Virus record (IMG/VR): IMGVR_UViG_3300042402_002564
Location: 182,503-246,502 of that record
Origin: a virus
Strand: one strand, 5' to 3'
DNA length: 64,000 nucleotides
In this document: positions 1 to 64,000 of the stretch, piece by piece
Position numbering within the stretch: position 1 is the stretch's first letter
How the letters are laid out: each line of letters starts with the position of its first letter
Position numbers and translations under genes: made by a program
The notes under the pieces: model-generated
Databases searched by the model: none
What the model was told of the DNA's origin: nothing
Seen by the model: the letters and a program-made list of their open reading frames with translations, nothing else

Positions 1-2
1 CA

Positions 3-821
3 ATTGATGAGGAATTTAGGATAAATAAAATTGATGACGCTCAAAATAAAGCAAAAGAGTTGCAATCTGGTTATAAAGAACTAGAGGAGGCAATTAAAGA
101 GGAAGAGAAACGAGAGTGTCAATTCAATTCTCTATCTAAGGAGATTTCAAATCTAACGAATGGCATTTCTCAAAACAATATTAAGATTAATGGATTGCGA
201 AGACAAATCAAAAATCTTGAATCTGAAATTCAAACTCTTACCGAAAACCTTGCAAATCGAAATTCTGAACATGAAAAGTTAGAAGAATATAAAAATAATT
301 TGAATTCTGTACTGAGTGATTTAGATTCTGTAAAGGAAAAAATTAATTATTACGATTATATCTACAGTCTCTTAAAAGATGGTGGAGTAAAAACTAAAAT
401 TATTAAAAAGTATTTGCCTCTTATTAATCAACAAGTCAATCGTTATTTACAAATGATGGACTTCTATATTAATTTCCATTTGGATGAAGAATTTTCTGAA
501 TCCATTAGATCTCCGATTCATGAAGATTTTTCATATACTTCATTTAGTGAAGGTGAAAAAATGAGAATTGATTTGGCTCTTCTTTTTACATGGAGAGAAA
601 TCGCTAAAATCAAAAATTCTTTGAATTGTAATATTATAATTTTTGACGAAACTTTTGATTCCTCTTTAGATGGATTTGGTACAGATGAGTTTTTAAAGAT
701 TATTAGGTATGTAATTAAAGACGCAAATGTATTTGTAATCTCTCATAAAGAAGGTATGCGAGATAAATTTAATAACGTAATTAAATTTGAGAAAATAAAA
801 GGATTTAGTAGGGCAGTTTAA
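3..821 (+). CDS. 46: gp46 recombination endonuclease subunit, C-terminal part
   Basis: Partial gene; the frame is open from the window edge, so the N-terminal ATPase half lies upstream. The protein is the Rad50/SbcC-like SMC ATPase of the gp46/gp47 nuclease that resects DNA ends for recombination-dependent replication. Visible: a long charged coiled coil (Glu/Lys-rich, heptad-like), then an ABC signature (FSEGEKMRIDLAL) and a Walker B/D-loop region (IIFDETFDSSLD), then a switch-type His (VISHKE). This order is as expected for the C-terminal lobe of SMC proteins. A terminator follows directly, so it ends a replication operon. Confidence 0.93.
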   Translation: MDEEFRINKIDDAQNKAKELQSGYKELEEAIKEEEKRECQFNSLSKEISNLTNGISQNNIKINGLRRQIKNLESEIQTLTENLANRNSEHEKLEEYKNNLNSVLSDLDSVKEKINYYDYIYSLLKDGGVKTKIIKKYLPLINQQVNRYLQMMDFYINFHLDEEFSESIRSPIHEDFSYTSFSEGEKMRIDLALLFTWREIAKIKNSLNCNIIIFDETFDSSLDGFGTDEFLKIIRYVIKDANVFVISHKEGMRDKFNNVIKFEKIKGFSRAV

Positions 822-834
822 AGAGTGGCACAGG

Positions 835-860
835 GGTCGTCCAATGGGCGATCTTTTTTT
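835..860 (+). terminator. Rho-independent terminator after gp46
   Basis: An 8 bp stem GGTCGTCC/GGGCGATC (with G-T pairs) and a 3 nt loop, followed by seven T. It separates the gp46 operon from the VWA/CobS genes. Confidence 0.75.
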
Positions 861-889
861 GTATTATACGCACATACGACATAAATCAA

Positions 890-3073
890 ATGCCTGTCTC
901 TCACGAAATCAAGTCTCAACTTGCCAAATTGCTTGCCACTGAGGATCTCGTTGTCGAGCATAAAAAAGTTTCTACTGCCTGCTTTAATGTCCACACTCGT
1001 GTTCTGACACTTCCTTTGTGGGAAAAAGCAAGCAATCTTGTGTATGACCTTCTGGTGGGTCACGAAGTTGGTCACGCTCTCTTCACTCCTGATGAGGATT
1101 GGACTGAGCAAGTAAAGGTTCCTGCTCAATTTGTAAACATCGTAGAAGATGCTCGCATTGAGAAGTTGATGAAGCGTAAGTATGCAGGACTTGCTAAAAC
1201 TTTCTTCAATGGATACAAAGAATTAAACGAGGAAGATTTCTTCCAGATTGCTGATGATGATATCTCTACTTTTAATCTTGCTGACCGTACCAATCTTTAT
1301 TTTAAAATTGGTAATTTTGTAAATTTAAAATTCGACTCAGAAGAGCAAGAAATTATTGACATGATTTCTGCTACTGAAACTTTTGCTGATGTTTTAATTG
1401 CAGCGGAAGAACTTTACAAATATTGTAAAAAAGAAAAAGAACAAGAACAAAAGATTGCTAACTTTGATTCTCATGAGCAACAAGGAGGTTCTCAATCACC
1501 TTCTAATGAAATTATAGAGACTAATAATTCTGATTCTGAACAAGATGGTGATGGTGATAATTCTCAACCAAAAGAGAATGAAGGAACTGGTGGAAATTCT
1601 CAAGGTGAACAAACTCCAATCAAATCTTCTGGGGATGATAATGAACCTGAAGTTCGTACTGCTGATTCTCTAGAGGAAAAGATTCGTGATCTTGTTGGGA
1701 ATGATTCATATGAAAATATGTACGTAGAAGTTCCTCAACTAAATTTGGACAGTGTTATTGGTAAAAATTCTGATGTTCATAAAGATATTGATGCATCTTT
1801 TGAACATCAACAAAAAATTCACAATGAGCATTCTCAAATGAGTGGTTATCCCACAATAAATTTATATGAAAATGTTGATCTTGAGTTTAGGAAGTTCAAA
1901 TCTTCAGCACAGAAAGAAGTCAACTATCTCGTGAAAGAGTTTGAATGTCGCAAGGCAGCAGACCAGTATGCTCGTGCGTCAACTGCTCGCACTGGTGTTC
2001 TTGATACTGCTCGACTTCATACCTACAAATATAACGAAGACCTTTTCAAGAAGGTTTCTGTAATTCCTGATGGTAAGAATCATGGACTAGTGTTTGTTCT
2101 AGACTGGAGTGGATCTATGTCTGATGTGATGGTTGATACTTGTAAGCAACTATTCAATCTCGTTTGGTTCTGTAAAAAAGTTAATATTCCATTTGAGGTA
2201 TATGCTTTTACTAACGAGTGGCGTCGAGGGGAGTATGACTATGAAACTGGAAAATATATTGCGGTAGACCGTGCTTCGCATTATGAAAAGAAAGAAAATT
2301 TATTGGTTGTGGATGAATCTTTCTCCATGATGAATATTCTTACCAGTAAAGTTTCTGGTAAGCAGATTGAAAAGCAAATGCTGAATATTTGGAGACTTGC
2401 TTGTTGTTTTAAAAATACTTATAGGTCTACGTACACTTATCCAAATCGTTTGAGTCTTTCTGGAACTCCTTTGAATGAAGCACTGATTTCTCTTCATCAA
2501 ATCCTTCCAAAATTCCAAAAGGAAAACAAACTCCAGAAAGTTCAATGTATTGTTTTGACTGATGGTGAGGCAAATCAACTAGTTTGTCATAAAGAAGTGA
2601 GGCGACATTGGGAAAAAGAACCATATATGGGAGTTGGACATATTAATGCTATGAGTACTTTTTTGCGAGATCGTAAACTTGGCACTACTTACAAGATTGG
2701 ATATGGGTATCATGAATTTACTGATGTTTTACTTAATAACTTAAAGGATAAGTTTTCTTCAACAAACTTCATTGGTATTCGTGTCCTTGAGAGTCGTGGT
2801 GTTCAAAGATTTATTAGTCTTTATCATCAAATTGGTGATAACGATTATGACAAAATTCAAAATGACTGGAAAAAAGTGAAAAGTTTTACCATTACAAAAT
2901 CTGGATATAATGCTTATTTTGGAATGTCTTCCGCTGCTCTTTCTCAAGATAGTGAGTTTGATGTTGCAGAATCTGCTACTAAGTCTCAAATCAAATCTGC
3001 ATTTGTTAAATCTTTGAAGACCAAAAAACTAAATAAAAAAGTTCTTGGTGAATTCATTTCTTTAGTTGCATGA
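890..3073 (+). CDS. VWA-domain protein with N-terminal HExxH zinc-protease-like motif
   Basis: A 727-residue protein. Near residue 58 it has HEVGHALF, which fits an HExxH zinc-metalloprotease motif. A low-complexity acidic Gln/Ser/Asp-rich linker covers roughly residues 190-270. A von Willebrand A domain follows with a MIDAS motif DWSGS near residue 405 and a later TDGEAN. CobT and other partners of MoxR-type ATPases have this linker-plus-VWA layout. The CobS-like AAA+ ATPase gene lies just downstream with one tiny gene between. I infer an ATPase/VWA pair, perhaps a chaperone or remodelling complex; protease activity is only suggested by the motif. Its stop overlaps the next start (ATGA). Confidence 0.8.
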   Translation: MPVSHEIKSQLAKLLATEDLVVEHKKVSTACFNVHTRVLTLPLWEKASNLVYDLLVGHEVGHALFTPDEDWTEQVKVPAQFVNIVEDARIEKLMKRKYAGLAKTFFNGYKELNEEDFFQIADDDISTFNLADRTNLYFKIGNFVNLKFDSEEQEIIDMISATETFADVLIAAEELYKYCKKEKEQEQKIANFDSHEQQGGSQSPSNEIIETNNSDSEQDGDGDNSQPKENEGTGGNSQGEQTPIKSSGDDNEPEVRTADSLEEKIRDLVGNDSYENMYVEVPQLNLDSVIGKNSDVHKDIDASFEHQQKIHNEHSQMSGYPTINLYENVDLEFRKFKSSAQKEVNYLVKEFECRKAADQYARASTARTGVLDTARLHTYKYNEDLFKKVSVIPDGKNHGLVFVLDWSGSMSDVMVDTCKQLFNLVWFCKKVNIPFEVYAFTNEWRRGEYDYETGKYIAVDRASHYEKKENLLVVDESFSMMNILTSKVSGKQIEKQMLNIWRLACCFKNTYRSTYTYPNRLSLSGTPLNEALISLHQILPKFQKENKLQKVQCIVLTDGEANQLVCHKEVRRHWEKEPYMGVGHINAMSTFLRDRKLGTTYKIGYGYHEFTDVLLNNLKDKFSSTNFIGIRVLESRGVQRFISLYHQIGDNDYDKIQNDWKKVKSFTITKSGYNAYFGMSSAALSQDSEFDVAESATKSQIKSAFVKSLKTKKLNKKVLGEFISLVA

Positions 3074-3255
3074 AACAAAAATTTCCACTTGAACATCTAG
3101 TCAAATATGACACTAAAGAAGTGTTAGTAATTTGTGATAGTGCAATTACTGCTATGGGTATTCCTGCTATTGTAAAAAAATACTATCCAGGATATACGGG
3201 CAAAATTGTGAGTAGAGATTACTTTGAAAAATTTAAGAGCCAGTTGGCGAACTGA
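3070..3255 (+). CDS. Small hypothetical protein between VWA and CobS-like genes
   Basis: 61 residues, starting inside the stop of the VWA gene (ATGA overlap), so probably translationally coupled. Not recognised. It has a mixed alpha/beta composition with a basic C-terminal half and no clear motif. Its position inside the VWA-ATPase pair suggests a role with them, but nothing in the sequence proves it. Confidence 0.6.
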   Translation: MKQKFPLEHLVKYDTKEVLVICDSAITAMGIPAIVKKYYPGYTGKIVSRDYFEKFKSQLAN

Positions 3256-3319
3256 CCACTGAGAACCTTTCAGAACCAATTTTACCCTTATAATTATTGA
3301 GTTGAACAAACACATCGTT

Positions 3320-4438
3320 ATGACACTTTCTTCTGATTACATCCGCACCTCTCTTCAAAATCTTTATGGCAACAACATCACCAGTGCCGATGTTCGTGCT
3401 TGGTGTAGTATGAATGATACTAATTACCAAACTGTTACTAATAAAATTTATCAATATAAAACTGGTCATGGTAAATGGAATCTTGAAGTGACTCAACAAA
3501 AAGTGGAAGAAATCGAACGTACTTATCAAGCACCCGCAGTGGTTCCTCCTGTAGAGCAAAATCTCATTCCTGATAAAGATGATACCTTCGTCAAGTTTGG
3601 TAATTTTAACGATATTAAACGCATTATTCAGTCCAATCTCTTTTATCCTACGTTCATTACGGGTCTTTCGGGTAATGGTAAAACGTTCAGTGTTGAGCAA
3701 GCGTGTGCTCAACTTAAGCGTGAATTGATTCGTGTAAACATTACAATTGAAACTGATGAAGACGACCTTATCGGTGGATTCCGCCTTGTTGATGGAAATA
3801 CCGCTTGGCATAACGGTCCCGTTATTGAGGCACTGGAACGAGGAGCAATCCTTCTCCTTGATGAAATCGACCTTGCATCTAACAAAATCCTGTGTCTTCA
3901 ATCCATCCTTGAAGGCAAAGGTGTTTTCCTGAAAAAGATTGGTCGCTGGGTAAAACCCGCTGCTGGGTTTAACGTGATTGCCACCGCAAACACCAAGGGT
4001 AAAGGTTCTGATGATGGACGTTTCATCGGCACCAACGTGCTCAACGAAGCATTCCTGGAGCGTTTCCCTGTGACCTTCGAGCAGTCCTATCCCGCCCCAG
4101 CAACTGAGCAGAAAATCCTTGAGGGGGTCGCTCTGGACCTTGGAGTAGAGGATCGTGACTTCTGCAAGCGTCTGGTGGACTGGGGTGATATCATCCGCAA
4201 GACCTTCTACGATGGTGGTATTGAAGAAATCATTAGCACCCGTCGTCTGGTTCATATCATCCGTGCTTACAGCATCTTCCAGGATAAAGCAAAGGCAATC
4301 CAAGTTTGTGTCAATCGTTTTGATGACGAAACTAAGCAAGCATTCCTTGAACTTTATGACAAGGTTGATGCTGACTTCCAGATGCCTAAAGAATATGAGC
4401 ATGTAACTTACGACCTTGACCAACAAACTCAATCCTGA
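3320..4438 (+). CDS. cobS: CobS-like MoxR-type AAA+ ATPase
   Basis: 372 residues from the ATG at 3320; a TTG six codons upstream is less likely. Walker A GLSGNGKT lies near residue 115 and Walker B ILLLDEID near 180, followed by sensor-1 (NVIATANT) and an arginine-finger region (NEAFLERFPV). The N-terminal ~70 residues resemble the CobS small domain. Cyanomyoviruses commonly carry this gene annotated as cobS (cobaltochelatase subunit). The VWA gene upstream supplies the partner typical of MoxR/CobS ATPases, but I see no CobN-like subunit in the window, so cobalamin synthesis is not demonstrated. GC is higher than in its neighbours. Confidence 0.88.
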   Translation: MTLSSDYIRTSLQNLYGNNITSADVRAWCSMNDTNYQTVTNKIYQYKTGHGKWNLEVTQQKVEEIERTYQAPAVVPPVEQNLIPDKDDTFVKFGNFNDIKRIIQSNLFYPTFITGLSGNGKTFSVEQACAQLKRELIRVNITIETDEDDLIGGFRLVDGNTAWHNGPVIEALERGAILLLDEIDLASNKILCLQSILEGKGVFLKKIGRWVKPAAGFNVIATANTKGKGSDDGRFIGTNVLNEAFLERFPVTFEQSYPAPATEQKILEGVALDLGVEDRDFCKRLVDWGDIIRKTFYDGGIEEIISTRRLVHIIRAYSIFQDKAKAIQVCVNRFDDETKQAFLELYDKVDADFQMPKEYEHVTYDLDQQTQS

Positions 4439-4448
4439 TAAAATATAA

Positions 4449-4474
4449 GGAGGTAAATCTGCCTCCTCTTTTTG
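4449..4474 (+). terminator. Terminator after CobS-like gene
   Basis: GGAGG and CCTCC arms around an 8 nt loop, followed by a T-rich tract (TCTTTTT). Confidence 0.7.
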
Positions 4475-4494
4475 TCCTTTTACTATGAAACAAA

Positions 4495-5034
4495 ATGTCT
4501 GAAATTCCTGATAAAAATAAAAATTTTACTTCCATTTACGGAGACTTTATCGCAACTGAAGATTCTTATCCTTCGCCCGACACTATTTCTTTTGCTGGAT
4601 CTAGACTTTACGGTGGAATGAGTGATCAATCATATTGGGAAAGTGATGGGATTAGTCTTACTGGTAATCCTGCTCCCATGGGCGAAGACCGTATCACTTT
4701 AAATCCACCAACCCCCAAAGATGAATCGCAAAACAATTTTTGGAAATTTGGTGAAGGTAAAACTCTCAAAGCAGTAGAAGATTACATTATCAGCACTTAT
4801 AAAGCACATTACGCATCTGATAATTCTAAAGTTCAAGTTCTTGATATTATTGATGCAATTGGTGATGGTGTTCCATTTTGCCGAGATAATCTGATTAAAT
4901 ATTCTTCTCGTTTTGGTAAAAAAGAGGGGATGTCTCGTCTGGATGCACTAAAGATTATTCACTACGGAATTCTTCTTTATCATTTTGCTGGATTTAATAA
5001 TGAAACTTCGAAATCAAACTATGAAACTTTCTGA
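4495..5034 (+). CDS. Conserved-type hypothetical protein, DUF3310-like C-terminus
   Basis: 179 residues. The N-terminal half is polar and probably flexible. The C-terminal half has a pattern of the type D.I...F.RDNLIKYSSRFGKK..R.DALKIIHYG, reminiscent of small phage DUF3310 proteins (sometimes called nucleotide kinases) that show a GNaiKYi.R.gKK pattern. No P-loop is visible, so I do not claim kinase activity. It overlaps the gp45 start by 14 bases, placing it in the sliding-clamp operon. Confidence 0.65.
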   Translation: MSEIPDKNKNFTSIYGDFIATEDSYPSPDTISFAGSRLYGGMSDQSYWESDGISLTGNPAPMGEDRITLNPPTPKDESQNNFWKFGEGKTLKAVEDYIISTYKAHYASDNSKVQVLDIIDAIGDGVPFCRDNLIKYSSRFGKKEGMSRLDALKIIHYGILLYHFAGFNNETSKSNYETF

Positions 5035-5686
5035 TAAAACTCTGACACTTCTGAAGAATTTTTCTTCGATTAATCAATCCATTCTGTTTAAACAAGGCAA
5101 TTCTCTTCGTACAATTTCAGTAATGAAGAACATCTTGGCAGAAGCAACTGTAGAAGAAGAATTTACCAAAGATTTTGGTATCTATGACCTGAATCAATTT
5201 TTGAATGGTTTAAATCTTCATCAGAATGCAGAACTTGATTTTCAAAACGATGGTTATGTCGTTATTAAAGAAGGTAAATCGCGTTCCAAGTATTTCTTTG
5301 CAGACCCTAATGTAATCATCACTCCTCCAGAAAAAGATATTACACTTCCAAGTGAAGATGTTGCATTTACTCTGGATACAAAAGAACTAGATAAACTCCT
5401 TAAAGCTGCTGCAATTTATCAACTTCAAGATTTGTCAGTTATTGGAGAAGCAGGTGTTGTAAAACTAGTTGTTCGTGATAAGAAGAACGATACTTCTAAT
5501 GACTTCTCTGTGATTGTCGGTGAGACTGAAGATGAGTTCTCCTTTAATTTTAAAGTAGAAAATATCAAGATTCTTCCTGGTAATTATGAAGTTGTTATTT
5601 CACGTAAACTTTTGTCACGATTCAAGAATACTGGATTTGATGTGACTTATCATATTGCCTTGGAGCCTGATTCTACTTTTGGTTGA
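5021..5686 (+). CDS. 45: gp45 sliding clamp (DNA polymerase processivity factor)
   Basis: 221 residues from the ATG at 5021 (MKLSDKTL). An upstream ATG at 4985 would add 12 residues unlike other gp45 proteins. The length and fold pattern match the T4 gp45 trimeric clamp: an N-terminal KTLTLLKNFSSINQSI segment and beta-rich repeats. It holds gp43 on DNA, is loaded by gp44/gp62 encoded just downstream, and in T4 also activates late transcription from TATAAATA promoters, boxes that occur repeatedly in this window. Confidence 0.93.
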   Translation: MKLSDKTLTLLKNFSSINQSILFKQGNSLRTISVMKNILAEATVEEEFTKDFGIYDLNQFLNGLNLHQNAELDFQNDGYVVIKEGKSRSKYFFADPNVIITPPEKDITLPSEDVAFTLDTKELDKLLKAAAIYQLQDLSVIGEAGVVKLVVRDKKNDTSNDFSVIVGETEDEFSFNFKVENIKILPGNYEVVISRKLLSRFKNTGFDVTYHIALEPDSTFG

Positions 5687-6198
5687 TGAACATTTTTGTA
5701 ACTTCTCCTTGGCCCGCTGAGAGTGCTGTATGTCTTCCCGATAAACACATTGTCAAGATGCCTCTAGAGTGCTGCCAGATGCTCTCTATCGTTGCCTCTG
5801 ACAAGTGGGGACATGGGTACGGCACTCTTCCTAAGGCAGATGGAACTCCCTACAAGACCGACAAAGGAGCATTCCGCAATCATCCTTGTACCAAGTGGGC
5901 AATGGAGAGTATCCATAATGCCTACTGGTTAATCAAATGGGGACTGAACTTGTCTGATGAATACTGCCTGCGGTATAATAAAACTCACTCCTGTTATAAA
6001 ACTCTTGTGGATGCATACTATTTGTTTCCCAAGGGTAAGATTACAGAAGTGACTCCATTTGCTCGTGCTATGCCTGAGGAATGGAAGTTTGACGACACTA
6101 TTGATACATTTGAAGCATACAAAAGATACATAGCATCCAAACCTTGGGTTTCTGATAACTATCTTCGTATGCCTGAACGCAAACCTGATTGGGTCTAA
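5686..6198 (+). CDS. Hypothetical protein with DKHxVKMxLE signature
   Basis: 170 residues starting at the ATG that overlaps the gp45 stop (TGATG). Conserved-looking motifs are DKHIVKMPLE near the N-terminus, NHPCTKWAMES in the middle and YCLRYNKTHSCYK after it: several His, Cys and Trp residues spaced as in an enzyme core. I have seen this pattern in uncharacterised phage proteins but cannot name an activity. Its place between clamp and clamp-loader genes points to DNA metabolism. Confidence 0.7.
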   Translation: MNIFVTSPWPAESAVCLPDKHIVKMPLECCQMLSIVASDKWGHGYGTLPKADGTPYKTDKGAFRNHPCTKWAMESIHNAYWLIKWGLNLSDEYCLRYNKTHSCYKTLVDAYYLFPKGKITEVTPFARAMPEEWKFDDTIDTFEAYKRYIASKPWVSDNYLRMPERKPDWV

Positions 6199-6201
6199 AT
6201 T

Positions 6202-7146
6202 ATGACAAGTGAATTTCTTTTTGTGGAGAAATACCGTCCTCAAGTAATTGATGACTGTATTCTTCCCGATGAAACTAAAAAAACATTTAAGGAGTTTGTA
6301 GAGAAGGGTGAGATTCCTAACCTTCTTCTTGCAGGTCCTCCTGGTATTGGTAAAACTACCATTGCAAAAGCATTGTGTAATGAGTTGGGAGCAGATTTTT
6401 ATGTCATCAACGGATCCGACGAAGGACGTTTCTTGGATACTGTACGGAACCAAGCAAAGAACTTCGCTTCGACCGTCTCACTTACGGGATCTTCTAAACA
6501 CAAAGTCATCATCATCGATGAGGCGGATAACACAGGCAACGACGTACAACTCCTACTACGGGCGAATATTGAGGCATTTTATAACAACTGCCGATTCATC
6601 TTCACCTGTAATTACAAAAATAAAATCATTGAACCCCTTCACTCCCGTTGTGCAGTCATCGACTTCACAATTAAAGGAAAACAAAGAGTTCAACTTGCAG
6701 GGAATTTCTTTCAAAGGTTACAATTTATCCTTGATAAGGAAAAGATTGAGTATGATCAAAAGGTCGTTGCGGAACTCGTATCCAAGCACTTTCCCGATTT
6801 TCGACGTGTTCTAAACGAAATTCAAAGATATTCTACTAGTGGTAAGATTGACTCTGGTATTCTTGCTTCTTTTTCTGATATATCTGTAAATGAACTTCTT
6901 AAAAATCTTAAGGAGAAAAATTTTACTGAAGTTAGAAAGTGGGTAGTTGCTAATTTAGATAATGACCCTAATATCATTCTTCGTAGAGTATATGAGTCAT
7001 GTTATGATAATCTTTTACCCCAGTCGATACCTGCTGCAGTTCTTATTATTGCTAAGTATCAATATCAAATTGCATTTGTTGCTGACCAGGAGATTAATCT
7101 TTTAGCAGCATTAACCGAAATTATGTGTGAATGTGAATTTAAATAG
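6202..7146 (+). CDS. 44: gp44 clamp loader ATPase subunit
   Basis: 314 residues. An AAA+ clamp loader with VEKYRP at the N-terminus, Walker A GPPGIGKTT near residue 45, Walker B VIIIDEADN near 105, sensor 1 (FIFTCNYKNKI) and the SRC arginine-finger box. With gp62 it opens the gp45 clamp and loads it at primer ends. The spacing 3 bp after the previous gene fits the same operon. Confidence 0.95.
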   Translation: MTSEFLFVEKYRPQVIDDCILPDETKKTFKEFVEKGEIPNLLLAGPPGIGKTTIAKALCNELGADFYVINGSDEGRFLDTVRNQAKNFASTVSLTGSSKHKVIIIDEADNTGNDVQLLLRANIEAFYNNCRFIFTCNYKNKIIEPLHSRCAVIDFTIKGKQRVQLAGNFFQRLQFILDKEKIEYDQKVVAELVSKHFPDFRRVLNEIQRYSTSGKIDSGILASFSDISVNELLKNLKEKNFTEVRKWVVANLDNDPNIILRRVYESCYDNLLPQSIPAAVLIIAKYQYQIAFVADQEINLLAALTEIMCECEFK

Positions 7147-7161
7147 AGAGGAATTTAAAAA

Positions 7162-7449
7162 ATGAATGTAAAACTTATTCGTATGTCATCTGGTGAAGAT
7201 ATTATTTGTGATTTGATTGAGGAGACTGATAATCAAATTACAATTTGTGATCCTATTGTTGCTGTTCCTGCTGGAAATGGTCAGATTGGATTTGCTCCTT
7301 GGTCACCTCTAATTAATAAAGATGTAAAAGAACTAACCATTAATAAAAAATTTGTAGTGTATATTACGGAAACTACAGATAGAATGGTGCAAGAATATCA
7401 ATCTATGTTTAGTAGTATTATTACTCCTAATAAACAACTTCAAATTTAA
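7162..7449 (+). CDS. Small beta-rich protein, first of three look-alikes (Sm-like)
   Basis: 95 residues with a good RBS (GAGAGGAA) upstream. The pattern VKLIRMSSGEDIICDLIEE, then ICDP, an APWSPL box and a YITE end is repeated in two other small proteins (9989-10342 and 10342-10608). The first 30 residues recall Sm/LSm-like beta folds (GEDIICDLIEETDNQI), but this is inference. It lies between the clamp-loader genes, so a replication or RNA-binding role is possible. No function known to me. Confidence 0.7.
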   Translation: MNVKLIRMSSGEDIICDLIEETDNQITICDPIVAVPAGNGQIGFAPWSPLINKDVKELTINKKFVVYITETTDRMVQEYQSMFSSIITPNKQLQI

Positions 7450-8306
7450 TGAAAAATTTTAAAACACCCCTTCGTTATCCTGGAGGCAAGTCTCGTGCTT
7501 GCACCAAAATGGATCCTTACTTCCCAGACCTTCGTAACTATGATGAATTTCGTGAACCATTTATTGGTGGGGGAAGTGTTGCAATTCATATTACCAAAAA
7601 ATATCCTAATTTAAATATTTGGGTAAATGATTTGTATGAACCTCTTGTTAATTTTTGGCAACAACTTCAAATTTTTGGAACGGATCTAAAAGATAAACTT
7701 TTAGAACTTAAATCGCTACACAATAATCCAGATGATGCAAAACAATTATTTTTAGTGAGTAAAAAAAATATTAATGATACGAATCTATCAAATATAGAAC
7801 GTGCAGTTAGTTTTTATATTATTAATAAGTGTTCTTTTTCTGGTCTTACGGAATCTTCATCCTTTTCAAAACAGGCATCTGAGTCTAACTTCTCTATAAG
7901 GGGAATTGAAAAATTACCAGAATATTCCAAATTAATTGAGAGGTGGCGTATAACTAATTACTCCTATGATTATCTAATGGATGGAAACAAGGGTGCTTTT
8001 GTGTATCTCGATCCTCCTTATGACATTAAGGATAATCTCTATGGGAACAAAGGATCAATGCATAAAGGATTTGATCACGATAAGTTTGCTACTGATTGCG
8101 ATTCTTGTAATATGGATCAACTAATCAGTTACAATTCAGACCAATTGGTAAAGGATCGTTTTAAGAACTGGAATACTGGGGAATTTGACCTTACTTATAC
8201 AATGAGGTCAGTTGGTGAATATATGCGAGAGCAAAAACAACGAAAGGAATTGCTATTATTTAATTATGGAATTGAAGGACTGGTTGAATTCAATCAATCA
8301 AACTAA
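7449..8306 (+). CDS. dam: Dam-type N6-adenine DNA methyltransferase (D12 class)
   Basis: 285 residues. N-terminal LRYPGGKSR (SAM site), REPFIGGGSV, then WVNDLYEPLVNFW, and the catalytic DPPY at residues 188-191, in the order of the Dam/T4 Dam family. It probably methylates adenine in a short palindrome such as GATC and could protect phage DNA from host restriction. It sits between gp44 and gp62, and its last 41 bases overlap gp62 in another frame, so it looks like an insertion that became tightly coupled. Confidence 0.92.
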   Translation: MKNFKTPLRYPGGKSRACTKMDPYFPDLRNYDEFREPFIGGGSVAIHITKKYPNLNIWVNDLYEPLVNFWQQLQIFGTDLKDKLLELKSLHNNPDDAKQLFLVSKKNINDTNLSNIERAVSFYIINKCSFSGLTESSSFSKQASESNFSIRGIEKLPEYSKLIERWRITNYSYDYLMDGNKGAFVYLDPPYDIKDNLYGNKGSMHKGFDHDKFATDCDSCNMDQLISYNSDQLVKDRFKNWNTGEFDLTYTMRSVGEYMREQKQRKELLLFNYGIEGLVEFNQSN

Positions 8307-8646
8307 AACTAATTTAATGGATGAAAATCCAGAATCAGTAAAAGAATATACACCATATATCATCAATAAGTGTCTTTCTGCTCATATTGATTGTATTTTA
8401 TTTGCCAATGAAATGAATAAGTATCATCATCTTGATAAAGATATGCAATATTCATTTTATATAAATACTCTGAGGAAGCGAAAGAGATTTTCTCCTTGGC
8501 TCCGAAAGGATAAAGTCAAAGATTTAGAATGTGTTAAACGTTACTATGGTTATAGTAATGAGAAGGCATCTCAGGCTTTGAAAATTTTATCAAAATCACA
8601 ACTCGATTTTATTAAACAACGACTTGATATTGGCGGAACAAAATGA
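8266..8646 (+). CDS. 62: gp62 clamp loader small subunit
   Basis: 126 residues from the ATG at 8266 (MELKDWLNSINQ). An in-frame ATG at 8212 gives a poor N-terminus that merely follows the Dam gene. Shorter than T4 gp62, as in other cyanophages. Features YTPYIINKCLSAHIDCI and the basic KRKRFSPWLRKDK block are typical. It completes the gp44/gp62 loader. The stop overlaps the RegA start (ATGA). Confidence 0.88.
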   Translation: MELKDWLNSINQTKTNLMDENPESVKEYTPYIINKCLSAHIDCILFANEMNKYHHLDKDMQYSFYINTLRKRKRFSPWLRKDKVKDLECVKRYYGYSNEKASQALKILSKSQLDFIKQRLDIGGTK

Positions 8647-9083
8647 CTACTCAAACTATCGAACCCCAAGTAAATTGGACACCTGATATGATGGTGGAAG
8701 TTATTCTTAATGAACCTGATGATTTTCTGAAAGTTCGTGAGACTTTAACCCGTATCGGAGTGGCATCTAGGAAGGAGAAAAAACTCTACCAGAGCTGCCA
8801 CATTCTTCACAAACAAGGTAGATATTATATTACACACTTTAAAGAGTTGTTTGCACTTGATGGCAAACATGCAAATCTTACCGTAAATGATGTTCAGCGT
8901 CGTAATCGTATTGCTCGATTACTTTCTGATTGGGGATTAATTACTATAGTAAATACTGATTCAATCCTCGACATTGCACCTCTTAATCAAATTAAAGTTC
9001 TTTCTTATAAAGATAAAGGTGATTGGATTTTGGAGCAGAAGTATAATATCGGATCTAAAAAAGGTAAACCTCAAGATGAGTGA
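8643..9083 (+). CDS. regA: RegA translational repressor
   Basis: 146 residues. Similar in length and layout to T4 RegA: EVILNEPDDFLKVRETLTRIG, SCHILHKQGRYYITHFKELF, then a basic NDVQRRNRIARLL helix. RegA binds ribosome-binding regions of early mRNAs and turns off their translation. It ends the 45-44-62-regA operon, as in T4, and is followed by a terminator. Confidence 0.93.
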   Translation: MTTQTIEPQVNWTPDMMVEVILNEPDDFLKVRETLTRIGVASRKEKKLYQSCHILHKQGRYYITHFKELFALDGKHANLTVNDVQRRNRIARLLSDWGLITIVNTDSILDIAPLNQIKVLSYKDKGDWILEQKYNIGSKKGKPQDE

Positions 9084-9113
9084 TATTTAAATATAGGTTC
9101 GGAATACCATAAG

Positions 9114-9148
9114 AAGAGGTTCGGGTTTTTCCGCACCTCTTTTTTTAA
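9114..9148 (+). terminator. Terminator after regA
   Basis: AGAGGT and ACCTCT arms with an inner CGG/CCG pair, then a run of T. Confidence 0.8.
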
Positions 9149-9221
9149 TATCTTGTATAATTAATATTGGATGCCTTCGGGGTCCACAAAACACAAACTC
9201 GCTTTAAAAGGAGCTACTATA

Positions 9222-9662
9222 ATGACCAACCTTGCAACATCTAGGTTTACACATGCGGATCTTCCTGCCTTGATGGATAGGATTACTCGCAACAGTATTG
9301 GTATGGATGAATATTTTGACCGTCTATTTCATTTACATGAAACAACTTCTAACTATCCTCCATACAATTTAGTTCAAGTCAGTAATGTGGAATCAAGATT
9401 AGAACTTGCACTTGCAGGATTTAAAAAGAAAGAGGTTTATGTCTATACACAAGATGGGAAACTATTCGTTGAAGGACAAAAAGAGGATAAGGAATCTGAC
9501 ACCAACTACGTCCATAAGGGACTGGCTCAACGATCTTTCAAAAGAGCGTGGACAATGGCAGATGATACAGAAGTCGCAGAAGTATCATTTGAAGATGGAC
9601 TCCTCTCTATCAACTTAAGAAAGATTGTCCCAGATCATCATAAACGTAAAGATTATCTCTAA
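9222..9662 (+). CDS. Hsp20 small heat shock protein
   Basis: 146 residues from the ATG at 9222, which has AAAGGAG 8-10 bases upstream; upstream in-frame starts lack this. An alpha-crystallin domain is visible: LELALAGFKKKEVYVYTQDGKLFVEG, then RSFKRAWTMADDTEVAEVSFEDGLLSINL with the IxL/GxL-type beta end. It acts as an ATP-independent holdase during infection; Hsp20 genes are frequent in cyanomyoviruses. A TATAAT-like box lies near 9155 but no clear -35. Confidence 0.93.
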   Translation: MTNLATSRFTHADLPALMDRITRNSIGMDEYFDRLFHLHETTSNYPPYNLVQVSNVESRLELALAGFKKKEVYVYTQDGKLFVEGQKEDKESDTNYVHKGLAQRSFKRAWTMADDTEVAEVSFEDGLLSINLRKIVPDHHKRKDYL

Positions 9663-9685
9663 ATAATTTTAAATTATTTAGAGAG

Positions 9686-9868
9686 ATGAAAACCTTCCAG
9701 CAGTTTATTGCAGAAATTAAAACCATAAGTTTTAAAATGGCAAAACCACACAAGGTATATAATAAAAATAGGGTAACAAATATTGGTGCTGGAAGGGCAG
9801 TTCCGAAAAGATCATCCTCTAGTTCTGGTGGAGATGGTGGTGATGGAAGTGGTGGAGATGGTGAATAA
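9686..9868 (+). CDS. Small protein with T4-like capsid-targeting N-terminus
   Basis: 60 residues beginning MKTFQQFIAE. T4 internal head proteins carry an almost identical ten-residue capsid-targeting sequence, cut after an L/I-x-E site by the gp21 protease. The rest is a basic middle (residues 14-42) and a Ser/Gly/Asp repeat tail. I infer a small protein packaged in the head; not proven. The same N-terminal pattern recurs in the gene at 28822. Confidence 0.65.
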   Translation: MKTFQQFIAEIKTISFKMAKPHKVYNKNRVTNIGAGRAVPKRSSSSSGGDGGDGSGGDGE

Positions 9869-9904
9869 ATAGAATTGGCTACCCCAAATATCGTCGGTGC
9901 TATC

Positions 9905-9945
9905 AAAGGGAGTTCTGGCAAAATCCAGATTGACTCCCTTTTTTA
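9905..9945 (+). terminator. Terminator with long stem
   Basis: AAAGGGAGT pairs with ACTCCCTTT, with an inner CTGG/CCAG stem, then T-rich sequence. Confidence 0.8.
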
Positions 9946-9988
9946 TTTGTGATACAATTTTAGTAAAAAGTATTATTTAAAAATAATT

Positions 9989-10342
9989 ATGTCTATTAAA
10001 TTGGTAGTAGTAAAAACAGGTGAGCAAATTATTGCAAAAATTGAAGAAATGATTCTTGATGATAGAGTTGTTGGATATTTTTTAATAAAACCGTGTGTAG
10101 TAAAAATAGAAGACCTGAATCTTAATAAGGATACTGGAGGTGCATCTTTTGATATTAAATTGACACCTTGGATACCTTTAGGTAAAGGAATTAGATTTCC
10201 AGTTCCTACTGACTGGGTTGTTACAATTTCTGAACCAGTAGATGAATTAAAATTAATGTATCAGACTGATATTTTAAGAACTACTGAAGAAATTGAAGAG
10301 CAAAATATCGTTTTAAAAGATAATTGTGAGGAATGTCAATAA
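9989..10342 (+). CDS. Small beta-rich protein, second of three look-alikes
   Basis: 117 residues: IKLVVVKTGEQIIAKIEE, then IKPCVVKI, LTPWIPL and VVTISEPVDELKLMY. The order matches the protein at 7162 (GEDII, DP, APWSPL, YITE...M...Y). It is the first gene of the gp43 operon. Function unknown; a shared fold with its two relatives is inferred from pattern only. Confidence 0.7.
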   Translation: MSIKLVVVKTGEQIIAKIEEMILDDRVVGYFLIKPCVVKIEDLNLNKDTGGASFDIKLTPWIPLGKGIRFPVPTDWVVTISEPVDELKLMYQTDILRTTEEIEEQNIVLKDNCEECQ

Positions 10343-10608
10343 TGATTAAATTATTAGTATTTTTAGATAAAACCATCTTAATTACAAAAATAGAAGAATC
10401 ACCATCTGAACTTGGAGAACCAGATTGCAAATTAATTAATCCATTTGAAGTTAAAAAACCTCAAGTTGATGGAATGGCACCAACTTTGGAATCTTGGTTG
10501 AGTGGATACACTAAACAGAATGAATTTATGATTCACTCTGATAAAATCTTGACTATTGCCGAACCTACTGCTAGACTGATTGAACTATATGAAGAATTGA
10601 CGAAGTAA
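10342..10608 (+). CDS. Small beta-rich protein, third of three look-alikes
   Basis: 88 residues from the ATG at 10342. The GAGGAA at 10327-10332 is 9 bases upstream, right for this start and too close for the ATG at 10333. The sequence (IKLLVFLDK..LITKIEE, INPFEV, SWLSGY, ILTIAEPTARLIELYE) keeps the outline of the previous gene but is more divergent. Overlaps the gp43 start by one base. Confidence 0.68.
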   Translation: MIKLLVFLDKTILITKIEESPSELGEPDCKLINPFEVKKPQVDGMAPTLESWLSGYTKQNEFMIHSDKILTIAEPTARLIELYEELTK

Positions 10609-13103
10609 TGAGGTTTTATACCAACGTTCAGATGGTCGGAGATCAATTTCTTGTTCGTGGTTATGAAAATGGAAATCATTTCATGACTCGTGAGAAATTT
10701 GCTCCGACTCTTTTTGTGCCTTCAAATAAAAAAACTAATTATAAAACTTTAAATGGTGAATATGTAGAAAAAATTCATCCAGGTTTTGTTCGTGATTGTA
10801 GGGAGTTTATAAAAAAATATGATGGTGTAGAAGGATTTAAAATTTACGGGAATGAGAGATATATCTATCAGTATATTTCCGAAAATTATTCTGAGGATGA
10901 AATCAAATTTGATATTAGTAAAATTAAATTAATGACCTTGGATATTGAGGTTGCATCAGAAAATGGGTTCCCCGATGTAGAAAATGCTGCAGAAGAAGTT
11001 CTTCTCATTACTCTACAAGATTATACAACCAAGGAAATTATTACTTGGGGTATGGGACCATTCAAGCATAATCGTAATAAAGTTACTTATCGACAATTTA
11101 ACAACGAGTATGACCTTTTGAATGATTTTATTCATTGGTGGATGGATAATACTCCAGAAGTTGTGACTGGGTGGAATAGTAAACTTTACGATATTCCATA
11201 TCTTGTTCGTCGCCTAGACCGTGTGCTTGGTGAAAAACTTATGAAGAGAATGTCTCCTTGGGGTTTGGTAACTGAGGATGAAGTTTATATTTCTGGTCGT
11301 AAAAATATTTCTTATGATATTGGGGGTATCTCGCAGTTAGACTATCTTGACCTTTATAAAAAATTCACCTACAAGGCACAGGAATCATACCGACTTGATT
11401 ATATTGCCGAAGTTGAACTTGGTCAGAAAAAACTAGATCACTCTGAGTTTGATACGTTCAAGGACTTTTATACTAAAGGTTGGCAGAAGTTTGTAGAATA
11501 CAACATCATTGACGTAGAACTTGTTGACCGTTTGGAAGACAAGATGAAATTGATTGAACTTGCACTTACTATGGCATATGACGCCAAAGTAAACTATGAG
11601 GATGTATTTTCTCAGGTTAGGATGTGGGACACTATCATTTACAATTATCTCAAAAAGAGAAACATTGTAATTCCTCCAAATGAAAGATCTGATAAAGATT
11701 CCAAATATGCTGGTGCTTATGTAAAAGAACCAATTCCTGGTGCTTATGACTGGGTTGTGAGTTTTGACTTGAACTCTCTATACCCTCACCTTATTATGCA
11801 ATACAACATTTCTCCAGAGACTCTTTTAGATAATCGCCATCCTACAGTAAATGTAGATAAAATTCTTAATAAAGAACTAACATTTGACTCTTATAAAGAC
11901 TTTGCCGTATGTGCTAACGGTGCAATGTACCGTAAGGATGTTCGTGGATTCCTTCCAGAACTGATGGAAAAGATTTACACTGAACGTGTGGTGTTTAAGA
12001 AAAAAATGCTTGCTGCGGAACAGGAATATGAAAAGAAAAAGACGAAAGAGTTGGAAAAAGAGATTGCAAGATGCAACAACATCCAAATGGCGAGGAAAAT
12101 TCAACTTAACTCTGCTTATGGTGCTATCGGCAATCAGTACTTTCGTTATTTTAAACTAGCAAACGCTGAAGCCATTACTTTATCTGGACAGGTTTCTATT
12201 CAGTGGATTATGAATAAAATGAATGCCTATCTGAATAAAATTCTTAAGACGGGAGATGTTGATTATGTTATTGCTTCGGATACTGATTCTCTTTATATTA
12301 ATATGGGTCCTTTGGTTGACAGTGTATTCAAGGGAAGAGAGAAAACTACTCAAGGCATTGTTTCGTTCCTTGATAAGGTCTGTCAAGTGGAATTTGAGAA
12401 ATATATTGAAAGTTCTTACCAAGAATTGGCTGAGTATGTGAATGCCTATGATCAGAAGATGTTTATGAAGCGTGAATGTGTTGCTGAACGTGGAATTTGG
12501 ACTGCCAAAAAACGCTACATTCTGAATGTTTGGGATAGTGAAGGTGTTCGTTACGAAGAACCTAAACTTAAAATTAAAGGAATTGAAGCAATTAAATCAT
12601 CTACTCCTGCTCCATGCAGAAAAATGTTTAAAGATGGATTTAAAATAATGATGAGTGGAACGGAAGATGATGTTATCGAGTATATCGATAAATGTAGACA
12701 ATTGTTTAAGACTCTTCCCCCAGAACAAATTGCATTCCCAAGAAGTGCATCTGATGTTCGCAAATATAAATCGTCATCGGACATTTATATAAAAGGTACA
12801 CCTGTTCATATTCGTGGAGCACTATTGTTTAATCATTATATCAAAGAAAAAAAATTAACTAATAAATATTCTCTTATTGGTAATGGTGAAAAAGTGAAGT
12901 TTATTTATTTAAAAAAACCAAATATCATTAGGGAAAATATTATATCTTTTATACAAGAATTCCCAAAAGAATTGGGTATTGACAAGTACATTGATTATGA
13001 CTTACAATTTGAGAAGGCATTCTTAGAACCATTTAGATCTATTTTAGATGCTATCGGATGGAAAGTTGAAAAAATAAATACCTTAGAATCTTTTTTCTCA
13101 TGA
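10608..13103 (+). CDS. 43: gp43 DNA polymerase (family B)
   Basis: 831 residues, full length and uninterrupted. The 3'-5' exonuclease Exo I motif LDIEVASE lies near residue 110. Polymerase motif A (DLNSLYPHLI, near 388), motif B (KIQLNSAYGAIGN, near 498) and motif C (ASDTDSLY, near 556) are all present. It replicates phage DNA with gp45 as clamp. The C-terminus (LESFFS) fits a PIP-like clamp-binding tail. Slightly shorter than T4 gp43 (898). ATGA overlap with the next gene. Confidence 0.97.
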   Translation: MRFYTNVQMVGDQFLVRGYENGNHFMTREKFAPTLFVPSNKKTNYKTLNGEYVEKIHPGFVRDCREFIKKYDGVEGFKIYGNERYIYQYISENYSEDEIKFDISKIKLMTLDIEVASENGFPDVENAAEEVLLITLQDYTTKEIITWGMGPFKHNRNKVTYRQFNNEYDLLNDFIHWWMDNTPEVVTGWNSKLYDIPYLVRRLDRVLGEKLMKRMSPWGLVTEDEVYISGRKNISYDIGGISQLDYLDLYKKFTYKAQESYRLDYIAEVELGQKKLDHSEFDTFKDFYTKGWQKFVEYNIIDVELVDRLEDKMKLIELALTMAYDAKVNYEDVFSQVRMWDTIIYNYLKKRNIVIPPNERSDKDSKYAGAYVKEPIPGAYDWVVSFDLNSLYPHLIMQYNISPETLLDNRHPTVNVDKILNKELTFDSYKDFAVCANGAMYRKDVRGFLPELMEKIYTERVVFKKKMLAAEQEYEKKKTKELEKEIARCNNIQMARKIQLNSAYGAIGNQYFRYFKLANAEAITLSGQVSIQWIMNKMNAYLNKILKTGDVDYVIASDTDSLYINMGPLVDSVFKGREKTTQGIVSFLDKVCQVEFEKYIESSYQELAEYVNAYDQKMFMKRECVAERGIWTAKKRYILNVWDSEGVRYEEPKLKIKGIEAIKSSTPAPCRKMFKDGFKIMMSGTEDDVIEYIDKCRQLFKTLPPEQIAFPRSASDVRKYKSSSDIYIKGTPVHIRGALLFNHYIKEKKLTNKYSLIGNGEKVKFIYLKKPNIIRENIISFIQEFPKELGIDKYIDYDLQFEKAFLEPFRSILDAIGWKVEKINTLESFFS

Positions 13104-13303
13104 CAAATAAAAATCTTAATAATGAAGATATTGAAACTAAAAAAGACAAATGGAATAGGGGTTTAGATTTATTTTTAGAATCTGTATATAAACCAGATAA
13201 CGAACTTAGGCAATGTGCTCATAATCAAAAATGTTTTCATGAATTAATGGATGTTCGTGAAAATGTTGTAGAATATTTACAAACTTTGCGTTGGAATGAT
13301 TGA
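13100..13303 (+). CDS. Small hypothetical protein downstream of gp43
   Basis: 67 residues, charged and helical, with a CAHNQKCFHEL segment. The start overlaps the gp43 stop and its stop overlaps the next start. Not recognised. Part of the gp43-uvsX string of coupled small genes. Confidence 0.6.
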   Translation: MTNKNLNNEDIETKKDKWNRGLDLFLESVYKPDNELRQCAHNQKCFHELMDVRENVVEYLQTLRWND

Positions 13304-13467
13304 TGGAACTTCCTATTAATGATAAAGAACTGAATACTATTGTTAAGGCATTGGGATTTGGTGGAGATGCCTCTTTATACCATAAATTAAAATTAGTAAA
13401 AGAACTTAGAGAGCAAGGTTTGCCTTATAAACAAATACTTCGTAAAGAATACGGGATTGTAGCGTGA
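13303..13467 (+). CDS. 54-residue hypothetical protein
   Basis: Reads MELPINDKELNTI then KALGFGGDASLYHKLKLV and ends KEYGIVA. Bounded by one-base stop/start overlaps on both sides (TGATG), which supports translation. A possible helix-turn-helix-like pattern, but too short to call. Confidence 0.6.
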   Translation: MELPINDKELNTIVKALGFGGDASLYHKLKLVKELREQGLPYKQILRKEYGIVA

Positions 13468-13595
13468 TGATTAAACTGAATTATTACATCAAAGAGTTTC
13501 CAAATACAACACTCTTTAAGTTTTTTAGAACTGAAGAGGCAGTAGAGATGTTTAAATCTCAAAATCAAGATTATGTTTTTATTGGAGATAAGTGA
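13467..13595 (+). CDS. 42-residue hypothetical protein before uvsX
   Basis: Reads MIKLNYYIKEFPNTTLFKFF then a TEEAVEMFKSQNQDYVFIGDK tail. TGATG overlaps at both ends couple it to the neighbours. It looks like a small alpha/beta unit; function unknown. Confidence 0.58.
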   Translation: MIKLNYYIKEFPNTTLFKFFRTEEAVEMFKSQNQDYVFIGDK

Positions 13596-14596
13596 TGGAT
13601 TTTTTAAAGGATATTGTAAAAGAGATTGGTGACGACTTTACAAAGTTGGCATCTGATATAGACGAGACCGAAACTTATGTTGATACGGGTTCATACATTT
13701 TTAATGCACTGGTCTCAGGTAGTGTATTTGGCGGTGTATCTGGCAATAAGATTACTGCTATTGCTGGAGAGTCTTCTACTGGAAAGACTTTTTTCTCTCT
13801 CGCCGTGGTTAAGAATTTTCTTGATTCTAATCCCGATGGTTACTGTCTCTACTTTGACACTGAAGCTGCTATCACTAAATCACTTGTAGAGTCTCGTGGT
13901 ATTGATACTACACGTCTTGTAGTTGTAAATGTTGTTACCATTGAAGAGTTTCGTGGTAAAGCACTTAAGGCGGTTGATATGTACCTTAAGAAACCTTTAG
14001 AAGAACGCAAACCGTGCATGTTTGTGCTAGACTCTTTAGGTATGCTTTCAACAGAGAAAGAAATCACTGATGCACTGAACGATAAACAAGTTCGTGATAT
14101 GACCAAATCTCAATTGGTCAAAGGTGCATTCCGAATGCTCACACTCAAACTAGGTCAAGCAAATGTCCCGCTCATTGTCACAAATCATACATACGATGTC
14201 ATCGGAGCTTACGTACCAACTAAAGAAATGGGAGGAGGTTCTGGACTCAAATACGCAGCAAGTACGATCATTTATCTCAGCAAAAAGAAAGAAAAGGATG
14301 GAACGGAAGTGGTCGGAAATATTATCAAGGCTAAGACTGCTAAATCGCGTTTAAGTAAGGAGAACAAAGATGTTGAAGTCCGTCTTTATTACGATGAGCG
14401 GGGGCTTGATCGTTATTATGGTCTTCTGGAACTTGGTGAGATTGGTGGACTCTGGAAGAATGTAGCAGGACGATATGAGATCGATGGTAAAAAGATTTAT
14501 GCTAAGCAAATTCTAAAAGAACCAGAATTATATTTTACTGAAGAAGTGATGCAACAATTAGATGAGATTGCTAAGAAGGAGTTTAGTTACGGTTGA
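13595..14596 (+). CDS. uvsX: UvsX RecA-like recombinase
   Basis: 333 residues from the ATG at 13595. Walker A GESSTGKT lies near residue 60, Walker B CMFVLDSLG near 143, and a strand-exchange loop (VPLIVTNHTYDVIGAY) follows. It pairs homologous DNA for recombination-dependent replication and repair. Length is near the family norm (T4 UvsX is 391, cyanophage forms shorter). Directly upstream of gp41. Confidence 0.95.
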   Translation: MDFLKDIVKEIGDDFTKLASDIDETETYVDTGSYIFNALVSGSVFGGVSGNKITAIAGESSTGKTFFSLAVVKNFLDSNPDGYCLYFDTEAAITKSLVESRGIDTTRLVVVNVVTIEEFRGKALKAVDMYLKKPLEERKPCMFVLDSLGMLSTEKEITDALNDKQVRDMTKSQLVKGAFRMLTLKLGQANVPLIVTNHTYDVIGAYVPTKEMGGGSGLKYAASTIIYLSKKKEKDGTEVVGNIIKAKTAKSRLSKENKDVEVRLYYDERGLDRYYGLLELGEIGGLWKNVAGRYEIDGKKIYAKQILKEPELYFTEEVMQQLDEIAKKEFSYG

Positions 14597-14618
14597 TTAT
14601 TGTTTATGGTTCTTTTAA

Positions 14619-15995
14619 ATGGAAAGTGTTGAATTAACAGTCTTAAAAAATTTAATATTTAATGAAGAATATTCTAGAAAAGTAATACCATTTATTAATC
14701 TAGAATATTTTGAAGATAATTCTCAAAAAATTATTTTTGAAGAAACTGTAAAATTTATCTTAAAATATAATTCTCAAATTACACTAGAATCACTTTTAAT
14801 TGAAATATCTAACAGAAAAGATATAAATGAGAGTGATATTAAATCTTTAACATCTTTAATCAATTCATTCGAATATCAACCATCCGACCAAAAGTGGTTA
14901 ATTGATACTACTGAAAAATGGTGCAGAGACCGTGCCATTTATCTCGCTTTAATGGAATCCATTTATATTGCTGATGGTAAGGATGATAAAAAAAATAGAG
15001 ATGCAATTCCTTCAATTTTATCTGATGCTTTAGCGGTATCATTTGATAATAATATTGGACATGATTATCTTTTAAATTATGAAGAAAGATATAATTATTA
15101 TCACAGGAAGGAAGATAAAATCGAGTTTGATTTGGAATATTTTAATAAAATTACTAAAGGTGGTCTCCCAAATAAAACATTAAATATTGCCCTTGCAGGC
15201 ACTGGTGTCGGTAAATCTTTGTTCATGTGCCATGTCGCATCTTCTGTCTTAGTTCAAGGAAAAAATGTCTTATACATTACTCTCGAAATGGCAGAAGAAA
15301 AAATTGCTGAGAGGATTGATGCAAATCTATTAAACGTTCCTATTCAACAGTTATCAGAATTACCAAAGGCAATGTTTGAAAGTAAAGTCAATACACTTGC
15401 CAGTAAAACACAAGGGTCTTTAATTATTAAAGAATATCCAACAGCATCTGCACATAGTGGACATTTTAAAGCATTGCTTAATGAATTAGCACTTAAAAAA
15501 TCTTTTAAACCAGATATTATTTTTATTGATTATCTTAATATCTGTTCTTCTTCCAGATATAAGGGAAATAGTAACATTAATTCTTATACGTTTGTAAAAG
15601 CAATTGCAGAAGAACTTCGTGGTCTTGCCGTGGAATTTAACGTTCCAATTGTATCCGCTACTCAAACTACTCGTAGTGGTTATGGTAATTCTGATGTAGA
15701 ACTTACTGATACATCAGAGTCTTTTGGTCTTCCAGCAACTGCAGACCTTATGTTTGCTCTTATCAGTACTGAAGAATTAGAAAATCTTGGGCAAATTATG
15801 GTAAAACAATTAAAAAATCGTTATAATGACCCAACAATCTATAAAAGATTTATTGTAGGTATCGACAGAGCAAAAATGAGATTGTATGATTGTGAACAAT
15901 CTGCCCAAAATGATGTTATTGACAATAATGAATATTCTGAATCTGAACAGGATAAAACAGTAAAAAAAGAAAAATTTAATGGATTTAAATTTTAA
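14619..15995 (+). CDS. 41: gp41 replicative DNA helicase (DnaB-like)
   Basis: 458 residues. Walker A GTGVGKS near residue 195, DnaB-family segments VLYITLEMAEEKIAERID, PDIIFIDYLNIC (Walker B), VSATQTTRSGY and DTSESFGLPATADLM. A hexameric 5'-3' helicase moving on the lagging strand and interacting with the gp61 primase encoded at 35036. A terminator follows. Confidence 0.96.
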   Translation: MESVELTVLKNLIFNEEYSRKVIPFINLEYFEDNSQKIIFEETVKFILKYNSQITLESLLIEISNRKDINESDIKSLTSLINSFEYQPSDQKWLIDTTEKWCRDRAIYLALMESIYIADGKDDKKNRDAIPSILSDALAVSFDNNIGHDYLLNYEERYNYYHRKEDKIEFDLEYFNKITKGGLPNKTLNIALAGTGVGKSLFMCHVASSVLVQGKNVLYITLEMAEEKIAERIDANLLNVPIQQLSELPKAMFESKVNTLASKTQGSLIIKEYPTASAHSGHFKALLNELALKKSFKPDIIFIDYLNICSSSRYKGNSNINSYTFVKAIAEELRGLAVEFNVPIVSATQTTRSGYGNSDVELTDTSESFGLPATADLMFALISTEELENLGQIMVKQLKNRYNDPTIYKRFIVGIDRAKMRLYDCEQSAQNDVIDNNEYSESEQDKTVKKEKFNGFKF

Positions 15996-16003
15996 TAGTA
16001 TTT

Positions 16004-16036
16004 TGGTAAAGAGTTTTATATTCTTTACCTTTTTTT
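16004..16036 (+). terminator. Terminator after gp41
   Basis: GGTAAAGA and TCTTTACC arms (8 bp) followed by seven T. Confidence 0.85.
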
Positions 16037-16042
16037 ATTACC

Positions 16043-16050
16043 TATAAATA
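16043..16050 (+). promoter_or_regulatory. Late-type promoter box TATAAATA
   Basis: Perfect T4-late-like TATAAATA, 25 bases upstream of the start at 16075, directly after the gp41 terminator. It opens the glycan island. Confidence 0.6.
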
Positions 16051-16074
16051 AAATCACGAATAAGAATATAATTA

Positions 16075-17154
16075 ATGAAAAAATTATTTAAAATATTGAC
16101 AAGTGAAAGGGTTGAGTATAATAAAAAGAGTATAAAAATCTTTGATATGATGAGATATTCATCTCATATTACTAATATTTTAGAAAGTGATAAAGATAAT
16201 TATATTAAAAATGTATGCTCATTTTTAGAAAAAAAGATAAGTGACAATACAATATTTTTTATTGATGATGAACGGTTTGAACCACAATATCAAAAAATTG
16301 AATTATTCTTTGAGTGTATAAAAAAAATAGATAGCAAACATAAAAATATAATTTATATTGTAAAAACTGAAATATTTGCTGATTATTTTGAAAAATATGA
16401 GATACAAAATTATATATTTGAACCACTGTTAGAAGTCATTAATTTTTATTACGGATCATTTAGAATAAGAAAATCTTTAATCGGAAATAAAATAAAGGAC
16501 GTGCCATTTTGCTCATTAAATGGGACAAAAAATCAAGTTAGAGAATTTTTGTTATATAGATTGAACGATTATAATTTGTTACCTGAAGGATACGTTACTG
16601 CTTGTGGGCAATTTTTTCTAGACCTGAATGAAGACATTAGAAATAATATATCCAAAGATAAATTTTTTGATAAATTTTATTATGATGGAAATCATAAATA
16701 TCATCAAGATAAAAATTTAGTAAATATTCTTTATATTGATAAAAATATTCCAGGTAATATATTTTTAACTGTCGAATCATTTAACTATGATAAAGTAGAA
16801 GAATCACTGAGACCATTATATACTGAGAAAACTTCTACTCCATTTTTGACAAAAAGAATACCTTTAATAATTGGATATAAAGATATTATTCAAGATCTTA
16901 GAATAGGTGGATTTGATATGTTTGATGATATAATTAACTATGAATATGATGAAATTGATCACATAGATTATCAAAAAAAGATTGACTTATGTATAAAAAA
17001 CAATTTACATATTCTTGAACATAATGATTTTTATGATAATTTAGAAATTGATAAGAGATTGGAATATAATAAAAAACATTATAATATATGGGTAGAAAAT
17101 CAAATTTTAAACTTCGAATCTAATATAGAAGAAAAATTAAAGTTATTTGTTTAA
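16075..17154 (+). CDS. Putative glycosyltransferase-like protein
   Basis: 359 residues, very AT-rich. Near the C-terminus TEKTSTPFLTKRIPLIIGY is followed by LRIGGFDMFDDIINYEYDEI. This resembles the donor-binding end of FT10-like transferases found in viral surface-glycan genes (SEKT..P......P.I.G......L...GF..F....D.SYD). The N-terminal half is not recognised. First gene of a surface-glycan island; family assignment is tentative. Confidence 0.6.
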   Translation: MKKLFKILTSERVEYNKKSIKIFDMMRYSSHITNILESDKDNYIKNVCSFLEKKISDNTIFFIDDERFEPQYQKIELFFECIKKIDSKHKNIIYIVKTEIFADYFEKYEIQNYIFEPLLEVINFYYGSFRIRKSLIGNKIKDVPFCSLNGTKNQVREFLLYRLNDYNLLPEGYVTACGQFFLDLNEDIRNNISKDKFFDKFYYDGNHKYHQDKNLVNILYIDKNIPGNIFLTVESFNYDKVEESLRPLYTEKTSTPFLTKRIPLIIGYKDIIQDLRIGGFDMFDDIINYEYDEIDHIDYQKKIDLCIKNNLHILEHNDFYDNLEIDKRLEYNKKHYNIWVENQILNFESNIEEKLKLFV

Positions 17155-17160
17155 TACATT

Positions 17161-17691
17161 ATGAAAGATACATTTATTACTGGTAAAATAGATAGTAATC
17201 TAATTGGAGATTTTAAAAACATAGATTATCCTGGAAGAAGGCAATTTAGAGATGATGAGACTGTTGAGAGGTGGAAAAATCTCGGACATTTGTATGTAAA
17301 TTATACTGGCTTTATTAGAGAAGAATATCGAGGATTGCCAGACTGGTGTGAAAATATAATTTTAGAAATAAAAAAACAACTAAATGTTTGCAACACTTCT
17401 TGTTCATTATATTGTATGCCTCCAGGTACAATAATGCCAGAGCATCAAGATGCATACTTAAATTATAAAAAAATATTTAATATTGGTGAGGTTGATAAAA
17501 TTTGTAGGATATTGGTGTTTATGGACGATTGGAAATCTGGACACTATTTTGAAGTTTGTGACAATCCAATAATAAACTGGAAATCTGGTGATTATTGTAT
17601 GTGGATTGGAAATACTCCACACATTGCTGCTAATATTGGAAGAGAAAATAGATATACATTACAAATAACTGCAACGATTGACGATGAGTAA
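17161..17691 (+). CDS. 2OG-Fe(II) dioxygenase-like hydroxylase
   Basis: 176 residues. The HxD pair (PEHQDAY, near residue 98), a strand RILVFMDDWKSGHYFEV, then GDYCMWIGNTPHIAANIG with the distal His and the RYTLQIT end. This is the layout of aspartyl/asparaginyl beta-hydroxylase-type double-stranded beta-helix oxygenases. It could hydroxylate a sugar, lipid or amino acid; the substrate is unknown. It overlaps the sulfotransferase gene, suggesting joint action. Confidence 0.75.
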   Translation: MKDTFITGKIDSNLIGDFKNIDYPGRRQFRDDETVERWKNLGHLYVNYTGFIREEYRGLPDWCENIILEIKKQLNVCNTSCSLYCMPPGTIMPEHQDAYLNYKKIFNIGEVDKICRILVFMDDWKSGHYFEVCDNPIINWKSGDYCMWIGNTPHIAANIGRENRYTLQITATIDDE

Positions 17692-18409
17692 AAGAAGAGC
17701 CGTTATAGATGAACTAGTAGAACAGTATCCAAAGTATTGTTCTTCTTTCACGTTCAAACTCCAAAAAGGAATACCTGGAGAAGTAATTCATAAAGAAGGA
17801 TTTGTTAATTGCTATATTGATTCGATAAACTATCTTGTTTATATGCATATTGATAAGTGTGGAAGTACCTCTATTACAACCGCATTGGAAGATCAAAAAC
17901 CTTACTTTTTAAGAATGGATAAGATTCCAAAGTCTGAAGAGTTTGCTAAACTTTTAGTGGAAAAAGAATATAAATTTTTTACTGTTGTTCGTGATCCAGT
18001 TTCTAGGTGGATGTCTGGATTGAACGAATTTATGTGTAGATATAGACCACCAATCAAATATGTAATAAATCAACTAAAAGATAAAAGATATGTTTTTGAT
18101 GAACATACAGCACCCCAACATTTATTTTTAAGATTGTGTATAGAAAATGATGCTAATCTTACTTGTATAAAAATGAATTCTGATATGGAGAAAAAAATAA
18201 ATGACGTTATTAGATGCTCTTTGAAAAATGAATCTACTAGAACTTCATACGTTCCATTAAAACTTCCACATTTAAGAAATTCCAAGTATTTTATACCGAA
18301 TTATATAAGTGTTTGTAAAAAATTATATGATGTTTATATAAAACCAGATACTACTCATTTTGATAAACTTTACAGCATAGACATTGACCTTTATAAAAAC
18401 GCAATATGA
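17684..18409 (+). CDS. Sulfotransferase family protein
   Basis: 241 residues from the ATG at 17684. The PAPS 5'-phosphosulfate loop is HIDKCGSTSIT (near residue 62) and the 3'-phosphate site is VVRDPVSRWMSGL (near residue 104), the two hallmarks of cytosolic and Golgi-type sulfotransferases. It probably sulfates a surface sugar. It overlaps the 2OG gene upstream and the aminotransferase-like gene downstream. Confidence 0.82.
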   Translation: MSKRRAVIDELVEQYPKYCSSFTFKLQKGIPGEVIHKEGFVNCYIDSINYLVYMHIDKCGSTSITTALEDQKPYFLRMDKIPKSEEFAKLLVEKEYKFFTVVRDPVSRWMSGLNEFMCRYRPPIKYVINQLKDKRYVFDEHTAPQHLFLRLCIENDANLTCIKMNSDMEKKINDVIRCSLKNESTRTSYVPLKLPHLRNSKYFIPNYISVCKKLYDVYIKPDTTHFDKLYSIDIDLYKNAI

Positions 18410-19020
18410 ATAACTTTAATACAGTAGAAAAATTTGAAAAAATCATAGCAAATTTTTTTGGATCTCCTTATGCAGTAGCAACAGATTGCTGTACTCATGC
18501 TATAGAACTATGTTTAAGGTATGAAAAATATGATAATATACAAATTCCTGAGCATACTTATATCTCTATACCATTTACAGCAGAAAAACTTAATTTAAAA
18601 TGGGAGTGGAAAAAAAATTATTCGTGGTGTGAATACTATCATATTTGGAATACAAACATAATAGATGCTGCAGTTTTTTGGGAAAAAAATGGTTATATTC
18701 CGAATACTTACATGTGTTTAAGTTTTCAGTATAAAAAACATTTAAATCTTGGTAGGGGTGGTATGATATTATTGGATAACTATGAATCTTATAAAGAACT
18801 CAAAAAAATGGTGTATGATGGAAGAACTTCTGAAAAACCTTGGATGGAACAAAATATTGATACGATAGGATATCATTATTATATGACGCCAGAAGTTGCT
18901 GAAACTGGCATACATAAATTTAGTAAAATTTCTGAAAAACAAACAAAAAAATGGGGATATCTAGATTATCCTTTTTTGCCAGATATGGAGGTGTTTAAAA
19001 AAAATGGATTTAGAAAATAA
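18406..19020 (+). CDS. Short DegT/DnrJ-like PLP aminotransferase homologue
   Basis: 204 residues, about half the usual 370-400. DegT-family blocks are recognisable: FFGSPYAVATDCCTHAIELCL, IPEHTYISIPFTAEKL, SFQYKKHLNLGRGGMIL (with the PLP lysine position) and IGYHYYMTPEVAETGIHKF. The C-terminal domain is missing, and the start overlaps the preceding stop. It may be a reduced sugar-modifying enzyme or a decaying gene; the coupled overlaps argue that it is translated. Confidence 0.7.
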   Translation: MNNFNTVEKFEKIIANFFGSPYAVATDCCTHAIELCLRYEKYDNIQIPEHTYISIPFTAEKLNLKWEWKKNYSWCEYYHIWNTNIIDAAVFWEKNGYIPNTYMCLSFQYKKHLNLGRGGMILLDNYESYKELKKMVYDGRTSEKPWMEQNIDTIGYHYYMTPEVAETGIHKFSKISEKQTKKWGYLDYPFLPDMEVFKKNGFRK

Positions 19021-19882
19021 ACTTAAAGGTCTCCCCCCAGTTTTTTATTTGAACCTTGATCATAGGACAGATAGAAAAGAATATATGGAAAATCAGTTTA
19101 AAGAAAGAGGTATAACTGATTATACTAGAATATCTGCTTCTAGATTTGCAACATCAAAAATTGATGAGTGGGGTCATAGATTAGACTTGATGCTATTGGC
19201 TAAATCTGATGCATCCATTGTAATGAATCAGTTTACTACAATAATTGATTGGTATAATTCTGGTATATCAGAAACTTGTATAATAATGCAAGATGACCTA
19301 AGTTTGGAATTAATTGATTATTGGTCATTCGACTGGAATACTATCGTTAAAAGTTTGCCATATAATTGGGATTGTGTTCAATTTTATCATTGTCACAATG
19401 AAGAAATGCGTATGCATTTGCATAAAAGAAGTTATGGTAGTTCTTCTGCTGCTTGTTACATGATTAATAGATGGTACGCAGAAAAGTTAATAAAGATGCA
19501 TTTGCAACCAGATAACTCATTTAAACTTAAAAATAATTTGAAGGATGTAAGTGTTCCTAAAGAGTGTTATAGTAGTGATGACTTCTTGTTATATCAAATT
19601 GGTGTGAGTTATAGTTTACCAATTCTATGTTTAAACCAAAGACTTTCTCAAACTCCTGATAATAAAATGCAAGAAGATGAGACTGAAGATGACTATGATC
19701 CAGTTATAAGCATATATCACAACAAAATTCACGATATATTGGCTAGTACTTGCGTAAGGAGATGGTGGGAAAATGAAAGTTCAAAATATAAAGCAGAAGA
19801 TATTCTGAGTTATGGTGGTTCTATACATAAAAAGATGATTGTACCAATACCAAAGTTTAATAGAAAGGTGCTTCCAAAATGA
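19004..19882 (+). CDS. GT25-like glycosyltransferase, array copy 1
   Basis: 292 residues, RBS GGAGG 14 bases upstream, start inside the previous gene. The family pattern is VFYLNLDHRTDRKEYMENQF at the N-terminus, then IIMQDDLSLELIDYWSFDW near residue 96, LPYNWDCVQFYH and a terminal SYGG element. LPS-type GT25 enzymes use an acidic motif here; this copy reads QDD instead of EDD. First of six tandem paralogues. Acceptor and sugar donor unknown. Confidence 0.82.
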   Translation: MDLENKLKGLPPVFYLNLDHRTDRKEYMENQFKERGITDYTRISASRFATSKIDEWGHRLDLMLLAKSDASIVMNQFTTIIDWYNSGISETCIIMQDDLSLELIDYWSFDWNTIVKSLPYNWDCVQFYHCHNEEMRMHLHKRSYGSSSAACYMINRWYAEKLIKMHLQPDNSFKLKNNLKDVSVPKECYSSDDFLLYQIGVSYSLPILCLNQRLSQTPDNKMQEDETEDDYDPVISIYHNKIHDILASTCVRRWWENESSKYKAEDILSYGGSIHKKMIVPIPKFNRKVLPK

Positions 19883-20742
19883 ACGTAGAATTGAATAAAT
19901 TAAAAACAATAGGATTTCCAAAAATCTTTTATTTGAATTCTGATTCTAGACCAGATAGAGGAAATTACATGGAATGGTCTTTTGAAAAGTGGGGAATAAA
20001 AAACTATGAGCGAGTTCCTACTAGTAGATTTTCACCAACAAATTACCATGATTGGTCGGAATTAATTTTAGATGAAAATATTTTACAGACACCTGAAGAA
20101 ATATCAAAAACTATTAATCATTTGAAAACAATAGTTGATTGGTATGATAATGGTGATGAAGAATATTGTATGATAATGGAAGACTTGATTGATATGAAAT
20201 CAATAGACCAATGGATGTTTGATTGGCAAACACTTTATAAAAATCTACCTTATAATTGGGATTGTATACAGTTATTTTTTTATAGCAATAGAACCATCAA
20301 CATGCATCTAAAACCAAAAGATGATGATACAAAAGGTGTATATTGTTATATGATAACTAGGCAGTTTGCTAAAAAAATTAAAGAACTTCATTATCATGAT
20401 GGAAGATTCAAATTTTTTATTAATAATAGAAATTTAAAATTACCAGAATATAAGTATGGGTCATTAGAATCCTTTTTATTTGAATTGGGAATAACCTATA
20501 CTTTACCAGTATTTTATTTGAGTTTAAAACATTTTGGTGAACCTAAAGAACTCGAAGATACATTGTGTAAACTCTCTTCGGAATCTATTGAGTTTTGGTG
20601 GAAAATAAAGTCTAAAGAATTTTCTATGCAAGAGTTCTTTTCATATAATAAAAGATATGATTGGAAAATGGAAGTTCTTTTTGATTTAAAAGAAAAGCAA
20701 GTGTATATGGATAAAGTTGAAAAAATAATGTTATGGATTTAA
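19879..20742 (+). CDS. GT25-like glycosyltransferase, array copy 2 (acidic motif lost)
   Basis: 287 residues, ATGA overlap with copy 1. It has the family N-terminus (IFYLNSDSRPDRGNYMEWSF) and LPYNWDCIQLFF, but the acidic motif reads MEDLIDMKS, so one of the two central aspartates is replaced by Leu. It may be catalytically weak or a structural partner of the other copies. Confidence 0.78.
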   Translation: MNVELNKLKTIGFPKIFYLNSDSRPDRGNYMEWSFEKWGIKNYERVPTSRFSPTNYHDWSELILDENILQTPEEISKTINHLKTIVDWYDNGDEEYCMIMEDLIDMKSIDQWMFDWQTLYKNLPYNWDCIQLFFYSNRTINMHLKPKDDDTKGVYCYMITRQFAKKIKELHYHDGRFKFFINNRNLKLPEYKYGSLESFLFELGITYTLPVFYLSLKHFGEPKELEDTLCKLSSESIEFWWKIKSKEFSMQEFFSYNKRYDWKMEVLFDLKEKQVYMDKVEKIMLWI

Positions 20743-21587
20743 AAAATAAATTAAAAAATATGCCAAAAGTCTATTATTTTAATTTAGATAATAGAACAGA
20801 TAGAAAAAAATATATGGAAAAACAATTTGATAGGTGGGGCATAAACTATCAAAGAGTATCTGGAACCAAATACCTAGCTTCAAAAAACAAAGAATGGAAG
20901 CATTTAATTATTGATGTAAAAAACTACAAATTGTTAGTTCCTATTGCAGCAAATGCTATTTCTCATTTGGAGTTTTTAAAAAAATGGTATGAAGAAACAA
21001 CAGATCCGTATGTTCTGTTGATGGAAGATGATTATGATTTAAATCTAATAGAATATTGGCATTTTGATTGGGATTACTTAATGTCTAGACTTCCATATGA
21101 TTGGGATTGTCTGCAGTTGGGATTTGAGAATCCAATAGGAATACCTTTTTATCTACATCCAATGGCAACATCTCATGATTTTGGACCATGCTTACTTAAT
21201 AGGGATTATGTATACAAACTAATATCCTTGCATTGTGTTGATGATAAGTACAAACTAATTAATACCATATCTAATGGTGCTTGGAATGCTGAGGAAGGTG
21301 GATGTGGATCTGGAACAGTAGATTACTTTATATGTCATTGTGGTAAAACTTATTCCATACCATTAATAACAATAAATCCATCTTTTGGTAGTTTTGAGAA
21401 TAATAGTTTACTTCAAAAACTCTATAGAAATAATGGCGATGTGATGGCTAGAAATACATATTATTATTGGTGGCAAAATGAAAGGGATAAGTTTACTTTA
21501 GATGATTTTTTTACTTATGGAAAAAAACATGATCGCAAAATGATATTAGACCAAAAACAATATGGAAACTATAGACCTAAAAAATAA
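20733..21587 (+). CDS. GT25-like glycosyltransferase, array copy 3
   Basis: 284 residues, starting inside the end of copy 2. Canonical pattern: VYYFNLDNRTDRKKYMEKQF, acidic motif MEDDYDLNLIEYWHFDW near residue 97, LPYDWDCLQLGFENP, and the ending FTYGKKHDRKM. Closest in sequence to copies 4 and 6. Expected to be an active transferase of the phage glycan pathway. Confidence 0.83.
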   Translation: MDLKNKLKNMPKVYYFNLDNRTDRKKYMEKQFDRWGINYQRVSGTKYLASKNKEWKHLIIDVKNYKLLVPIAANAISHLEFLKKWYEETTDPYVLLMEDDYDLNLIEYWHFDWDYLMSRLPYDWDCLQLGFENPIGIPFYLHPMATSHDFGPCLLNRDYVYKLISLHCVDDKYKLINTISNGAWNAEEGGCGSGTVDYFICHCGKTYSIPLITINPSFGSFENNSLLQKLYRNNGDVMARNTYYYWWQNERDKFTLDDFFTYGKKHDRKMILDQKQYGNYRPKK

Positions 21588-22467
21588 ATTAAAAGGGTTT
21601 CCCCATGTTTATTATTTTAATCTTGACCAAAAAAGAGATCGTAAAAAATATATGGAAACCCAATTTGAACGTTGGGGGATAGAATATACTAGAATGTCAT
21701 CTAACATATATTCTATATGGAATTATGATGATTGGACCACAAATAAAGTAACTGGCGATAAAAGTGATACTGATCAAAGACTTTATGCTCCAGCAATGAT
21801 GCATTTTGAGTTATTTAAAAGATGGTTACATGATACAGATGAAGAATACATTCTCGTAATGGAAGATGATTATGATTTAAATTTAATTGAATACTGGCAT
21901 TTTGATTGGAATTATTTGATGTCTAAATTGCCTTATGATTGGGATTGTATTCAATTAGGATTTGAAACTTCAAATGTAATATCATTTTATCTTCATCCAG
22001 TAAAAGAAGACTATTCTTTTGGACCCTGCTTGTTTAAAAGAGAATATGTAGAGAAACTTTTAAGACTTCATTCTGAGGGATTTAAATATAGGTTTGATTT
22101 TAATATTTCTAATTGTCATTGGAGAGATAGACGAAATTATAAAAATGCTGCAGGTTCTTTGGAATATTTTATGTGTCAATCTGGAAGAACTTATTCAATT
22201 CCATTAATTGCATTAAACCCTTATTTTAGTTTTTGGTACTATAAAGATAAATGGATACCTAAATCTTATTTTCAAATGTGCTATGATTCTTATTATGATT
22301 GGTGGCAGAATGATAGAGATAAGTTTACTTTGGATGAATTTTTTACTTATGGAAAAGTAAATGATAAAATTATGGAAAGAAATCTCGAATATTGTGACAC
22401 TAAATATTTTGAAGAAAAGACCAAAGTATGTAGAGAAAAATTCTTGAAAAAATATGGATTTAAGTAA
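21562..22467 (+). CDS. GT25-like glycosyltransferase, array copy 4
   Basis: 301 residues, start 26 bases inside copy 3. Pattern VYYFNLDQKRDRKKYMETQF, intact acidic motif MEDDYDLNLIEYWHFDW, LPYDWDCIQLGFET and the FTYGKVNDKIM end, followed by a charged 25-residue tail that the other copies lack. Probably active. Confidence 0.83.
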   Translation: METIDLKNKLKGFPHVYYFNLDQKRDRKKYMETQFERWGIEYTRMSSNIYSIWNYDDWTTNKVTGDKSDTDQRLYAPAMMHFELFKRWLHDTDEEYILVMEDDYDLNLIEYWHFDWNYLMSKLPYDWDCIQLGFETSNVISFYLHPVKEDYSFGPCLFKREYVEKLLRLHSEGFKYRFDFNISNCHWRDRRNYKNAAGSLEYFMCQSGRTYSIPLIALNPYFSFWYYKDKWIPKSYFQMCYDSYYDWWQNDRDKFTLDEFFTYGKVNDKIMERNLEYCDTKYFEEKTKVCREKFLKKYGFK

Positions 22468-23254
22468 TAAGTTATTCGGAATACCAAAAGTATATTATTT
22501 TAATTATGATGAGCACAAAAACAGAAATTACCATATGGATAGAAATCTTGGTAATTTAAAGGTTGCTAATTATGAAAGAATTTCGGCATCAAAATATACA
22601 TCCAAAAATTATGATGAATGGAAAAATTTAATCATAGATGTTGAGAATTATAAGTTAACACCAAATATTGCTGGATATGCAATCACAGTATTAGAATTTT
22701 TAAAAAAGTGGTTGGAGGAAACTGATGAAACAGAATTAATAATAACAAAAGATACTATTGATTTTGATTTAATTGAATATTGGAAATTTGATTGGAATTA
22801 TTTAAAATTTAGACTTCCTTATGATTGGGATTGTATTCAACTTGGATTTGAGAATTCTCAATACATACCATTTTATTTACATCCAATACTTCCTTCTAGT
22901 ACTTTTGGTCCATCGTTACTCAATAGATATTATGTAAAAAAAATAGTTAAATTGCATTGTATTGGTAGTCAATATAAACTGAATAATTATATTGCAAATA
23001 TGTATTTTAGCGGACAATCGGGAACAGTTGATTATTTCATTGGGCACAACGGAAATACTTATTCGATGCCATTATTTCCAAATAAACCAGAATTCTTTGA
23101 TAAAAATACTAAAAAATATGTTCTAGTTTATATCTGTAAAAATGCATATCATGAATGGTGGAAGAAAGAAAGTAGCAAATTTAATCTAGATGAGATATTT
23201 ACTTACGGAAAATATAATGATATTGGAATGGTAAAAAAACTTCGTAAAAAATAA
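22454..23254 (+). CDS. GT25-like glycosyltransferase, array copy 5 (acidic motif lost)
   Basis: 266 residues, start inside copy 4. N-terminus VYYFNYDEHKNRNYHMDRNL is already divergent, and the acidic motif is replaced (LIITKDTIDFDLIEYW instead of MEDDYDLNLI). The surrounding LPYDWDCIQLGFEN and FTYGKYNDIGM are kept. The frame is intact, so it looks like a pseudoenzyme under selection rather than a broken gene. Confidence 0.78.
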   Translation: MDLSNKLFGIPKVYYFNYDEHKNRNYHMDRNLGNLKVANYERISASKYTSKNYDEWKNLIIDVENYKLTPNIAGYAITVLEFLKKWLEETDETELIITKDTIDFDLIEYWKFDWNYLKFRLPYDWDCIQLGFENSQYIPFYLHPILPSSTFGPSLLNRYYVKKIVKLHCIGSQYKLNNYIANMYFSGQSGTVDYFIGHNGNTYSMPLFPNKPEFFDKNTKKYVLVYICKNAYHEWWKKESSKFNLDEIFTYGKYNDIGMVKKLRKK

Positions 23255-23262
23255 TTAAAATT

Positions 23263-24081
23263 ATGAATATTAATCTGTCAAACAAGTTAAAAGGGCTTCC
23301 TCATATCTATTATGTAAATTTGGATAATAGAACTGATAGAAAAAAATATATGGAATCCCAGTTTGATTTTTGGAGAATAAAAGATTATACTAGAGTGTCT
23401 TCTTCAAAATACTTAGCATCTGAGTCTGAATCTTGGGCAAATAAAGTTATTGATGGGAGCATAAAAAATTTATCCTCATATGTTGTTGGTAATGCAATAA
23501 CCCACTTAGAACTTCTAAAAGATTGGGTTAATAATTCTAGCGATGATTATGTGATATTAATGGAAGATGATTATGATTTGAATTTAATACAGTATTGGAA
23601 ATTTGATTGGCAATACCTTATGTCTAGGTTGCCTTATGACTGGGACTGTATTCAATTGGGATTTGAATCAAAAGAATTTATTCCATTTTTTCTACATCCA
23701 AAATTAAGACATAGTTATTTTGGACCTGTTATGATTACTAGAGAATATGCTAAAAAGATATTAAGATTGCATTGTGTTGGGGAAGATAAGTATTCTTTAG
23801 ATAAATTGATGGGAGATTATAATTTTAAAGTTTGTTCTACTTCAGTAGATTATTTTATGGGACATACTGGCAGAACATATTCTATTCCATTGATAACTAC
23901 AAATGTTGATCTTGGTAGCACTGAAAGTGACATACAAATAGAGAGGCGTCATCATGTTAAATCCAGAGCCGCATATTATTATTGGTGGATGAAGAGAAGT
24001 ATGAAATATAGTTTAGATGAATTTTTTACCTATGGAAAACCAAACGATCAAGAGATGGTTATTAGTACGGTTGACTATTAA
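23263..24081 (+). CDS. GT25-like glycosyltransferase, array copy 6
   Basis: 272 residues, the only array copy separated from its neighbour by a short gap (8 bases). Pattern IYYVNLDNRTDRKKYMESQF, intact acidic motif MEDDYDLNLIQYWKFDW, LPYDWDCIQLGFESK and end FTYGKPNDQEM. Probably active. The last codons carry the -35 box of the promoter for the next gene. Confidence 0.83.
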   Translation: MNINLSNKLKGLPHIYYVNLDNRTDRKKYMESQFDFWRIKDYTRVSSSKYLASESESWANKVIDGSIKNLSSYVVGNAITHLELLKDWVNNSSDDYVILMEDDYDLNLIQYWKFDWQYLMSRLPYDWDCIQLGFESKEFIPFFLHPKLRHSYFGPVMITREYAKKILRLHCVGEDKYSLDKLMGDYNFKVCSTSVDYFMGHTGRTYSIPLITTNVDLGSTESDIQIERRHHVKSRAAYYYWWMKRSMKYSLDEFFTYGKPNDQEMVISTVDY

Positions 24082-24099
24082 ATAAAAAATGATTATAAT
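24071..24099 (+). promoter_or_regulatory. Sigma-70-like promoter
   Basis: TTGACT, 17 bp, TATAAT; 12 bases upstream of the amidinotransferase start. Overlaps the end of GT25 copy 6. Confidence 0.75.
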
Positions 24100-24111
24100 G
24101 TCTTTATTTAA

Positions 24112-25086
24112 ATGTATAGTACTAATGAGTGGGGAAAATTAAAAAAAATTGTAGTTGGTGTTGCTGACTATGCTGTAGTTCCCCCAGTTGATAAAAGTTT
24201 GCGGACTATTAACTATGCTGATCTTAAGGATACTTCTGAAATCAAGGTTGGACCATATCCAGAGCAAGTAATTGAAGAAGCAAATGAAGATTTAGAAATA
24301 CTTGTAGATTTTTTAAAGTCTCAAGATGTAGAAGTATTGAGACCAAAAAGAGAAAAAACAGATTATTATAACTATTGCCCAAGAGATTGTGTATTCGTTC
24401 ATGGTGAAGTTGCATTAGCGACACCAATGCCATTAAGATCCAGATTGGGTAATTGGAGATCTTATTCTCATCATTTGACCGATGTTATTGAAATGCCTTG
24501 TTGTTATTTCGATGATCTTTACAATGAAGAATGTGTTGGAAATCCAGACATTCTTGCATTGACTGAAGTAACTCCTGCATTTGATGCCGCCAATATAATT
24601 CGTGCAAATAATGAGATTTTATATCTGGTATCAAATAGTGGAAATGTTGCGGGTGCAAAATATTTACAATCACTTTTGGATGAACATTATGATGGAGAAG
24701 TTCAGGTAAATCTTCTCCAAAATGTATATTCATATGTTCATATTGATACTACTATTGCATTTTTAAGAGAAGGTCTTTTACTTGCAAATCCAAGTAGAAT
24801 AAAAGATAAAGATGATTTGCCTGAACCATTTAATGAGTGGGAAATAATTTGGTGCCCAGAACCTGTAGACACTGGATACTATCCAGGTTATAATCATGCA
24901 TCACCTTGGTCCAATATGAACTTGCTTAGTGTTAGTCATGAGTTAGTAGTCTTGGAAGAACATCAACATCCAACTAGACAAGTATTGGAAAGATATGGGA
25001 TTGAGTGTGCTATGCTTCCCATGAGACAACAAAGAACATTAAGTGGTGGATTTCATTGCGTAACTTTAGACCTTGAGAGAGAATAA
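24112..25086 (+). CDS. Amidinotransferase (glycine/inosamine amidinotransferase family)
   Basis: 324 residues. Family marks: PRDCVFVHGEVALATPMP (near residue 91), TPAFDAANI (near 155), HIDTTIAFL (His near 204) and the catalytic Cys in GGFHCVTLDL near the C-terminus. These enzymes move an amidino group from arginine to an amine. Next to a sugar dehydrogenase and transferases it may make a guanidino-sugar or guanidino-amino acid decoration; substrate unknown. It has its own promoter. Confidence 0.85.
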   Translation: MYSTNEWGKLKKIVVGVADYAVVPPVDKSLRTINYADLKDTSEIKVGPYPEQVIEEANEDLEILVDFLKSQDVEVLRPKREKTDYYNYCPRDCVFVHGEVALATPMPLRSRLGNWRSYSHHLTDVIEMPCCYFDDLYNEECVGNPDILALTEVTPAFDAANIIRANNEILYLVSNSGNVAGAKYLQSLLDEHYDGEVQVNLLQNVYSYVHIDTTIAFLREGLLLANPSRIKDKDDLPEPFNEWEIIWCPEPVDTGYYPGYNHASPWSNMNLLSVSHELVVLEEHQHPTRQVLERYGIECAMLPMRQQRTLSGGFHCVTLDLERE

Positions 25087-25088
25087 TT

Positions 25089-26306
25089 ATGGAAATTGGA
25101 TTTATTGGATTGGGTAAATTGGGTATGGCATGTGCGGAAGAAATAGTTCTGCATGGGCATAATGTATATGGGTATGATATTTGTGATAAAAATAGTAACC
25201 TAGTACAAGTTAAAAAAAGTATTGAGGATGTTGTAAAAATTAGCGATATTGTTTTTATTGCTGTTCCAACTCCCCATGATCCAGAATATGATGGTAGTAA
25301 GCCATGTATGGACTTGAATCCAAAAGATTTTAGTTATGACATTGTAAAGGAGTGTTTGATTGAATCAAATTGTTATATGAATAAGAATCAACTTTTGGTT
25401 CTTATTTCTACAGTTCTTCCTGGAACAACTAGAAATCAATTTTCGAGATTAGTCCAGAATACTCGATTTGTTTATAATCCATATCTTATTGCAATGGGGT
25501 CTGTTGCTTGGGATATGGTCAACCCAGAAATGGTAATGATTGGTACTGAAGATGGTACTGAAACTGGGGATGCTAAACAACTCATTGAATTCTATAAAAC
25601 TGTTATGGAAAATGATCCCCCATATGTTGTTGGTACGTGGGATGAATGTGAATGTATTAAAGTTTTTTATAATACATTTATTAGCAACAAAATTAGTTTT
25701 GTGAATATGATACAAGATGTTGCCGAAAAATCTAAGAATATTAATGTTGATGTTGTTACAAGTGCGTTATGCCTTGGTGCATCTAGAATCATTAGTCCTC
25801 ATTATATGAAGGCAGGAATGGGTGATGGTGGTGCTTGCCATCCAAGAGATAATATTGCCCTCCGTTATCTTGCAGAAAAACTAGATCTGGGGTATGATTT
25901 CTTTGAAGGAATTATGCGTTCTAGAGAAGTTCAAGCAAAAAATCTTGCTAAAAAGTTAGTTGAACTTGCTGGCGATGTCCTACCAATTGTCATTCATGGA
26001 AAAGCATATAAACCAAAGGTTCCTTATATTGATGGGAGTTATAGTCTTTTAGTTGGGCATTATTGTGCTGAGATGGGCAAACCACCAATTTATGTTGACA
26101 AATATACTGGAGACGAATATACTCCTGATGGTCCTGCAGTTTTTCTTCTTGCTCACAGTGCATCTACAACTTACTGGCATGATGAGAGTAATGATGAACT
26201 TTATTGCAATATTCCAAAAGGAAGTGTTGTTCTGGATCCGTGGAGAAAATTTAAGTCAAATGATGTTAACGTAATTTATTACGGCAACACTCGATTTGGT
26301 TCTTGA
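25089..26306 (+). CDS. UDP-glucose/GDP-mannose dehydrogenase family enzyme
   Basis: 405 residues. N-terminal NAD site GFIGLGKLGMACAEE, central STVLPGTTRNQF and FVYNPYLIAMGS, catalytic Cys in GMGDGGACHPRDNIALR (near residue 250) and a C-terminal IHGKAYKPKVPYIDGSYS. This order fits nucleotide-sugar dehydrogenases that make UDP-uronic acids or relatives; the R in HPRDN replaces the usual PKD lysine. Last gene of the first glycan island. Confidence 0.85.
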   Translation: MEIGFIGLGKLGMACAEEIVLHGHNVYGYDICDKNSNLVQVKKSIEDVVKISDIVFIAVPTPHDPEYDGSKPCMDLNPKDFSYDIVKECLIESNCYMNKNQLLVLISTVLPGTTRNQFSRLVQNTRFVYNPYLIAMGSVAWDMVNPEMVMIGTEDGTETGDAKQLIEFYKTVMENDPPYVVGTWDECECIKVFYNTFISNKISFVNMIQDVAEKSKNINVDVVTSALCLGASRIISPHYMKAGMGDGGACHPRDNIALRYLAEKLDLGYDFFEGIMRSREVQAKNLAKKLVELAGDVLPIVIHGKAYKPKVPYIDGSYSLLVGHYCAEMGKPPIYVDKYTGDEYTPDGPAVFLLAHSASTTYWHDESNDELYCNIPKGSVVLDPWRKFKSNDVNVIYYGNTRFGS

Positions 26307-26331
26307 CTAGACATTCAAAATCTGTTATTCT
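26303..26331 (+). promoter_or_regulatory. Sigma-70-like promoter of mazG
   Basis: TTGACT, 17 bp, TATTCT, overlapping the dehydrogenase stop and 22 bases before the mazG start. Confidence 0.6.
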
Positions 26332-26353
26332 TTTAAAGAGAATCTAAAAACCT

Positions 26354-26764
26354 ATGCAAATCATTGATACAAAAAAATATATTGAATTTGTTCGCCAAAC
26401 TACAAGTCCTGCAAGTAGCGACTTTACACAACTTCTTTCCCGAATGACCGAACTTGAGGCAACTCATGATGCCGATGTTCCTCGTTTGATTACAGCAGCT
26501 TTTGGTATGAGTGCCGAAGCTGGAGAGTTTACTGAAGTGGTTAAAAAAATTATTCTTCAAGGTAAACCTTATAATGAAGAAAATGCCTTCCACTTAAAAC
26601 GTGAACTTGGTGATATTTGTTGGTATCTTGCTCAAGCGTGTATGGCACTTGATACTAATTTTGAAGAAATCCTTCAAATGAATTATGAAAAGTTAAGTGC
26701 TCGTTATCCAGAAGGAACATTTGATGTTTACCGTTCCGAAAATAGGGTAGAAGGAGATCTCTGA
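26354..26764 (+). CDS. mazG: MazG nucleotide pyrophosphohydrolase
   Basis: 136 residues. MazG core: AFGMSAEAGEFTEVVKKII (ExxE-type metal site) and LKRELGDICWYLAQAC (ExxD). It hydrolyses NTPs/dNTPs or alarmones; cyanophage MazG is common and may help balance the nucleotide pool during infection. Own promoter and terminator, so a single-gene unit between the glycan island and the structural genes. Confidence 0.92.
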   Translation: MQIIDTKKYIEFVRQTTSPASSDFTQLLSRMTELEATHDADVPRLITAAFGMSAEAGEFTEVVKKIILQGKPYNEENAFHLKRELGDICWYLAQACMALDTNFEEILQMNYEKLSARYPEGTFDVYRSENRVEGDL

Positions 26765-26770
26765 TAATAT

Positions 26771-26795
26771 GCCTCCCATATTGGGAGGTTTTTTT
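26771..26795 (+). terminator. Terminator after mazG, fused to a late box
   Basis: CCTCCC/GGGAGG stem with a 5 nt loop and a T-run that runs straight into TATAAATA. Confidence 0.85.
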
Positions 26796-26802
26796 ATAAA
26801 TA
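26795..26802 (+). promoter_or_regulatory. Late-type promoter box TATAAATA
   Basis: Perfect box at the end of the mazG terminator T-run, 24 bases before the structural-type gene at 26826. Confidence 0.68.
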
Positions 26803-26825
26803 TTTTTATAAAAAGAATTAGGAAA

Positions 26826-27452
26826 ATGGATTTTTGTAACCCAGACGGAATGAGAGATTTGTACAACTCTCTATATCTTTCAGAAGAAGTTGATATTGAA
26901 GAAGGTAAGAAAGAGTTTCCTTCTGCTAAGGTTGCTAAACAAGAGGAAAAGCATAGAAAAGCAGCTGTTTCTCAAAAAGGTGGTAGTAGAGGTTCTTCTA
27001 AAAATCGTGCAATGAAGATGAGTTCAATTCGTGGTGCTATAGAACGTGGAGAAGATCCAAGAGCAGATGGATATGGTGGTGCTCGTGCTGCTCGCGGAAA
27101 TCCACCTGAAGACCATCGTGCGGCATTTTCAAAAAATCCTTTAAACAATCCTCCAAGACCAGTTAAAAAACCTGGAGTTAATAAAGAGGAATTTGACGCT
27201 ATTGTAGAATATTTGTTTGTTGAAGGTTATGCTGATACTTTTGAATCTGCAGAATTAATGGCAGAAAATATTAGTGAAGTTTGGATTGATGAAATTCTTG
27301 AAGCATATAAAGAGTTTCCAACTGCAAAAGTAATGAATAAAGCAGGAAAACTTATGGGTTCTTCTGCTGGTAAAACTGATTCCGCAAGTAAGAAGAAAGA
27401 AAAGCGTGGTATTAAGATGATGGATACAATGATGCAGCACACACCAGATTGA
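26826..27452 (+). CDS. Basic virion-type protein with C-terminal EGYADT module
   Basis: 208 residues from the ATG at 26826. Acidic N-terminus, then a Lys/Arg/Gly/Ser-rich middle, then VEYLFVEGYADTFESAELMA and ENISEVWIDEILE, and a basic tail. The EGYADT...MAENISE.W..EILE block is shared with the protein at 39642. Late promoter upstream. I infer a packaged or structural head protein; not recognised by name. Confidence 0.65.
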   Translation: MDFCNPDGMRDLYNSLYLSEEVDIEEGKKEFPSAKVAKQEEKHRKAAVSQKGGSRGSSKNRAMKMSSIRGAIERGEDPRADGYGGARAARGNPPEDHRAAFSKNPLNNPPRPVKKPGVNKEEFDAIVEYLFVEGYADTFESAELMAENISEVWIDEILEAYKEFPTAKVMNKAGKLMGSSAGKTDSASKKKEKRGIKMMDTMMQHTPD

Positions 27453-27481
27453 TAATAAATAAAATATAATTTTTGTCCCCC

Positions 27482-27510
27482 TTGACAAAAGTTGAGGGGG
27501 ACTTTATAAT
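27482..27510 (+). promoter_or_regulatory. Consensus sigma-70 promoter for tRNA-Ala/tRNA-Leu
   Basis: TTGACA, exactly 17 bp, TATAAT; ends 9 bases before tRNA-Ala. Matches the bacterial housekeeping consensus at all twelve positions. Confidence 0.9.
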
Positions 27511-27519
27511 ATGGAGTAT

Positions 27520-27590
27520 GGGGGATTAGTTTAGTGGTAAAACGGGTGCTTTGCAAGCATCAATCACCAGTTCGACTCTGGTATTCTCCA
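27520..27590 (+). tRNA. tRNA-Ala(UGC)
   Basis: Cloverleaf read by eye: acceptor GGGGGAT/ATTCTCC, anticodon loop TTTGCAA, T arm CCAG-TTCGACT-CTGG, discriminator A. The 3' CCA is not encoded. Confidence 0.9.
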
Positions 27591-27593
27591 TAT

Positions 27594-27676
27594 GCCTAAG
27601 TGGTGGAATGGTAGACACAGCGGACTTAGAATCCGCCGCCTTAAAAAGCGTGGAAGTTCGAATCTTCTCTTGGGCA
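27594..27676 (+). tRNA. tRNA-Leu(UAG)
   Basis: Class II tRNA: acceptor GCCTAAG/CTTGGGC, anticodon stem GCGGA/TCCGC with loop CTTAGAA, long variable arm, T loop TTCGAAT. Co-transcribed with tRNA-Ala, 3 bases apart. Confidence 0.93.
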
Positions 27677-27683
27677 CTAAATA
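27677..27683 (+). promoter_or_regulatory. Late-like box CTAAATA
   Basis: CTAAATA immediately after tRNA-Leu, 26 bases before the start at 27709; matches the variant seen at 32704. Confidence 0.4.
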
Positions 27684-27708
27684 TTTTAAATGCAGTTAAA
27701 ATTCCAAA

Positions 27709-28788
27709 ATGGAACTAAGGGGTGCAAAGACTATAATAGATGATTTAAAAAAACACTTAAAAAGTAGGAATAAAATAAAAATAGATATTCAAGGTGATTA
27801 TGCATATAAAACTAACACCAAACAAACCACATTTGTAATTATAAAATCTAATGATAGGTCTGACACTTTAGAAGTAGTTACTGATGCTTTAACAGATATT
27901 GGGGTAAAATATATTGAAGGGAGAGTTACAGGAAGTTCTTTTCCTGGATTGACAATAACTGATTTTAAAAAATTTGGTAAAAGAGAAAAAGAAATAAGAA
28001 TATTATTTAAATTTCCAGATGGTGCAGATTCAAAATCTTATAATATTTGGAATGAGTTATTAGATAAGCATGTTTTTCCTAAGAATTCTAGTTTGAAAAG
28101 GCAACCATCCAATAACTATGAATTAAATGTTTTGAGATTAATTAATTCTAAAATACAAGAAAGTGGTAACGGAAAACCAATCGATATTAAAATAAAAAAT
28201 AAAACATATAAAAATATTGCTGGATTTGTTGGTGGAGTTGGAACAAAAAAAGCAGATTTTGTTGTAATAGATTATGATGGAAATGAAGTATGCTTTATTT
28301 CATATAAAAGTGGATCCACCTCATTAGATTTCCAGCAATATGGGGGAATAACTCAAAGGTCTGGAGATATTATATCTAATCATCCAGAGGTTAAAAAATT
28401 TAATGAAGATGTTGTGAATAACTGGGAAAGTTTATCTGATGATTATACTACTTTACATAGAAAAATATCTGATAGAAATTTAAAAAAACAATCTGTATTT
28501 GGTAAAGATTATAAAAAAGCATCTGGATATGATAGCGTAGATTTTTTTATTCAGGGGGATCCTAGATTTTCAGTAAGGGGATCTGTTTTACATATTATGT
28601 TCTCTACTAAAATTGTTAGAAAAGGTGATTTATCTGGATTATCTAGAGATTATGATCCAGTTTTAGGTGCTAGAACTGGTGAAAGATATAGAAAGATAAC
28701 TTATAATGGAAGAACCATATATGGAGTTAGAGGTGGTATTTGGACCAAAGGATATATAGTATCTAGAAGAAAAAATAAAGAAATTTAA
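27709..28788 (+). CDS. Putative PD-(D/E)xK-like nuclease
   Basis: 359 residues. The central block KKADFVVIDYDGNEVCFISYKSG followed by LDFQQYGGITQRS resembles the nuclease-fold pattern D...[ES]xK with a downstream QQ(Y/W)GG motif seen in uncharacterised phage and restriction-like proteins. The N-terminal 130 residues look like a separate alpha/beta domain. The catalytic assignment is inference: the expected Glu is Ser here (ISYK). Follows the two tRNAs. Confidence 0.5.
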   Translation: MELRGAKTIIDDLKKHLKSRNKIKIDIQGDYAYKTNTKQTTFVIIKSNDRSDTLEVVTDALTDIGVKYIEGRVTGSSFPGLTITDFKKFGKREKEIRILFKFPDGADSKSYNIWNELLDKHVFPKNSSLKRQPSNNYELNVLRLINSKIQESGNGKPIDIKIKNKTYKNIAGFVGGVGTKKADFVVIDYDGNEVCFISYKSGSTSLDFQQYGGITQRSGDIISNHPEVKKFNEDVVNNWESLSDDYTTLHRKISDRNLKKQSVFGKDYKKASGYDSVDFFIQGDPRFSVRGSVLHIMFSTKIVRKGDLSGLSRDYDPVLGARTGERYRKITYNGRTIYGVRGGIWTKGYIVSRRKNKEI

Positions 28789-28794
28789 TCAGTT

Positions 28795-28802
28795 CATAAA
28801 TA
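28795..28802 (+). promoter_or_regulatory. Late-type promoter box CATAAATA
   Basis: CATAAATA 19 bases before the start at 28822, one base from the T4 late consensus. Confidence 0.5.
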
Positions 28803-28821
28803 TTAGTATATCAAAACAAAT

Positions 28822-29412
28822 ATGAAAAGCTTCTCTCAATTTTTAAATGAATCTAATAAATCTCTTGCCGCAATTCACGGTAAGAGATTAGGTCTCGTGC
28901 CAGATGGGCATGGTGGATTTTATGACAAAAAAACTGGAGAATTTATAGCCAAGAACGAAGGTGGTAGATTAAAATTCTATAATCAAAATCAAATTATTGG
29001 AGAACCAGATCCTAAACAAATTAGAACACCCGCTAATCAAAGACCTGTTTCGACTCAAACTTTCTCTAAAAAAATAAAAAAAGAAAATTATATACCTGAT
29101 AGACAGGATGAACAGATACTAAGAGAAAAATATATTTCAAGAGAAATATTCAATGAGGGTTCAATAGTTGAGAATTTAAACACAGGTATGGTTGGTAAAA
29201 TAATTCGTAGAGGAACGAATTATTTAATTTGTGTTACTGAAGATAATAATATGTTCAAGTCTTGGATAAAAGATGTTGTTGAGTGGACTGAAAAATCTGG
29301 TGTTCCTGCGGATAAAAGAGAAATAGGAACAGATTCTTTTAGAAAATATGCAATGAAAATGACTGATACTAAAAGAATAAAGAATTTCATAAATAAATAT
29401 AAGGCAAATTAA
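28822..29412 (+). CDS. Internal-head-type protein with capsid-targeting N-terminus
   Basis: 196 residues beginning MKSFSQFLNE, a close match to the T4 capsid-targeting/gp21-cleavage leader (MK..xEF(I/L)xE). Then LGLVPDGHGGFYDKKTGEFI, a polar linker, and a C-terminal beta module (FNEGSIVENLNTGMVGKIIR, YLICVTEDNNMFKSWIKDV) like a small KOW/SH3-type barrel. Preceded by a late-type box. I infer a protein packaged in the prohead. Confidence 0.65.
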   Translation: MKSFSQFLNESNKSLAAIHGKRLGLVPDGHGGFYDKKTGEFIAKNEGGRLKFYNQNQIIGEPDPKQIRTPANQRPVSTQTFSKKIKKENYIPDRQDEQILREKYISREIFNEGSIVENLNTGMVGKIIRRGTNYLICVTEDNNMFKSWIKDVVEWTEKSGVPADKREIGTDSFRKYAMKMTDTKRIKNFINKYKAN

Positions 29413-29434
29413 AGTAAATTTAATTTTTAATACA

Positions 29435-32062
29435 ATGTTAAGACATATCGTAACTGACCTTCATGGGGTCTATTTAAGAGAGTTTGAAGCACAACTTGGT
29501 AAAACTCCAACTAAACCACAATTAGCTAAAAAAGCTCCTCAGAAAGAAGGTGGAGATAAGTCTGATGCTGGTGGAAGTCCAGATGAAAAAATTAAAAAGC
29601 AAGCAAGACAACTTGCATACGACACTAGATATAAGTCAAGAAGAGAAGGTATACCTTTAGAGAGAGCATGGTCTCAAGTTCTTCAAAATTCTTCTGCATC
29701 TGCTCCAGTTAAAGAACTTGCCAAAGGTATGGTATTTGGTGGTTCAGTAAAAGAAGATGTTGATGGTAATATTAATGAAGCAGATGATAATAAGAAAGAA
29801 ATGGTTTTAGTTACTCCTGTAAAAGGATATGGTAAACCATATAGAAGATATGCAACTTTAAAGAAAAAATATGAATTGAGAAGAAACCCACAAATTCAAT
29901 CTGTTGTTGGTACTTCTTATGGAACTCCTTATGAGGGAGAAAAGAAAAAAGGAGAACAAACTGCTGCGGCACTTCAGCATAAGACTCCCGAAAAGAAGGC
30001 TAAAAAAGATTATGATGGTGATGGAAAAGTAGAAAGTGGTGCAAAAGAATATCGCGGTGCAGTTCATAACGCTATTCAACGCAAAAAAGGTGGAAAACCA
30101 GATGGTAAAGATACATCTAATGTAAAAGAGTCATTCTCAAATTGGAGAGAAGATCTTATTGAAGTTGCTGATATTTTAGATAATCAAAAAGACCAAAAGA
30201 AAATTTCTGAGAAAAAAGTAAATAATAAAATTAAAATTAATCCAGATATAAAAGAAACGGTATCTCTATTTGGTGGAGAACTTATTGACGTTCAAGAAAT
30301 TACCGAAGATTATTTGAACGAATCTATTGATATTGCATCTGAATATTTCTATCAGTGTGGATTAAATGAATATGGATTAGATATGGTTATTGAAGAACTT
30401 GGATTAGAAAAGTTCACTGATTTTGTTTTTTATATTTCTGAAGATTATGAATTGACCGAGGCAAGAAGAAGTGGACGTATTGAACCAGTAACAAAGGGTG
30501 GTAAATCTGTTGGTTCTCTCAAAGGTGGAGCAAAAACTGCAGCTATTAATCGTCTTCGTAAAGAGAAGCAAGCAGCGAGATCTGGTGAAGGATCTAATTC
30601 CAAATCCTTAGGAATGACTGCTGCTCTTAGAAGTCAATCATCTGTGGCTAAAAAAATTGCAACTGATAAAGGTAAAAAGGCAGTAGAAAAAGCAAAAGAA
30701 GCACAAGGTTCTAAAAAACCACTTAAAGATAGAATTGCAAAAGGTGTTCTTGGTGCTGTTAAGGCATATCAGCAAGGCATGGAGCGTCATAAAGCTGCAA
30801 CTGCAACTGCTGGTAAGGCATTAAAAGTTGCTGCTAAAGGTGCATCTGAATTTGGTAAAGGTGTTGCTTCTGGAGTTAAGGCAACTGGCACTGCTGCTAA
30901 AAAAGTAAAGAAAGCAGTAGTTGGTGAGGCGGTTTATGGTGGAACAAAACCAGAACCAAAAGATACCAGAATGACTGTCACTGCTTCTGATAAAAAGGCA
31001 AATACCAAAGCATGGCAAAATTATAAGGCGGGGCATCCTTCGTATAAAGCAGCACCACATCTTGATGAAGAAGAAAGTGATAGAATGAGAGATCGTCAGC
31101 TAGAGCGTGGTGGAATGGGTGCTCGTTCTTCAACATCTCCAGAAAGAAGATCTAGTGCGAAACCACAAACTGATGCTGAAAGAAAGGCATCTATGGAAAA
31201 ATACAAAAAAACTAGTAAAGATGCTTTAGATCTTGTAAGAAAATCTATGGGTAAAGGTTTAATGCAGCAATATGAACCAGAAGGTAATATTATAGGTGAA
31301 GCAAAGAAGATGAAAGGCGAAGATCCTTGCTGGAAAGGGTATCAAATGGTGGGGACTAAAAAGAAGCGTGGTAAAGAAGTTCCAAACTGTGTTCCTAAAG
31401 AAGAAGTATCTTTAGATGAAAAAATAACATCTAAAACTTCAAAAGAAAAAATCATAAGTGATTTTGTAAAATCTAATGATCCAAAGTTTTCTGGAGATAC
31501 TAAAAAAGAAAGAATCAATAGGGCATTGGGTGCATGGTATGCAATGCATCGTAATAAAAGTAAAGTAACTGAAGCGATTTCTACAGTAACTGGTCAGCAA
31601 GGCAGTGAAGTTGCTAATAAGCAAAAAGATACTGAAAGAAAACAAATGCTTGCTGCACAACAAAAATTAATGCAGAAAAAGCAAATGCTTCAGAGACAGC
31701 AATTCCAGCAACAAAAACAAGGTAAATTACCCTTAAATTATGGAGAGGATATTGAATTGAATGATGAAGTAATTGATGAAAAAACAAGATACGCTAAAGA
31801 AACTGGTGTTAATTATAGAAAGCAAAAACCACAACCCGAAGGTGGTAGTGCAAAAAGTGATAAAGCATTCCAAAGCGTATCTAAGATGATGCGTAATATG
31901 TCTGGTGGTAGACCTGCTGGACAAAGACCAAAGGTAAAAGGTAAAAAACCACCTGAAGCTGGTAAATATGGATCTGAGAGGGAATCACCCGCACAAACAG
32001 TAGCAAAGCGTCGTGCTGCTGCTCAAAGAGCACAAGATATGATGCATTCTAGATTTGATTAA
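29435..32062 (+). CDS. Large Lys/Ala-rich virion-type protein
   Basis: 875 residues of low complexity. The basic N-terminal third includes DYDGDGKVESGAKEYRGA, which resembles an EF-hand-like calcium loop (DYDGDGKVE). An acidic helical stretch spans about residues 285-345, then histone-like Ala/Lys repeats (about 385-500), the block KGEDPCWKGYQMVGTKKKRG, and a Gln-rich region near 735-765. Marine T4-like phages often encode such proteins among structural genes. I infer a head or core component; no enzymatic motif is visible. Confidence 0.6.
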   Translation: MLRHIVTDLHGVYLREFEAQLGKTPTKPQLAKKAPQKEGGDKSDAGGSPDEKIKKQARQLAYDTRYKSRREGIPLERAWSQVLQNSSASAPVKELAKGMVFGGSVKEDVDGNINEADDNKKEMVLVTPVKGYGKPYRRYATLKKKYELRRNPQIQSVVGTSYGTPYEGEKKKGEQTAAALQHKTPEKKAKKDYDGDGKVESGAKEYRGAVHNAIQRKKGGKPDGKDTSNVKESFSNWREDLIEVADILDNQKDQKKISEKKVNNKIKINPDIKETVSLFGGELIDVQEITEDYLNESIDIASEYFYQCGLNEYGLDMVIEELGLEKFTDFVFYISEDYELTEARRSGRIEPVTKGGKSVGSLKGGAKTAAINRLRKEKQAARSGEGSNSKSLGMTAALRSQSSVAKKIATDKGKKAVEKAKEAQGSKKPLKDRIAKGVLGAVKAYQQGMERHKAATATAGKALKVAAKGASEFGKGVASGVKATGTAAKKVKKAVVGEAVYGGTKPEPKDTRMTVTASDKKANTKAWQNYKAGHPSYKAAPHLDEEESDRMRDRQLERGGMGARSSTSPERRSSAKPQTDAERKASMEKYKKTSKDALDLVRKSMGKGLMQQYEPEGNIIGEAKKMKGEDPCWKGYQMVGTKKKRGKEVPNCVPKEEVSLDEKITSKTSKEKIISDFVKSNDPKFSGDTKKERINRALGAWYAMHRNKSKVTEAISTVTGQQGSEVANKQKDTERKQMLAAQQKLMQKKQMLQRQQFQQQKQGKLPLNYGEDIELNDEVIDEKTRYAKETGVNYRKQKPQPEGGSAKSDKAFQSVSKMMRNMSGGRPAGQRPKVKGKKPPEAGKYGSERESPAQTVAKRRAAAQRAQDMMHSRFD

Positions 32063-32064
32063 AA

Positions 32065-32685
32065 ATGAGTGCAACTTTTGATCCTCTTAAAGAGTTTTTA
32101 AAATTTGTTCTTGATAGTGAAGAACTCATGGAAAAAGCCGCATCTGTTAAAGATGAGGAGTTTCAAGATTATTTAAATGGAGTTCCTGGATTTAAGAAGT
32201 TTTACTTATATAATGATGGAGAATTCCAAATTCAAATATTTCAGTGCCCACCAAATTTTATTGTTCCAGAGCATACCCATCCAAATGTAGATAGTTATGA
32301 AGTTTATATGGGTGGATCTATGTGCTTTAGTCATGGTGGAAATTGGGTATTAGGTGAGTATGAAAAAATAAAATATTTCAAACATAGAGATTATTATTGC
32401 ATACGTGTTCGTCCAGAAGATCCACACGGTGGTGTTATAGGACCAAAGGGTGGACGTTTTATGTCCGTTCAAAGATGGATAAATGGCACAAAACCTAGTT
32501 GTGTGGGTTCAGACTATACTGGATTTACAGTATCCGCTGAGCATGTGGGAGATGTTACTTTTGGAAAAGCTGCATTTAAAGAACAAATTTCTTATAAAGA
32601 TGCAGCTACATTAGAAGAACTTAAACCAGTGTTTAAACTTGATGAAAATGGTGAGGTTTGTGATGTATCATTACCAAAGAGTTGA
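32065..32685 (+). CDS. Cupin-like protein
   Basis: 206 residues. A beta-barrel metal site is suggested by PEHTHPNVDSYEVYMGGSM (HxH...E) and later RPEDPHGGVIGPKGGRFMSV (second His). This is the two-motif layout of cupins. The substrate is unknown. It lies 2 bases after the large virion-type gene and could modify or form part of the particle or act on a sugar. Confidence 0.7.
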   Translation: MSATFDPLKEFLKFVLDSEELMEKAASVKDEEFQDYLNGVPGFKKFYLYNDGEFQIQIFQCPPNFIVPEHTHPNVDSYEVYMGGSMCFSHGGNWVLGEYEKIKYFKHRDYYCIRVRPEDPHGGVIGPKGGRFMSVQRWINGTKPSCVGSDYTGFTVSAEHVGDVTFGKAAFKEQISYKDAATLEELKPVFKLDENGEVCDVSLPKS

Positions 32686-32703
32686 ATATAAAAACTCATA
32701 ACT

Positions 32704-32710
32704 CTAAATA
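32704..32710 (+). promoter_or_regulatory. Late-like box CTAAATA
   Basis: CTAAATA 27 bases before the small gene at 32738. Confidence 0.45.
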
Positions 32711-32737
32711 TTTACAGATCCACTTTAGGAGATTACC

Positions 32738-32908
32738 ATGGGAGCAATTGTAGAAGTCTTAAGACCAGTACTTTTTGCATTTTTGGGTTCTTGCCACACT
32801 AAAAAATTAGTATGTGATCTTTTGGATCGTTATGTTCAAACAACCGATAATGATATTGACAATCTTATTTCTAACACAGTAAGAACTGCATTAATGAAAG
32901 GTTGCTGA
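32738..32908 (+). CDS. 56-residue hypothetical protein
   Basis: Good RBS (TAGGAGA) six bases before the ATG. Hydrophobic N-terminal segment (VEVLRPVLFAFLG) then SCHTKKLVCDLLDRYV and a polar helix. Own late-like box and terminator make it a likely real single-gene unit. Function unknown. Confidence 0.65.
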   Translation: MGAIVEVLRPVLFAFLGSCHTKKLVCDLLDRYVQTTDNDIDNLISNTVRTALMKGC

Positions 32909-32926
32909 TTTAAAAGTACAAATTTT

Positions 32927-32960
32927 ACAGAGAGACCTTTAATTGGGGTCTCTCTTTTTT
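32927..32960 (+). terminator. Terminator fused to a late box
   Basis: AGAGAGACC pairs with GGTCTCTCT, followed by six T leading into TATAAATA. Confidence 0.85.
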
Positions 32961-32967
32961 ATAAATA
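32960..32967 (+). promoter_or_regulatory. Late-type promoter box TATAAATA
   Basis: Perfect box 36 bases before the structural gene at 33003. Confidence 0.65.
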
Positions 32968-33002
32968 CTTTTTAGGAAAATAAATTTTACGGAAGAAAAA
33001 AC

Positions 33003-33773
33003 ATGGCACTCTGGGGAAATAATGATGCTAAGTTTTCAGGAGGCACAGTATCTCTTAATTACAATACCCTCGTCGTAACTGGTGCTGGCACTTCTTTTGG
33101 TGCAGTTGGTGCTGCTGCTACTGGAGACGTAATTAGATTTGGTAGCAGAGATAATTCTACTTATGTTGGAGATGCTGTAATTGTAAGTATTGCAAGTACA
33201 ACTCAATTATCTATTGCATCTACTGCTGGACTAAGTGGTGCTGCTATCTCTGGATTAGGATTCGATATTAGTGAACTTCCTAAGTACACTGTCCTTGATA
33301 GTAATTATTCACAATTCAATGTTCAGAATAATACTGCAGAAACAACAATTGCGGTTAGAACAAGCGTTGCTGCTACTGCTGCTGTAGGTGTAGCAACTGT
33401 TGCGATTGCATCCACTTCTGGAATTATTGCTGGTGACACATTCGTGAGTGGTAGTGTTTCTAAAGTAATTGTTTCTATTGCTTCTACAACAGTATCTTTT
33501 GGTTCAACCATTGCTGCTTCTCTTGCTGCTGGTGCTAGTGTAAATATTACAAGATCTAGTGGTACTTATCGTAAGAGTGTTTACGGTGTTGCTACTGGTG
33601 GACGTAATGCTGCATTAACCACTAAGTATGAATTAACTCATGAAGGATGGGTTGGAGTTACTACTTATGTAGATAGCACTGGAGAATTGAGAGTTAAGAA
33701 AGAAACTCTTGTTGCAATGTCTGGTATTACTACAGGTAACACACCAATCTATGACGGTAACCCATTAGCTTGA
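33003..33773 (+). CDS. Putative virion structural protein, Ala/Ser/Thr-rich beta repeats
   Basis: 256 residues beginning MALWGNNDAKFSGGTVSLNY. Repeated hydrophobic/Ser-Thr strands such as VIVSIASTTQLSIASTAG and KVIVSIASTTVSFGSTIA appear twice, suggesting two similar beta domains. The C-terminus (YELTHEGWVGVTTYVDSTGE) is typical of cyanophage structural proteins. Late promoter box upstream. Exact location in the virion unknown. Confidence 0.7.
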   Translation: MALWGNNDAKFSGGTVSLNYNTLVVTGAGTSFGAVGAAATGDVIRFGSRDNSTYVGDAVIVSIASTTQLSIASTAGLSGAAISGLGFDISELPKYTVLDSNYSQFNVQNNTAETTIAVRTSVAATAAVGVATVAIASTSGIIAGDTFVSGSVSKVIVSIASTTVSFGSTIAASLAAGASVNITRSSGTYRKSVYGVATGGRNAALTTKYELTHEGWVGVTTYVDSTGELRVKKETLVAMSGITTGNTPIYDGNPLA

Positions 33774-33781
33774 TATAACTT

Positions 33782-34171
33782 ATGCTTTTTGATGAACTGA
33801 ATGAAAATAATTTTTTATTATTTGCTATTAAGCATTATGAAAATCCTCATGCGGTAACCAAAGAGGATTTTGATAAAGATTTGAATCATTTCAAATACAT
33901 AAAAAGATTGCTTAAAAGATATAAAAATACGGGACAATTAAAGTCCCATCTTTTAATTAATCACTTTATAATTTTGTATAATATATTTGGTGATGCCACT
34001 ACACCAATGTTATTTTATAAAATTGAAAAAGAATTGTGGTCAGTAATGAAAACATTTATTCTGTTTTTAAACAGATTGCCAGAGTATCCAAAATGTTATA
34101 TACATGACATACCAGTTGATATAACTTGTTTAGGAGAACTTCAAAAAATTTACCGAAATGAAAAGTGTTGA
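33782..34171 (+). CDS. Conserved-type helical protein
   Basis: 129 residues, all-helical pattern: LFDELNENNFLLFAIKHY, KYIKRLLKRYKNTG, HFIILYNIFGDATTPMLFYK. I recall such proteins as widespread in large phages without known function. It overlaps the next gene by 14 bases. Confidence 0.7.
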   Translation: MLFDELNENNFLLFAIKHYENPHAVTKEDFDKDLNHFKYIKRLLKRYKNTGQLKSHLLINHFIILYNIFGDATTPMLFYKIEKELWSVMKTFILFLNRLPEYPKCYIHDIPVDITCLGELQKIYRNEKC

Positions 34172-34370
34172 TAAAGTAATTCAAATACTTAGAGAAATGA
34201 TGGTTGCTAACGCACCAGGATCTGGTAGCGGATTTAGTACTAAATCTCCCGAAGAAGGTCCAGTTGCAGGTAAAGATACTTTAATTGGAACTGGAGTCAA
34301 AAAAAGATACATTTATGGCGGGAGAAAATCTCGTAAAAATTGGATTGATCATTTTAATAAAAAATCATAG
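34158..34370 (+). CDS. Small basic hypothetical protein
   Basis: 70 residues: an N-terminal helix MKSVDKVIQILREMMV, a Gly/Ser/Pro-rich linker and a basic tail KKRYIYGGRKSRKNWIDHF. The composition suggests a small structural or peptide-like virion component. Coupled by overlap to the upstream gene. Confidence 0.65.
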   Translation: MKSVDKVIQILREMMVANAPGSGSGFSTKSPEEGPVAGKDTLIGTGVKKRYIYGGRKSRKNWIDHFNKKS

Positions 34371-34407
34371 AGATTTTAAAATGTTTAACCAAATAGGAGC
34401 ACCTAAA

Positions 34408-34842
34408 ATGTCAGACACAAAATTGGCAGTTTTAGAAGAAAAGTTAAACATTTATGAAGAACTTTCTAGAGAGATGCTCTCTAAGTTAGAATCTGCAGTA
34501 AATAAAATTTCAGAGTCTAATCAAAGAATCGCAAATATTCTCGCTAAACATGATGAAAGAATTGATCAGTCTATTAAAACTGACCAAGTGATTATAAAAA
34601 TGATCGAAGATGTTAAAGCATCAAATACTGTTGAACATCAATCGGTTATTAAAAGAATAGAAACAGTAGAAGAAACTGTCAGAGGATTATCTCAAACTAA
34701 ATGGATGTTGGTTGGAATGGGTATATTATCTGGTGTAGTCGCAACGATAATATCAACTATTTTATCTGGATGGATGAGTGCCCAGGATTATAGTCCAAGA
34801 ATTCAAGAAAATATTATTCTCGAACAACCACAAAATAAATAA
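34408..34842 (+). CDS. Coiled-coil membrane protein, XhlA-like topology
   Basis: 144 residues from the ATG at 34408; the AGGAG at 34395-34399 fixes this start. A long coiled coil (about residues 8-95) is followed by one membrane segment KWMLVGMGILSGVVATIIST and a short tail. Haemolysin XhlA-type lysis accessory proteins have this order. Role in lysis is inference. Confidence 0.7.
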   Translation: MSDTKLAVLEEKLNIYEELSREMLSKLESAVNKISESNQRIANILAKHDERIDQSIKTDQVIIKMIEDVKASNTVEHQSVIKRIETVEETVRGLSQTKWMLVGMGILSGVVATIISTILSGWMSAQDYSPRIQENIILEQPQNK

Positions 34843-34868
34843 TTTGGAATTATGGCATACTATGCCAC

Positions 34869-35006
34869 ATGAAAAAAAATAAGTATAGAAAATTGAAGAG
34901 TTTATATTTTATTCAAAGAATTACAAACTCTGTCATTAAATGGACTTCCTTAATATCCTCTCAGATTAAGGAGACCAGATCTATTGACAAGTCATTTAAT
35001 CAGTGA
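34869..35006 (+). CDS. Possible 45-residue basic peptide
   Basis: Reads MKKNKYRKLKSLYFIQRITN and continues to FNQ. No RBS is visible, and a stem-loop and promoter lie inside it, so it may be chance. It fills the gap between the membrane protein and gp61. Confidence 0.25.
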   Translation: MKKNKYRKLKSLYFIQRITNSVIKWTSLISSQIKETRSIDKSFNQ

Positions 35007-35012
35007 TACCAT
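34984..35012 (+). promoter_or_regulatory. Sigma-70-like promoter before gp61/nrd
   Basis: TTGACA, 17 bp, TACCAT; 23 bases before the primase start. Confidence 0.5.
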
Positions 35013-35035
35013 TGAGCATCGGATAAAATATTAGT

Positions 35036-36025
35036 ATGGACTTTATTGATGTAAAGTATGTGAACTTATTGTCTCCTAGATTGGATAAATTTAAGTTTGT
35101 AAAAACCAATCTTTACAATTTTAGATGTCCTATTTGTGGGGACTCTCAGAAGAATAAAAATAAAACAAGAGGATACTTATATTCTGTAAAGAATAATACT
35201 AACTTCAAGTGCCATAATTGTGGTATTAGTATATCATTTAACAATTTTTTAAAAAAAGTAGATCCTAATCTTCATAAACAATATACCTTAGAAAAATTTA
35301 AAGAAGGTTTTACTGGTAAAAATTTTGTAGTTGCTGAAGAACCAGAATTTAATTTTGCACCACCATCATTTAATCAGACTAAAAAGTTAAAACTAAATAT
35401 ACCAAAAGCTTCTTCAAATTCTTCTGCAAAAATTTATTTGGAAAGAAGAAAAATAAATCCAGAAAAATTTTATTACGTAGATAAATTTAAAGAATGGACT
35501 AATTCGATGGTTCAAACGTTTGACCAAAAAAGTTTGGACTATGATGAACCTAGAATTATAATTCCTTTAATTTATCAAAATAAACTTGTTGGATTTCAAG
35601 GAAGAGCATTAGGTTTAAATAAGATTAAATACATTACTATAATGATTGATGATGACGCACCAAAAATCTATGGTCTCGATGAAGTACAAAACGATAAAAC
35701 TGTGTACATCACAGAAGGTCCATTCGACTCAACTTTCATTCGCAACGCAATTGCTCTTTGTGGAGCTGACGGTGATGTTAGTAAGTGGGGTATTAGCAAT
35801 CGCGTGTGGATTTATGATAACGAACCACGTAACACAGACATTGTTAATAGAATCGAAAAATGCATCGATAATGGAGAAAAGGTAGTTATTTGGCCAAATA
35901 CCATACGTGAGAAAGATATAAACGATATGGTTTTATCTGGACATAACGTTGAAAAGATGATAAACTTAAATACTTATTGTGGATTAGAAGCAAAACTTAA
36001 ATTTACAACCTGGAAAAAAATATGA
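35036..36025 (+). CDS. 61: gp61 DNA primase
   Basis: 329 residues. Zinc ribbon FRCPICGDSQ ... FKCHNCGI (near residues 32-65), then a TOPRIM-like part with VYITEGPFDSTFI and WIYDNEPRN. Makes RNA primers and works with gp41 helicase. It overlaps nrdA by 4 bases (ATGA), so replication priming and dNTP supply share a transcript. Confidence 0.93.
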   Translation: MDFIDVKYVNLLSPRLDKFKFVKTNLYNFRCPICGDSQKNKNKTRGYLYSVKNNTNFKCHNCGISISFNNFLKKVDPNLHKQYTLEKFKEGFTGKNFVVAEEPEFNFAPPSFNQTKKLKLNIPKASSNSSAKIYLERRKINPEKFYYVDKFKEWTNSMVQTFDQKSLDYDEPRIIIPLIYQNKLVGFQGRALGLNKIKYITIMIDDDAPKIYGLDEVQNDKTVYITEGPFDSTFIRNAIALCGADGDVSKWGISNRVWIYDNEPRNTDIVNRIEKCIDNGEKVVIWPNTIREKDINDMVLSGHNVEKMINLNTYCGLEAKLKFTTWKKI

Positions 36026-38325
36026 GTAACGGATTAAAGGTTAAAAAGAGAAGTGGATTGATTGAAAGCATTGATTTGGATAAAATGCATGTTATGGTTG
36101 AAGAGGCATGTAGGGATCTTGCTGGAGTATCTGCATCTCAAGTTGAAATGCAATCAGGTATTCAATTTTATGATGGAATAACGACTTCTGAAATTCAAGA
36201 AATTCTAATTCGAAGTGCTAGTGATTTAATAGATTTAGATCATCCGAATTATCAATTTGTTGCTGCTCGTTTATTACTTTTCGGAGTTAGGAAGCAACTT
36301 TATGGTAAAATGAAGGAACTTCCTCATCTTAAAGAGCATATTACCAATTGTGTAAAATTGAGTGTCTATGATGATGAAATCTTTGTCAAATATTCTGAAG
36401 AAGAACTTGATAAAGCAAATGCATATATTGATCATAATCGTGACTATCTGTTCACTTATGCGGGTCTACGTCAAGTCGTTGATAAGTACCTCGTGCAAGA
36501 TAGAAGCAGTGGTGGTGTATATGAAACACCACAGTTTATGTACATGATGATTGCTCTGACTATCTTTGCAGAGTATCCAAAAGAAACACGTCTTTCCTAT
36601 GTAAAGAGGTATTATGACGCAATCTCAAAGCACAAAATCAACATCCCCACACCAATCATGGCAGGGGTCAGAACACCACTTCGTCAATTTGCATCTTGTG
36701 TTCTCGTTGATGTTGATGACACCCTCGATAGTATCTTTAGCAGCGATATGGCTATTGGCAGGTATGTTGCACAAAGGGCTGGTATCGGCATCAACGCAGG
36801 TCGAATCCGTGGTATCAACTCTAAAATCAGAGGTGGAGAGGTACAACATACAGGCGTTGTCCCCTTCCTTAAAAAGTTTGAGTCAACTGTCCGATGCTGT
36901 ACACAAAACGGTATCCGAGGTGGTTCTGCTACAGTTCACTTTCCTATCTGGCACCAAGAAATAGAAGATATTCTCGTCTTAAAAAATAATAAAGGAACTG
37001 AAGATAATCGTGTTCGTAAGTTAGACTACTCTATCCAAATCAGCAAACTGTTCTATGAACGATTCATTCGCAACGAAGAAATCACCCTCTTCTCTCCGCA
37101 TGATGTTCCTGGTTTGTATGATGCTTTTGGCACTGATCGATTTGACGAGTTATATGTGGATTATGAACGAGATACATCTATTCCAAGAAAAACTATTGGT
37201 GCTCAAGAACTTATTCTGGACCTCCTGAAAGAGAGAGCAGAGACTGGTCGTATTTACATCATGAATATCGATCATTGTAACTCACATAGCTCTTTTCTTG
37301 ATAAAGTAAGCATGTCTAATCTTTGTCAAGAAATTACATTACCAACAGACCCTATTCAACATATTGATGGTTCTGGTGAAATTGCCCTGTGTATTCTTTC
37401 TGCAATCAACGTTGGAAAAGTAAAGTCTGATGAGGAACTTGAAGAACTTTGTGAACTTTCAGTACGTGGTTTGGATGAATTGATTGACTATCAGAAATAC
37501 CCTGTAATGGCGGCAGAAATCGCCACTAAGGCACGTAGATCACTTGGTATTGGTTATATTGGTCTTGCACACTATTTGGCAAAACTTGGATTTAAATATG
37601 AATCTCAAGATGCTTGGAATGCTGTTCATGGACTTTCTGAGTCCTTCCAGTATTATCTACTAAAAGCATCAAATCAACTTGCTAAAGAAAAGGGTTCTTG
37701 TGGGTATTTTGATAGAACAAAATATTCTCAAGGAATTCTACCAATTGATACATACAAAAAAGACGTAGACGAAATTTCATCAATTCCATACCAACATGAT
37801 TGGGAAGAACTTAGAGCATCAATCTTGGCTTACGGTCTCAGGCACTCAACACTGTCCGCACAGATGCCATCGGAGAGCAGTTCCGTTGTGTCAAACGCAA
37901 CCAATGGAATTGAACCACCTCGTGGATACTTGTCCATTAAGAAGTCAAAGAAGGGACCACTTAAGCAAATTGTTCCTCAGTACCAAACTCTCAAGAATAA
38001 TTATACGCTTCTTTGGGATATGCCTAGTAACACTGGCTATATTAACATTGTTGCTGTGATGCAAAAATTCTTTGACCAAGCAATTTCGGGCAACTGGTCT
38101 TATAATCCAGAAAATTATCCAGATAATGAAGTTCCAGTCTCTGTAATGGCGAACGATTTTCTAACTACATATAAGTACGGGTGGAAAACTTCATATTATC
38201 AAAACACTTATGATATTAAAACTGATGAAGTTGATGATAATACAACAAGTTCAAAATTGAATAATTTATTGGAAGAGATCTTAAACAGTAAAGATGAAGA
38301 AGATTGTGAGAGTTGTAAGATTTAG
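36022..38325 (+). CDS. nrdA: NrdA, class I ribonucleotide reductase large subunit
   Basis: 767 residues. Active-site region SMSNLCQEI, the PMPSESSS-type loop (QMPSESSSVVSNATNGIEP), FASCVLVDVDD and the C-terminal Cys pair ESCKI that is re-reduced by thioredoxin or glutaredoxin. The N-terminal segment (VKKRSGLIESIDLDKMH) fits a short ATP-cone. It converts ribonucleotides to deoxyribonucleotides for phage DNA. Confidence 0.96.
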   Translation: MSNGLKVKKRSGLIESIDLDKMHVMVEEACRDLAGVSASQVEMQSGIQFYDGITTSEIQEILIRSASDLIDLDHPNYQFVAARLLLFGVRKQLYGKMKELPHLKEHITNCVKLSVYDDEIFVKYSEEELDKANAYIDHNRDYLFTYAGLRQVVDKYLVQDRSSGGVYETPQFMYMMIALTIFAEYPKETRLSYVKRYYDAISKHKINIPTPIMAGVRTPLRQFASCVLVDVDDTLDSIFSSDMAIGRYVAQRAGIGINAGRIRGINSKIRGGEVQHTGVVPFLKKFESTVRCCTQNGIRGGSATVHFPIWHQEIEDILVLKNNKGTEDNRVRKLDYSIQISKLFYERFIRNEEITLFSPHDVPGLYDAFGTDRFDELYVDYERDTSIPRKTIGAQELILDLLKERAETGRIYIMNIDHCNSHSSFLDKVSMSNLCQEITLPTDPIQHIDGSGEIALCILSAINVGKVKSDEELEELCELSVRGLDELIDYQKYPVMAAEIATKARRSLGIGYIGLAHYLAKLGFKYESQDAWNAVHGLSESFQYYLLKASNQLAKEKGSCGYFDRTKYSQGILPIDTYKKDVDEISSIPYQHDWEELRASILAYGLRHSTLSAQMPSESSSVVSNATNGIEPPRGYLSIKKSKKGPLKQIVPQYQTLKNNYTLLWDMPSNTGYINIVAVMQKFFDQAISGNWSYNPENYPDNEVPVSVMANDFLTTYKYGWKTSYYQNTYDIKTDEVDDNTTSSKLNNLLEEILNSKDEEDCESCKI

Positions 38326-38400
38326 TTTTCATAACAATTCTAAATCTTAAATATTAGTGGTGATGGTTGGATTACATTATTAGCAAAACGGAGAAAACAC

Positions 38401-39579
38401 ATGCAATTTAAATTCCTGGAAACCGAAAATCAATCGAAGATCAAGGGACTGACAGTTTTTAATACTGATCAAGTTAATACTAAAAAACAACCTATGTTTT
38501 TTGGCAAACCACTAGGAATTCAAAGATACGATACATACAAATACCCAATTTTTGATAAACTAACCACACAACAATTAGGTTATTTTTGGAGACCTGAAGA
38601 AGTTTCTCTTCAGAAGGACCGTGGAGATTATCAAACACTTCGCCCAGAACAAAAGCATATCTATACTTCTAACTTGAAGTATCAAATTATGTTAGATTCT
38701 GTTCAAGGACGTGGACCAGGAATGGCATTTATTCCTTATTGTTCTCTTCCAGAATTGGAAGCGTGTATGGAAGTGTGGGGATTTATGGAAATGATCCATA
38801 GTCGCTCATACACCTATATTATTAAAAATGTTTATTCCGATCCATCTGAAGTATTTGATGCAATTATAACAGATGACCGTATTTTAGAACGTGCTGCAAG
38901 TGTAACTGAATCTTATGATGATTTTATTCAATCTGCACAGTTTTATGCTTCATCTGAAACATGGAAACATCATCTTGAAGGAGTACATTACGCAAAAGAG
39001 ACCGTCAATGATGTCAAACGAAAACTTTACAGAGCAATCGCAAACGTTAATATTCTTGAAGGTATTCGGTTCTACGTTAGTTTTGCTTGTTCTTTCGCCT
39101 TTGGTGAACTTAAGCTTATGGAAGGATCAGCTAAAATCATCTCTCTTATCGCAAGAGACGAAAACCAACATTTAGCTATTACTCAGAATATTCTAAACAA
39201 ATGGCGTGATGGTGATGATCCAGAAATGGCAAAAATTGCAAAAGAAGAAGAAGAGTGGGTTTATAAAATGTTTGACCGTGCAGTAAATGAAGAAAAACGT
39301 TGGGCAGATTATCTGTTCAAAGACGGAAGTATGATTGGTTTGAATGATAAACTTCTTCAGCAGTATGTCGAATGGATTGCAAATCGCAGAATGAAGGCAA
39401 TTGGATTAAAACCAATTTATGATATTTCAGCAAACAATAATCCACTTCCTTGGACTCAACATTGGATTTCTTCTAAAGGACTTCAAGTTGCTCCCCAAGA
39501 AACTGAAGTTGAATCTTATGTGGTTGGTGGAATTAAGCAGGATCTTAAAAAAGATACTTTTAGTGGATTTAAACTTTGA
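38401..39579 (+). CDS. nrdB: NrdB, class I ribonucleotide reductase small subunit
   Basis: 392 residues. Di-iron ligands appear in the expected order: LEACMEVWGFMEMIHSRSYTYI, ILEGIRFYVSFACSFAF and IARDENQHLA. The C-terminal KKDTFSGFKL end is the NrdA-binding tail. RBS CGGAGAA upstream. A terminator follows. Confidence 0.96.
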   Translation: MQFKFLETENQSKIKGLTVFNTDQVNTKKQPMFFGKPLGIQRYDTYKYPIFDKLTTQQLGYFWRPEEVSLQKDRGDYQTLRPEQKHIYTSNLKYQIMLDSVQGRGPGMAFIPYCSLPELEACMEVWGFMEMIHSRSYTYIIKNVYSDPSEVFDAIITDDRILERAASVTESYDDFIQSAQFYASSETWKHHLEGVHYAKETVNDVKRKLYRAIANVNILEGIRFYVSFACSFAFGELKLMEGSAKIISLIARDENQHLAITQNILNKWRDGDDPEMAKIAKEEEEWVYKMFDRAVNEEKRWADYLFKDGSMIGLNDKLLQQYVEWIANRRMKAIGLKPIYDISANNNPLPWTQHWISSKGLQVAPQETEVESYVVGGIKQDLKKDTFSGFKL

Positions 39580-39585
39580 ATATTT

Positions 39586-39611
39586 GGGGAGGGTTAACCT
39601 CCCCTTTTTTT
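39586..39611 (+). terminator. Terminator after nrdB, fused to a late box
   Basis: GGGGAGG/CCTCCCC stem with loop GTTAA, then a T-run leading into TATAAATA. Confidence 0.9.
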
Positions 39612-39618
39612 ATAAATA
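39611..39618 (+). promoter_or_regulatory. Late-type promoter box TATAAATA
   Basis: Perfect box 24 bases before the start at 39642. Confidence 0.68.
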
Positions 39619-39641
39619 TAATTAAACACAAAAATAGAAAA

Positions 39642-40595
39642 ATGAGCGTTTTTAAACTTACCGAGGCATATAATGCCATTTATGACGAAGATTTGAGATC
39701 TGAAGTTGAAGATATGAATGAGGAGTTTGTTGGTGTAGAAGAACTCTCAGATGAAGAATTAGACTCTATTGTTGAAGAAGCAATTTATGATGTTTTAAAC
39801 GAAGGATTTGATATTGAAGAACTTGATGTAATTTTTGAAGAAGTTATTTTAGAAGCAAAAGTAACCATGGGTCGTGGTGGTGAAGCAGGTGGAAGTGATA
39901 AAGTAACTTCTGGATCTGGTAGCAGAATGGCTGCTGCATCTAGATTATCTGCATCTAAAGCAAAAAGAAGACAGGAAAGAATTGCTAAAGTAAAGGGTGC
40001 AATTAAAAAGGGTGTTGAAAAAGTAAAGTCTGCCCCTGGTGAAGCAAAGAAGGCAGCAGAGAAAAAGGTAAAGGATGTTAAGCAACAGTCTCACGTAGCT
40101 GCTGCTAAGTACGCAAATAAGCGTAATTTGGTTAAAGGGGCTGGTCTTAAGACTCAATCAAGTAAAGGTAGATCGGAACTTCGTTCTGCAGTTGCAAAAG
40201 ATATTAAATCAAGAGTTGGTGCTAAGATTAAAGCAGCCGCAGATAAAGTAAAGCAAAAAGCAGCATCTGCAGCAGTATCTGGTTATGCTGCCGCAAAGTC
40301 TGCTAAGCAAGCAGCATCTGATGTTAAGAACAAGGCAGTTCAATCTGCTAAGAACAAGGCAGCAGTTGCTAAGAGAGGTGCTAAGAGTGCTGTAGGTAAG
40401 GCAGCAAGGGCGGTTGCTAGCGGTGCTGGTAAGGTTGCTTCAAGACTTGGTGAAGAGACTGAGGTTGTCGATCTTTATGATGTTATTCTTGAGCATCTAA
40501 TTGAAAATGGATATGCAGAGACTCCAGAATCAGCAACAGTTATCATGGCAAATATGTCTGAAGAATGGAGACAAAATATTTTAGAAAGTATTTGA
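39642..40595 (+). CDS. Histone-H1-like Ala/Lys-rich virion-type protein
   Basis: 317 residues from the ATG at 39642. The N-terminal ~85 residues are strongly acidic, the middle (about 100-270) is Ala/Lys-rich like histone H1 (many KAA, AAK, SAK repeats), and the end is VVDLYDVILEHLIENGYAET then PESATVIMANMSEEWRQNIL. That C-terminal module is shared with the protein at 26826. Late promoter. I infer a DNA-binding head or core protein that may be cut during head maturation. Confidence 0.68.
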   Translation: MSVFKLTEAYNAIYDEDLRSEVEDMNEEFVGVEELSDEELDSIVEEAIYDVLNEGFDIEELDVIFEEVILEAKVTMGRGGEAGGSDKVTSGSGSRMAAASRLSASKAKRRQERIAKVKGAIKKGVEKVKSAPGEAKKAAEKKVKDVKQQSHVAAAKYANKRNLVKGAGLKTQSSKGRSELRSAVAKDIKSRVGAKIKAAADKVKQKAASAAVSGYAAAKSAKQAASDVKNKAVQSAKNKAAVAKRGAKSAVGKAARAVASGAGKVASRLGEETEVVDLYDVILEHLIENGYAETPESATVIMANMSEEWRQNILESI

Positions 40596-40616
40596 TAAAT
40601 GTAATCAAATAACAAC

Positions 40617-40646
40617 AAAGAGACCTTTTACAGGTCTCTTTTTTTA
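40617..40646 (+). terminator. Terminator
   Basis: AAAGAGACC/GGTCTCTTT stem, 7 nt loop, T-run. Confidence 0.85.
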
Positions 40647-40675
40647 TAACTATTGATAGATGTAAATAAAATTCG

Positions 40676-40831
40676 ATGGTCCATATAACTGATATTTACG
40701 AATTGAAGGCAAGATTAGATAAGTTAAAACATCAAATTGATAAAGAGTCTAGATATCCTGGGGAGAAGGAACTTGCCCATAAATATCTGAGCAAAGCTAT
40801 TGACTATGTGAATGAGTTACAGTTATACTAA
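40676..40831 (+). CDS. 51-residue charged hypothetical protein
   Basis: Reads MVHITDIYELKARLDKLKHQ and continues to YVNELQLY; predicted helical throughout. It overlaps the GIY-YIG gene start by 20 bases, suggesting coupling. Function unknown. Confidence 0.6.
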   Translation: MVHITDIYELKARLDKLKHQIDKESRYPGEKELAHKYLSKAIDYVNELQLY

Positions 40832-41249
40832 TCCATGGGTCTATGATGGAAAAGTTTTTGAGTCTGATAATATACAAGATTATTTTGGTTTTGTTTATCA
40901 TATTCACTGCAATACAACTGGTAGGGACTATATTGGTAGAAAATATTTCTGGAGTTTCCGAACACCGAAGGGAAAATCTAGAAAAGTTAAATCAGAGTCT
41001 GACTGGAAAAACTATTATGGATCATGTCCAGAGCTAAAAGAAGATGTTCAAAAATTTGGCAAAGAAAATTTTACAAGAACTATTATTTCATTACATAAAA
41101 CAAAGGGCAAAACTAACTTTGAAGAAACAAGACAATTATTTACAAAAAACGTCCTTACAGAATCCCTTGACGACGGAACCCCGAGGTACTACAATAGCAA
41201 CATCCTCAACAGGTACTTCCGAAAAGATTATTATGGAAAAGACGACTGA
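40812..41249 (+). CDS. GIY-YIG-type endonuclease
   Basis: 145 residues. The GIY half appears as YFGFVYHIHC and the YIG half as RDYIGRKYFW, with SDWKNYYGSC downstream; a similar short protein is common in cyanomyoviruses. It could be a free-standing homing or mobility endonuclease, or a housekeeping phage nuclease. It overlaps genes on both sides. Confidence 0.8.
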   Translation: MSYSYTNPWVYDGKVFESDNIQDYFGFVYHIHCNTTGRDYIGRKYFWSFRTPKGKSRKVKSESDWKNYYGSCPELKEDVQKFGKENFTRTIISLHKTKGKTNFEETRQLFTKNVLTESLDDGTPRYYNSNILNRYFRKDYYGKDD

Positions 41250-41448
41250 AGATATCGTCTCAGATATTCGTGAATGGTCAATTGACCGAATTCACTATCT
41301 GTGTCAAGATAGTACAGAACAAAAATTAAAACTTCAACAATATATGGATGCGGTATCTATATCAGAAGAATTTTCTGAATGGATTGACCTTGATGTGGAT
41401 TCTAATCAACAATTAGATATCATGTACCTGGAGTATAAGCAAATCTAA
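41233..41448 (+). CDS. Small acidic hypothetical protein
   Basis: 71 residues from the ATG at 41233, 17 bases inside the GIY-YIG gene. Acidic and helical: TTEDIVSDIREWSIDRIHYL, then SEEFSEWIDLD. Function unknown. Confidence 0.65.
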   Translation: MEKTTEDIVSDIREWSIDRIHYLCQDSTEQKLKLQQYMDAVSISEEFSEWIDLDVDSNQQLDIMYLEYKQI

Positions 41449-41460
41449 TTGTTAGAAATC

Positions 41461-41489
41461 TTGACAAAACATAAATATTAACTTATTAT
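41461..41489 (+). promoter_or_regulatory. Sigma-70-like promoter of the RlpA-like gene
   Basis: TTGACA, 17 bp, TATTAT. About 130 bases upstream of the RlpA-like start, leaving a structured leader. Confidence 0.7.
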
Positions 41490-41497
41490 GTAAAAAT

Positions 41498-41618
41498 CCC
41501 TGTTATGAGCAGGGTATTTTATTATGAGACTGTGACAATGATTTAGAGCCGTGGGCACTGCCCCTGAGAAGGGGAACTTCTCCTTTGCTTATACGGATGT
41601 AGAGTTCTATTAAATTTA
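41498..41618 (+). promoter_or_regulatory. Structured 5' leader of the RlpA-like gene
   Basis: The leader holds a CCCTG/CAGGG hairpin followed by T/A-rich DNA (41498-41520). Then come two mutually exclusive hairpins: CCCCT/AGGGG (41561-41574) and GAGAAG/CTTCTC (41566-41582), which share bases. Such competing stems are typical of attenuators or riboswitches, but I recognise no known class. Confidence 0.4.
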
Positions 41619-41981
41619 ATGCTTTTAAAAACACTTTCAATTTTTGCTATTGCTGTTTCGGGATTAGCACCCCTTGAGGCAAAAGCAGCAAGTGGTTGTA
41701 CCCTTGCTTCACACTATGGAGTTGGCGATGGTTATCACGGACAAACTACTGCTAATGGTGAACGGTATAACGCTTATGGTAAATCAGTTGCACATAGATG
41801 GCTTCCATTCGGAACCAGATTACGAGTTACAAATCAACGAACTGGTAAGTCAGTAATTGTGCGTGTAAATGATCGTGGACCTTATGTTGGCGACAGAGAC
41901 CTAGACCTGTCGTATGGAGCATTCTCCACTATTGCCCATCCAGGGCAAGGTGTTGCCAGCGTATGTTATTCTAGAGTTTAA
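41619..41981 (+). CDS. Secreted RlpA-like double-psi beta-barrel protein
   Basis: 120 residues. N-terminal signal peptide (MLLKTLSIFAIAVSGLAPLEA, cleavage about residue 24), then the RlpA domain: LASHYGVGDGYHGQTTANGE, LPFGTRLRVTNQRTGKSVIV and RVNDRGPYV with the catalytic Asp. RlpA proteins cleave naked glycan strands of peptidoglycan. Export signal plus this domain suggests action on the host wall during lysis or entry. Confidence 0.85.
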   Translation: MLLKTLSIFAIAVSGLAPLEAKAASGCTLASHYGVGDGYHGQTTANGERYNAYGKSVAHRWLPFGTRLRVTNQRTGKSVIVRVNDRGPYVGDRDLDLSYGAFSTIAHPGQGVASVCYSRV

Positions 41982-42006
41982 AAAATTAATATTTTTATAA
42001 TAAATA

Positions 42007-42036
42007 GGAGAAAGTGTTAACCAACTTTCTCCTTTT
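42007..42036 (+). terminator. Terminator after the RlpA-like gene
   Basis: GGAGAAAGT pairs with ACTTTCTCC around GTTAACCA, then six T. Confidence 0.85.
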
Positions 42037-42038
42037 TT

Positions 42039-42458
42039 ATGTTTAATTTTGGTAAAAAGAAACCAAATATAAAACAGTATGCAATAATAGGGATAGTTCT
42101 TTCTTCTATCGTTGCGGTATTATCTCAGTGTTCTGGAGTATCTGAAAATAGCGTTTGGGATTTATTTGATGAAATTCAAAGAAAATATTTTCCACAAACT
42201 ATTCTTAATGAATTTATTATTAAAGATGATGAAAAATTAAACAGAAGAATAAAAAGAGATGTTGATAATGCTATTCAAAAAGTTACTCCAGAATATGATA
42301 GAATTATTGAAGAAGCAGATAAGAAGTATCAACCAAAAAAATTAGAAAAACCAGTGGATGATTCTGTTTGTTATACCGACGAGTGTAAATCGCTTGGAGG
42401 AGAAATTAGAATTTGTTCTCCTTGGATAGATTCTTGTAAAGAAACTAATATAAATTAA
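42039..42458 (+). CDS. Single-pass membrane protein, hypothetical
   Basis: 139 residues: a basic N-terminus, one membrane segment (YAIIGIVLSSIVAVLSQC, about 13-30), then a charged helical region and a Cys-containing C-terminus (VCYTDECKSLGG, RICSPWIDSCKE). Possibly an envelope or spanin-like protein beside the RlpA-like gene; the lipobox is not canonical. Confidence 0.6.
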   Translation: MFNFGKKKPNIKQYAIIGIVLSSIVAVLSQCSGVSENSVWDLFDEIQRKYFPQTILNEFIIKDDEKLNRRIKRDVDNAIQKVTPEYDRIIEEADKKYQPKKLEKPVDDSVCYTDECKSLGGEIRICSPWIDSCKETNIN

Positions 42459-42477
42459 AAAAGATACTTTAGACAAT

Positions 42478-42660
42478 ATGGAAGACATTAAAAAACAATA
42501 TCCAAGTCCATCAGATTTAAATAATCTATATGGACATACCGATTTGGAAGGATTTTCCAAATATCTTGGTGTAAATTATGATACTCTTCTTGAAATAAAT
42601 AGAAAGAATGCTGAAGTTATTCGAAAATCGGCAAAGGGGTTGACAGAGCAAGACGTTTAG
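42478..42660 (+). CDS. 60-residue hypothetical protein
   Basis: Reads MEDIKKQYPSPSDLNNLYG, then GFSKYLGVNYDTLLEINRKN and EVIRKSAKGLTEQDV. Small helical protein; its 3' end contains the -35 box of the tmRNA promoter. Confidence 0.6.
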   Translation: MEDIKKQYPSPSDLNNLYGHTDLEGFSKYLGVNYDTLLEINRKNAEVIRKSAKGLTEQDV

Positions 42661-42668
42661 GGTACTAT
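42640..42668 (+). promoter_or_regulatory. Promoter of tmRNA and tRNA array
   Basis: TTGACA, 17 bp, TACTAT. Identical -35/-10/spacing to the promoter at 44757. Confidence 0.75.
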
Positions 42669-42674
42669 ATAGAT

Positions 42675-42912
42675 TGTTCAGGAGGAGAGATCCACTGGCA
42701 TTTCGGACTGGGGTTCGACTCCCCACAACTCCATAAATCAAGGGGTTGACAAGGTTTCGACGGGGTGTTATGATCTTATCTGTTGATGGAACAAACAACA
42801 AACGCCAACAAAATCGTGGCATTCTCTCGTAGCAAAGTTGCTACCTTAGTTTGAGAGACGGGGTGACGACTACCTTGTAATCCAAAGTCGCGGGCAGTGG
42901 AATGCTGCCACT
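42675..42912 (+). ncRNA. ssrA: Circularly permuted two-piece tmRNA
   Basis: The acceptor piece comes first: T arm TGGGG-TTCGACT-CCCCA and 3' strand CAACTCC+A ending at 42733. After an 8-base spacer the coding piece starts GGGGTTG at 42742, which pairs with CAACTCC. It continues with the tmRNA hallmark AAGGTTTCGACGGGG. The tag frame at 42804-42854 reads ANKIVAFSRSKVATLV then TGA; the cyanobacterial form is ANKIVSFSRQTAPVAA. The tag end folds into a GTAGCA/TGCTAC hairpin inside TCTCTC/GAGAGA. Permuted two-piece tmRNA is the marine cyanobacterial type. The outer ends are approximate. Confidence 0.88.
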
Positions 42913-42915
42913 TAT

Positions 42916-42989
42916 GCCTCAGTAGCTCAGTGGACTAGAGCATCCGCCTTCTAAGCGGTTGGCCGCAGGTTCGAATCCTGCCTGAGGCG
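42916..42989 (+). tRNA. tRNA-Arg(UCU), first copy
   Basis: Acceptor GCCTCAG/CTGAGGC, anticodon loop CTTCTAA, T loop TTCGAAT, discriminator G. Directly after tmRNA. Confidence 0.93.
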
Positions 42990-43012
42990 TTGACTTTTAA
43001 AATAAAAAGTCT

Positions 43013-43020
43013 TATAAATA
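43013..43020 (+). promoter_or_regulatory. Late-type box TATAAATA
   Basis: Perfect box 22 bases before the 32-residue gene at 43042. Confidence 0.5.
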
Positions 43021-43041
43021 ATAACACTTAGGTCGAAAACA

Positions 43042-43140
43042 ATGTCTTATCCAATGCCCAAACAGTTTAGTAATCTCGATTGCCGTTATTGGCATATTGA
43101 GGGTACTCCCCTGTTTGTGGATATGGATAAACATATGTAG
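43042..43140 (+). CDS. Possible 32-residue protein
   Basis: Reads MSYPMPKQFSNLDCRYWHIE and ends FVDMDKHM. It has a late-type box upstream and a strong terminator downstream, which supports a real transcript, but there is no clear RBS and it sits inside a long inverted repeat (43024-43228). Confidence 0.4.
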   Translation: MSYPMPKQFSNLDCRYWHIEGTPLFVDMDKHM

Positions 43141-43167
43141 TATGTAATCCATAAAAACAAAAAGACA

Positions 43168-43202
43168 GGGGAGAGAAACCAAAAAGTTTCCTCCCCTTTT
43201 TT
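43168..43202 (+). terminator. Strong terminator
   Basis: GGGGAG..GAAAC pairs with GTTTC..CTCCCC, then six T. Confidence 0.85.
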
Positions 43203-43317
43203 GTTGCCTGTGACAGGTTCCTAAGTGTCCACCAATCTCCCCTAAGAGACCAAACGGTGGTATTCTAATCAAGTGGTCGAGAGAGACCACGATTTGCACC
43301 TTGACAATTTAACCCTT

Positions 43318-43390
43318 GGGTCTGTAACTCAGTTGGTAGAGTAGCGGGCTTTTAACCTGTAAGTCGTCGGTTCGAGCCCGACCAGACCCA
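43318..43390 (+). tRNA. tRNA-Lys(UUU)
   Basis: Acceptor GGGTCTG/CAGACCC, anticodon loop CTTTTAA, T loop TTCGAGC, discriminator A. Confidence 0.93.
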
Positions 43391-43428
43391 TTGACCGCCA
43401 CAGTTCGGTCGTTAAACATAAACTGTTC

Positions 43429-43519
43429 GGGAGAGTGGCTACTGTTGGCAATATGTGTGGCTGCGGTCTGTAAAACCGTTACATCGGAACCATCGGGGGT
43501 TCAATTCCCTCCTCTCCCA
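43429..43519 (+). tRNA. tRNA-Tyr(GUA)
   Basis: Class II tRNA: acceptor GGGAGAG/CTCTCCC, anticodon loop CTGTAAA (GUA), extended variable region, T loop TTCAATT. The D region is unusually long. Confidence 0.85.
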
Positions 43520-43523
43520 CCTT

Positions 43524-43596
43524 GACCCTATAGTGAAGTGGTCTATCACGCTACCCTGTCACGGTGGTATCACGGGTTCGAATCCCGTTAGGGTCG
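43524..43596 (+). tRNA. tRNA-Asp(GUC)
   Basis: Acceptor GACCCTA/TAGGGTC, anticodon loop CTGTCAC, T loop TTCGAAT, discriminator G. Confidence 0.92.
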
Positions 43597-43597
43597 T

Positions 43598-43770
43598 TGG
43601 GAGTCAGTATTCTAACTCCCACGCATTCTTCAGAGGTTGCCAGTTTGCAGAAGAATGTTGTAGTAATAACTGGAATTGGGGAGGGATTTCTAACCACCAT
43701 CGGATGATGGCAGGATTCATAAGGCTACGAAGCGTAATCCGTAAGTAACTTCGTGTGGGATACCCCTCCC
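43598..43770 (+). ncRNA. Structured RNA region between tRNA-Asp and tRNA-Glu
   Basis: Three stems in series: GGGAGT/ACTCCC (43599-43620), CATTCTTC/GAAGAATG (43624-43657) and a 92-base unit (43679-43770) closed by a tRNA-acceptor-like GGGAGGG/CCCTCCC. The unit contains CCATC-GGAT-GATGG. There is no T loop or anticodon arm, so it is not a tRNA. Function unknown. Confidence 0.5.
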
Positions 43771-43775
43771 ATCAA

Positions 43776-43848
43776 GGTCCCATCGTCTAATTGGTCAGGA
43801 CGCGACCCTTTCAAGGTTGAAACGCGGGTTCAAACCCCGCTGGGACTA
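43776..43848 (+). tRNA. tRNA-Glu(UUC)
   Basis: Acceptor GGTCCCA/TGGGACT, anticodon loop CTTTCAA, T arm GCGGG-TTCAAAC-CCCGC; followed by CCA in the genome. Confidence 0.9.
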
Positions 43849-43852
43849 CCAA

Positions 43853-43926
43853 CGGAATGTAGCTCAGTTTGGTAGAGCTCTGGTTTTGGGAACCAGTTGT
43901 CGCAGGTTCGAATCCTGTCATTCCGA
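43853..43926 (+). tRNA. tRNA-Pro(UGG), first copy
   Basis: Acceptor CGGAATG/CATTCCG, anticodon loop TTTGGGA, T loop TTCGAAT, discriminator A. Confidence 0.93.
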
Positions 43927-43929
43927 CCA

Positions 43930-44002
43930 CGGGGAATAGCTCAGTTGGTAGAGCACATGCCTGAAGAGCATGGTGTCGGTGGTTCAATTCCACCTTCCTC
44001 GG
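43930..44002 (+). tRNA. tRNA-Phe(GAA)
   Basis: Acceptor CGGGGAA/TTCCTCG, anticodon stem CATGC/GCATG with loop CTGAAGA, T loop TTCAATT. Confidence 0.92.
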
Positions 44003-44005
44003 CTT

Positions 44006-44134
44006 GGGTTGCTGCCCGATATGAGAAACACTCCTGTATTTCTAGGATACGGTAGGGTGAAAACTCGGAATTACCTCTGCCCCGTCTCTTGGGGATGCGA
44101 ATTGAGGAAAGGTAAAGGGAAGAGACAGCAACCC
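44006..44134 (+). ncRNA. Structured RNA, ~129 nt, closed by a 9 bp stem
   Basis: GGGTTGCTG (44006-44014) pairs perfectly with CAGCAACCC (44126-44134). Inside are AGAAA/TTTCT and GTCTCTT/AAGAGAC stems. It fills the spacer between tRNA-Phe and tRNA-Ile, has no reading frame of note and no tRNA arms. Likely a processed non-coding RNA; class unknown to me. Confidence 0.55.
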
Positions 44135-44139
44135 ATATT

Positions 44140-44212
44140 GGAAACATAGCTTAGTTGGTAAAGCATTCGACTGATAATCGAAAGACCACTGGTTCGAGTC
44201 CAGTTGTTTCCA
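44140..44212 (+). tRNA. tRNA-Ile(GAU)
   Basis: Acceptor GGAAACA/TGTTTCC, anticodon stem TTCGA/TCGAA with loop CTGATAA, T loop TTCGAGT. Confidence 0.93.
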
Positions 44213-44299
44213 TAGGACTCCAGCAAGGTGCTTGCTAGGATATAAAAGACTGACGCCTCCCTCTTCAGAAAGAGTACCCAGCAGGTCAGCGTCCATTTT
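44213..44299 (+). other. tRNA spacer with hairpins
   Basis: Contains AGCAAG-GTG-CTTGCT and CTGAC/GTCAG plus GACGC/GCGTC pairs, which are alternatives. No gene seen. Confidence 0.35.
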
Positions 44300-44371
44300 G
44301 GCAGTGTAGTTCAGTGGTAGAACAAGAGATTCATACCCTCTATGTCGGTAGTTCAATTCTACCCACTGCCT
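44300..44371 (+). tRNA. tRNA with CAU anticodon (Met), copy 1
   Basis: Acceptor GGCAGTG/CACTGCC, anticodon stem AGAGA/CCTCT-like with loop TTCATAC, T loop TTCAATT. CAU could also be Ile2 after lysidine modification. Confidence 0.85.
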
Positions 44372-44372
44372 T

Positions 44373-44443
44373 GTGTCGTTAGCCTAGTGGTAAGGCAGTG
44401 GTTTGTGGAACCACCTAGATGGGTTCAATTCCCATACGACACC
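44373..44443 (+). tRNA. tRNA-His(GUG)
   Basis: Acceptor GTGTCGT/ACGACAC, anticodon stem GTGGT/ACCAC with loop TTGTGGA, discriminator C as usual for His. Confidence 0.92.
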
Positions 44444-44445
44444 CC

Positions 44446-44521
44446 GTTCAGGTGGCAGAGTGGTCGAATGCGGAAGTCTGCAAAACTTCTATTACCGTGG
44501 GTTCGAATCCCACCCTGAACT
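44446..44521 (+). tRNA. tRNA-Cys(GCA)
   Basis: Acceptor GTTCAGG/CCTGAAC, anticodon loop CTGCAAA, T arm GTGGG-TTCGAAT-CCCAC, discriminator T(U) as expected for Cys. Confidence 0.9.
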
Positions 44522-44528
44522 CCAAAAA

Positions 44529-44599
44529 GTTGGATTGGTGTAACGGTAGCACGACGGTCTCCAAAACCGTTAGTGGGAGTTCAAATCTCTCATCCTTCG
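44529..44599 (+). tRNA. tRNA-Trp(CCA)
   Basis: Anticodon loop CTCCAAA on a GGT/ACC stem, T arm GGGAG-TTCAAAT-CTCTC, discriminator G. The acceptor GTTGGAT/ATCCTTC has two adjacent U-U mismatches (positions 2 and 3), which is unusual. Confidence 0.75.
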
Positions 44600-44604
44600 C
44601 CTAT

Positions 44605-44677
44605 GCCCTCGTAACTCAGTGGCTAGAGTATCCGCCTTCTAAGCGGTTAGTCGTAGGTTCGAATCCTACCGAGGGTG
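44605..44677 (+). tRNA. tRNA-Arg(UCU), second copy
   Basis: Acceptor GCCCTCG/CGAGGGT (one G-U), same anticodon arm TCCGC-CTTCTAA-GCGGT as the first copy at 42916, different T stem. Confidence 0.92.
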
Positions 44678-44681
44678 CTTT

Positions 44682-44755
44682 GTCCTCTTAACTCAGTGGA
44701 CCAGAGTGCTTGGCTACGAACCAAGAAGTCGCAAGTTCAAATCTTGCAGAGGACG
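44682..44755 (+). tRNA. tRNA-Arg(ACG)
   Basis: Acceptor GTCCTCT/AGAGGAC, anticodon stem CTTGG/CCAAG with loop CTACGAA, T loop TTCAAAT. Confidence 0.92.
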
Positions 44756-44756
44756 C

Positions 44757-44785
44757 TTGACAAACTTACAAAAGTTTGTTACTAT
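44757..44785 (+). promoter_or_regulatory. Promoter inside the tRNA array
   Basis: TTGACA, 17 bp, TACTAT, followed by ATAAT. The 65 bases between it and the next tRNA form a TTGAGT/ACTCAA hairpin. Confidence 0.75.
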
Positions 44786-44850
44786 ATAATAGTGATAGAG
44801 GTTGAGTCCCTGTTACATCCTTATGAGGTGTATCACACTCAATCCATCAA

Positions 44851-44922
44851 AGTGGGGAAGTGTAACGGTTGCACAGAAGTCTCATAAGCTTCAAGAAGGA
44901 GGTTCAATTCCTCCCCCCGCCA
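44851..44922 (+). tRNA. tRNA with CAU anticodon (Met), copy 2
   Basis: Acceptor AGTGGGG/CCCCGCC with an A1-C72 mismatch, anticodon stem GAAGT/GCTTC with loop CTCATAA, T arm GGAGG-TTCAATT-CCTCC. An unpaired 1-72 is a feature of initiator tRNAs, but the GGG/CCC anticodon stem of initiators is missing. Confidence 0.75.
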
Positions 44923-44928
44923 CCACAT

Positions 44929-45001
44929 TCCCTTATAGCTCAATTGGCAGAGCACGGAGCTGTTAACTCTGGGGTTCCTGGTTCGAGTCCAGGTGGGGGA
45001 G
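44929..45001 (+). tRNA. tRNA-Asn(GUU)
   Basis: Acceptor TCCCTTA/TGGGGGA (two G-U), anticodon loop CTGTTAA, T arm CCTGG-TTCGAGT-CCAGG, discriminator G. Confidence 0.9.
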
Positions 45002-45019
45002 TTTTAATCTAGGAATAAA

Positions 45020-45124
45020 ATGATTAATATTTTTAAAAAAATCTATTTTAATATAAAAGCATATATTGAATTTAAAAAAGTATCTAAAAAATGTAGAGAA
45101 GAAGACCCATACATCTATAAATAA
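45020..45124 (+). CDS. 34-residue basic hypothetical protein
   Basis: RBS AGGA seven bases before the ATG. Reads MINIFKKIYFNIKAYIEFKK, then VSKKCREEDPYIYK. Amphipathic and basic. The late box of the next gene lies in its last codons. Confidence 0.5.
   Translation: MINIFKKIYFNIKAYIEFKKVSKKCREEDPYIYK
45116..45123 (+). promoter_or_regulatory. Late-type box TATAAATA
   Basis: Perfect box 11 bases before the SGNH-like gene; close, so the message would be nearly leaderless. Confidence 0.45.
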
Positions 45125-45133
45125 AACTAAAAA

Positions 45134-45904
45134 ATGACTAATAATATATTAGTTACATTTGGATGTAGTTGGACTTTTGGTGAAGGATCTGGATATGTTG
45201 ATGGAATGGATCAAAATGAATATGAAGAAATTCAACAGGATGAAAAAATATGTTATGATAATTCTTGGAGAAAAATCATAGTAGATCATTATAATCTTAG
45301 ACACATAAACTTTTCTGTTCCAGGAAGTAGCAATCAAAGACAGTTTAAAACTGCTAGGGAATATTTTGTAACAGAAGAATGGAAAAAATTAATTAGTGAA
45401 CGCAGAAATAATGTTGTTGTTTTGTGGGGAATTACCAGTACATATAGAAATTATTTTTGGTGTAAAGATACTAATAGATACCAAAACATTTTTTATTCTA
45501 AATCTAAATATGATAGATACCAAGACAAATTGGCAAAAGCAATGATGTCATGGTCCTATGTTAAAGAGGTTGAGGAAGAAGTTGTAAAAAATGAAATATT
45601 ATTTTTTAATCAATATTTTAAATTGGTTGGTGTAAAAAATATGTGGTTTGATACTTTTAATTCTTTAGATTATAAAGAAAAATTTGATAATTTTTTAGAT
45701 CAATATAAAGAACAGAGAGATCTTTTATCGATGCTTTGTTATGAACATGCTAGAAAATTAAATGGCAGATTAGTTTTGAATAATAATTTTAAATATGCTG
45801 AAGAAAATGGATTAATAAATTTAATTAGTTTTCATCCTAAAAAAGAACAATATAAAATTATTGGTGAATATTTTATTAGAAAATTGAAAAAATACTTCAA
45901 ATAA
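45134..45904 (+). CDS. SGNH/GDSL-like hydrolase
   Basis: 256 residues. Block I FGCSWTFGEGSG (Ser nucleophile in GCSW), block II/III-like VPGSSNQRQ and block V FHPKKEQYKIIGEYF with the catalytic His. These are the blocks of SGNH-fold esterases and acetylhydrolases. In a phage it may trim acetyl groups from surface sugars. It is a single gene embedded in the tRNA region. Confidence 0.72.
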   Translation: MTNNILVTFGCSWTFGEGSGYVDGMDQNEYEEIQQDEKICYDNSWRKIIVDHYNLRHINFSVPGSSNQRQFKTAREYFVTEEWKKLISERRNNVVVLWGITSTYRNYFWCKDTNRYQNIFYSKSKYDRYQDKLAKAMMSWSYVKEVEEEVVKNEILFFNQYFKLVGVKNMWFDTFNSLDYKEKFDNFLDQYKEQRDLLSMLCYEHARKLNGRLVLNNNFKYAEENGLINLISFHPKKEQYKIIGEYFIRKLKKYFK

Positions 45905-45916
45905 ATCAATAAATAG

Positions 45917-45945
45917 TTGACAAAATAATTTGTCTCTGTTAAAAT
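45917..45945 (+). promoter_or_regulatory. Promoter of tRNA-Val
   Basis: TTGACA, 17 bp, TAAAAT, ending 9 bases before the tRNA. Confidence 0.75.
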
Positions 45946-45954
45946 AAAATCATC

Positions 45955-46026
45955 GGGCGATTAACTCAGCGGTAGAGTGGCCTCCTTACAAGTGGTAAGT
46001 CACTGGTTCGATTCCAGTATCGCCCA
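45955..46026 (+). tRNA. tRNA-Val(UAC)
   Basis: Acceptor GGGCGAT/ATCGCCC, anticodon loop CTTACAA on a stem with one U-U mismatch, T arm ACTGG-TTCGATT-CCAGT. Confidence 0.85.
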
Positions 46027-46052
46027 TATATAAAATGAAGCATATATAACTT

Positions 46053-46229
46053 ATGAAAGATAAAAAATTCAAAAAATTAATTCAAAAACCTTTAAGATTT
46101 CATCATCAAGATATCCATGAAGAACTTGATAGTATTAAATTATCATTAGCAGATATTAGGAGATTAATGGAAAATGTTAGTAGTGAGATGCAAAGATTGC
46201 AACAAAGAGTTGACAAGTCATCCATCTAA
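46053..46229 (+). CDS. 58-residue hypothetical protein
   Basis: Basic N-terminus (MKDKKFKKLIQKPLRFHHQD) then a coiled-coil-like helix to KSSI. Overlaps the next gene by 56 bases in another frame, so one of the two starts may be wrong, but the helical pattern looks genuine. Confidence 0.5.
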   Translation: MKDKKFKKLIQKPLRFHHQDIHEELDSIKLSLADIRRLMENVSSEMQRLQQRVDKSSI

Positions 46230-46431
46230 AACTCAGTGTTGTGGATGTTCTAATATGATGACTGTCTGTGCTGATAACATATCAGCCATTGATTTAACTA
46301 AAGTAATTATTATTAATTCAAATAATAAAAAACCTCATAAAAAAACAAGTTTATTTTCTCCAGAAGAACTTGAGTATCAAGAATCTAGAAGAAAAAGAAA
46401 AGTTCGCAAATTAGATTTTGAAATACGTTAA
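46174..46431 (+). CDS. Small zinc-ribbon-like protein
   Basis: 85 residues. Cys pairs CKDC (residues 6-9) and CCGC (22-25) form a likely zinc site; the end is a strongly basic QESRRKRKVRKLDFEIR. This pattern is familiar from many marine T4-like phages, function unknown. Confidence 0.8.
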   Translation: MLVVRCKDCNKELTSHPSKTQCCGCSNMMTVCADNISAIDLTKVIIINSNNKKPHKKTSLFSPEELEYQESRRKRKVRKLDFEIR

Positions 46432-46471
46432 ATCTTAACTAAATAAGAAAATAAAGTTTTCTTATTAACTT

Positions 46472-46558
46472 GGAAGGGCAATCCGATTGGCGACGGAACC
46501 TGTCTTGAAAACAGTTGAGGTGTTAAAGCCCTTGGGGGTTCGACTCCCCCTCCTTCCG
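46472..46558 (+). tRNA. tRNA-Ser(UGA)
   Basis: Class II: acceptor GGAAGGG/TCCTTCC, anticodon stem CTGT/ACAG with loop CTTGAAA, long variable arm, T arm GGGGG-TTCGACT-CCCCC, discriminator G. Confidence 0.92.
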
Positions 46559-46601
46559 TTTAACAATTTTTTAATTTGTGTTATAAAATGAACACAATAC
46601 A

Positions 46602-46629
46602 TTGACGTTTAAAAATTAAAAACTATTAT
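46602..46629 (+). promoter_or_regulatory. Sigma-70-like promoter
   Basis: TTGACG, 16 bp, TATTAT; 28 bases before the small gene at 46658. Confidence 0.5.
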
Positions 46630-46657
46630 ATAGTAGTACAACTACTTATAAACCCCA

Positions 46658-46813
46658 ATGGATGATCATACTTACCAAAATTGGGTGAAGATTAAAGAAA
46701 CCTTTGAGTCTTCTGGTAATACAAATAACATGTTTTATCGTAGGGCCTGTGAAATAGTAAAAACTAAAAGAGACCCTTTAGCAAAGTTTTTTGGTGATAC
46801 TAATAATGGATAA
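46658..46813 (+). CDS. 51-residue hypothetical protein
   Basis: Reads MDDHTYQNWVKIKETFESSG and continues RRACEIVKTKRDPLAKF. Charged, helical. Overlaps the next start by 8 bases. Unknown. Confidence 0.55.
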   Translation: MDDHTYQNWVKIKETFESSGNTNNMFYRRACEIVKTKRDPLAKFFGDTNNG

Positions 46814-46892
46814 AACAATTATATCTGCAATAATAATTTTTACATTAATTGGTTTATTCATCAGATGGGGACTTACAAACGCATATGCGTAA
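46806..46892 (+). CDS. 28-residue single-pass membrane peptide
   Basis: Reads MDKTIISAIIIFTLIGLFIR then WGLTNAYA. One membrane helix. Size and composition are like small photosystem or cytochrome subunits, but no such identity can be claimed. Confidence 0.5.
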   Translation: MDKTIISAIIIFTLIGLFIRWGLTNAYA

Positions 46893-46919
46893 GTAAAGAT
46901 AATTTAAATGGAGAGAAAG

Positions 46920-47036
46920 ATGATTTTTCATATTGTAGAGACTCTTGCAGCGAGTCCAGTTTGGTTGTTCTTTTGCGGTTTTGGCTTGACAGTTGTTCCT
47001 TTTATGGGTATAATGATTATACACCGAGATAAATAA
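46920..47036 (+). CDS. 38-residue membrane protein
   Basis: GGAGAG RBS upstream of the ATG at 46920. Hydrophobic helix ASPVWLFFCGFGLTVVPFMG followed by IMIIHRDK. Second membrane peptide in a row. Unknown. Confidence 0.5.
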   Translation: MIFHIVETLAASPVWLFFCGFGLTVVPFMGIMIIHRDK

Positions 47037-47044
47037 TCTTATTA

Positions 47045-47118
47045 CGGGGTGTAGCTCAGTTTGGTAGAGCACTGCTTTTGGGAAGCAGGGGCCGTAGGTT
47101 CGAATCCTATCACCCCGA
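47045..47118 (+). tRNA. tRNA-Pro(UGG), second copy
   Basis: Acceptor CGGGGTG/CACCCCG, anticodon loop TTTGGGA; D arm identical to the first Pro tRNA. Confidence 0.93.
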
Positions 47119-47172
47119 TTAGTAAAATCTTTGTAATTTTACTATTTAAATTTTAGTTAATGATTTTTTTAA

Positions 47173-47301
47173 ATGGAATCACAACAGGAAATTTCTAAAA
47201 TTGAATCTATAGATTTTACTAATGAGTCAAGTAAAGATGCATCAGAGACAGATATCAAAGAGTTGATAGAGGTCTTGACAAACCACAACGATGCATGTTA
47301 A
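47173..47301 (+). CDS. 42-residue acidic hypothetical protein
   Basis: Reads MESQQEISKIESIDFTNESS and ends LIEVLTNHNDAC. Acidic, polar; no RBS obvious. Unknown. Confidence 0.35.
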   Translation: MESQQEISKIESIDFTNESSKDASETDIKELIEVLTNHNDAC

Positions 47302-47303
47302 CT
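47275..47303 (+). promoter_or_regulatory. Possible promoter of the last tRNA group
   Basis: TTGACA, 17 bp, weak TTAACT, ending 20 bases before tRNA-Ile. Confidence 0.35.
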
Positions 47304-47322
47304 TTGATTTGTTGAAACACAC

Positions 47323-47394
47323 GGGACTGTCGCCTATTGGTTAAGGCCCACTGCTTATAACGGTGTGAACTGAGTTCAATTCTCAGCAGTCCTA
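47323..47394 (+). tRNA. tRNA-Ile(UAU), copy 1
   Basis: Acceptor GGGACTG/CAGTCCT, anticodon stem CACTG/CGGTG with loop CTTATAA, T loop TTCAATT; CCA follows in the genome. Confidence 0.85.
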
Positions 47395-47398
47395 CCAA

Positions 47399-47470
47399 GG
47401 GAGTATAGCTTAATGGTTAGAGCGGCCTGCTTATAACGGGTTAGTCTGGGTTCAACTCCCAGTATTCCTA
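47399..47470 (+). tRNA. tRNA-Ile(UAU), copy 2
   Basis: Acceptor GGGAGTA/TATTCCT, anticodon loop CTTATAA, T arm CTGGG-TTCAACT-CCCAG. Four bases after copy 1, with a different body. Confidence 0.85.
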
Positions 47471-47499
47471 TTGCTATTCGCTATTTGCGAATAACGAAT

Positions 47500-47572
47500 G
47501 CTCGTTTAGCCATCTGGTGAAGGCAGCGAACTCATAATTCGCCTCAGGAGAGTTCGATCCTCTCAACGAGCA
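47500..47572 (+). tRNA. tRNA with CAU anticodon (Met), copy 3
   Basis: Acceptor GCTCGTT/AACGAGC, anticodon stem GCGAA/TTCGC with loop CTCATAA, T arm GAGAG-TTCGATC-CTCTC. Confidence 0.9.
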
Positions 47573-47598
47573 CTCGGACAGAATTTAATCTGTCCATC

Positions 47599-47627
47599 TT
47601 GACTTCTCCAAGTCAACCCCTTATAAT
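47599..47627 (+). promoter_or_regulatory. Sigma-70-like promoter
   Basis: TTGACT, 17 bp, TATAAT; 22 bases before the gene at 47650. Confidence 0.75.
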
Positions 47628-47649
47628 ATTAAGGTCAACATTCAAAACA

Positions 47650-47865
47650 ATGACTCTTACAACTAAATTCAAGAAAGACATTCAAACTCTTCGCGGTGCT
47701 GCAAACGGAGATTTTTATCTCGATGTAAAGAATCCGAAACTTTATAAAAAAGTTCGCAGATATTATGAAGGTGAAGGTGTAGTGTTCTCTGGTGATCCTT
47801 TGGATGATTATGAAATGCTAATGGAATATCTCTATCAAGATCTTGAAACTGTAGAAGTTGCCTAG
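47650..47865 (+). CDS. Conserved-type small protein
   Basis: 71 residues from the ATG at 47650: MTLTTKFKKDIQTLRGAANG, FYLDVKNPKLYKKVRRYYEG and a terminal DDYEMLMEYLYQDLETV. A pattern I recall as very common in cyanomyoviruses; function unknown. Strong early-type promoter. Confidence 0.78.
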   Translation: MTLTTKFKKDIQTLRGAANGDFYLDVKNPKLYKKVRRYYEGEGVVFSGDPLDDYEMLMEYLYQDLETVEVA

Positions 47866-47907
47866 TCATGGAGAGACTATAAAAACCCTGGTCGGGAGCA
47901 ACCCCTT

Positions 47908-48141
47908 ATGGATAAAACAACTATACTTAGGTATGTTGGTAATGCACTCCTCATAATTGGATATTACATTCTTTTATGGGGAGATGAAAAAATTGGATTA
48001 ATTGTTAAATTTCTTGCTGGAATCTTGTTACTTCCTTCATTTGTTTATTTAAAAATGTGGGATTCTGTAACAATATGTGGATTTTATGCTTTTATTGAAA
48101 TTACTAGATTAATCCATCTTTTCGCCACGGATGGGCGTTAA
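47908..48141 (+). CDS. Small multi-pass membrane protein
   Basis: 77 residues with three hydrophobic segments: YVGNALLIIGYYILLWG, IVKFLAGILLLPSFVY and VTICGFYAFIEITRLIHLF. Conserved-looking cyanophage membrane protein, function unknown. Confidence 0.7.
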   Translation: MDKTTILRYVGNALLIIGYYILLWGDEKIGLIVKFLAGILLLPSFVYLKMWDSVTICGFYAFIEITRLIHLFATDGR

Positions 48142-48149
48142 CAGTACTG

Positions 48150-48307
48150 GTGGAGTCAAATGACCCTCATTTTGGTTTCTTGCTTTTCCATTAAAAAGCA
48201 AGTGGTGCGGATGGGGAATTCTTTCTCCGCCTGGTTTCTTGCCTCCAGTTAAAGGGCAAGTGGCGAGCCTGAATTTACTAAGATGGGTAAATCCCATCTT
48301 TTTTTAT
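48150..48307 (+). ncRNA. Repeat hairpin RNA with terminator
   Basis: Two copies of a TGGTTTCTTGC...GCAAGTGG element. Copy 1 (near 48173-48212) has the stem CTTGCTTTT/AAAAAGCAAG; copy 2 (near 48233-48264) has CTTGCC/GGCAAG. Between them is GCGGA/TCCGC. A GATGGG/CCCATC terminator with seven T ends it near 48307. Probably a non-coding RNA or a 3'-end element of the upstream message. Confidence 0.5.
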
Positions 48308-48314
48308 ACCATAA

Positions 48315-48322
48315 AATAAATA
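48315..48322 (+). promoter_or_regulatory. Late-like box AATAAATA
   Basis: AATAAATA 17 bases before the radical SAM gene. Confidence 0.4.
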
Positions 48323-48339
48323 CATTTTTAATTCTTATT

Positions 48340-49152
48340 ATGGTAGAAGTATCTCACTTAGAATGGCATATAACACATTCATGTAATTTTATGTGTCAGG
48401 GGTGTGGGCATTTTACTAATGATGGATATAATGAGCATATATCAATTGATGATTTAAAAAAATGGTATTCACTTTGGAAAAATAAAATAAAACCCAAAGA
48501 ATTATCAATACTCGGTGGAGAACCTTTATTACACAAAGATTTAATTGATATAATTTACATGACAAAAGAGGAATGGAATATTCAAGAAGACCAATATTAT
48601 GAGATAGTTACTAATGGTGTTTTAATTGATAGGCATCCAGAATTACCAAAAGCTTTATATGATACTAATTGTGTCATGACAGTATCAATGCATTCTTATG
48701 ATAAAGAATACTTAAAAGTGTTTTTAAAATCTTTATCTAAAATAAATGAATGGGTTGAATTATATGGTATTAATGTAGTATTAAATGATTCTGCTAATCA
48801 TTGGATAAAAACCTATCATGGTAGTGGTAAAAACATACTTCCTTTTGAAGACAATGATCCACAAATGAGTTGGGATAGATGCCCATCAGGACAACAGAAT
48901 TTTCAATTATATAATGGAAAAATGTATAAATGTTCGCCACTTGCATATCTACAACTTAAAAAAAGAAAATATGGAGATCAATTATCACCAAAATGGGATC
49001 CATATTTAAAATACAAACCATTATCACCAGATTCTACTGAAGAAGAAATATATGAATTTTTTAATAGAGGATCAGAATCTGTCTGTAGCATGTGTCCTAA
49101 GAACCCTCAAAAATTTATAAAGTCTAATCCGATGAAAAAATTCATTGACTGA
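48340..49152 (+). CDS. Radical SAM enzyme
   Basis: 270 residues from the ATG at 48340. The 4Fe-4S/SAM motif is CNFMCQGC (residues 14-21, CxxxCxxC). SILGGEPLLHKDL follows (GGEP), then extra Cys in the C-terminal part (CPSG, YKCSPL, VCSMCPKNP) suggesting an auxiliary cluster as in SPASM-type enzymes. Target unknown; could modify a sugar or a peptide. Opens the second glycan region. Confidence 0.82.
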   Translation: MVEVSHLEWHITHSCNFMCQGCGHFTNDGYNEHISIDDLKKWYSLWKNKIKPKELSILGGEPLLHKDLIDIIYMTKEEWNIQEDQYYEIVTNGVLIDRHPELPKALYDTNCVMTVSMHSYDKEYLKVFLKSLSKINEWVELYGINVVLNDSANHWIKTYHGSGKNILPFEDNDPQMSWDRCPSGQQNFQLYNGKMYKCSPLAYLQLKKRKYGDQLSPKWDPYLKYKPLSPDSTEEEIYEFFNRGSESVCSMCPKNPQKFIKSNPMKKFID

Positions 49153-49173
49153 ATTTTGTTTTAATGTTAGGAT
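49145..49173 (+). promoter_or_regulatory. Sigma-70-like promoter of gmd
   Basis: TTGACT, 17 bp, TAGGAT; 24 bases before gmd, overlapping the radical SAM stop. Confidence 0.5.
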
Positions 49174-49197
49174 GCAATCCATATCATAATTTAACAT

Positions 49198-50199
49198 ATG
49201 AAAGTTGCCCTTATCACTGGAATAACAGGACAGGATGGATCGTATCTTGCAGAATTGCTTCTTCAAAAAGGTTATGAAGTTCATGGCATTGTTAGAAGAG
49301 CATCCCTTATCAATACTCATCGTATTGACCATATCTTTGATTCTATTAATCTCCATTACGGTGATCTTACTGATTCTACCAATCTTGTAAGAGTTATTCA
49401 GCAGGTTCAACCAGATGAAATTTATAACTTGGGTGCCCAAAGTCATGTAAAAGTGTCTTTTGAGATGCCAGAATATACTGGTATGGTTGATGGTCTTGGA
49501 ACTCTTCGTATTCTTGAAGCAGTTCGTCTTTTAGGAATGGAGAAAAAAACAAGAATTTATCAAGCATCTACTTCTGAACTATATGGTCTCGTTCAAGAAG
49601 TACCACAAAAAGAAACAACCCCTTTTTATCCTCGTTCACCTTATGGAGTCGCTAAACTTTATGGATACTGGATTATTAAAAACTACCGAGAATCGTATGG
49701 ATTACACGCAAGTTCTGGAATTCTTTTCAATCACGAATCCCCTCGCAGAGGAGAAACTTTTGTCACAAGAAAAATCACTCGCGGATTATCACGAATTTCA
49801 ACTGGGGAACAGGACGTATTATATCTCGGAAATTTGAATGCAAAGCGTGATTGGGGACATGCTAAAGACTTTGTTGAAGCAATGTGGTTAATGCTTCAAC
49901 AAGATAACCCAGATGACTATGTAATCGCTACAGGAAAACAATACTCGGTACGCGAGTTTGTTGAAGAAGCATCACCTTATTTTGGAATGAAAATTGCTTG
50001 GGAAGGTGAAGGTTTAGATGAAGTTGGTATTGATAGACTTACTAAAAAAGTAATAATTAGAGTTAATCCAAAATATTTTAGACCAGCAGAAGTTGAATCT
50101 TTGTTGGGAGACCCATCAAAAGCGAAAGAAAAACTAGGATGGGAACCAAAAATTACATTTGAACAATTAGTTGAGGACATGTGTTTATATGGACAATAA
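49198..50199 (+). CDS. gmd: GDP-mannose 4,6-dehydratase
   Basis: 333 residues. NADP site [15 protein letters not shown], catalytic region ASTSELYG and [11 protein letters not shown] (YxxxK), and [15 protein letters not shown], all typical of Gmd. It makes GDP-4-keto-6-deoxymannose, the first step to GDP-L-fucose. Overlaps the fucose synthase gene by 11 bases. Confidence 0.95.
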
Positions 50200-51127
50200 T
50201 TCTAAAATCTTTGTTGCTGGTCATAATGGTTTAGTTGGATCTGCAATTGTTAGAAATTTAAAGTCAAAAGGGTATAATAATATTATTACTGCAAATAGAA
50301 AACAACTAGATCTTACCGATCAATGTCAAGTTGATTTATTCTTCATTGAAAATAAACCAGATTATGTATTTCTTGCTGCAGCAAAAGTAGGTGGTATCGT
50401 TGCTAATCGAGATTATCCAGCAGATTTTATTCGAGACAATCTTTTAATTCAAACAAATGTAATTGATGCCTCTTACCGATATGGTGTAAAAAAACTGGTA
50501 TTTTTAGGGTCTTCTTGTATATATCCTAAACATCCAACTATTCCGATTACAGAAGATCAATTCCTTACTGGACCATTAGAACCCACAAATGATGCCTACG
50601 CAGTTGCAAAAATTGCTGGAATTAAAATGTGCCAAGCGTATAATAAACAGTATGGATTTAATGCAGTCTCATTAATGCCAACTAATCTTTATGGACCTAA
50701 TGATAATTTTGACCCAGAAAGTAGTCACGTTATTCCAGGTATAATGGGGAGAGTTCATAAGGCAAAAATTAATAATGAACCTTTTATAGAGTGTTGGGGA
50801 GATGGATCTGCATTACGTGAATTTTTATTCATTGATGATTTTGCTGAAGCATGTTATACTTGCATGATTAAATATAATAACCCTGAAATTATTAATATCG
50901 GTAGTGGCAAGGATATTACAATTAAAAATCTAACAGAATTAATTTGTAATGTTTTAGATTACACTGGTGAAATTAAATGGGATACTTCTAAACCCAATGG
51001 AACCCCAAGAAAAGTGATGAATGTTGATAAAATTAAATCTCTTGGATGGGATACTAAAACTGGGATTAGACAAGGTTTATACGAAACATACGAATGGTTT
51101 AAAAACAATGTCAATGATCGGATTTAA
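50189..51127 (+). CDS. fcl: GDP-L-fucose synthase
   Basis: 312 residues from the ATG at 50189. NADP site [41 protein letters not shown] (YxxxK) and [13 protein letters not shown], all diagnostic. It finishes GDP-L-fucose from the Gmd product. The 3' end overlaps the fucosyltransferase gene. Confidence 0.95.
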
Positions 51128-51905
51128 TTCTTTAGGAAAACTTGGTAGACTTGGAAATCAAATGTTCCAACTTGCGTCTTTAAAAGGTATTGCAAGAAAA
51201 AATGATTACAATTATTGTCTCCCTCCATCTACTAATGTTAATGAATGGGAAGATCACCAATTGTTTGTTCCATTTAAGCTTCATAACGTTATGCTGCTTA
51301 ATATCCAATATCTTGATGGTAAAAGACCTACCATTGTAGAAAATGAATTTGGATTTAATGAGGAATTATATAACAATTGCCCAAAGTGGGTGAATCTTCA
51401 AGGATACTTTCAATCAGAAAAATATTTTAAAGATATTGAAGATGAAATTAGAGAAGATTTTGAATTTCATGACCATATTTTTAATCCAGCAAAGGAAATG
51501 ATTGAAACTATAGATGATCCAATTTCTCTTCATATTAGAAGGACTGATTATCTACAACTATCACATCAACATAACAATCTCGATTTAGATTATTATGAAA
51601 AGGCATTAGAGCATTTTGATACTGATAGAACTGTTGTTATTTTTTCTGATGACCCAGAATGGTGCAAATCACAGACATTATTTGAAAGTGATAGATTTTT
51701 AATTGCGGAAGGAAACTCTAATTATGTTGACCTTTGTTTGATGACTCTATGTAAATCGCATATTATTGCAAACTCTTCATTCTCTTGGTGGGGTGCATGG
51801 TTGGCAAAGAGTGATAAGGTTATTGCACCAAGTAAATGGTTTGGACCTGATAATCAACACCTAGATACTAAAGATCTTTATTGCCCAGATTGGACTGTAA
51901 TTTAA
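51108..51905 (+). CDS. Alpha-1,2-fucosyltransferase (GT11)
   Basis: 265 residues from the ATG at 51108. GT11 motifs: GRLGNQMFQLASLKGIA, HIRRTDYL (HxRRxD) and ANSSFSWWGAWLA. These enzymes add fucose alpha-1,2 to galactose, making an H-type structure. It directly follows both genes that make its donor, and its stop overlaps the GT6 start (TAATG). Confidence 0.9.
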   Translation: MSMIGFNSLGKLGRLGNQMFQLASLKGIARKNDYNYCLPPSTNVNEWEDHQLFVPFKLHNVMLLNIQYLDGKRPTIVENEFGFNEELYNNCPKWVNLQGYFQSEKYFKDIEDEIREDFEFHDHIFNPAKEMIETIDDPISLHIRRTDYLQLSHQHNNLDLDYYEKALEHFDTDRTVVIFSDDPEWCKSQTLFESDRFLIAEGNSNYVDLCLMTLCKSHIIANSSFSWWGAWLAKSDKVIAPSKWFGPDNQHLDTKDLYCPDWTVI

Positions 51906-52624
51906 TGAAAGTTGCTGTTATTTTTATTGGAACGGAGAAGTACCTTAACTTCCTTCCCTCATGGTATGAGAGTTGTGAGCAATTCTTATTGCCAAGCACC
52001 GAAAAAAAGTATATAATTTTTACTGATGGTGAGGTTCCAGAATCTCCAGAAAATGCTATTGTATATAATCAAGAGCATTTAGAGTGGCCATATATCACCC
52101 TGTATCGTTTTAAAATGATCCAGAAATGTTTTGAAGATATTCAAGACTGTGATTGGTTACTTTTTCTAGATGCAGATATGCGAGTAGTAGATACTGTTAT
52201 TGCAGAAGACTTGTTTGATGATTCTAAAAAATATATTGGGGTTCATCATCCATGTCATTATTTGAACATGCCACCACACAATGAACTTCCTGGAGCATTT
52301 GATGTAACTCCACTATCTAATGCATGTGTTTCCGAATCTGATGATTTGTCAATTTATTTTCAAGGATGTTTATGGGGTGGTAAACTTCCTTATGTTCTTG
52401 ATATGATTCAAGAACTTGACCAAAAAACAACTGAAGATGAAAAAAATAATATAATTGCTACTTGGCATGATGAAAGTCATTTGAATAAGTTTTATATTGA
52501 ACATCGGGATGAAGTATTTGTAGCGTCACCAAGTCTTGCATACCCAGAAGTATTCGCTAAAGTATGTACATTTGAACCAAAAATTGTCCATCTATCTAAA
52601 GATAATAGTAAGTATCATGTCTAA
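51905..52624 (+). CDS. GT6 family (ABO-type) alpha-1,3-glycosyltransferase
   Basis: 239 residues from the ATG at 51905. WLLFLDADMRV carries the donor/metal site (DxD-like), with YFQGCLWGGK and NIIATWHDESHLNKFYIEH. The last is the WHDES.LNK signature of the blood-group A/B transferase family. Family members add Gal or GalNAc alpha-1,3, often to an H-type fucosylated galactose; donor choice cannot be read here. GT6 enzymes are known outside animals, including in a cyanophage. Confidence 0.85.
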   Translation: MKVAVIFIGTEKYLNFLPSWYESCEQFLLPSTEKKYIIFTDGEVPESPENAIVYNQEHLEWPYITLYRFKMIQKCFEDIQDCDWLLFLDADMRVVDTVIAEDLFDDSKKYIGVHHPCHYLNMPPHNELPGAFDVTPLSNACVSESDDLSIYFQGCLWGGKLPYVLDMIQELDQKTTEDEKNNIIATWHDESHLNKFYIEHRDEVFVASPSLAYPEVFAKVCTFEPKIVHLSKDNSKYHV

Positions 52625-53321
52625 AATTGCTATGATTTACTCGGGTCAACCGAGACACTTAAAAGAATGTTATGAAAATCATCGTCAAACTTTTTGGGAT
52701 GCAAATCCAGATTGTGAAATTGATGTGTTTGCTCATATTTGGTATGACGAGGCATGGGTAGGAACTTATTTTTGGGACCAATATAAAGACCGTGGGCGTT
52801 GGGAAGCAGACCTTAAAGATTTTATGGTTGATAACTGGCAACCCAAAGGTCTTGTTTTTGAAGAACCAAAAGAGTTTGAAGCGGAAGATATTTATCCTGA
52901 TCCTAGATTTCCTCATCCAGTCAACAACATTATCTCAATGTTTTATAGCTTGAATGAAGCAAATAATCTCAAGAAAAAGTATGAAGATGATAATGGGTTT
53001 AAGTATGATTGTGTTATTCGTTTAAGAACTGATGAATATTTTAAAACTCCTATTGGTCCCATATCAAACTATGATTTAAATACAGTTAATGTATTGAATG
53101 AATGGGCACACATTGAACATGGAATCAATGACCACTTTGCATTTGGGTCATCTGAATTGATGGATAAATATCTTGACGTATTTGACAATTTTGTTAAAAT
53201 ATGTGAAATGGGTGCGGAAATCAATCCAGAATGTCTTATTGGGTTTAATGCACAAAAAAGACACAATCTTCCCATTACTAAAAACAACTGGAACTATGTA
53301 CTTTGGAGAGATAAAAAATAA
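52617..53321 (+). CDS. Putative glycosyltransferase-like protein A
   Basis: 234 residues from the ATG at 52617. Reads IAMIYSGQPRHLKECYENH, IDVFAHIWYDEAW, DCVIRLRTDEYF (acidic/Arg motif) and a FAFGSSELMDKYLDVF part. A similar plan recurs in the gene at 54694. I infer a GT-A-like sugar transferase; family not certain. Confidence 0.6.
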   Translation: MSKIAMIYSGQPRHLKECYENHRQTFWDANPDCEIDVFAHIWYDEAWVGTYFWDQYKDRGRWEADLKDFMVDNWQPKGLVFEEPKEFEAEDIYPDPRFPHPVNNIISMFYSLNEANNLKKKYEDDNGFKYDCVIRLRTDEYFKTPIGPISNYDLNTVNVLNEWAHIEHGINDHFAFGSSELMDKYLDVFDNFVKICEMGAEINPECLIGFNAQKRHNLPITKNNWNYVLWRDKK

Positions 53322-54694
53322 TGACTAAACTTGTTATCTTTGATTTGGATGGCGTCTTAATTGATAGTAAAGATTATCATTACGAAGCATTAAACCAAGC
53401 ACTTGGGGAAGAATATGCTATCAGCAGAGAAGAGCATGTTAGCATTTATGATGGTCTTCCCACTAAAGCAAAACTAGAACTTTTGACTAAAAATAAGGGT
53501 CTTCCTGTAGACCTTTACGACCAGATTTGGAGAGATAAGCAAGAGGCAACTCTCAAAATCTTTAATGATTGTGTTGCAAAAGATTATGAGTTAATGGGTT
53601 ATTTCCAGCAACTTGTAGATGCAGGATATAAAATCGCCGTAGCATCTAACAGTATTCGCAATACTGTAAAGATTATTCTTCTGCGTCTTGGTCTTCTTGA
53701 GTTTGTTGATATGTACGTCTCTAATGAAGACGTTGTTCGCAATAAACCATTCCCAGCAATGTACTGGAAGTGCATGACTGCTCTTGGAGCACTTCCTGCA
53801 GATACTGTAATTGTTGAGGATAGTCATATTGGTCGTCAAGGTGCTCTTGATAGTAAGGCACACTTGGTTCCTGTTGAAGACCGTAAGGATCTTAATCAGG
53901 TAAAGATTGACCGCATCAAAAAAATTCTAAATGGTACTAAACAAAAAGTTGCGTGGGAGAGCAAGACTATGAATGTTCTTATTCCTATGGCAGGTGCTGG
54001 CAGCAGATTTGCTAGTCAGGGTTACACCTTCCCCAAACCTTTGATTGAAGTTAAAGGTAAACCAATGATTCAAGTGGTTGTTGAGAACCTGAACATCAAA
54101 GCAAATTATACTTTTATTGTTCAGAAGGAGCATTATGAGAAGTATAATCTCAACTATCTGCTTCCTCTGATTGCTCCTGGATGTAATATTGTCCAAGTTG
54201 ATGGTCTTACTGAAGGTGCTTGTTGCACTACTTTACTTGCAAAAGAGTTTATCGATAATGATGAACCCCTTGTAATGGCAAATTCGGACCAGTTTGTTGA
54301 ATGGGATAGCAACGAAACCCTTTATGCATTCCAAAATGGTGAAGTTGATGGCGGTATCGTAACCTTCCCCGCAACCCATCCTAAGTGGTCTTATGCTAAA
54401 CTTGGTGAAGAAGGTTATGTTGAGGAAGTTGCTGAGAAGAAACCAATCTCTGAACATGCCACTGTAGGTATTTACTACTGGAAAAAAGGTTCTGATTATG
54501 TTAAGTATGCTGAACAAATGATTGAAAAGAACATTCGGGTTAATAATGAGTTCTATGTTTGTCCAGTATTTAATGAAGCAATCGGTGATGGTAAAAAAAT
54601 CCGCATCAAAGAGATTGATAGGAATGGTATGTGGGGTATTGGAACTCCAGAAGATTTAAATTATTTCCTCGAACATTATAATGGAGAAGTGTGA
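53321..54694 (+). CDS. HAD phosphatase fused to sugar nucleotidyltransferase
   Basis: 457 residues. Part 1 (about 1-200) is a HAD hydrolase: FDLDGVLIDS, ASNSIRNTV, KPFPAMYWKCM and VEDSHIG. Part 2 (from about 217) is a GT-A nucleotidyltransferase: LIPMAGAGSRFASQGYTFPKP with PMIQVVVENL, MANSDQFVEW and NEFYVCPVFNEAI. A dephosphorylate-then-activate fusion would make a nucleotide sugar for the neighbouring transferases; the sugar is unknown. Confidence 0.85.
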   Translation: MTKLVIFDLDGVLIDSKDYHYEALNQALGEEYAISREEHVSIYDGLPTKAKLELLTKNKGLPVDLYDQIWRDKQEATLKIFNDCVAKDYELMGYFQQLVDAGYKIAVASNSIRNTVKIILLRLGLLEFVDMYVSNEDVVRNKPFPAMYWKCMTALGALPADTVIVEDSHIGRQGALDSKAHLVPVEDRKDLNQVKIDRIKKILNGTKQKVAWESKTMNVLIPMAGAGSRFASQGYTFPKPLIEVKGKPMIQVVVENLNIKANYTFIVQKEHYEKYNLNYLLPLIAPGCNIVQVDGLTEGACCTTLLAKEFIDNDEPLVMANSDQFVEWDSNETLYAFQNGEVDGGIVTFPATHPKWSYAKLGEEGYVEEVAEKKPISEHATVGIYYWKKGSDYVKYAEQMIEKNIRVNNEFYVCPVFNEAIGDGKKIRIKEIDRNGMWGIGTPEDLNYFLEHYNGEV

Positions 54695-55440
54695 TGAAAG
54701 TAGCATTAGCATTTTTTGGGCAACCTAGATTTGTTGATAATCTAGAAATTATCAACACATACAAAGAAGTAATTCTTAATCGATATGATACTGATGTATT
54801 CGGTCACATGTGGTGGCAAGAAAATGGTGGAGAATATGATTACTCTTCTTGGTCTAAGATAAACAAATGCCCTGTTTCTGAGGATGCCCCAGAAATTATT
54901 ACCAATAATTATTCTCCTTTAATTTTAGGTATTGAAGATCCAAAGACTTTTGAATTGCCACCTAAAGCTAAAAAATTTATTGATGAGAAGTTTACTGATA
55001 AGCATCCTGCTAGACAAATATATGGAGAAAGTGGCAACCATTGGAATCCTAAAAACTATAGCAATGTAATGTCACAATTGTATTCTATTAAATCTGTTGC
55101 TAATATTGTTAAATCATACGCAGAAGATACAAATACCAGTTACGATTTTATTGTACTAGCAAGGTATGATACCGTACTTCTTAATTTCCCAGATCTTAAT
55201 ACTTGTGATAAGTATAAGTTTTATCTTCCAGGACATCATCCTAGATTCCCTGATACAATCCAATTCTTTGGTCCAAAATATTTGACTTGGGCACTTAATG
55301 CTTTTGATGATATTGAAGATGTATATGAAGATATTTGGGAACCTTCTCCCGAAGCATTTAAAATGGGTTCATTTTTAAAGTGGTTTGAACACTCTGATCT
55401 TGCTCCTTGTTCTATGGATGCTGCTTGTATCCGAGGTTAA
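54694..55440 (+). CDS. Putative glycosyltransferase-like protein B
   Basis: 248 residues from the ATG at 54694 (TGATG overlap). Plan as in protein A: KVALAFFGQPRFVDNLEIIN, TDVFGHMWWQENGGE, DFIVLARYDTVLLNFPDL, IQFFGPKYL. Paralogue of the gene at 52617 by pattern. Function inferred from context. Confidence 0.6.
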   Translation: MKVALAFFGQPRFVDNLEIINTYKEVILNRYDTDVFGHMWWQENGGEYDYSSWSKINKCPVSEDAPEIITNNYSPLILGIEDPKTFELPPKAKKFIDEKFTDKHPARQIYGESGNHWNPKNYSNVMSQLYSIKSVANIVKSYAEDTNTSYDFIVLARYDTVLLNFPDLNTCDKYKFYLPGHHPRFPDTIQFFGPKYLTWALNAFDDIEDVYEDIWEPSPEAFKMGSFLKWFEHSDLAPCSMDAACIRG

Positions 55441-55442
55441 TT

Positions 55443-55910
55443 ATGAAAATCATTGCACATAGAGGAAATATTGATGGTCCCAATCCTTTAACGGAAAACC
55501 ATCCAGATACTATTGATAATGCAATATCAATGGGATTTGATGTTGAAATTGATATTAGATATGATACATTTGATAATAAATTTTATCTAGGTCATGATGA
55601 TCCACAATATGTGGTTACTCCATATTGGTTAGCTGAACGTATGGAAAACCTGTGGATTCATTGTAAAAATATTGAAGCACTTTATCATTTTGTTCATAAA
55701 ACTGGTGGATATAATTATTTTTGGCATCAAACAGATGATTTTACGCTAACCAGTAAAAACTATATTTGGACATATCCTGGACAAACCTATACACCATCTA
55801 GTATAATTGTTATGCCAGAAAATTATATTAAACGAGAAGAATTAAATACTTTGATTGCTTATGATTGTTATGGTGTTTGTACAGATTATCCTCAAAAAAT
55901 AAAAAAATGA
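55443..55910 (+). CDS. GDPD-like phosphodiesterase domain protein
   Basis: 155 residues from the ATG at 55443. IIAHRGNIDGPNP (catalytic HR), ENHPDTIDNAISMGFDVEID (E-D pair) and FYLGHDD match the N-terminal part of glycerophosphodiester phosphodiesterases. Shorter than the usual ~240, so a minimal or specialised form. In a glycan cassette it may act on a glycerol-phosphate substituent. Confidence 0.75.
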   Translation: MKIIAHRGNIDGPNPLTENHPDTIDNAISMGFDVEIDIRYDTFDNKFYLGHDDPQYVVTPYWLAERMENLWIHCKNIEALYHFVHKTGGYNYFWHQTDDFTLTSKNYIWTYPGQTYTPSSIIVMPENYIKREELNTLIAYDCYGVCTDYPQKIKK

Positions 55911-56857
55911 AAATTACATTAGTTGGACCAGGCATTATGCCTATTCCCCCTACTGGGTGGGGTGCAGTAGAAATATTAATTTGGGATACTAAACTTGCCT
56001 TAGAAGAACTGGGGCATGAAGTTCAAATTGTAAATACTAAAGATTACAGGCAAATTATTAATGAAATAAATGCATTTGTACCTGATTTTGTGCATGTGCA
56101 TTATGATGAATTTATTAATCTTTGTCCATACATCCAATATCCATCTGCAATTACAAGTCATTTTGGATATTTAGAGAGACCTCAAATGTTTAATGGTTAT
56201 GCAAATGTTGCCAATCAATTTGCTTCTATTAAACCAAATATTTTTTGTTTATCTGAAGGAATCTCTAAGGTATATCAAATAATGTTTAATATTCCTAAAG
56301 AGAATCTTTTTATTACTCCAAACGGAGTTAATATTAATCAATTTAAAGTCTCAGAATCTCCAAAATACCCAGACAGATCAATCTATCTTGCAAAGATTGA
56401 TTATAGAAAACGTCAACATCTATTCCAGTCTATTGATAGTCTTTGGTTTGCTGGAAATCTTGCTGATAGTAGATTTAATACTAACAAGAACTATTTGGGT
56501 GAATGGTCTAAAGAAACTCTATACAATGAACTCACCGATTATGGTAACCTTGTTCTTCTATCTGATGGGGAGGCACATCCATTAGTTTGTATGGAAGCTC
56601 TTGCCGCAGGTCTTGGTGTAGTAGTATGTGAATGGGGCAAAGCAAATCTCGATCAATCTAAACCATTTATTACTATTATTCCAGAAGACAAAATTGATGA
56701 TTTAGAATACATTGAAGAAAAAATTGTAAAAAATAGAGAGTATTCAATTTCTCATCGGGAAGAAATTTTAGAATATTCTAAAAACTTTGATTGGAAAGAA
56801 ATCTTACAAAAATATTATATTCCTAGTATAGTTAAAGTTATTGAAAATCATGGATAA
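55907..56857 (+). CDS. GT4-like (GT-B) glycosyltransferase
   Basis: 316 residues from the ATG at 55907, overlapping the previous stop. PIPPTGWGAVEILIWD, FVHVHYDEF, FITPNGVNINQF and LLSDGEAHPLVCMEALAAGLGVV (E..EA..AG donor motif) are typical of GT-B family 4 enzymes. Donor unknown. Confidence 0.85.
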   Translation: MKITLVGPGIMPIPPTGWGAVEILIWDTKLALEELGHEVQIVNTKDYRQIINEINAFVPDFVHVHYDEFINLCPYIQYPSAITSHFGYLERPQMFNGYANVANQFASIKPNIFCLSEGISKVYQIMFNIPKENLFITPNGVNINQFKVSESPKYPDRSIYLAKIDYRKRQHLFQSIDSLWFAGNLADSRFNTNKNYLGEWSKETLYNELTDYGNLVLLSDGEAHPLVCMEALAAGLGVVVCEWGKANLDQSKPFITIIPEDKIDDLEYIEEKIVKNREYSISHREEILEYSKNFDWKEILQKYYIPSIVKVIENHG

Positions 56858-57641
56858 AAATAAATCAATAAGTAAATTGAAAAACTTTGGACCTGTTTAT
56901 TATTTGAATTTGGATGGTCAACCAGAAAGAAAACAGTATATGGAGGAACAGTTTTCTTACTGGGAAATTGAAAATTATACTAGAATTTCTGCCTATGATG
57001 GTAGAGATGACGATTTAAGTGATATCATAAAAGGAAGGTATCCAGAAAATATGTCATCTGGTGAGGTTGGATGTGTAACCTCACATCTTAAAGCAATTGA
57101 ACATTGGTATAATAATTCTGATAGTCCTTATGCAATTATCATGGAAGATGATTGCAATTTAGATATTGCTAGATTTTGGACATTTACCTGGGAAGACTTT
57201 ATTTCTAGGGTTCCCTATGATTGGGATGTTGTTCAATTGGCAATTATTTGTACTGGTGATATTCATGTGAAAATTCATAAACGATTTGTGAATGAATTTT
57301 CCACTGCATGTTACGCAATCACTAGACACCATGCAGAAAAATTAATTAAACTCCACATTAGAGATGGTAAGTATAAACTGGACAATGGGGTAAAACCAAG
57401 GCCAGTTGCAGATGATTTATTGTATAATTCTGGAAATACTTATTCAGTACCATTATTATTGTATAAAATTGAGTTAGGTTCTTCTATTCATCCTGATCAT
57501 ATTGATATTTTTCACAGAAACAGTCATGATGGAATATTTAATTTCTGGTCTCAAGCAGGGGCTCAATTGACAATTGATCAACTTACCGACTATGATCCTT
57601 ATCTAGGGAGAGTCACTGATCCATCTGGTGGACAGCGGTAA
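56850..57641 (+). CDS. GT25-like glycosyltransferase, distant copy 7
   Basis: 263 residues from the ATG at 56850. VYYLNLDGQPERKQYMEEQF, YTRISAYDG, SSGEVGCVTSHLKAIEHWY and acidic motif MEDDCNLDIARFW, VPYDWDVVQLAI. Better matches classical LPS GT25 (GEVGC..SH) than the array copies at 19-24 kb and may be close to their ancestor. Confidence 0.85.
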   Translation: MDKNKSISKLKNFGPVYYLNLDGQPERKQYMEEQFSYWEIENYTRISAYDGRDDDLSDIIKGRYPENMSSGEVGCVTSHLKAIEHWYNNSDSPYAIIMEDDCNLDIARFWTFTWEDFISRVPYDWDVVQLAIICTGDIHVKIHKRFVNEFSTACYAITRHHAEKLIKLHIRDGKYKLDNGVKPRPVADDLLYNSGNTYSVPLLLYKIELGSSIHPDHIDIFHRNSHDGIFNFWSQAGAQLTIDQLTDYDPYLGRVTDPSGGQR

Positions 57642-57652
57642 ACCCTATACAC

Positions 57653-57681
57653 TTGACAAACATAATTCTTAAACCTATACT
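57653..57681 (+). promoter_or_regulatory. Promoter of porin gene, overlapping a late-like box
   Basis: TTGACA, 17 bp, TATACT; the -10 runs into CTAAATA (57680-57686). 67 bases before the porin start. Confidence 0.75.
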
Positions 57682-57748
57682 AAATAGGTACTTAAGAATT
57701 ATGTTGTAATTCTTAACATTTGTCGTTTAGATCTAAAACAAATTAACT

Positions 57749-58624
57749 ATGATTATTCGTTCTATTCTTGCCGCCGCTGTTGCTGCTACTGCTGCTCCCG
57801 CCATGGCACAAGTCACCAGTGTTAAGCAACTGAGTGATGTTCAACCTACCCAGTGGTCGTATCAAGCGATTACTAATCTGGTAGAGCGTTATGGTTGTGT
57901 TGCTGGTTATCCCAATGGCACCTTCCAGCCTGGTCAACCTGCTACTCGTGCTGAACTTGCTGCCCTGACTAATGCTTGTTTGGATCGCATTACTGAGTTC
58001 CAAAGTGCTGCTGATGCTGCCCTGGCTGCTGCTCTCCGTGCTGAGTTCGCCAAAGAAATCGGTGCTACCAATGCCCGTGTAAGTGCTCTTGAACTTGCTG
58101 CCGCTCAGAAGGCACAAGGCGTGGGTAATTACCTGGGTGCTGGTGTACTGCTGAACAAGCAAGGCACCGCTGGTAACGGTTATACCGAGAACCGTACTAT
58201 CTCTGGTGCTACTATCCAAGGTCGTTATGCTGTGAAGACCTTCAGCAATCAAAATGCTGTTGCTGTTCGTCCTTATACTAACCTTGTTGGTACTCCTGCT
58301 GGTCAGATCGGTGCTGCTGGTGGTGCCCTCCTCTCCTACGATTGGAGTCTCGCCCGTGCCGCTTCTGGTGTGAGCAAGGCTAACATCTACACTGGTGTTG
58401 GTTATCAAATCCCCTTCGTGAATAACACTGCTGCTAACTTCCAGTCCGCTGTGGGTGATCGTGGTCAAGTTGTTCTCGCTCTGGGTATCGAAGGTCGTCT
58501 GACCAACTCTCTGGTTGGTTTTGCTGATCTGAAGTTCCCCACCACCAACGCTGCTAACAGCTACGGTGCAACTAACGGAACCTATTCTCCTGTGTTCACC
58601 ACGGGTCTGGGATTCAAGTTCTGA
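57749..58624 (+). CDS. SLH-domain outer-membrane porin-like protein
   Basis: 291 residues. Signal peptide (about 1-20, ending PAMA), one SLH domain (VKQLSDVQPTQWSYQAI, CVAGYPNGTFQPGQPATRAELA), a coiled coil (about 90-125) and a beta-strand-rich C-terminus ending in Phe (TTGLGFKF). Cyanobacterial SomA/OprB-like porins have this order; the beta barrel here is much shorter. Codon use is clearly more GC-rich than nearby genes, suggesting later transfer from a host. Confidence 0.8.
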   Translation: MIIRSILAAAVAATAAPAMAQVTSVKQLSDVQPTQWSYQAITNLVERYGCVAGYPNGTFQPGQPATRAELAALTNACLDRITEFQSAADAALAAALRAEFAKEIGATNARVSALELAAAQKAQGVGNYLGAGVLLNKQGTAGNGYTENRTISGATIQGRYAVKTFSNQNAVAVRPYTNLVGTPAGQIGAAGGALLSYDWSLARAASGVSKANIYTGVGYQIPFVNNTAANFQSAVGDRGQVVLALGIEGRLTNSLVGFADLKFPTTNAANSYGATNGTYSPVFTTGLGFKF

Positions 58625-58649
58625 TTTAAAAATAAAATCTAATTGATTT

Positions 58650-58686
58650 AGTCAAGGGTCGGATTTCCCCCCTTGACTTTTTTTTA
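58650..58686 (+). terminator. Terminator whose 3' arm holds the next -35 box
   Basis: GTCAAGGG pairs with CCCTTGAC, followed by a long T-run. The 3' arm contains TTGACT of the hli promoter. Confidence 0.85.
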
Positions 58687-58701
58687 TAATTACTATATAA
58701 T
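58673..58701 (+). promoter_or_regulatory. Promoter of hli
   Basis: TTGACT, 17 bp, TATAAT; 26 bases before the start. Overlaps the porin terminator. Confidence 0.75.
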
Positions 58702-58726
58702 TTTGTTGTAAATCGTTACAAAATCA

Positions 58727-58921
58727 ATGACAGTTACCACTAATGAACGTGGGCAGCAAAATATGTTTGCTAAAGAACCCACTATGTATTATGAAAATTA
58801 TGGGATGTATTCCCCTAATGAAATTAAGGAGATGACGAATGGACGCTGGGCTATGGTCGGTATTGTTGCTGGGTTCATTTCTTATGCTATCACTGGTAAG
58901 TTCTTCTTCTGCATCTTCTGA
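58727..58921 (+). CDS. hli: High-light-inducible protein (Hli), first
   Basis: 64 residues: a variable N-terminus then the LHC-like helix EMTNGRWAMVGIVAGFISYA and the end TGKFFFCIF. Hli proteins bind chlorophyll and protect photosystems. Typical cyanophage auxiliary gene near psbA. Confidence 0.93.
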   Translation: MTVTTNERGQQNMFAKEPTMYYENYGMYSPNEIKEMTNGRWAMVGIVAGFISYAITGKFFFCIF

Positions 58922-58928
58922 CAATTGA

Positions 58929-58957
58929 TTGACAATGACTGAGATTCTATTTACAAT
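58929..58957 (+). promoter_or_regulatory. Promoter of ferredoxin gene
   Basis: TTGACA, 17 bp, TACAAT; 63 bases before the ferredoxin start and inside the tiny gene below. Confidence 0.65.
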
Positions 58958-59021
58958 GACTTCAGTTGCCTTCTTCGTATTGTTGGCAGCATCTGTAGAA
59001 AAACTTTGTGAGACTTATTAA
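58935..59021 (+). CDS. 28-residue membrane peptide
   Basis: Reads [20 protein letters not shown] then VEKLCETY. One membrane helix, stop overlapping the ferredoxin start (TAATG). The ferredoxin promoter lies inside it, so it could be chance or be read only from upstream transcripts. Confidence 0.45.
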
Positions 59022-59311
59022 TGACTTACACTATTACTCTTCAAAACCCAGATGGCACTGAGAATACAATTCAATGTGCTAGTGATCAGTATATTTTAGA
59101 AGCGGCTGAAGAAGCAGGACTTGATATGCTTTATTCTTGTCGTGCTGGTGCATGTAGTTCTTGTGCAGGTAAACTTATTAGTGGAACTGTCGATAATGAA
59201 GAACAATCATTTCTTGATGATGACCAAATTGCACAAGGATACATTCTTACATGTGTCGCATATCCAACTAGTGATTGCGTCATTCTAACTGAACAGGAAG
59301 AAAACCTGTGA
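59021..59311 (+). CDS. petF: 2Fe-2S ferredoxin
   Basis: 96 residues. Plant-type [2Fe-2S] cluster: [12 protein letters not shown] and the distal Cys in YILTCVAYP. Carries electrons from photosystem I to NADP reductase or phage reductive enzymes such as NrdAB; common cyanophage auxiliary gene. Confidence 0.95.
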
Positions 59312-59520
59312 GTGCTGGAATGCTTGGGAAATTCAATCTTGCCCTCCAAGAATTAGTTGACAGTGGTGTTTGGGATCGAGATGTAAAACTAGAAGTCAAG
59401 ATCGCTGGCACACTCAAGAATGATAAGTTTATTGTTATCAAACCTGTCAAAGAAAAAATGGTTTGCAATACAAACCCAGATCTTAAACAAAAACACATTT
59501 ATCAAGGAGAAACAAAATGA
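59308..59520 (+). CDS. Small hypothetical protein
   Basis: 70 residues from a GTG that overlaps the ferredoxin stop; an ATG at 59320 is an alternative start. Basic and beta-rich ([20 protein letters not shown]). Unknown. Coupled to ferredoxin and to the second hli. Confidence 0.6.
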
Positions 59521-59636
59521 AATTCGGATTCACCCCTGAAGCAGAAATTCTTAATGCTCGTCTCGCCATGCTTGGTTTTGTAATTGCTGTTGGCACTTAC
59601 ATGACCACGGGACAAATTATTCCTGGTGTATGGTGA
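59517..59636 (+). CDS. hli: Short high-light-inducible protein (Hli), second
   Basis: 39 residues; AAGGAGA RBS. EAEILNARLAMLGFVIAVGT is the single LHC helix (ExxNxRxAM motif), ending TTGQIIPGVW. Short Hli forms like this are usual in phages. Confidence 0.9.
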   Translation: MKFGFTPEAEILNARLAMLGFVIAVGTYMTTGQIIPGVW

Positions 59637-59704
59637 TTATGATTAAAATTTTCGCTAAAAAAATTTACAACAAATATAAAGAAAAAATTAGTATGGAGGT
59701 GCCT

Positions 59705-60232
59705 ATGCGTAAAGAAGGATATCAAATTCCACAAGTAGAATTTGTATTTCGTGAGAATGGTGAATTTGTAAATCGTACATCTTCTGAACTTTTCGATGGA
59801 AAGCGTGTGGTCATTTTTAGCTTGCCTGGTGCTTTCACTCCTACTTGCAGTGCCTATCAGTTACCTGGATTCGAAGAGAAATACGACGACTTTATTGGTA
59901 GTGGCATCGACGCTATTTACTGCGTCTCTGTTAATGATGGGTTTGTAATGAATGCTTGGGCACAAGATCAAAACATCAAGAACGTCACTCTTATCCCTGA
60001 CGGCAATGCATATTTCACACGTTCTATGGGAATGCTTGTCAATAAGTCTAACCTTGGTTTCGGTGATCGCTCTTGGCGTTATGCTGCGGTCGTGGATAAC
60101 GGAATCATCGAGAAACTATTCGTTGAAGATGGGCAACGGGACAATGCAGAAACCGACCCTTACGAAGCGACTACTCCAGAAGTTGTTTTGGAATATGTGA
60201 AATCTACTGTTCGTGAAGTAGCAACAGTTTGA
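59705..60232 (+). CDS. Peroxiredoxin (Prx5-like)
   Basis: 175 residues from the ATG at 59705, preceded by GGAGG; an ATG at 59639 would add a non-homologous basic 22 residues. Peroxidatic Cys in FSLPGAFTPTCS, then CVSVNDGFVMNAWAQD and RYAAVVDNGIIEKLF. It reduces peroxides, useful in a cell under photo-oxidative stress. Confidence 0.88.
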   Translation: MRKEGYQIPQVEFVFRENGEFVNRTSSELFDGKRVVIFSLPGAFTPTCSAYQLPGFEEKYDDFIGSGIDAIYCVSVNDGFVMNAWAQDQNIKNVTLIPDGNAYFTRSMGMLVNKSNLGFGDRSWRYAAVVDNGIIEKLFVEDGQRDNAETDPYEATTPEVVLEYVKSTVREVATV

Positions 60233-60237
60233 ACGAA

Positions 60238-60260
60238 GGAGGGTTTATCCCTCCTTTTTT
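60238..60260 (+). terminator. Terminator after peroxiredoxin, fused to a late-like box
   Basis: GGAGGG/CCCTCC stem with loop TTTAT, then six T and AATAAATA (60261-60268). Confidence 0.85.
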
Positions 60261-60268
60261 AATAAATA
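60261..60268 (+). promoter_or_regulatory. Late-like box AATAAATA
   Basis: 24 bases before the ATG at 60292. An earlier ATG at 60271 would be too close to the start of transcription. Confidence 0.5.
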
Positions 60269-60291
60269 TAATGCAGGGTTTGGATACTATA

Positions 60292-60990
60292 ATGCTCATC
60301 GATCTTCACAATTTTTTTAAACACTTTGATGAAAATAATCCAAAGCATGTTGCTGCGGTAGAACAATTTGAAAAAGATTTGCTTTTAAAGGCACACGAAT
60401 TGATGCAAGACGAAGCAAATTGGGTAAGGATTTTTAGAACAAAAGAGAACAAACCCCAAGCAACTATTTTACCAGTTCCTTTTTATCCACAAACAGATAA
60501 CTATAGAGATGCAAATAGAACCTGCAACTCTTCTGCTTGTGCAATGTGTCTTGAGTATTTCAAACCTGGCACACTAAAAGGACCTAAGGGCGATGACGCC
60601 TATGTACAAAAAGTTTTTTCAATTGGTGACACAACTGATCACCTGGTTCAAACCAAAGTTCTTGCGTCATACGGTATTAAATCCAGTTTTTCCTACAGCC
60701 TTACTTTTGCTGATCTTGATAGAGAGCTTGCCGCTGGTAGACCTGTTGTTATTGGCATTCTTCATCGCGGGACTTTATCTAATCCCACAGGAGGACACAT
60801 GGTAGTGGTGATTGGTAAGACACCTTCTGGTGATTATGTCGTTAATGACCCTTATGGATCATTAAATGATGGATATACTGGTTCCGTGAACAATGGTAAG
60901 GGTGCTGTTTACAAACGTTCCGAATTATCTCGTAGATGGTGCCCTAAAGGTAATGATGGTTGGGGTAGAATTTTTGATGTAAAAAAGTAG
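60292..60990 (+). CDS. C39-like cysteine peptidase, zero-frame product
   Basis: 232 residues from the ATG at 60292. Active-site pattern: NYRDANRTCNSSACAMCLEY (nucleophile Cys), GGHMVVVIG (His) and VVNDPYGS (Asp/Asn), as in Peptidase_C39-type cell-wall or processing enzymes. It stops at TAG right after the heptamer A AAA AAG (60981-60987), and a pseudoknot follows. A -1 shift would extend it into the lysozyme frame. No signal peptide is seen. Confidence 0.82.
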   Translation: MLIDLHNFFKHFDENNPKHVAAVEQFEKDLLLKAHELMQDEANWVRIFRTKENKPQATILPVPFYPQTDNYRDANRTCNSSACAMCLEYFKPGTLKGPKGDDAYVQKVFSIGDTTDHLVQTKVLASYGIKSSFSYSLTFADLDRELAAGRPVVIGILHRGTLSNPTGGHMVVVIGKTPSGDYVVNDPYGSLNDGYTGSVNNGKGAVYKRSELSRRWCPKGNDGWGRIFDVKK

Positions 60991-61053
60991 AATCAACATC
61001 ACAATCAAAAATCCCTCAATGTGGTGTTGATTTAATTAGAGAGTTTGAGGGAT
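60981..61053 (+). promoter_or_regulatory. -1 ribosomal frameshift signal (slippery site and pseudoknot)
   Basis: Slippery heptamer A AAA AAG in the zero frame, TAG stop directly after, a 4-base spacer, then stem 1 ATCAACATCACA (60992-61003) with TGTGGTGTTGAT (61020-61031), 12 bp with one G-U. Stem 2 is ATCCCTCAA (61011-61019) with TTGAGGGAT (61045-61053), a perfect 9 bp. Loops are 7, 0 and 13 bases. This is the classic H-type frameshift pseudoknot layout; the heptamer is the dnaX type. Confidence 0.88.
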
Positions 61054-61469
61054 GTCACTTGAATGCTTATCCAGACCCACTAACTGGTGGACTTCCAATT
61101 ACAATTGGTTGGGGTTCTACTAAAGATTTTGATGGTAAATCTTTTAAATTGGGTAGAAAAATTACTCAAGAATATGCAGATAAATTATTGTTATTTGACC
61201 TTGAACAAAGATTTCTTCCTTCATTGCAAAAAATACCTTATTGGAGCGAAATGAATGACAACCAACGTGGAGCACTTCTCAGCTTTGCTTATAATCTCGG
61301 TGCTGGCTTCTATGGTAACAGCAATTTCAATACTATTACCCGCAATCTACGTGAGAAGAATTGGAAAGCAATCCCAAAAACATTAGAGATGTATCGTAAT
61401 CCTGGTAGTAAAGTTGAAGCAGGATTACTTAGAAGAAGAAAAGCGGAGGGTAAACTCTGGGTTTCTTAA
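60987..61469 (+). CDS. T4-type lysozyme (GH24), frameshift extension
   Basis: 160 residues when read by -1 shift from the peptidase. Catalytic triad as in T4 lysozyme: Glu in REFEGCHLNAYPD, Asp in YPD, Thr in PITIGWG. The frame has no ATG, GTG or TTG before the catalytic Glu; the first possible start (TTG at 61059) lies after it and would give a dead enzyme. The last stretch (NQRGALLSFAYNLGAGFY, VEAGLLRRRKAEGKLW) is typical GH24. Fusion product about 392 residues: peptidase plus muramidase. Confidence 0.85.
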   Translation, partial: VESTSQSKIPQCGVDLIREFEGCHLNAYPDPLTGGLPITIGWGSTKDFDGKSFKLGRKITQEYADKLLLFDLEQRFLPSLQKIPYWSEMNDNQRGALLSFAYNLGAGFYGNSNFNTITRNLREKNWKAIPKTLEMYRNPGSKVEAGLLRRRKAEGKLWVS

Positions 61470-61705
61470 TCTTCTACCTTTGTTCGTAGAGCGATTACTG
61501 TAGTTAGAATTGCTAATAGAGTTTCATATCCTCTTCTCTCAGATTCTTTACAATCTAAGGGAGGAGGATTTTTTAGTTTTCCTAATGCATTTGCAGCATT
61601 GATTGACCCTGGAAACATAAAGTTACATGAAATAAAATTAATTCCAACAAATCCAATAGCGGAGAAACAAACTATAAAGATAAGTTTGGTTAGATTAAGT
61701 TTCAT
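61466..61705 (-). CDS. Small membrane protein, possible lysis partner
   Basis: 79 residues on the minus strand, converging on the lysozyme and overlapping its stop by 3 bases. An N-terminal membrane helix (LIFIVCFSAIGFVGINFI) and a second hydrophobic stretch near the C-terminus (ETLLAILTTVIALRT). A holin or holin-like role is possible because of position and topology; not shown. Confidence 0.6.
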   Translation of the reverse strand: MKLNLTKLIFIVCFSAIGFVGINFISCNFMFPGSINAANALGKLKNPPPLDCKESERRGYETLLAILTTVIALRTKVED

Positions 61706-61893
61706 CTTCCTTCTTGACGATGAATCCAGGTTTTGAGTTCGTGTAAATATGTTCTTAATATTTGTGCTTGTTCTTGATGCCAAAAATCACCCGTCTCCAA
61801 CCAGAGACGGGTGTGATTATCTATTGCCTTAAGTATTTGGTGGATAGGAGCATTCCAACACTCCCTTTTTGGAGTGTTCCACTCTCTGGGCAT
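61702..61893 (-). CDS. Small hypothetical protein (minus strand)
   Basis: 63 residues, Trp- and His-rich, helical (NAPIHQILKAIDNHTRLWLE, LRTYLHELKTWIHRQEGR). Overlaps the membrane protein start (ATGA). Part of a three-gene leftward unit. Unknown. Confidence 0.62.
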   Translation of the reverse strand: MPREWNTPKRECWNAPIHQILKAIDNHTRLWLETGDFWHQEQAQILRTYLHELKTWIHRQEGR

Positions 61894-61896
61894 ACA

Positions 61897-62088
61897 TTAA
61901 ACTTCAGTGGTGTCTTCTTGGTCTTTTGCTGGAATAAACAAATCAACTTTCTTTAATAAAGATTCTGCTTCTTCATCATGAATGGCATTTTTTTGTGCCC
62001 AAGATAAATCAAAGTCAGAAACTTTTTGCTTTTTAGAAAGTTTTGTGCAGATTGCTAAAAGTCTCTTGCGAGTAGGTTCGTTTAACAT
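61897..62088 (-). CDS. Small hypothetical protein (minus strand)
   Basis: 63 residues: MLNEPTRKRLLAICTKLSKK, FDLSWAQKNAIHDEEAESLL and an acidic tail. First gene of the leftward unit. Transcription would start in the AT-rich 62090-62165 region, back to back with psbA. Unknown. Confidence 0.62.
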   Translation of the reverse strand: MLNEPTRKRLLAICTKLSKKQKVSDFDLSWAQKNAIHDEEAESLLKKVDLFIPAKDQEDTTEV

Positions 62089-62201
62089 CTTTTTAAATAA
62101 ATCTACTTTATTTTATTTAGCAATACTATATCTTAATTATTATACGGTTATCAATATATCAACCCTTTATTTAGGATGTGCCAGTTGAGCAATTGTACCT
62201 A

Positions 62202-62230
62202 TTGACAGGGTTTGCTGACAATGTTATTAT
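62202..62230 (+). promoter_or_regulatory. psbA promoter with overlapping late box
   Basis: TTGACA, 17 bp, TATTAT; the -10 overlaps TATAAATA (62228-62235). About 170 bases before psbA. Confidence 0.78.
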
Positions 62231-62261
62231 AAATACATCAAAACGTTAAGGAATGTAACAC

Positions 62262-62400
62262 TTCTTTAATGTTTGTGACTCCCGTTAACCGAGACCTATG
62301 GGAGTATAAATTACGTCTCTCATGCCCACACTGGGGGTGGTGTGGGGAATAACGTAACATCCAGTTCCCCCTGGACTTTTTACTTACCCTTTTAAACAAA
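62262..62400 (+). promoter_or_regulatory. Long structured 5' leader of psbA
   Basis: About 140-160 bases with ACTCCC/GGGAGT and a later CCCACAC/GTGTGGG hairpin. No gene is seen in it. Could control translation or stability of the D1 message. Confidence 0.5.
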
Positions 62401-63480
62401 ATGACTGCTACACTTTCACAACAACGACAATCAAATACTTGGGAACAATTCTGCAACTGGGTTACTTCAACCGACAACCGCCTCTATGTGGGTTGGTTCG
62501 GAGTCCTGATGATCCCTTGTCTGCTTGCTGCTACAACTTGTTTTATCATCGCATTCATCGGTGCTCCTCCTGTGGACATTGATGGTATCCGCGAACCTGT
62601 TGCTGGTTCACTCATGTACGGAAACAACATCATCTCTGGTGCTGTTATCCCTTCGTCCAATGCAATTGGACTGCACTTTTACCCCATCTGGGAAGCTGCT
62701 TCCCTAGATGAGTGGCTCTACAACGGTGGTCCTTTCCAACTCGTTGTCTTCCACTTCCTGATTGGTATCTATGCTTATATGGGTCGTGAGTGGGAACTTT
62801 CTTATCGTCTAGGTATGCGTCCTTGGATCTGCGTTGCATACTCTGCTCCTGTTGCTGCTGCTTCTGCAGTGTTCCTGGTCTATCCTTTCGGTCAAGGTTC
62901 TTTCTCTGATGCGATGCCTCTGGGTATCTCTGGCACCTTCAACTACATGCTGGTGTTCCAGGCTGAGCACAACATCCTGATGCACCCCTTCCACATGCTC
63001 GGTGTTGCTGGTGTATTTGGTGGTTCTCTGTTCAGTGCGATGCACGGTTCGCTTGTAACCTCTTCGCTTGTTCGTGAAACCACTGAAAACGAGTCGCAGA
63101 ACTACGGTTACAAGTTCGGTCAAGAAGAAGAGACTTATAACATCGTTGCTGCTCACGGTTATTTTGGTCGCCTTATTTTCCAATATGCTTCCTTTAATAA
63201 CTCCCGTTCTCTGCACTTCTTCCTTGCTGCTTGGCCTGTTGTAGGCATCTGGTTCACTGCTCTTGGTGTTTCTACGATGGCCTTCAATTTGAATGGCTTC
63301 AACTTTAATCAGAGCATTATGAGTTCTGAAGGTAAAGTTGTTAACACTTGGGCAGATGTGCTCAACCGTGCTGGTCTTGGTATGGAAGTTATGCACGAAA
63401 GGAACGCACACAACTTCCCTCTGGATCTTGCTGCTGCTGAGAACACTCCTGTTGCTCTCACTGCTCCTAGTATCGGTTGA
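62401..63480 (+). CDS. psbA: Photosystem II D1 protein
   Basis: 359 residues, full length. Typical D1 text: [60 protein letters not shown] and the C-terminal [19 protein letters not shown] cut after Ala344. Residue 130 is Glu, the high-light (D1:2) form. Phage D1 replaces damaged host D1 so that photosynthesis continues during infection. GC-rich codons compared with neighbours. Confidence 0.98.
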
Positions 63481-63506
63481 TAAAAACTGAATAACTGATA
63501 TAATTA

Positions 63507-63533
63507 AGAGGGTATAACAACCCTCTTTTTTTA
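63507..63533 (+). terminator. Terminator after psbA
   Basis: AGAGGGT/ACCCTCT stem, loop ATAACA, T-run. Confidence 0.85.
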
Positions 63534-63655
63534 TGTCTCATAATACTCAACACGAACCTGTACCTAACTGGGTAATCTGGGCAGGTGTAGGTATGATGGT
63601 ATTCACAGTTCTTGTATTTGTTTTATTCACTCTTGGGGTAATTTATTGGGGATAG
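63533..63655 (+). CDS. 40-residue membrane protein between psbA and psbD
   Basis: Reads MSHNTQHEPVPNWVIWAG then a membrane helix VGMMVFTVLVFVLFTLGVIYWG. Polar N-terminus, one helix. The start lies at the end of the psbA terminator. Size is like small photosystem subunits but not recognised. Confidence 0.6.
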   Translation: MSHNTQHEPVPNWVIWAGVGMMVFTVLVFVLFTLGVIYWG

Positions 63656-63661
63656 AAATTT

Positions 63662-63865
63662 ATGTTTATTTTTAAAGTAGGTGATATTTGTAGAATTGAT
63701 AATCCAAATCAAAGAAGGTATGGAAGAGAATTTGAAATTCTAGGTTTCATGTATGATAAAGATGATGAGCATTTTCCTCCAATCGCAATGAAAGTTAGAT
63801 ACTTAGACACCAATCGTAAAGGAACATATGACTGCTCATTTGATTCTCTTGTTGTAATTGGATAA
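63662..63865 (+). CDS. Small hypothetical protein
   Basis: 67 residues, beta-rich: FKVGDICRIDNPNQRRYGRE, FPPIAMKVRYLDTNRKGTYD, CSFDSLVVI. It resembles a small SH3/KOW-like barrel; function unknown. Confidence 0.62.
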   Translation: MFIFKVGDICRIDNPNQRRYGREFEILGFMYDKDDEHFPPIAMKVRYLDTNRKGTYDCSFDSLVVIG

Positions 63866-63878
63866 GCACAAACACTCA

Positions 63879-63907
63879 TTGACCTCTTTGTTAAGGAATG
63901 TTAAGAT
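63879..63907 (+). promoter_or_regulatory. psbD promoter with overlapping late-like box
   Basis: TTGACC, 17 bp, TAAGAT, merged with GATAAATA (63905-63912). 25 bases before psbD. Confidence 0.6.
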
Positions 63908-63932
63908 AAATATGAGAAATACATAGGAGGTT

Positions 63933-64000
63933 ATGACTTCTTCAACACTTTCACAACCAATTTCACAAAGAGGATGGTTCGATGTCCTGGATGACTGGCT
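63933..64000 (+). CDS. psbD: Photosystem II D2 protein, N-terminal start only
   Basis: RBS AGGAGG and 22 codons before the window ends. The text SQRGWFDVLDDWL matches the conserved D2 N-terminus. The rest lies outside the window. psbA and psbD together are typical of cyanomyoviruses. Confidence 0.9.
   Translation, partial: MTSSTLSQPISQRGWFDVLDDW

Follow-up and report, generated by a model that had tools for sequence, protein, structure and literature searches.

The GT25 fold predicted in the cyanophage array considered here is shared with COLGALT1/LH3 and with the mimivirus proteins R655, R699 and L230; in COLGALT1 GalT-C, an EDD core makes up the metal site (PMC13382579). The occurrence of GT25 together with 2OG-Fe hydroxylases has a viral precedent (PMC9546862). 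CHSY-CHPF, a human bidomain GT31/GT7 system, pairs an active glycosyltransferase with a paralogous partner, CHPF, that has neither DxD nor most donor residues and is nevertheless required in the complex (PMC12748766). The streptidine pathway combines a DegT-type aminotransferase with the amidinotransferase StrB. In cyanophages themselves, the GT25-like family phrog_2835, annotated as glucosyltransferase, occurs in single copy, for example in S-SM2, S-CAM7 and B23.

The 64,000-nucleotide stretch analysed here (the window) forms the final part of a cyanophage record of 246.5 kb and carries seven copies of this same family, six of them in tandem. Relatives of copy 6 were found at 102 places in 97 cyanophage records, so nearly all of these records are single-copy; B23, the only single-copy record examined, shows the canonical EDD and, unlike the window, lacks both an array and any degenerate member. 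The isolate S-SCSM2R (PQ898602) resembles the window in having four array glycosyltransferases, of which the third (229 aa) is degenerate, together with a DegT protein, a 2OG-Fe oxygenase and an amidinotransferase. However, its locus follows a tail-tip/2OG-Fe module, has another set of slots and includes a radical SAM gene. Its cassette is annotated gene by gene only, and our literature search found no paper pairing "cyanophage" with "glycosyltransferase family 25" and none naming S-SCSM2R.

Organization of the array and its cassette

The array lies within a cassette of ~10 kb (16075-26306). This cassette is an insertion that separates gp41 from mazG, two genes that are neighbours or near neighbours in S-SRM01 and P-SSM2. 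In this class of arrays the cassette stands among replication genes, directly after uvsX and gp41. Its genes, and the seventh copy elsewhere in the window, are as follows.

16075..17154, + strand: 359-aa protein, the first inserted gene after gp41 in this lineage, also present in contig L052
17161..17691, + strand: 2OG-Fe(II) dioxygenase-like protein (Asp/Asn hydroxylase-like), weak PF05118 match
17678..18409, + strand: sulfotransferase (PF03567, E 4e-7), in 37 of 88 array contigs
18406..19020, + strand: mini DegT/StrS-type PLP aminotransferase of 204 aa (PF01041, E 4e-15), in 65 of 88 array contigs
19004..19882, + strand: GT25-like copy (slot) 1, QDD for EDD, donor motif intact (phrog_2835, E 6e-41)
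19879..20742, + strand: GT25-like copy 2, degenerate MEDLID, probable pseudo-glycosyltransferase (phrog_2835, GT25 fold model, omega)
20733..21587, + strand: GT25-like copy 3, canonical MEDDYD (PF01755, 30.3 bits)
21562..22467, + strand: GT25-like copy 4, EDD intact, the slot missing in 5-copy arrays
22454..23254, + strand: GT25-like copy 5, degenerate KDTID, probable pseudo-glycosyltransferase (phrog_2835, GT25 fold model, omega)
23263..24081, + strand: GT25-like copy 6, canonical MEDDYD (phrog_2835, E 2e-49)
24112..25086, + strand: StrB-like amidinotransferase (1bwd, inosamine-phosphate amidinotransferase, E 5.5e-59 over residues 5-323)
25089..26306, + strand: UDP-glucose/GDP-mannose dehydrogenase family (PF00984/PF03721; phrog_9148, E 6e-95)
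56850..57641, + strand: copy 7, a single classical GT25 with the strongest phrog_2835 match (410 bits; PF01755, 49.8 bits)

The six consecutive plus-strand ORFs at 19004-24081 encode 292, 287, 284, 301, 266 and 272 aa, with overlaps of 4-26 bp at each of the first four junctions. An earlier note, made from the DNA alone, had described them as tandem paralogues with a seventh, more classical copy at 56850, and this description is borne out: all six match phrog_2835 (E 3e-32 to 2e-49), and they share homology among themselves and with copy 7, whose ATG at 56850 lies inside an ORF listed from TTG 56841. With the Pfam GT25 profile, PF01755, copies 3 and 7 alone score above the curated cut-off; copies 1, 4 and 6 fall below it at 18.7-20.2 bits, and copies 2 and 5 give no match. 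The motifs that the note assigned to each copy are likewise confirmed, the metal site reading MEDDYDLNLI in copies 3, 4 and 6, MQDD in copy 1, MEDLID in copy 2 and TKDTID in copy 5. Copies 3 and 6 have both EDD and the donor motif NLDxRxxR; copy 4 combines EDD with NLDQKRDR, and copy 7 combines it with NLDGQPER. This pair is missing from copies 2 (EDL and NSDSRPDR) and 5 (KDT and NYDEHKNR). The acidic motifs of these two copies are thus altered, as had been claimed, but "destroyed" overstates the case: in copy 2 the ED pair remains and the third acidic residue is gone, and copy 5 keeps D-x-x-D while changing E to K and D to T.

The DegT, 2OG-Fe and amidinotransferase partners recur in 60-65 of the 88 array contigs, the 2OG-Fe-like gene in 60. 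Orthologues of the latter conserve HxD and the distal H and R, and comparison with PDB sequences gave no meaningful match. The lysine of SFQxxKHLxLGRGG is conserved across mini-DegT orthologues. In the amidinotransferase, homology is full-length and the catalytic cysteine motif GGFHCVTLDL is conserved. The 359-aa protein has no Pfam or PHROG match. Unlike in the streptidine pathway, the DegT protein of the cassette is minimal and has no match among PDB sequences at E 0.001, and no cyclitol pathway was identified. Unlike in collagen glycosylation, the sequence of the cassette oxygenase is not that of a lysyl hydroxylase. A collagen acceptor in this phage was considered and rejected, the collagen repeat (PF01391) not being found in the 246.5-kb record with controls positive. 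Copy 7 sits in a separate glycan locus with fucose (GDP-fucose), GT6 and GT11 genes.

Conservation of slots among related arrays

Orthologous arrays with a constant slot order occur in ~30 other contigs, and each slot is monophyletic across genomes (support 1.0, 0.996, 0.977, 0.98, 1.0 and 0.931). The copies share a common origin, the opposite of the unrelated origins for which the tree was a test, and the proposal of subfunctionalized members is supported, since each slot is a clade. Copy number does change among relatives, with 6 or 5 copies in the class of the window, while two other classes have 3-5 or 6. However, the idea of an expanding array is not supported, because the layout is an old one that has stayed stable, and the 5-copy arrays differ from that of the window by slot 4 only. 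Nor is a diversity-generating cassette supported: reverse transcriptase (PF00078) was not found in the 246.5-kb record with controls positive, each slot retains its identity, and the signal of gene conversion is weak. For pooled slots 3 and 4, codon identity is 72% in the EDD block vs 63% elsewhere, with the signal clearest in L086 and L125; between copies 3 and 4 of the window no recent conversion was seen (17/28 in the block vs 62/96 elsewhere).

The motifs, NLDxRxxR included, are invariant in slot 3 (28/28) and in slot 6 (23/23). Slot 1 has E to Q in all 25 orthologues and is nevertheless the most constrained copy by ML omega. One array class has no degenerate copy, so not every array needs such a subunit. 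About 45 contigs have a related array immediately after tail-tip-like genes and a double 2OG-Fe oxygenase; in the genome of the window itself, the array is ~110 kb from the tail-tip locus. A bacterial origin was also considered; with the A1 profile, no relative was found in genome contigs, in a scan of two short peptide patterns only.

Slots 2 and 5 have lost donor-site residues while under purifying selection. In slot 5, E is replaced by K/R in 26 of 26 orthologues and the third position is never D, giving [K/R]-D-x-x-D for EDD; in slot 2, D is missing at the third position in 27 of 29. NLDxRxxR is lost from every slot-5 sequence (26/26) and from 26 of the 29 in slot 2. In both slots the arginine columns of the donor motif are among the less conserved, PYxWD is 100% conserved and WW 90-100%. 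The C-terminal VDYF aspartate is kept in slot 5 and lost in slot 2. By NG86 over 13 close pairs, omega ranges from 0.04 to 0.25 in slot 5 and from 0.06 to 0.36 in slot 2, with medians of ~0.09 and 0.18 (0.085 in slot 3 and 0.07 in slot 6); ML values are 0.046 for slot 5, 0.070 for slot 2, 0.046 for slot 3 and 0.040 for slot 6. The earlier note had taken dN/dS near 1 in copies 2 and 5 as the mark of decay; the values are not near 1. AlphaFold models, for which rows from isolate records were left out of the alignments, reach pLDDT 94 for copy 5 and 90 for copy 2, and their closest folds are COLGALT1 GalT-C and R655 (Z 15-17, rmsd ~3 over ~188 residues). Copies 2 and 5 are thus predicted to keep a GT25-type GT-A fold.

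Slot 2 is the least constrained copy. Its ORF is broken in L077 and L134, though intact in close relatives, so some arrays may be able to do without it. The motifs are intact in one slot-2 sequence, L086.2, and L086 stands beside L125, L055 and L056 in the codon tree, so these motifs may have been lost repeatedly or re-acquired.

Possible functions and acceptors

We put at about an even chance the explanation that the array is the oligosaccharide-assembly core of a mobile cyanophage glycan cassette, with copies 2 and 5 retained as non-transferring partners and a likely virion or surface acceptor. The canonical copies 3, 4 and 6, and probably copy 1, would each add one residue to a short oligosaccharide, which the dehydrogenase, aminotransferase, amidinotransferase, sulfotransferase and oxygenase of the cassette would supply and decorate. 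Copies 2 and 5 would transfer no sugar and would serve as structural or acceptor-binding partners of active paralogues, as CHPF does for CHSY. Because a broken-looking active site is kept across many viruses, they are probably helper subunits rather than decaying genes, and the non-catalytic members proposed in the earlier note are supported as probable. The mixed complex that it also suggested is possible and is the reading that we prefer; such a complex has been shown for CHSY-CHPF, and we infer it for the phage array. Surface sugars are a plausible product, and tail-tip proteins would be the leading candidate acceptor. A fuller version, in which fixed-slot pseudo-glycosyltransferases organize active GT25s into a heteromeric machine that equips tail-tip adhesins of the phage itself with a guanidino-modified oligosaccharide, is doubtful.

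The remaining explanations differ in what they make of slots 2 and 5 and of the acceptor. That copies 2 and 5 are decaying pseudogenes in a neutral duplication product is hardly credible: slot 2 does show the highest omega of any slot, and its ORF is broken in two other contigs, but omega is well below 1 in all pairs, the slots are conserved among contigs at ~40-60% protein identity, the models are confidently folded, and every slot-5 orthologue has the same degenerate pattern. For copy 5, decay is already contradicted. Low omega and conserved structural motifs together indicate that neither slot is decaying. It is more credible, though still unlikely, that the six are all active enzymes whose donors or acceptors have diverged, with altered metal coordination in copies 1, 2 and 5. 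Since an acidic pair survives in slot 2 and D-x-x-D in slot 5, residual or altered activity is possible. Copy 5 might use D-x-x-D as LH3 does at Asp112-x-x-Asp115 of its glucosyltransferase site (PMC11012932), or a basic residue might stand in for the metal; the D-x-x-D and basic residue occur in 26/26 slot-5 sequences along with the C-terminal aspartate, and slot 1 tolerates its E to Q change under the strongest constraint. However, NLDxRxxR is gone from slots 2 and 5 as well, with these columns drifting, and slot 2 has lost its C-terminal aspartate too.

With regard to the acceptor, a host surface polysaccharide (LPS) remodelled in infection, for example in superinfection exclusion, is somewhat unlikely and would fit either view of copies 2 and 5. 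The GT25 family description is LPS biosynthesis, the window also has the GDP-fucose, GT11 and GT6 locus, and the cassette lies among replication genes in this class, but tail-tip-like proteins and 2OG-Fe oxygenases go with the other array classes, and no lipid-linked glycan or flippase gene was recognized among the scanned cassette genes. Glycosylation of phage DNA in the manner of T4 glucosyltransferases would accord with the position directly after uvsX and gp41 and with the 2OG-Fe oxygenase-like gene. It is nevertheless very improbable, as the record has no thymidylate-synthase-type dCMP hydroxymethylase (PF00303; controls positive), the fold is nearest to protein/oligosaccharide GT25 enzymes, and the tail locus hosts other array classes; a TET/JBP search gave no match and is uninformative, its controls being equally silent.

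To our knowledge, conserved pseudoenzymes have seldom been described as members of phage gene arrays. Degenerate copies in fixed slots over ~30 contigs make a non-catalytic glycosyltransferase role testable in a compact cassette. In addition, finding a StrB-like amidinotransferase and a minimal DegT aminotransferase together with a GT25 array suggests that cyanophages have an unusual guanidino- or amino-sugar, and S-SCSM2R, which was isolated on Synechococcus WH7803 and has a related cassette, makes laboratory testing possible.

Array genes and their slots

The window, 64 kb long, closes a virus record of 246,502 bases; photosystem reaction-centre genes at both ends of the record identify the virus as a cyanophage. 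The array consists of six successive open reading frames on the + strand (19004-24081), overlapping or almost abutting. All six match phrog_2835 in a profile search (E 3e-32 or better), and the Pfam GT25 cut-off is passed among them by copy 3 alone and also by copy 7, a separate gene at 56841/56850. The motif differences between copies described in the earlier note are real. A tree built from 280 representatives places every one of the six slots in a clade of its own (support 1.0, 0.996, 0.977, 0.98, 1.0 and 0.931 for slots 1-6). Slot 1 has Q for the E of the acidic EDD core in 25/25 members with the donor motif intact, and slots 3 and 6 retain intact motifs in all members. In slot 2, the third acidic residue is absent in 27/29 and NLDxRxxR in 26/29; in slot 5, K or R replaces E in 26/26, the third position is never D, D-x-x-D is kept, and NLDxRxxR is missing from its members. 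In slots 2 and 5, the arginine columns of the donor motif rank with the less conserved ones, and PYxWD and WW are conserved.

Cassette partners and docking places

The array lies in a cassette (16075-26306) with the following partners:
Upstream: protein without a family match
Upstream: 2OG-Fe(II) oxygenase-like protein; HxD, distal H and R kept
Upstream: sulfotransferase
Upstream: DegT-type aminotransferase, 204 aa; lysine motif kept
Downstream: amidinotransferase, closest to inosamine-phosphate amidinotransferase 1bwd (E 5.5e-59); GGFHCVTLDL kept
Downstream: UDP-sugar dehydrogenase, with MazG after it

Because mazG directly follows gp41 in S-SRM01, and one gene separates them in P-SSM2, this block of ~10 kb is an insertion at a core junction. 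Genes for tRNA-Ala and tRNA-Leu (27519-27677) lie shortly 3' of its MazG end, and a further sulfotransferase relative, with 37% identity to that of the cassette, is found at record 40199-40774, outside the window.

Scans of viral contigs revealed many relatives; among 88 array contigs, DegT occurs in 65, and the 2OG-Fe-like protein and the amidinotransferase in 60 each. The earlier note had proposed looking for copy-number change among related phages, and the number does vary by class. The window's class (~30 contigs) has 5 or 6 copies between uvsX-gp41 and amidinotransferase, dehydrogenase and MazG; a second has 3-5, every one canonical, with DegT, 2OG-Fe and amidinotransferase; and a third has 6 with DegT, the final copy being degenerate (IMSDHVDYS). 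The isolate S-SCSM2R, the only isolate record to yield the amidinotransferase, has four copies, the third degenerate. The mini-DegT also has a relative, at 53-57% identity, in an uncultured phage of 642 kb (LR756502.1; stretch L175, 9765-10355), where it adjoins a UDP-sugar dehydrogenase and further genes apparently for sugars.

Preceding the array in classes two and three are 2-3 tandem ~170-aa proteins, together with one Cys-rich and one acidic protein and a double 2OG-Fe oxygenase. The ~170-aa proteins bear collar-like motifs (AP.GW, HSHP, Y.DVI.C) and gave no match in a Pfam search; by these motifs, in the light of T4-type tail fibres, we take them to be candidate tail-tip adhesins. The window's phage has the same module at record position 92-95.5 kb with no array adjoining. 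Arrays occupy the gp41/MazG locus in one class and follow the collar-like module in others, so the cassette docks in at least two places. Gene order in ~45 contigs supports a tail-tip link, and the lack of such an order in the window's own class weakens it. Upstream of the collar-like proteins and double oxygenase in stretch L179 (2719-11488; record about 86.7-95.5 kb) are a radical-SAM-like protein and a NolO-like carbamoyltransferase relative.

Constraint, fold and possible role of copies 2 and 5

Omega near 1 had been named as the sign of decay in copies 2 and 5; NG86 values from 13 partly non-independent pairs, with dS near or above 1 in several, are 0.06-0.36 for slot 2, 0.04-0.25 for slot 5 and 0.02-0.17 for slot 3. 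Maximum-likelihood values for slots 1-6 are 0.029, 0.070, 0.046, 0.058, 0.046 and 0.040. The low omega of slot 5 argues strongly against neutral decay of copy 5, and copy 2 is constrained, yet more relaxed. The slot-2 frame is broken in contigs L077 (6052-6887) and L134 (8248-9107), by a one-base deletion in one and an early stop in the other, each with close relatives intact, reflecting either sequencing error or real loss. Gene conversion between slots 3 and 4 is visible in contigs L086 and L125, and none was seen in the window copies.

Modelled with AlphaFold, copies 5 and 2 reach a mean pLDDT of 94 and 90. Their closest folds are COLGALT1 GalT-C, at Z 15.2 and 16.6, and mimivirus R655, at Z 15.1 and 16.6, with rmsd ~3 over ~188 residues. 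COLGALT1 has the EDD core Glu435-Asp436-Asp437 as its metal site (PMC13382579), and LH3 has Asp112-x-x-Asp115 with His253 (PMC11012932). Copies 2 and 5 are thus predicted to fold well as GT25 domains and to have altered donor sites. Copy 5 may perhaps use its D-x-x-D as LH3 does. In the mechanism we propose, both copies would act as non-catalytic partners; the best-documented analogue found for this role is CHPF, of the CHSY-CHPF chondroitin polymerase (PMC12748766). Canonical copies would add sugars singly, in succession, and tailoring enzymes would produce unusual sugars (amino, guanidino, sulfo, uronic) or decorate them. The cassette enzyme assignments rest on homology; reaction order, sugar, acceptor and any complex are as we infer them. 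Searches of the 246,502-base record, with working controls, found no collagen, PF00303 hydroxymethylase or reverse transcriptase, the last speaking against the diversity-generating cassette suggested earlier; a TET/JBP search was uninformative, as its controls were silent.

Second glycan locus

A second glycan locus (48283-57641) contains:
Radical SAM protein
GDP-mannose dehydratase
GDP-fucose-synthase-like epimerase
GT11
GT6, the family of histo-blood-group enzymes
HAD and nucleotidyltransferase fusion
GT4-like protein
GT25 copy 7

Adjoining it is an open reading frame with an S-layer homology (SLH) domain (57749-58624).

Follow-up and report, generated by a model that had tools for sequence, protein, structure and literature searches.

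A probable programmed −1 frameshift between a C39-like peptidase and a lysozyme in cyanophages

We found that a cyanophage locus carries a C39-like peptidase and a GH24 lysozyme in two overlapping reading frames, from which −1 programmed ribosomal frameshifting very probably yields both the peptidase and a peptidase-lysozyme as products of one gene. The locus lies within a window of 64,000 nucleotides, the whole stretch of DNA analyzed here, taken from an IMG/VR virus record of 246.5 kb. This interpretation had been proposed in a preliminary description of the window, and it gained support from relatives, in which the slippery heptamer is conserved and the stem of a downstream hairpin (S1) covaries.

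Reading frames and signals at the junction

The features of the locus, together with a tRNA gene discussed below, are as follows:

43317..43391, + strand: phage tRNA-Lys(UUU) (ARAGORN, Rfam tRNA)
60236..60268, + strand: hairpin resembling a terminator, 3′ of the preceding peroxiredoxin gene, followed by AATAAATA at 60261-60268 (sequence)
60292..60990, + strand: C39-like peptidase gene, 0-frame product of 232 aa and 25.9 kDa (Peptidase_C39_2, PF13529, 4.6e-13, 50.4 bits against a cut-off of 24)
60978..61469, + strand: −1 frame, GH24 lysozyme (Phage_lysozyme, PF00959, 1.4e-24, 87.2 bits against a cut-off of 22.3; dN/dS of relatives)
60981..60987, + strand: slippery heptamer A AAA AAG (sequence; its phase in the peptidase frame fits tandem −1 slippage)
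60988..60990, + strand: 0-frame stop TAG, adjoining the heptamer (sequence)
60990..61003, + strand: putative stimulatory stem S1, 5′ arm, 12 bp core 60992-61003 (shuffle z, compensatory changes)
61011..61019, + strand: possible stem S2, 5′ arm within the S1 loop, ATCCCTCAA (p 0.003 against shuffled loops)
61020..61033, + strand: putative stimulatory stem S1, 3′ arm, core 61020-61031 (shuffle z, compensatory changes)
61045..61053, + strand: possible stem S2, 3′ arm, TTGAGGGAT (pairing in the window's clade)
61047..61049, + strand: catalytic Glu codon, the E of EFEG (sequence and GH24 family pattern)

The peptidase frame is open from 60229, and its 3′ end reads ...GAT GTA AAA AAG TAG AATCAACATCACA... 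Cys, GGH and NDP motifs were found in the peptidase sequence, which also carries an N-terminal domain of ~50 aa. We consider ATG 60292 (MLIDLHNFF...) the likely start, in preference to the earliest TTG of that frame, because it lines up with the N-termini of fused relatives (MKIDLHNFF...). From this start, the predicted products are the 232 aa peptidase and a fusion of 392 aa and 44.1 kDa (60292-60987 joined to 60987-61466), slightly above the ~43 kDa first given, with the lysozyme as its C-terminal part. A structure model of a fused relative (mean pLDDT 77) matched phage endolysins, with weaker matches to C39-like and papain-like peptidases.

The lysozyme sequence contains EFEG...YPD...ITIGWG, the E/D/T catalytic pattern of GH24, and we take the Glu of EFEG to be catalytic from the E-9-D-T pattern, as in T4 lysozyme. 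The earliest ATG, GTG or TTG in this frame is a TTG at 61059, which lies 3′ of the Glu codon. Purifying selection on lysozyme coding was evident in relatives (median dN/dS of 0.12 for the −1 frame). Inspection of the sequence thus bore out three elements of the preliminary description: a heptamer in the peptidase frame with an immediate TAG (60981-60990), a lysozyme frame open from just before the heptamer, and a catalytic Glu upstream of every ATG, GTG or TTG in that frame.

Among window ORFs of at least 100 codons, seven heptamers occur near stops, and two of these seven precede a long −1 ORF: A AAA AAG at 60981 and A AAA AAA at 55901. The latter (55901-55908) stands beside a stop and is followed by a 316-codon −1 frame, with a glycosyltransferase-like gene downstream; it is probably an ordinary ATGA start-stop overlap. 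No Rfam family matching the frameshift site was found. Upstream of the peptidase gene, AATAAATA is a putative late promoter resembling the T4 type; it was not among the sites reported by a sigma-70 consensus promoter scan, which was uninformative. Further upstream, an ORF at 57749-58624 resembles a cyanobacterial SLH-domain porin (MIIRSILAAAVAATAAPAMAQ...) and lies near photosynthesis genes.

In our proposed mechanism, ribosomes at GUA AAA AAG would face a strong hairpin in the mRNA just beyond, perhaps an H-type pseudoknot in the window's clade. The majority would stop at UAG and release the 26 kDa peptidase, comprising the N-terminal and C39-like domains. A fraction would undergo tandem slippage by one base on A AAA AAG and read on in the −1 frame, giving a 44 kDa protein of N-terminal domain, peptidase and GH24 muramidase. 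The two products would presumably be made in a fixed ratio and serve to digest peptidoglycan at lysis, the fusion being the sole route by which the N-terminal domain reaches the muramidase.

In E. coli, from which the best data come, measurements of −1 shifting place A_AAA_AAG among the top three motifs for efficiency, which has been put down to the high shiftiness of tRNA-Lys(UUU) (PMC4066793). The window encodes a tRNA of this class, which decodes both heptamer codons, AAA and AAG, and a functional link between the phage tRNA and the frameshift site is conceivable. This gene belongs to an array of about 22 tRNA genes (42915-47573). Within the tRNA cluster, at 42646-42909, we also observed a permuted tmRNA of cyanobacterial type (Rfam RF01851, 113 bits against a cut-off of 70; also tmRNA_permuted), for which ARAGORN gave the tag ANKIVAFSRSKVATLV.

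Conservation of the heptamer and hairpin

We gathered relatives from IMG/VR scans plus cultured phages, obtaining 105 distinct −1-linked junctions, 87 of them of the close type. A slippery heptamer was present in 86 of the 87 distinct relatives with a lysozyme close by in −1, in keeping with the conservation anticipated in the preliminary description. Of these heptamers, 83 were A AAA AAG, one was A AAA AAA and two were U UUU UUU (S-CAM7 type); S-CAM7 has the same architecture with a GUAGAACC/GGUUCUAC stem. Under a uniform cut-off of 130 nt, the heptamer occurred in 104 of 106 unique peptidases. The stop lay directly 3′ of the heptamer in 70 of the 86 relatives. As codon controls, drawn from the relatives' genes and the window, we looked at Lys-Lys pairs away from the junction: of 115 in these genes, 11 used AAA AAG and none A AAA AAG. 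Clustering at 90% left 44 frameshift-type clusters, plus 7 with start-stop overlap.

Since a one-base change in the A run would join the frames, the arrangement could be imagined as a sequencing or assembly error, or as a decaying split gene. We regard the chance of this as negligible: dozens of independent contigs share this junction configuration, as does the genome of the cultured phage S-PM2, which excludes the miscounted A at 60981-60986 that had been named as a potential pitfall. Together with the low dN/dS, the independent contigs refute sequencing error and pseudogene status for the family.

The frameshift reading further predicts a stimulator, and stimulators typically begin 5-8 nt downstream (PMC4066793). 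The S1 described initially was recovered with its 12 bp core (60992-61003 with 61020-61031), extendable to 14 bp (60990-61033), and it begins about 2-5 nt past the heptamer. In comparison with synonymous-codon shuffles, S1 of the window had a z of −4.2 (p 0.005). The hairpin starts 3-9 nt downstream of the heptamer in almost all relatives. Across the 44 cluster representatives the mean hairpin z against synonymous shuffles was −3.30, with a Stouffer value of about −22 when each representative is taken as independent despite shared ancestry. No hairpin with p ≤ 0.01 appeared among 16 heptamer-less fusions, 11 junctions combining ATGA with an insert, or 44 control positions; median z values were 0.0 for the heptamer-less fusions, −0.5 for the ATGA junctions and +0.3 for the lysozyme control positions. 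Because these controls without the heptamer show no hairpin effect, heptamer and hairpin go together across architectures.

Three main stem sequence types were found: CAACACCAC..GTGGTGTTG, GCCAACTAA..TTAGTTGGC and CTCTACTCC..GGAGTAGAG. They share their place in different registers, which implies that whole stems were replaced with pairing kept. The covariation of S1 expected among relatives was also seen. In the window's stem type, 6 of its 11 pairs show compensatory changes, a number reached by 0 of 500 shuffles; in the third type 5 of 11 pairs do, a number reached by 1 of 500. Both sets of shuffles ignore kinship. When pairing partners were slid as a control, the paired share fell from 95% to about 30-53%.

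These results bear on two further explanations. The lysozyme could be translated alone from a non-canonical start (AUU, AUC) by termination-reinitiation after UAG, without any frameshift. This draws on relatives in which an ATG or GTG overlaps the stop (ATGA/GTGA) and on two clusters with such overlap where the hairpin is weak or absent; the start-stop relatives L284 and L160 retain the heptamer and show little or no hairpin. However, 39 of 75 frameshift-type sequences have no ATG, GTG or TTG in the lysozyme frame up to the catalytic Glu, and reinitiation explains neither the heptamer nor the covarying hairpin, which would hinder it. We therefore hold reinitiation to be highly improbable.

The other explanation is transcriptional slippage on the A run, whereby the two frames would be joined in mRNAs carrying one added A. 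The site is indeed an A run, the group of contigs L197 and L342 has a fused frame with seven A, and the run in S-CAM7 is eight T. Yet six A followed by G is a short run for slippage by bacterial RNA polymerase. Moreover, the run does not lengthen but keeps six A and a G in the exact codon phase, and selection acts on the RNA hairpin that starts 3-9 nt 3′ of it. We hold transcriptional slippage to be very unlikely indeed.

Under the ribosomal frameshift reading, we then considered the form of the stimulator, which had been described as an H-type pseudoknot. A second stem, S2, of 9 bp can form as noted, and the resulting loops (L1 = 7, L2 = 0, L3 = 13) would be sterically possible. Within the window's stem type, 94% of S2 cells are paired, without two-sided change, and for most members of the clade S2 outperforms shuffled loops (p ≤ 0.02). 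Both remaining main stem types lack S2, so the pseudoknot was rejected as a family-wide feature and the claim stands for the window's clade, where it is plausible for this phage on the pairing seen. These same observations allow that the shift is real and its stimulator the plain S1 hairpin, with the pseudoknot not formed or irrelevant. Absence of S2 from the other stem types and of any S2 pair with two-sided change agree with a plain hairpin; the strong pairing within the clade speaks against it, as does the tendency of CCUC-like loop runs to accompany GAG over GAA as the Glu codon (Fisher 4e-6, ancestry ignored). We judge a plain hairpin in this phage to be a serious contender, somewhat short of even. 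Across the family, the hairpin, rather than a pseudoknot, is the apparent general stimulator.

Architectures of the locus and use of the products

We classified the loci of 194 unique peptidases. The frameshift type was the most frequent (93/194), and a further 11 were of this type with an ATG or GTG overlapping the stop. Others had start-stop overlap only (2/194), an in-frame fusion without the heptamer (17/194) or with it (7/194), or an ATGA overlap with a longer lysozyme N-terminus (12/194). Separate genes (32/194) and loci with no lysozyme found nearby (20/194) may both be inflated by contig ends. Some relatives use an ATGA start-stop, separate genes or an in-frame fusion, so members of the family can do without the shift. 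Frames fused without a slippery site and separate starts had been named as evidence against frameshifting, and both occur. In a tree of the peptidase only, however, they are interleaved with the frameshift type as alternative architectures, and well supported branches require the frameshift label to have changed 14 times or more, a number to which recombination between the two domains could have added. The heptamer-less fusions give no sign that the site is accidental, because those fusions also lack the hairpin.

Variants of domain content were also seen. S-CREM1 (L161 1497-2678) has the reverse domain order, lysozyme then C39 peptidase. Close peptidase relatives on L111, L113, L116, L133, L145 and other contigs have no lysozyme after the gene and carry TATAAATA-like motifs just 3′ of it; their muramidase may be elsewhere or lost.

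All seven in-frame fusions with the heptamer have kept the hairpin (z about −2 or lower), and five of the seven have an immediate −1 stop. In ACG-2014f and in contigs L190 and L203, the lysozyme is in frame 0, yet A AAA AAG is kept, the hairpin has a z of −2.1 to −4.3, and the −1 frame stops one codon in. Judging from these signals, a shift would here release a short peptidase, giving the same two products with inverted polarity. The sample here is small, a single species complex of phages plus a pair of contigs. This raises the idea that the two-product output is itself selected, with the signal kept when the default frame flips, such that the shift mostly makes the fusion and in ACG-2014f-like and L190/L203-like loci makes the free peptidase. 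We consider the evidence for such selection evenly balanced.

In the DSL-LC phages, whose peptidase and lysozyme are separate, the ~50 aa domain at the peptidase's N-terminus is duplicated on the lysozyme (tblastn 3e-12; hhalign 99.2%); the copies (LHNFFKFYDE...) lie at L162 2262-2417 in DSL-LC03 and at L163 2340-2489 in DSL-LC02. The frameshift-type lysozyme could obtain this domain by fusion alone, which favors the fusion as the meaningful muramidase product in frameshift-type phages. We also compared the N-terminal extension of ATGA-type lysozymes with the peptidase's N-terminal domain; the resemblance is suggestive (hhalign 52%, E 1.5e-4, from a single comparison) and we do not claim homology. 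The locus likely has a role in lysis, and the enzymes may also have a virion-associated use.

The 'lysin' genes annotated in GenBank for S-PM2 (L159 2457-2675) and S-CAM7 (L164 2259-2531) begin inside the GH24 domain, without the catalytic Glu. In both phages the −1 frame extends the annotated lysin upstream to the slippery site. Frameshift expression would explain why these annotations look truncated, without the catalytic residue.

Comparison with known frameshift and lysis systems

Every element proposed here is already known from programmed −1 frameshifting. The literature yielded no description of a cyanophage lysin frameshift, which is weak evidence of absence given thin coverage of subscription papers and bioRxiv preprints. 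If the proposal is true, a phage sets the dose of two joined cell-wall enzymes by programmed frameshifting, for which we found one partial precedent. The dozens of natural variants, which include stem replacements, two different slippery heptamers and either polarity, would then form a natural series for the evolution of frameshift signals in cyanobacterial hosts.

The closest likeness in signal is to dnaX (tau/gamma) of E. coli and relatives, which shares A AAA AAG, a downstream hairpin and two products with a common N-terminus. It is known in both polarities, the shift giving a shorter product in many bacteria and a longer one in some (PMC4066793). dnaX differs as a gene, and the usual polarity of the phage lysin would give the longer product by the shift; ACG-2014f, L190 and L203 would have the polarity of E. 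coli dnaX. Unlike in dnaX, inspection by eye revealed no Shine-Dalgarno-like stimulator 5′ of the phage site.

Tail assembly chaperones of the lambda gpG/gpGT type likewise have a −1 shift conserved in tailed phages that makes a short and an extended protein. They are a different gene with a different function, and their slippery heptamers vary, whereas the lysin site combines a near-fixed A AAA AAG with a strong hairpin.

Among lysis genes, the phi-vML3 lysin (1994) is cited by PRFect among lysins known to contain a frameshift (PMC10885494). As described in citing work, that locus comprises a lysozyme plus a holin-like protein (PMC3111421); it is similar in being a phage lysin locus with two proteins and different in having no C39 peptidase, making it the nearest, though partial, lysis precedent. 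LysA of mycobacteriophage Ms6 also provides a full and a partial enzyme from one lysis gene; there an internal in-frame start leaves the C-terminal part common, whereas the cyanophage locus would use a frameshift and share the N-terminal part (PMC3111421). Finally, both halves of the window gene match PHROG 3617 (405 aa, unknown function). In this protein of ACG-2014f and similar cyanophages, C39 and GH24 are fused in frame, with the same domain order in one reading frame where the window gene has two.
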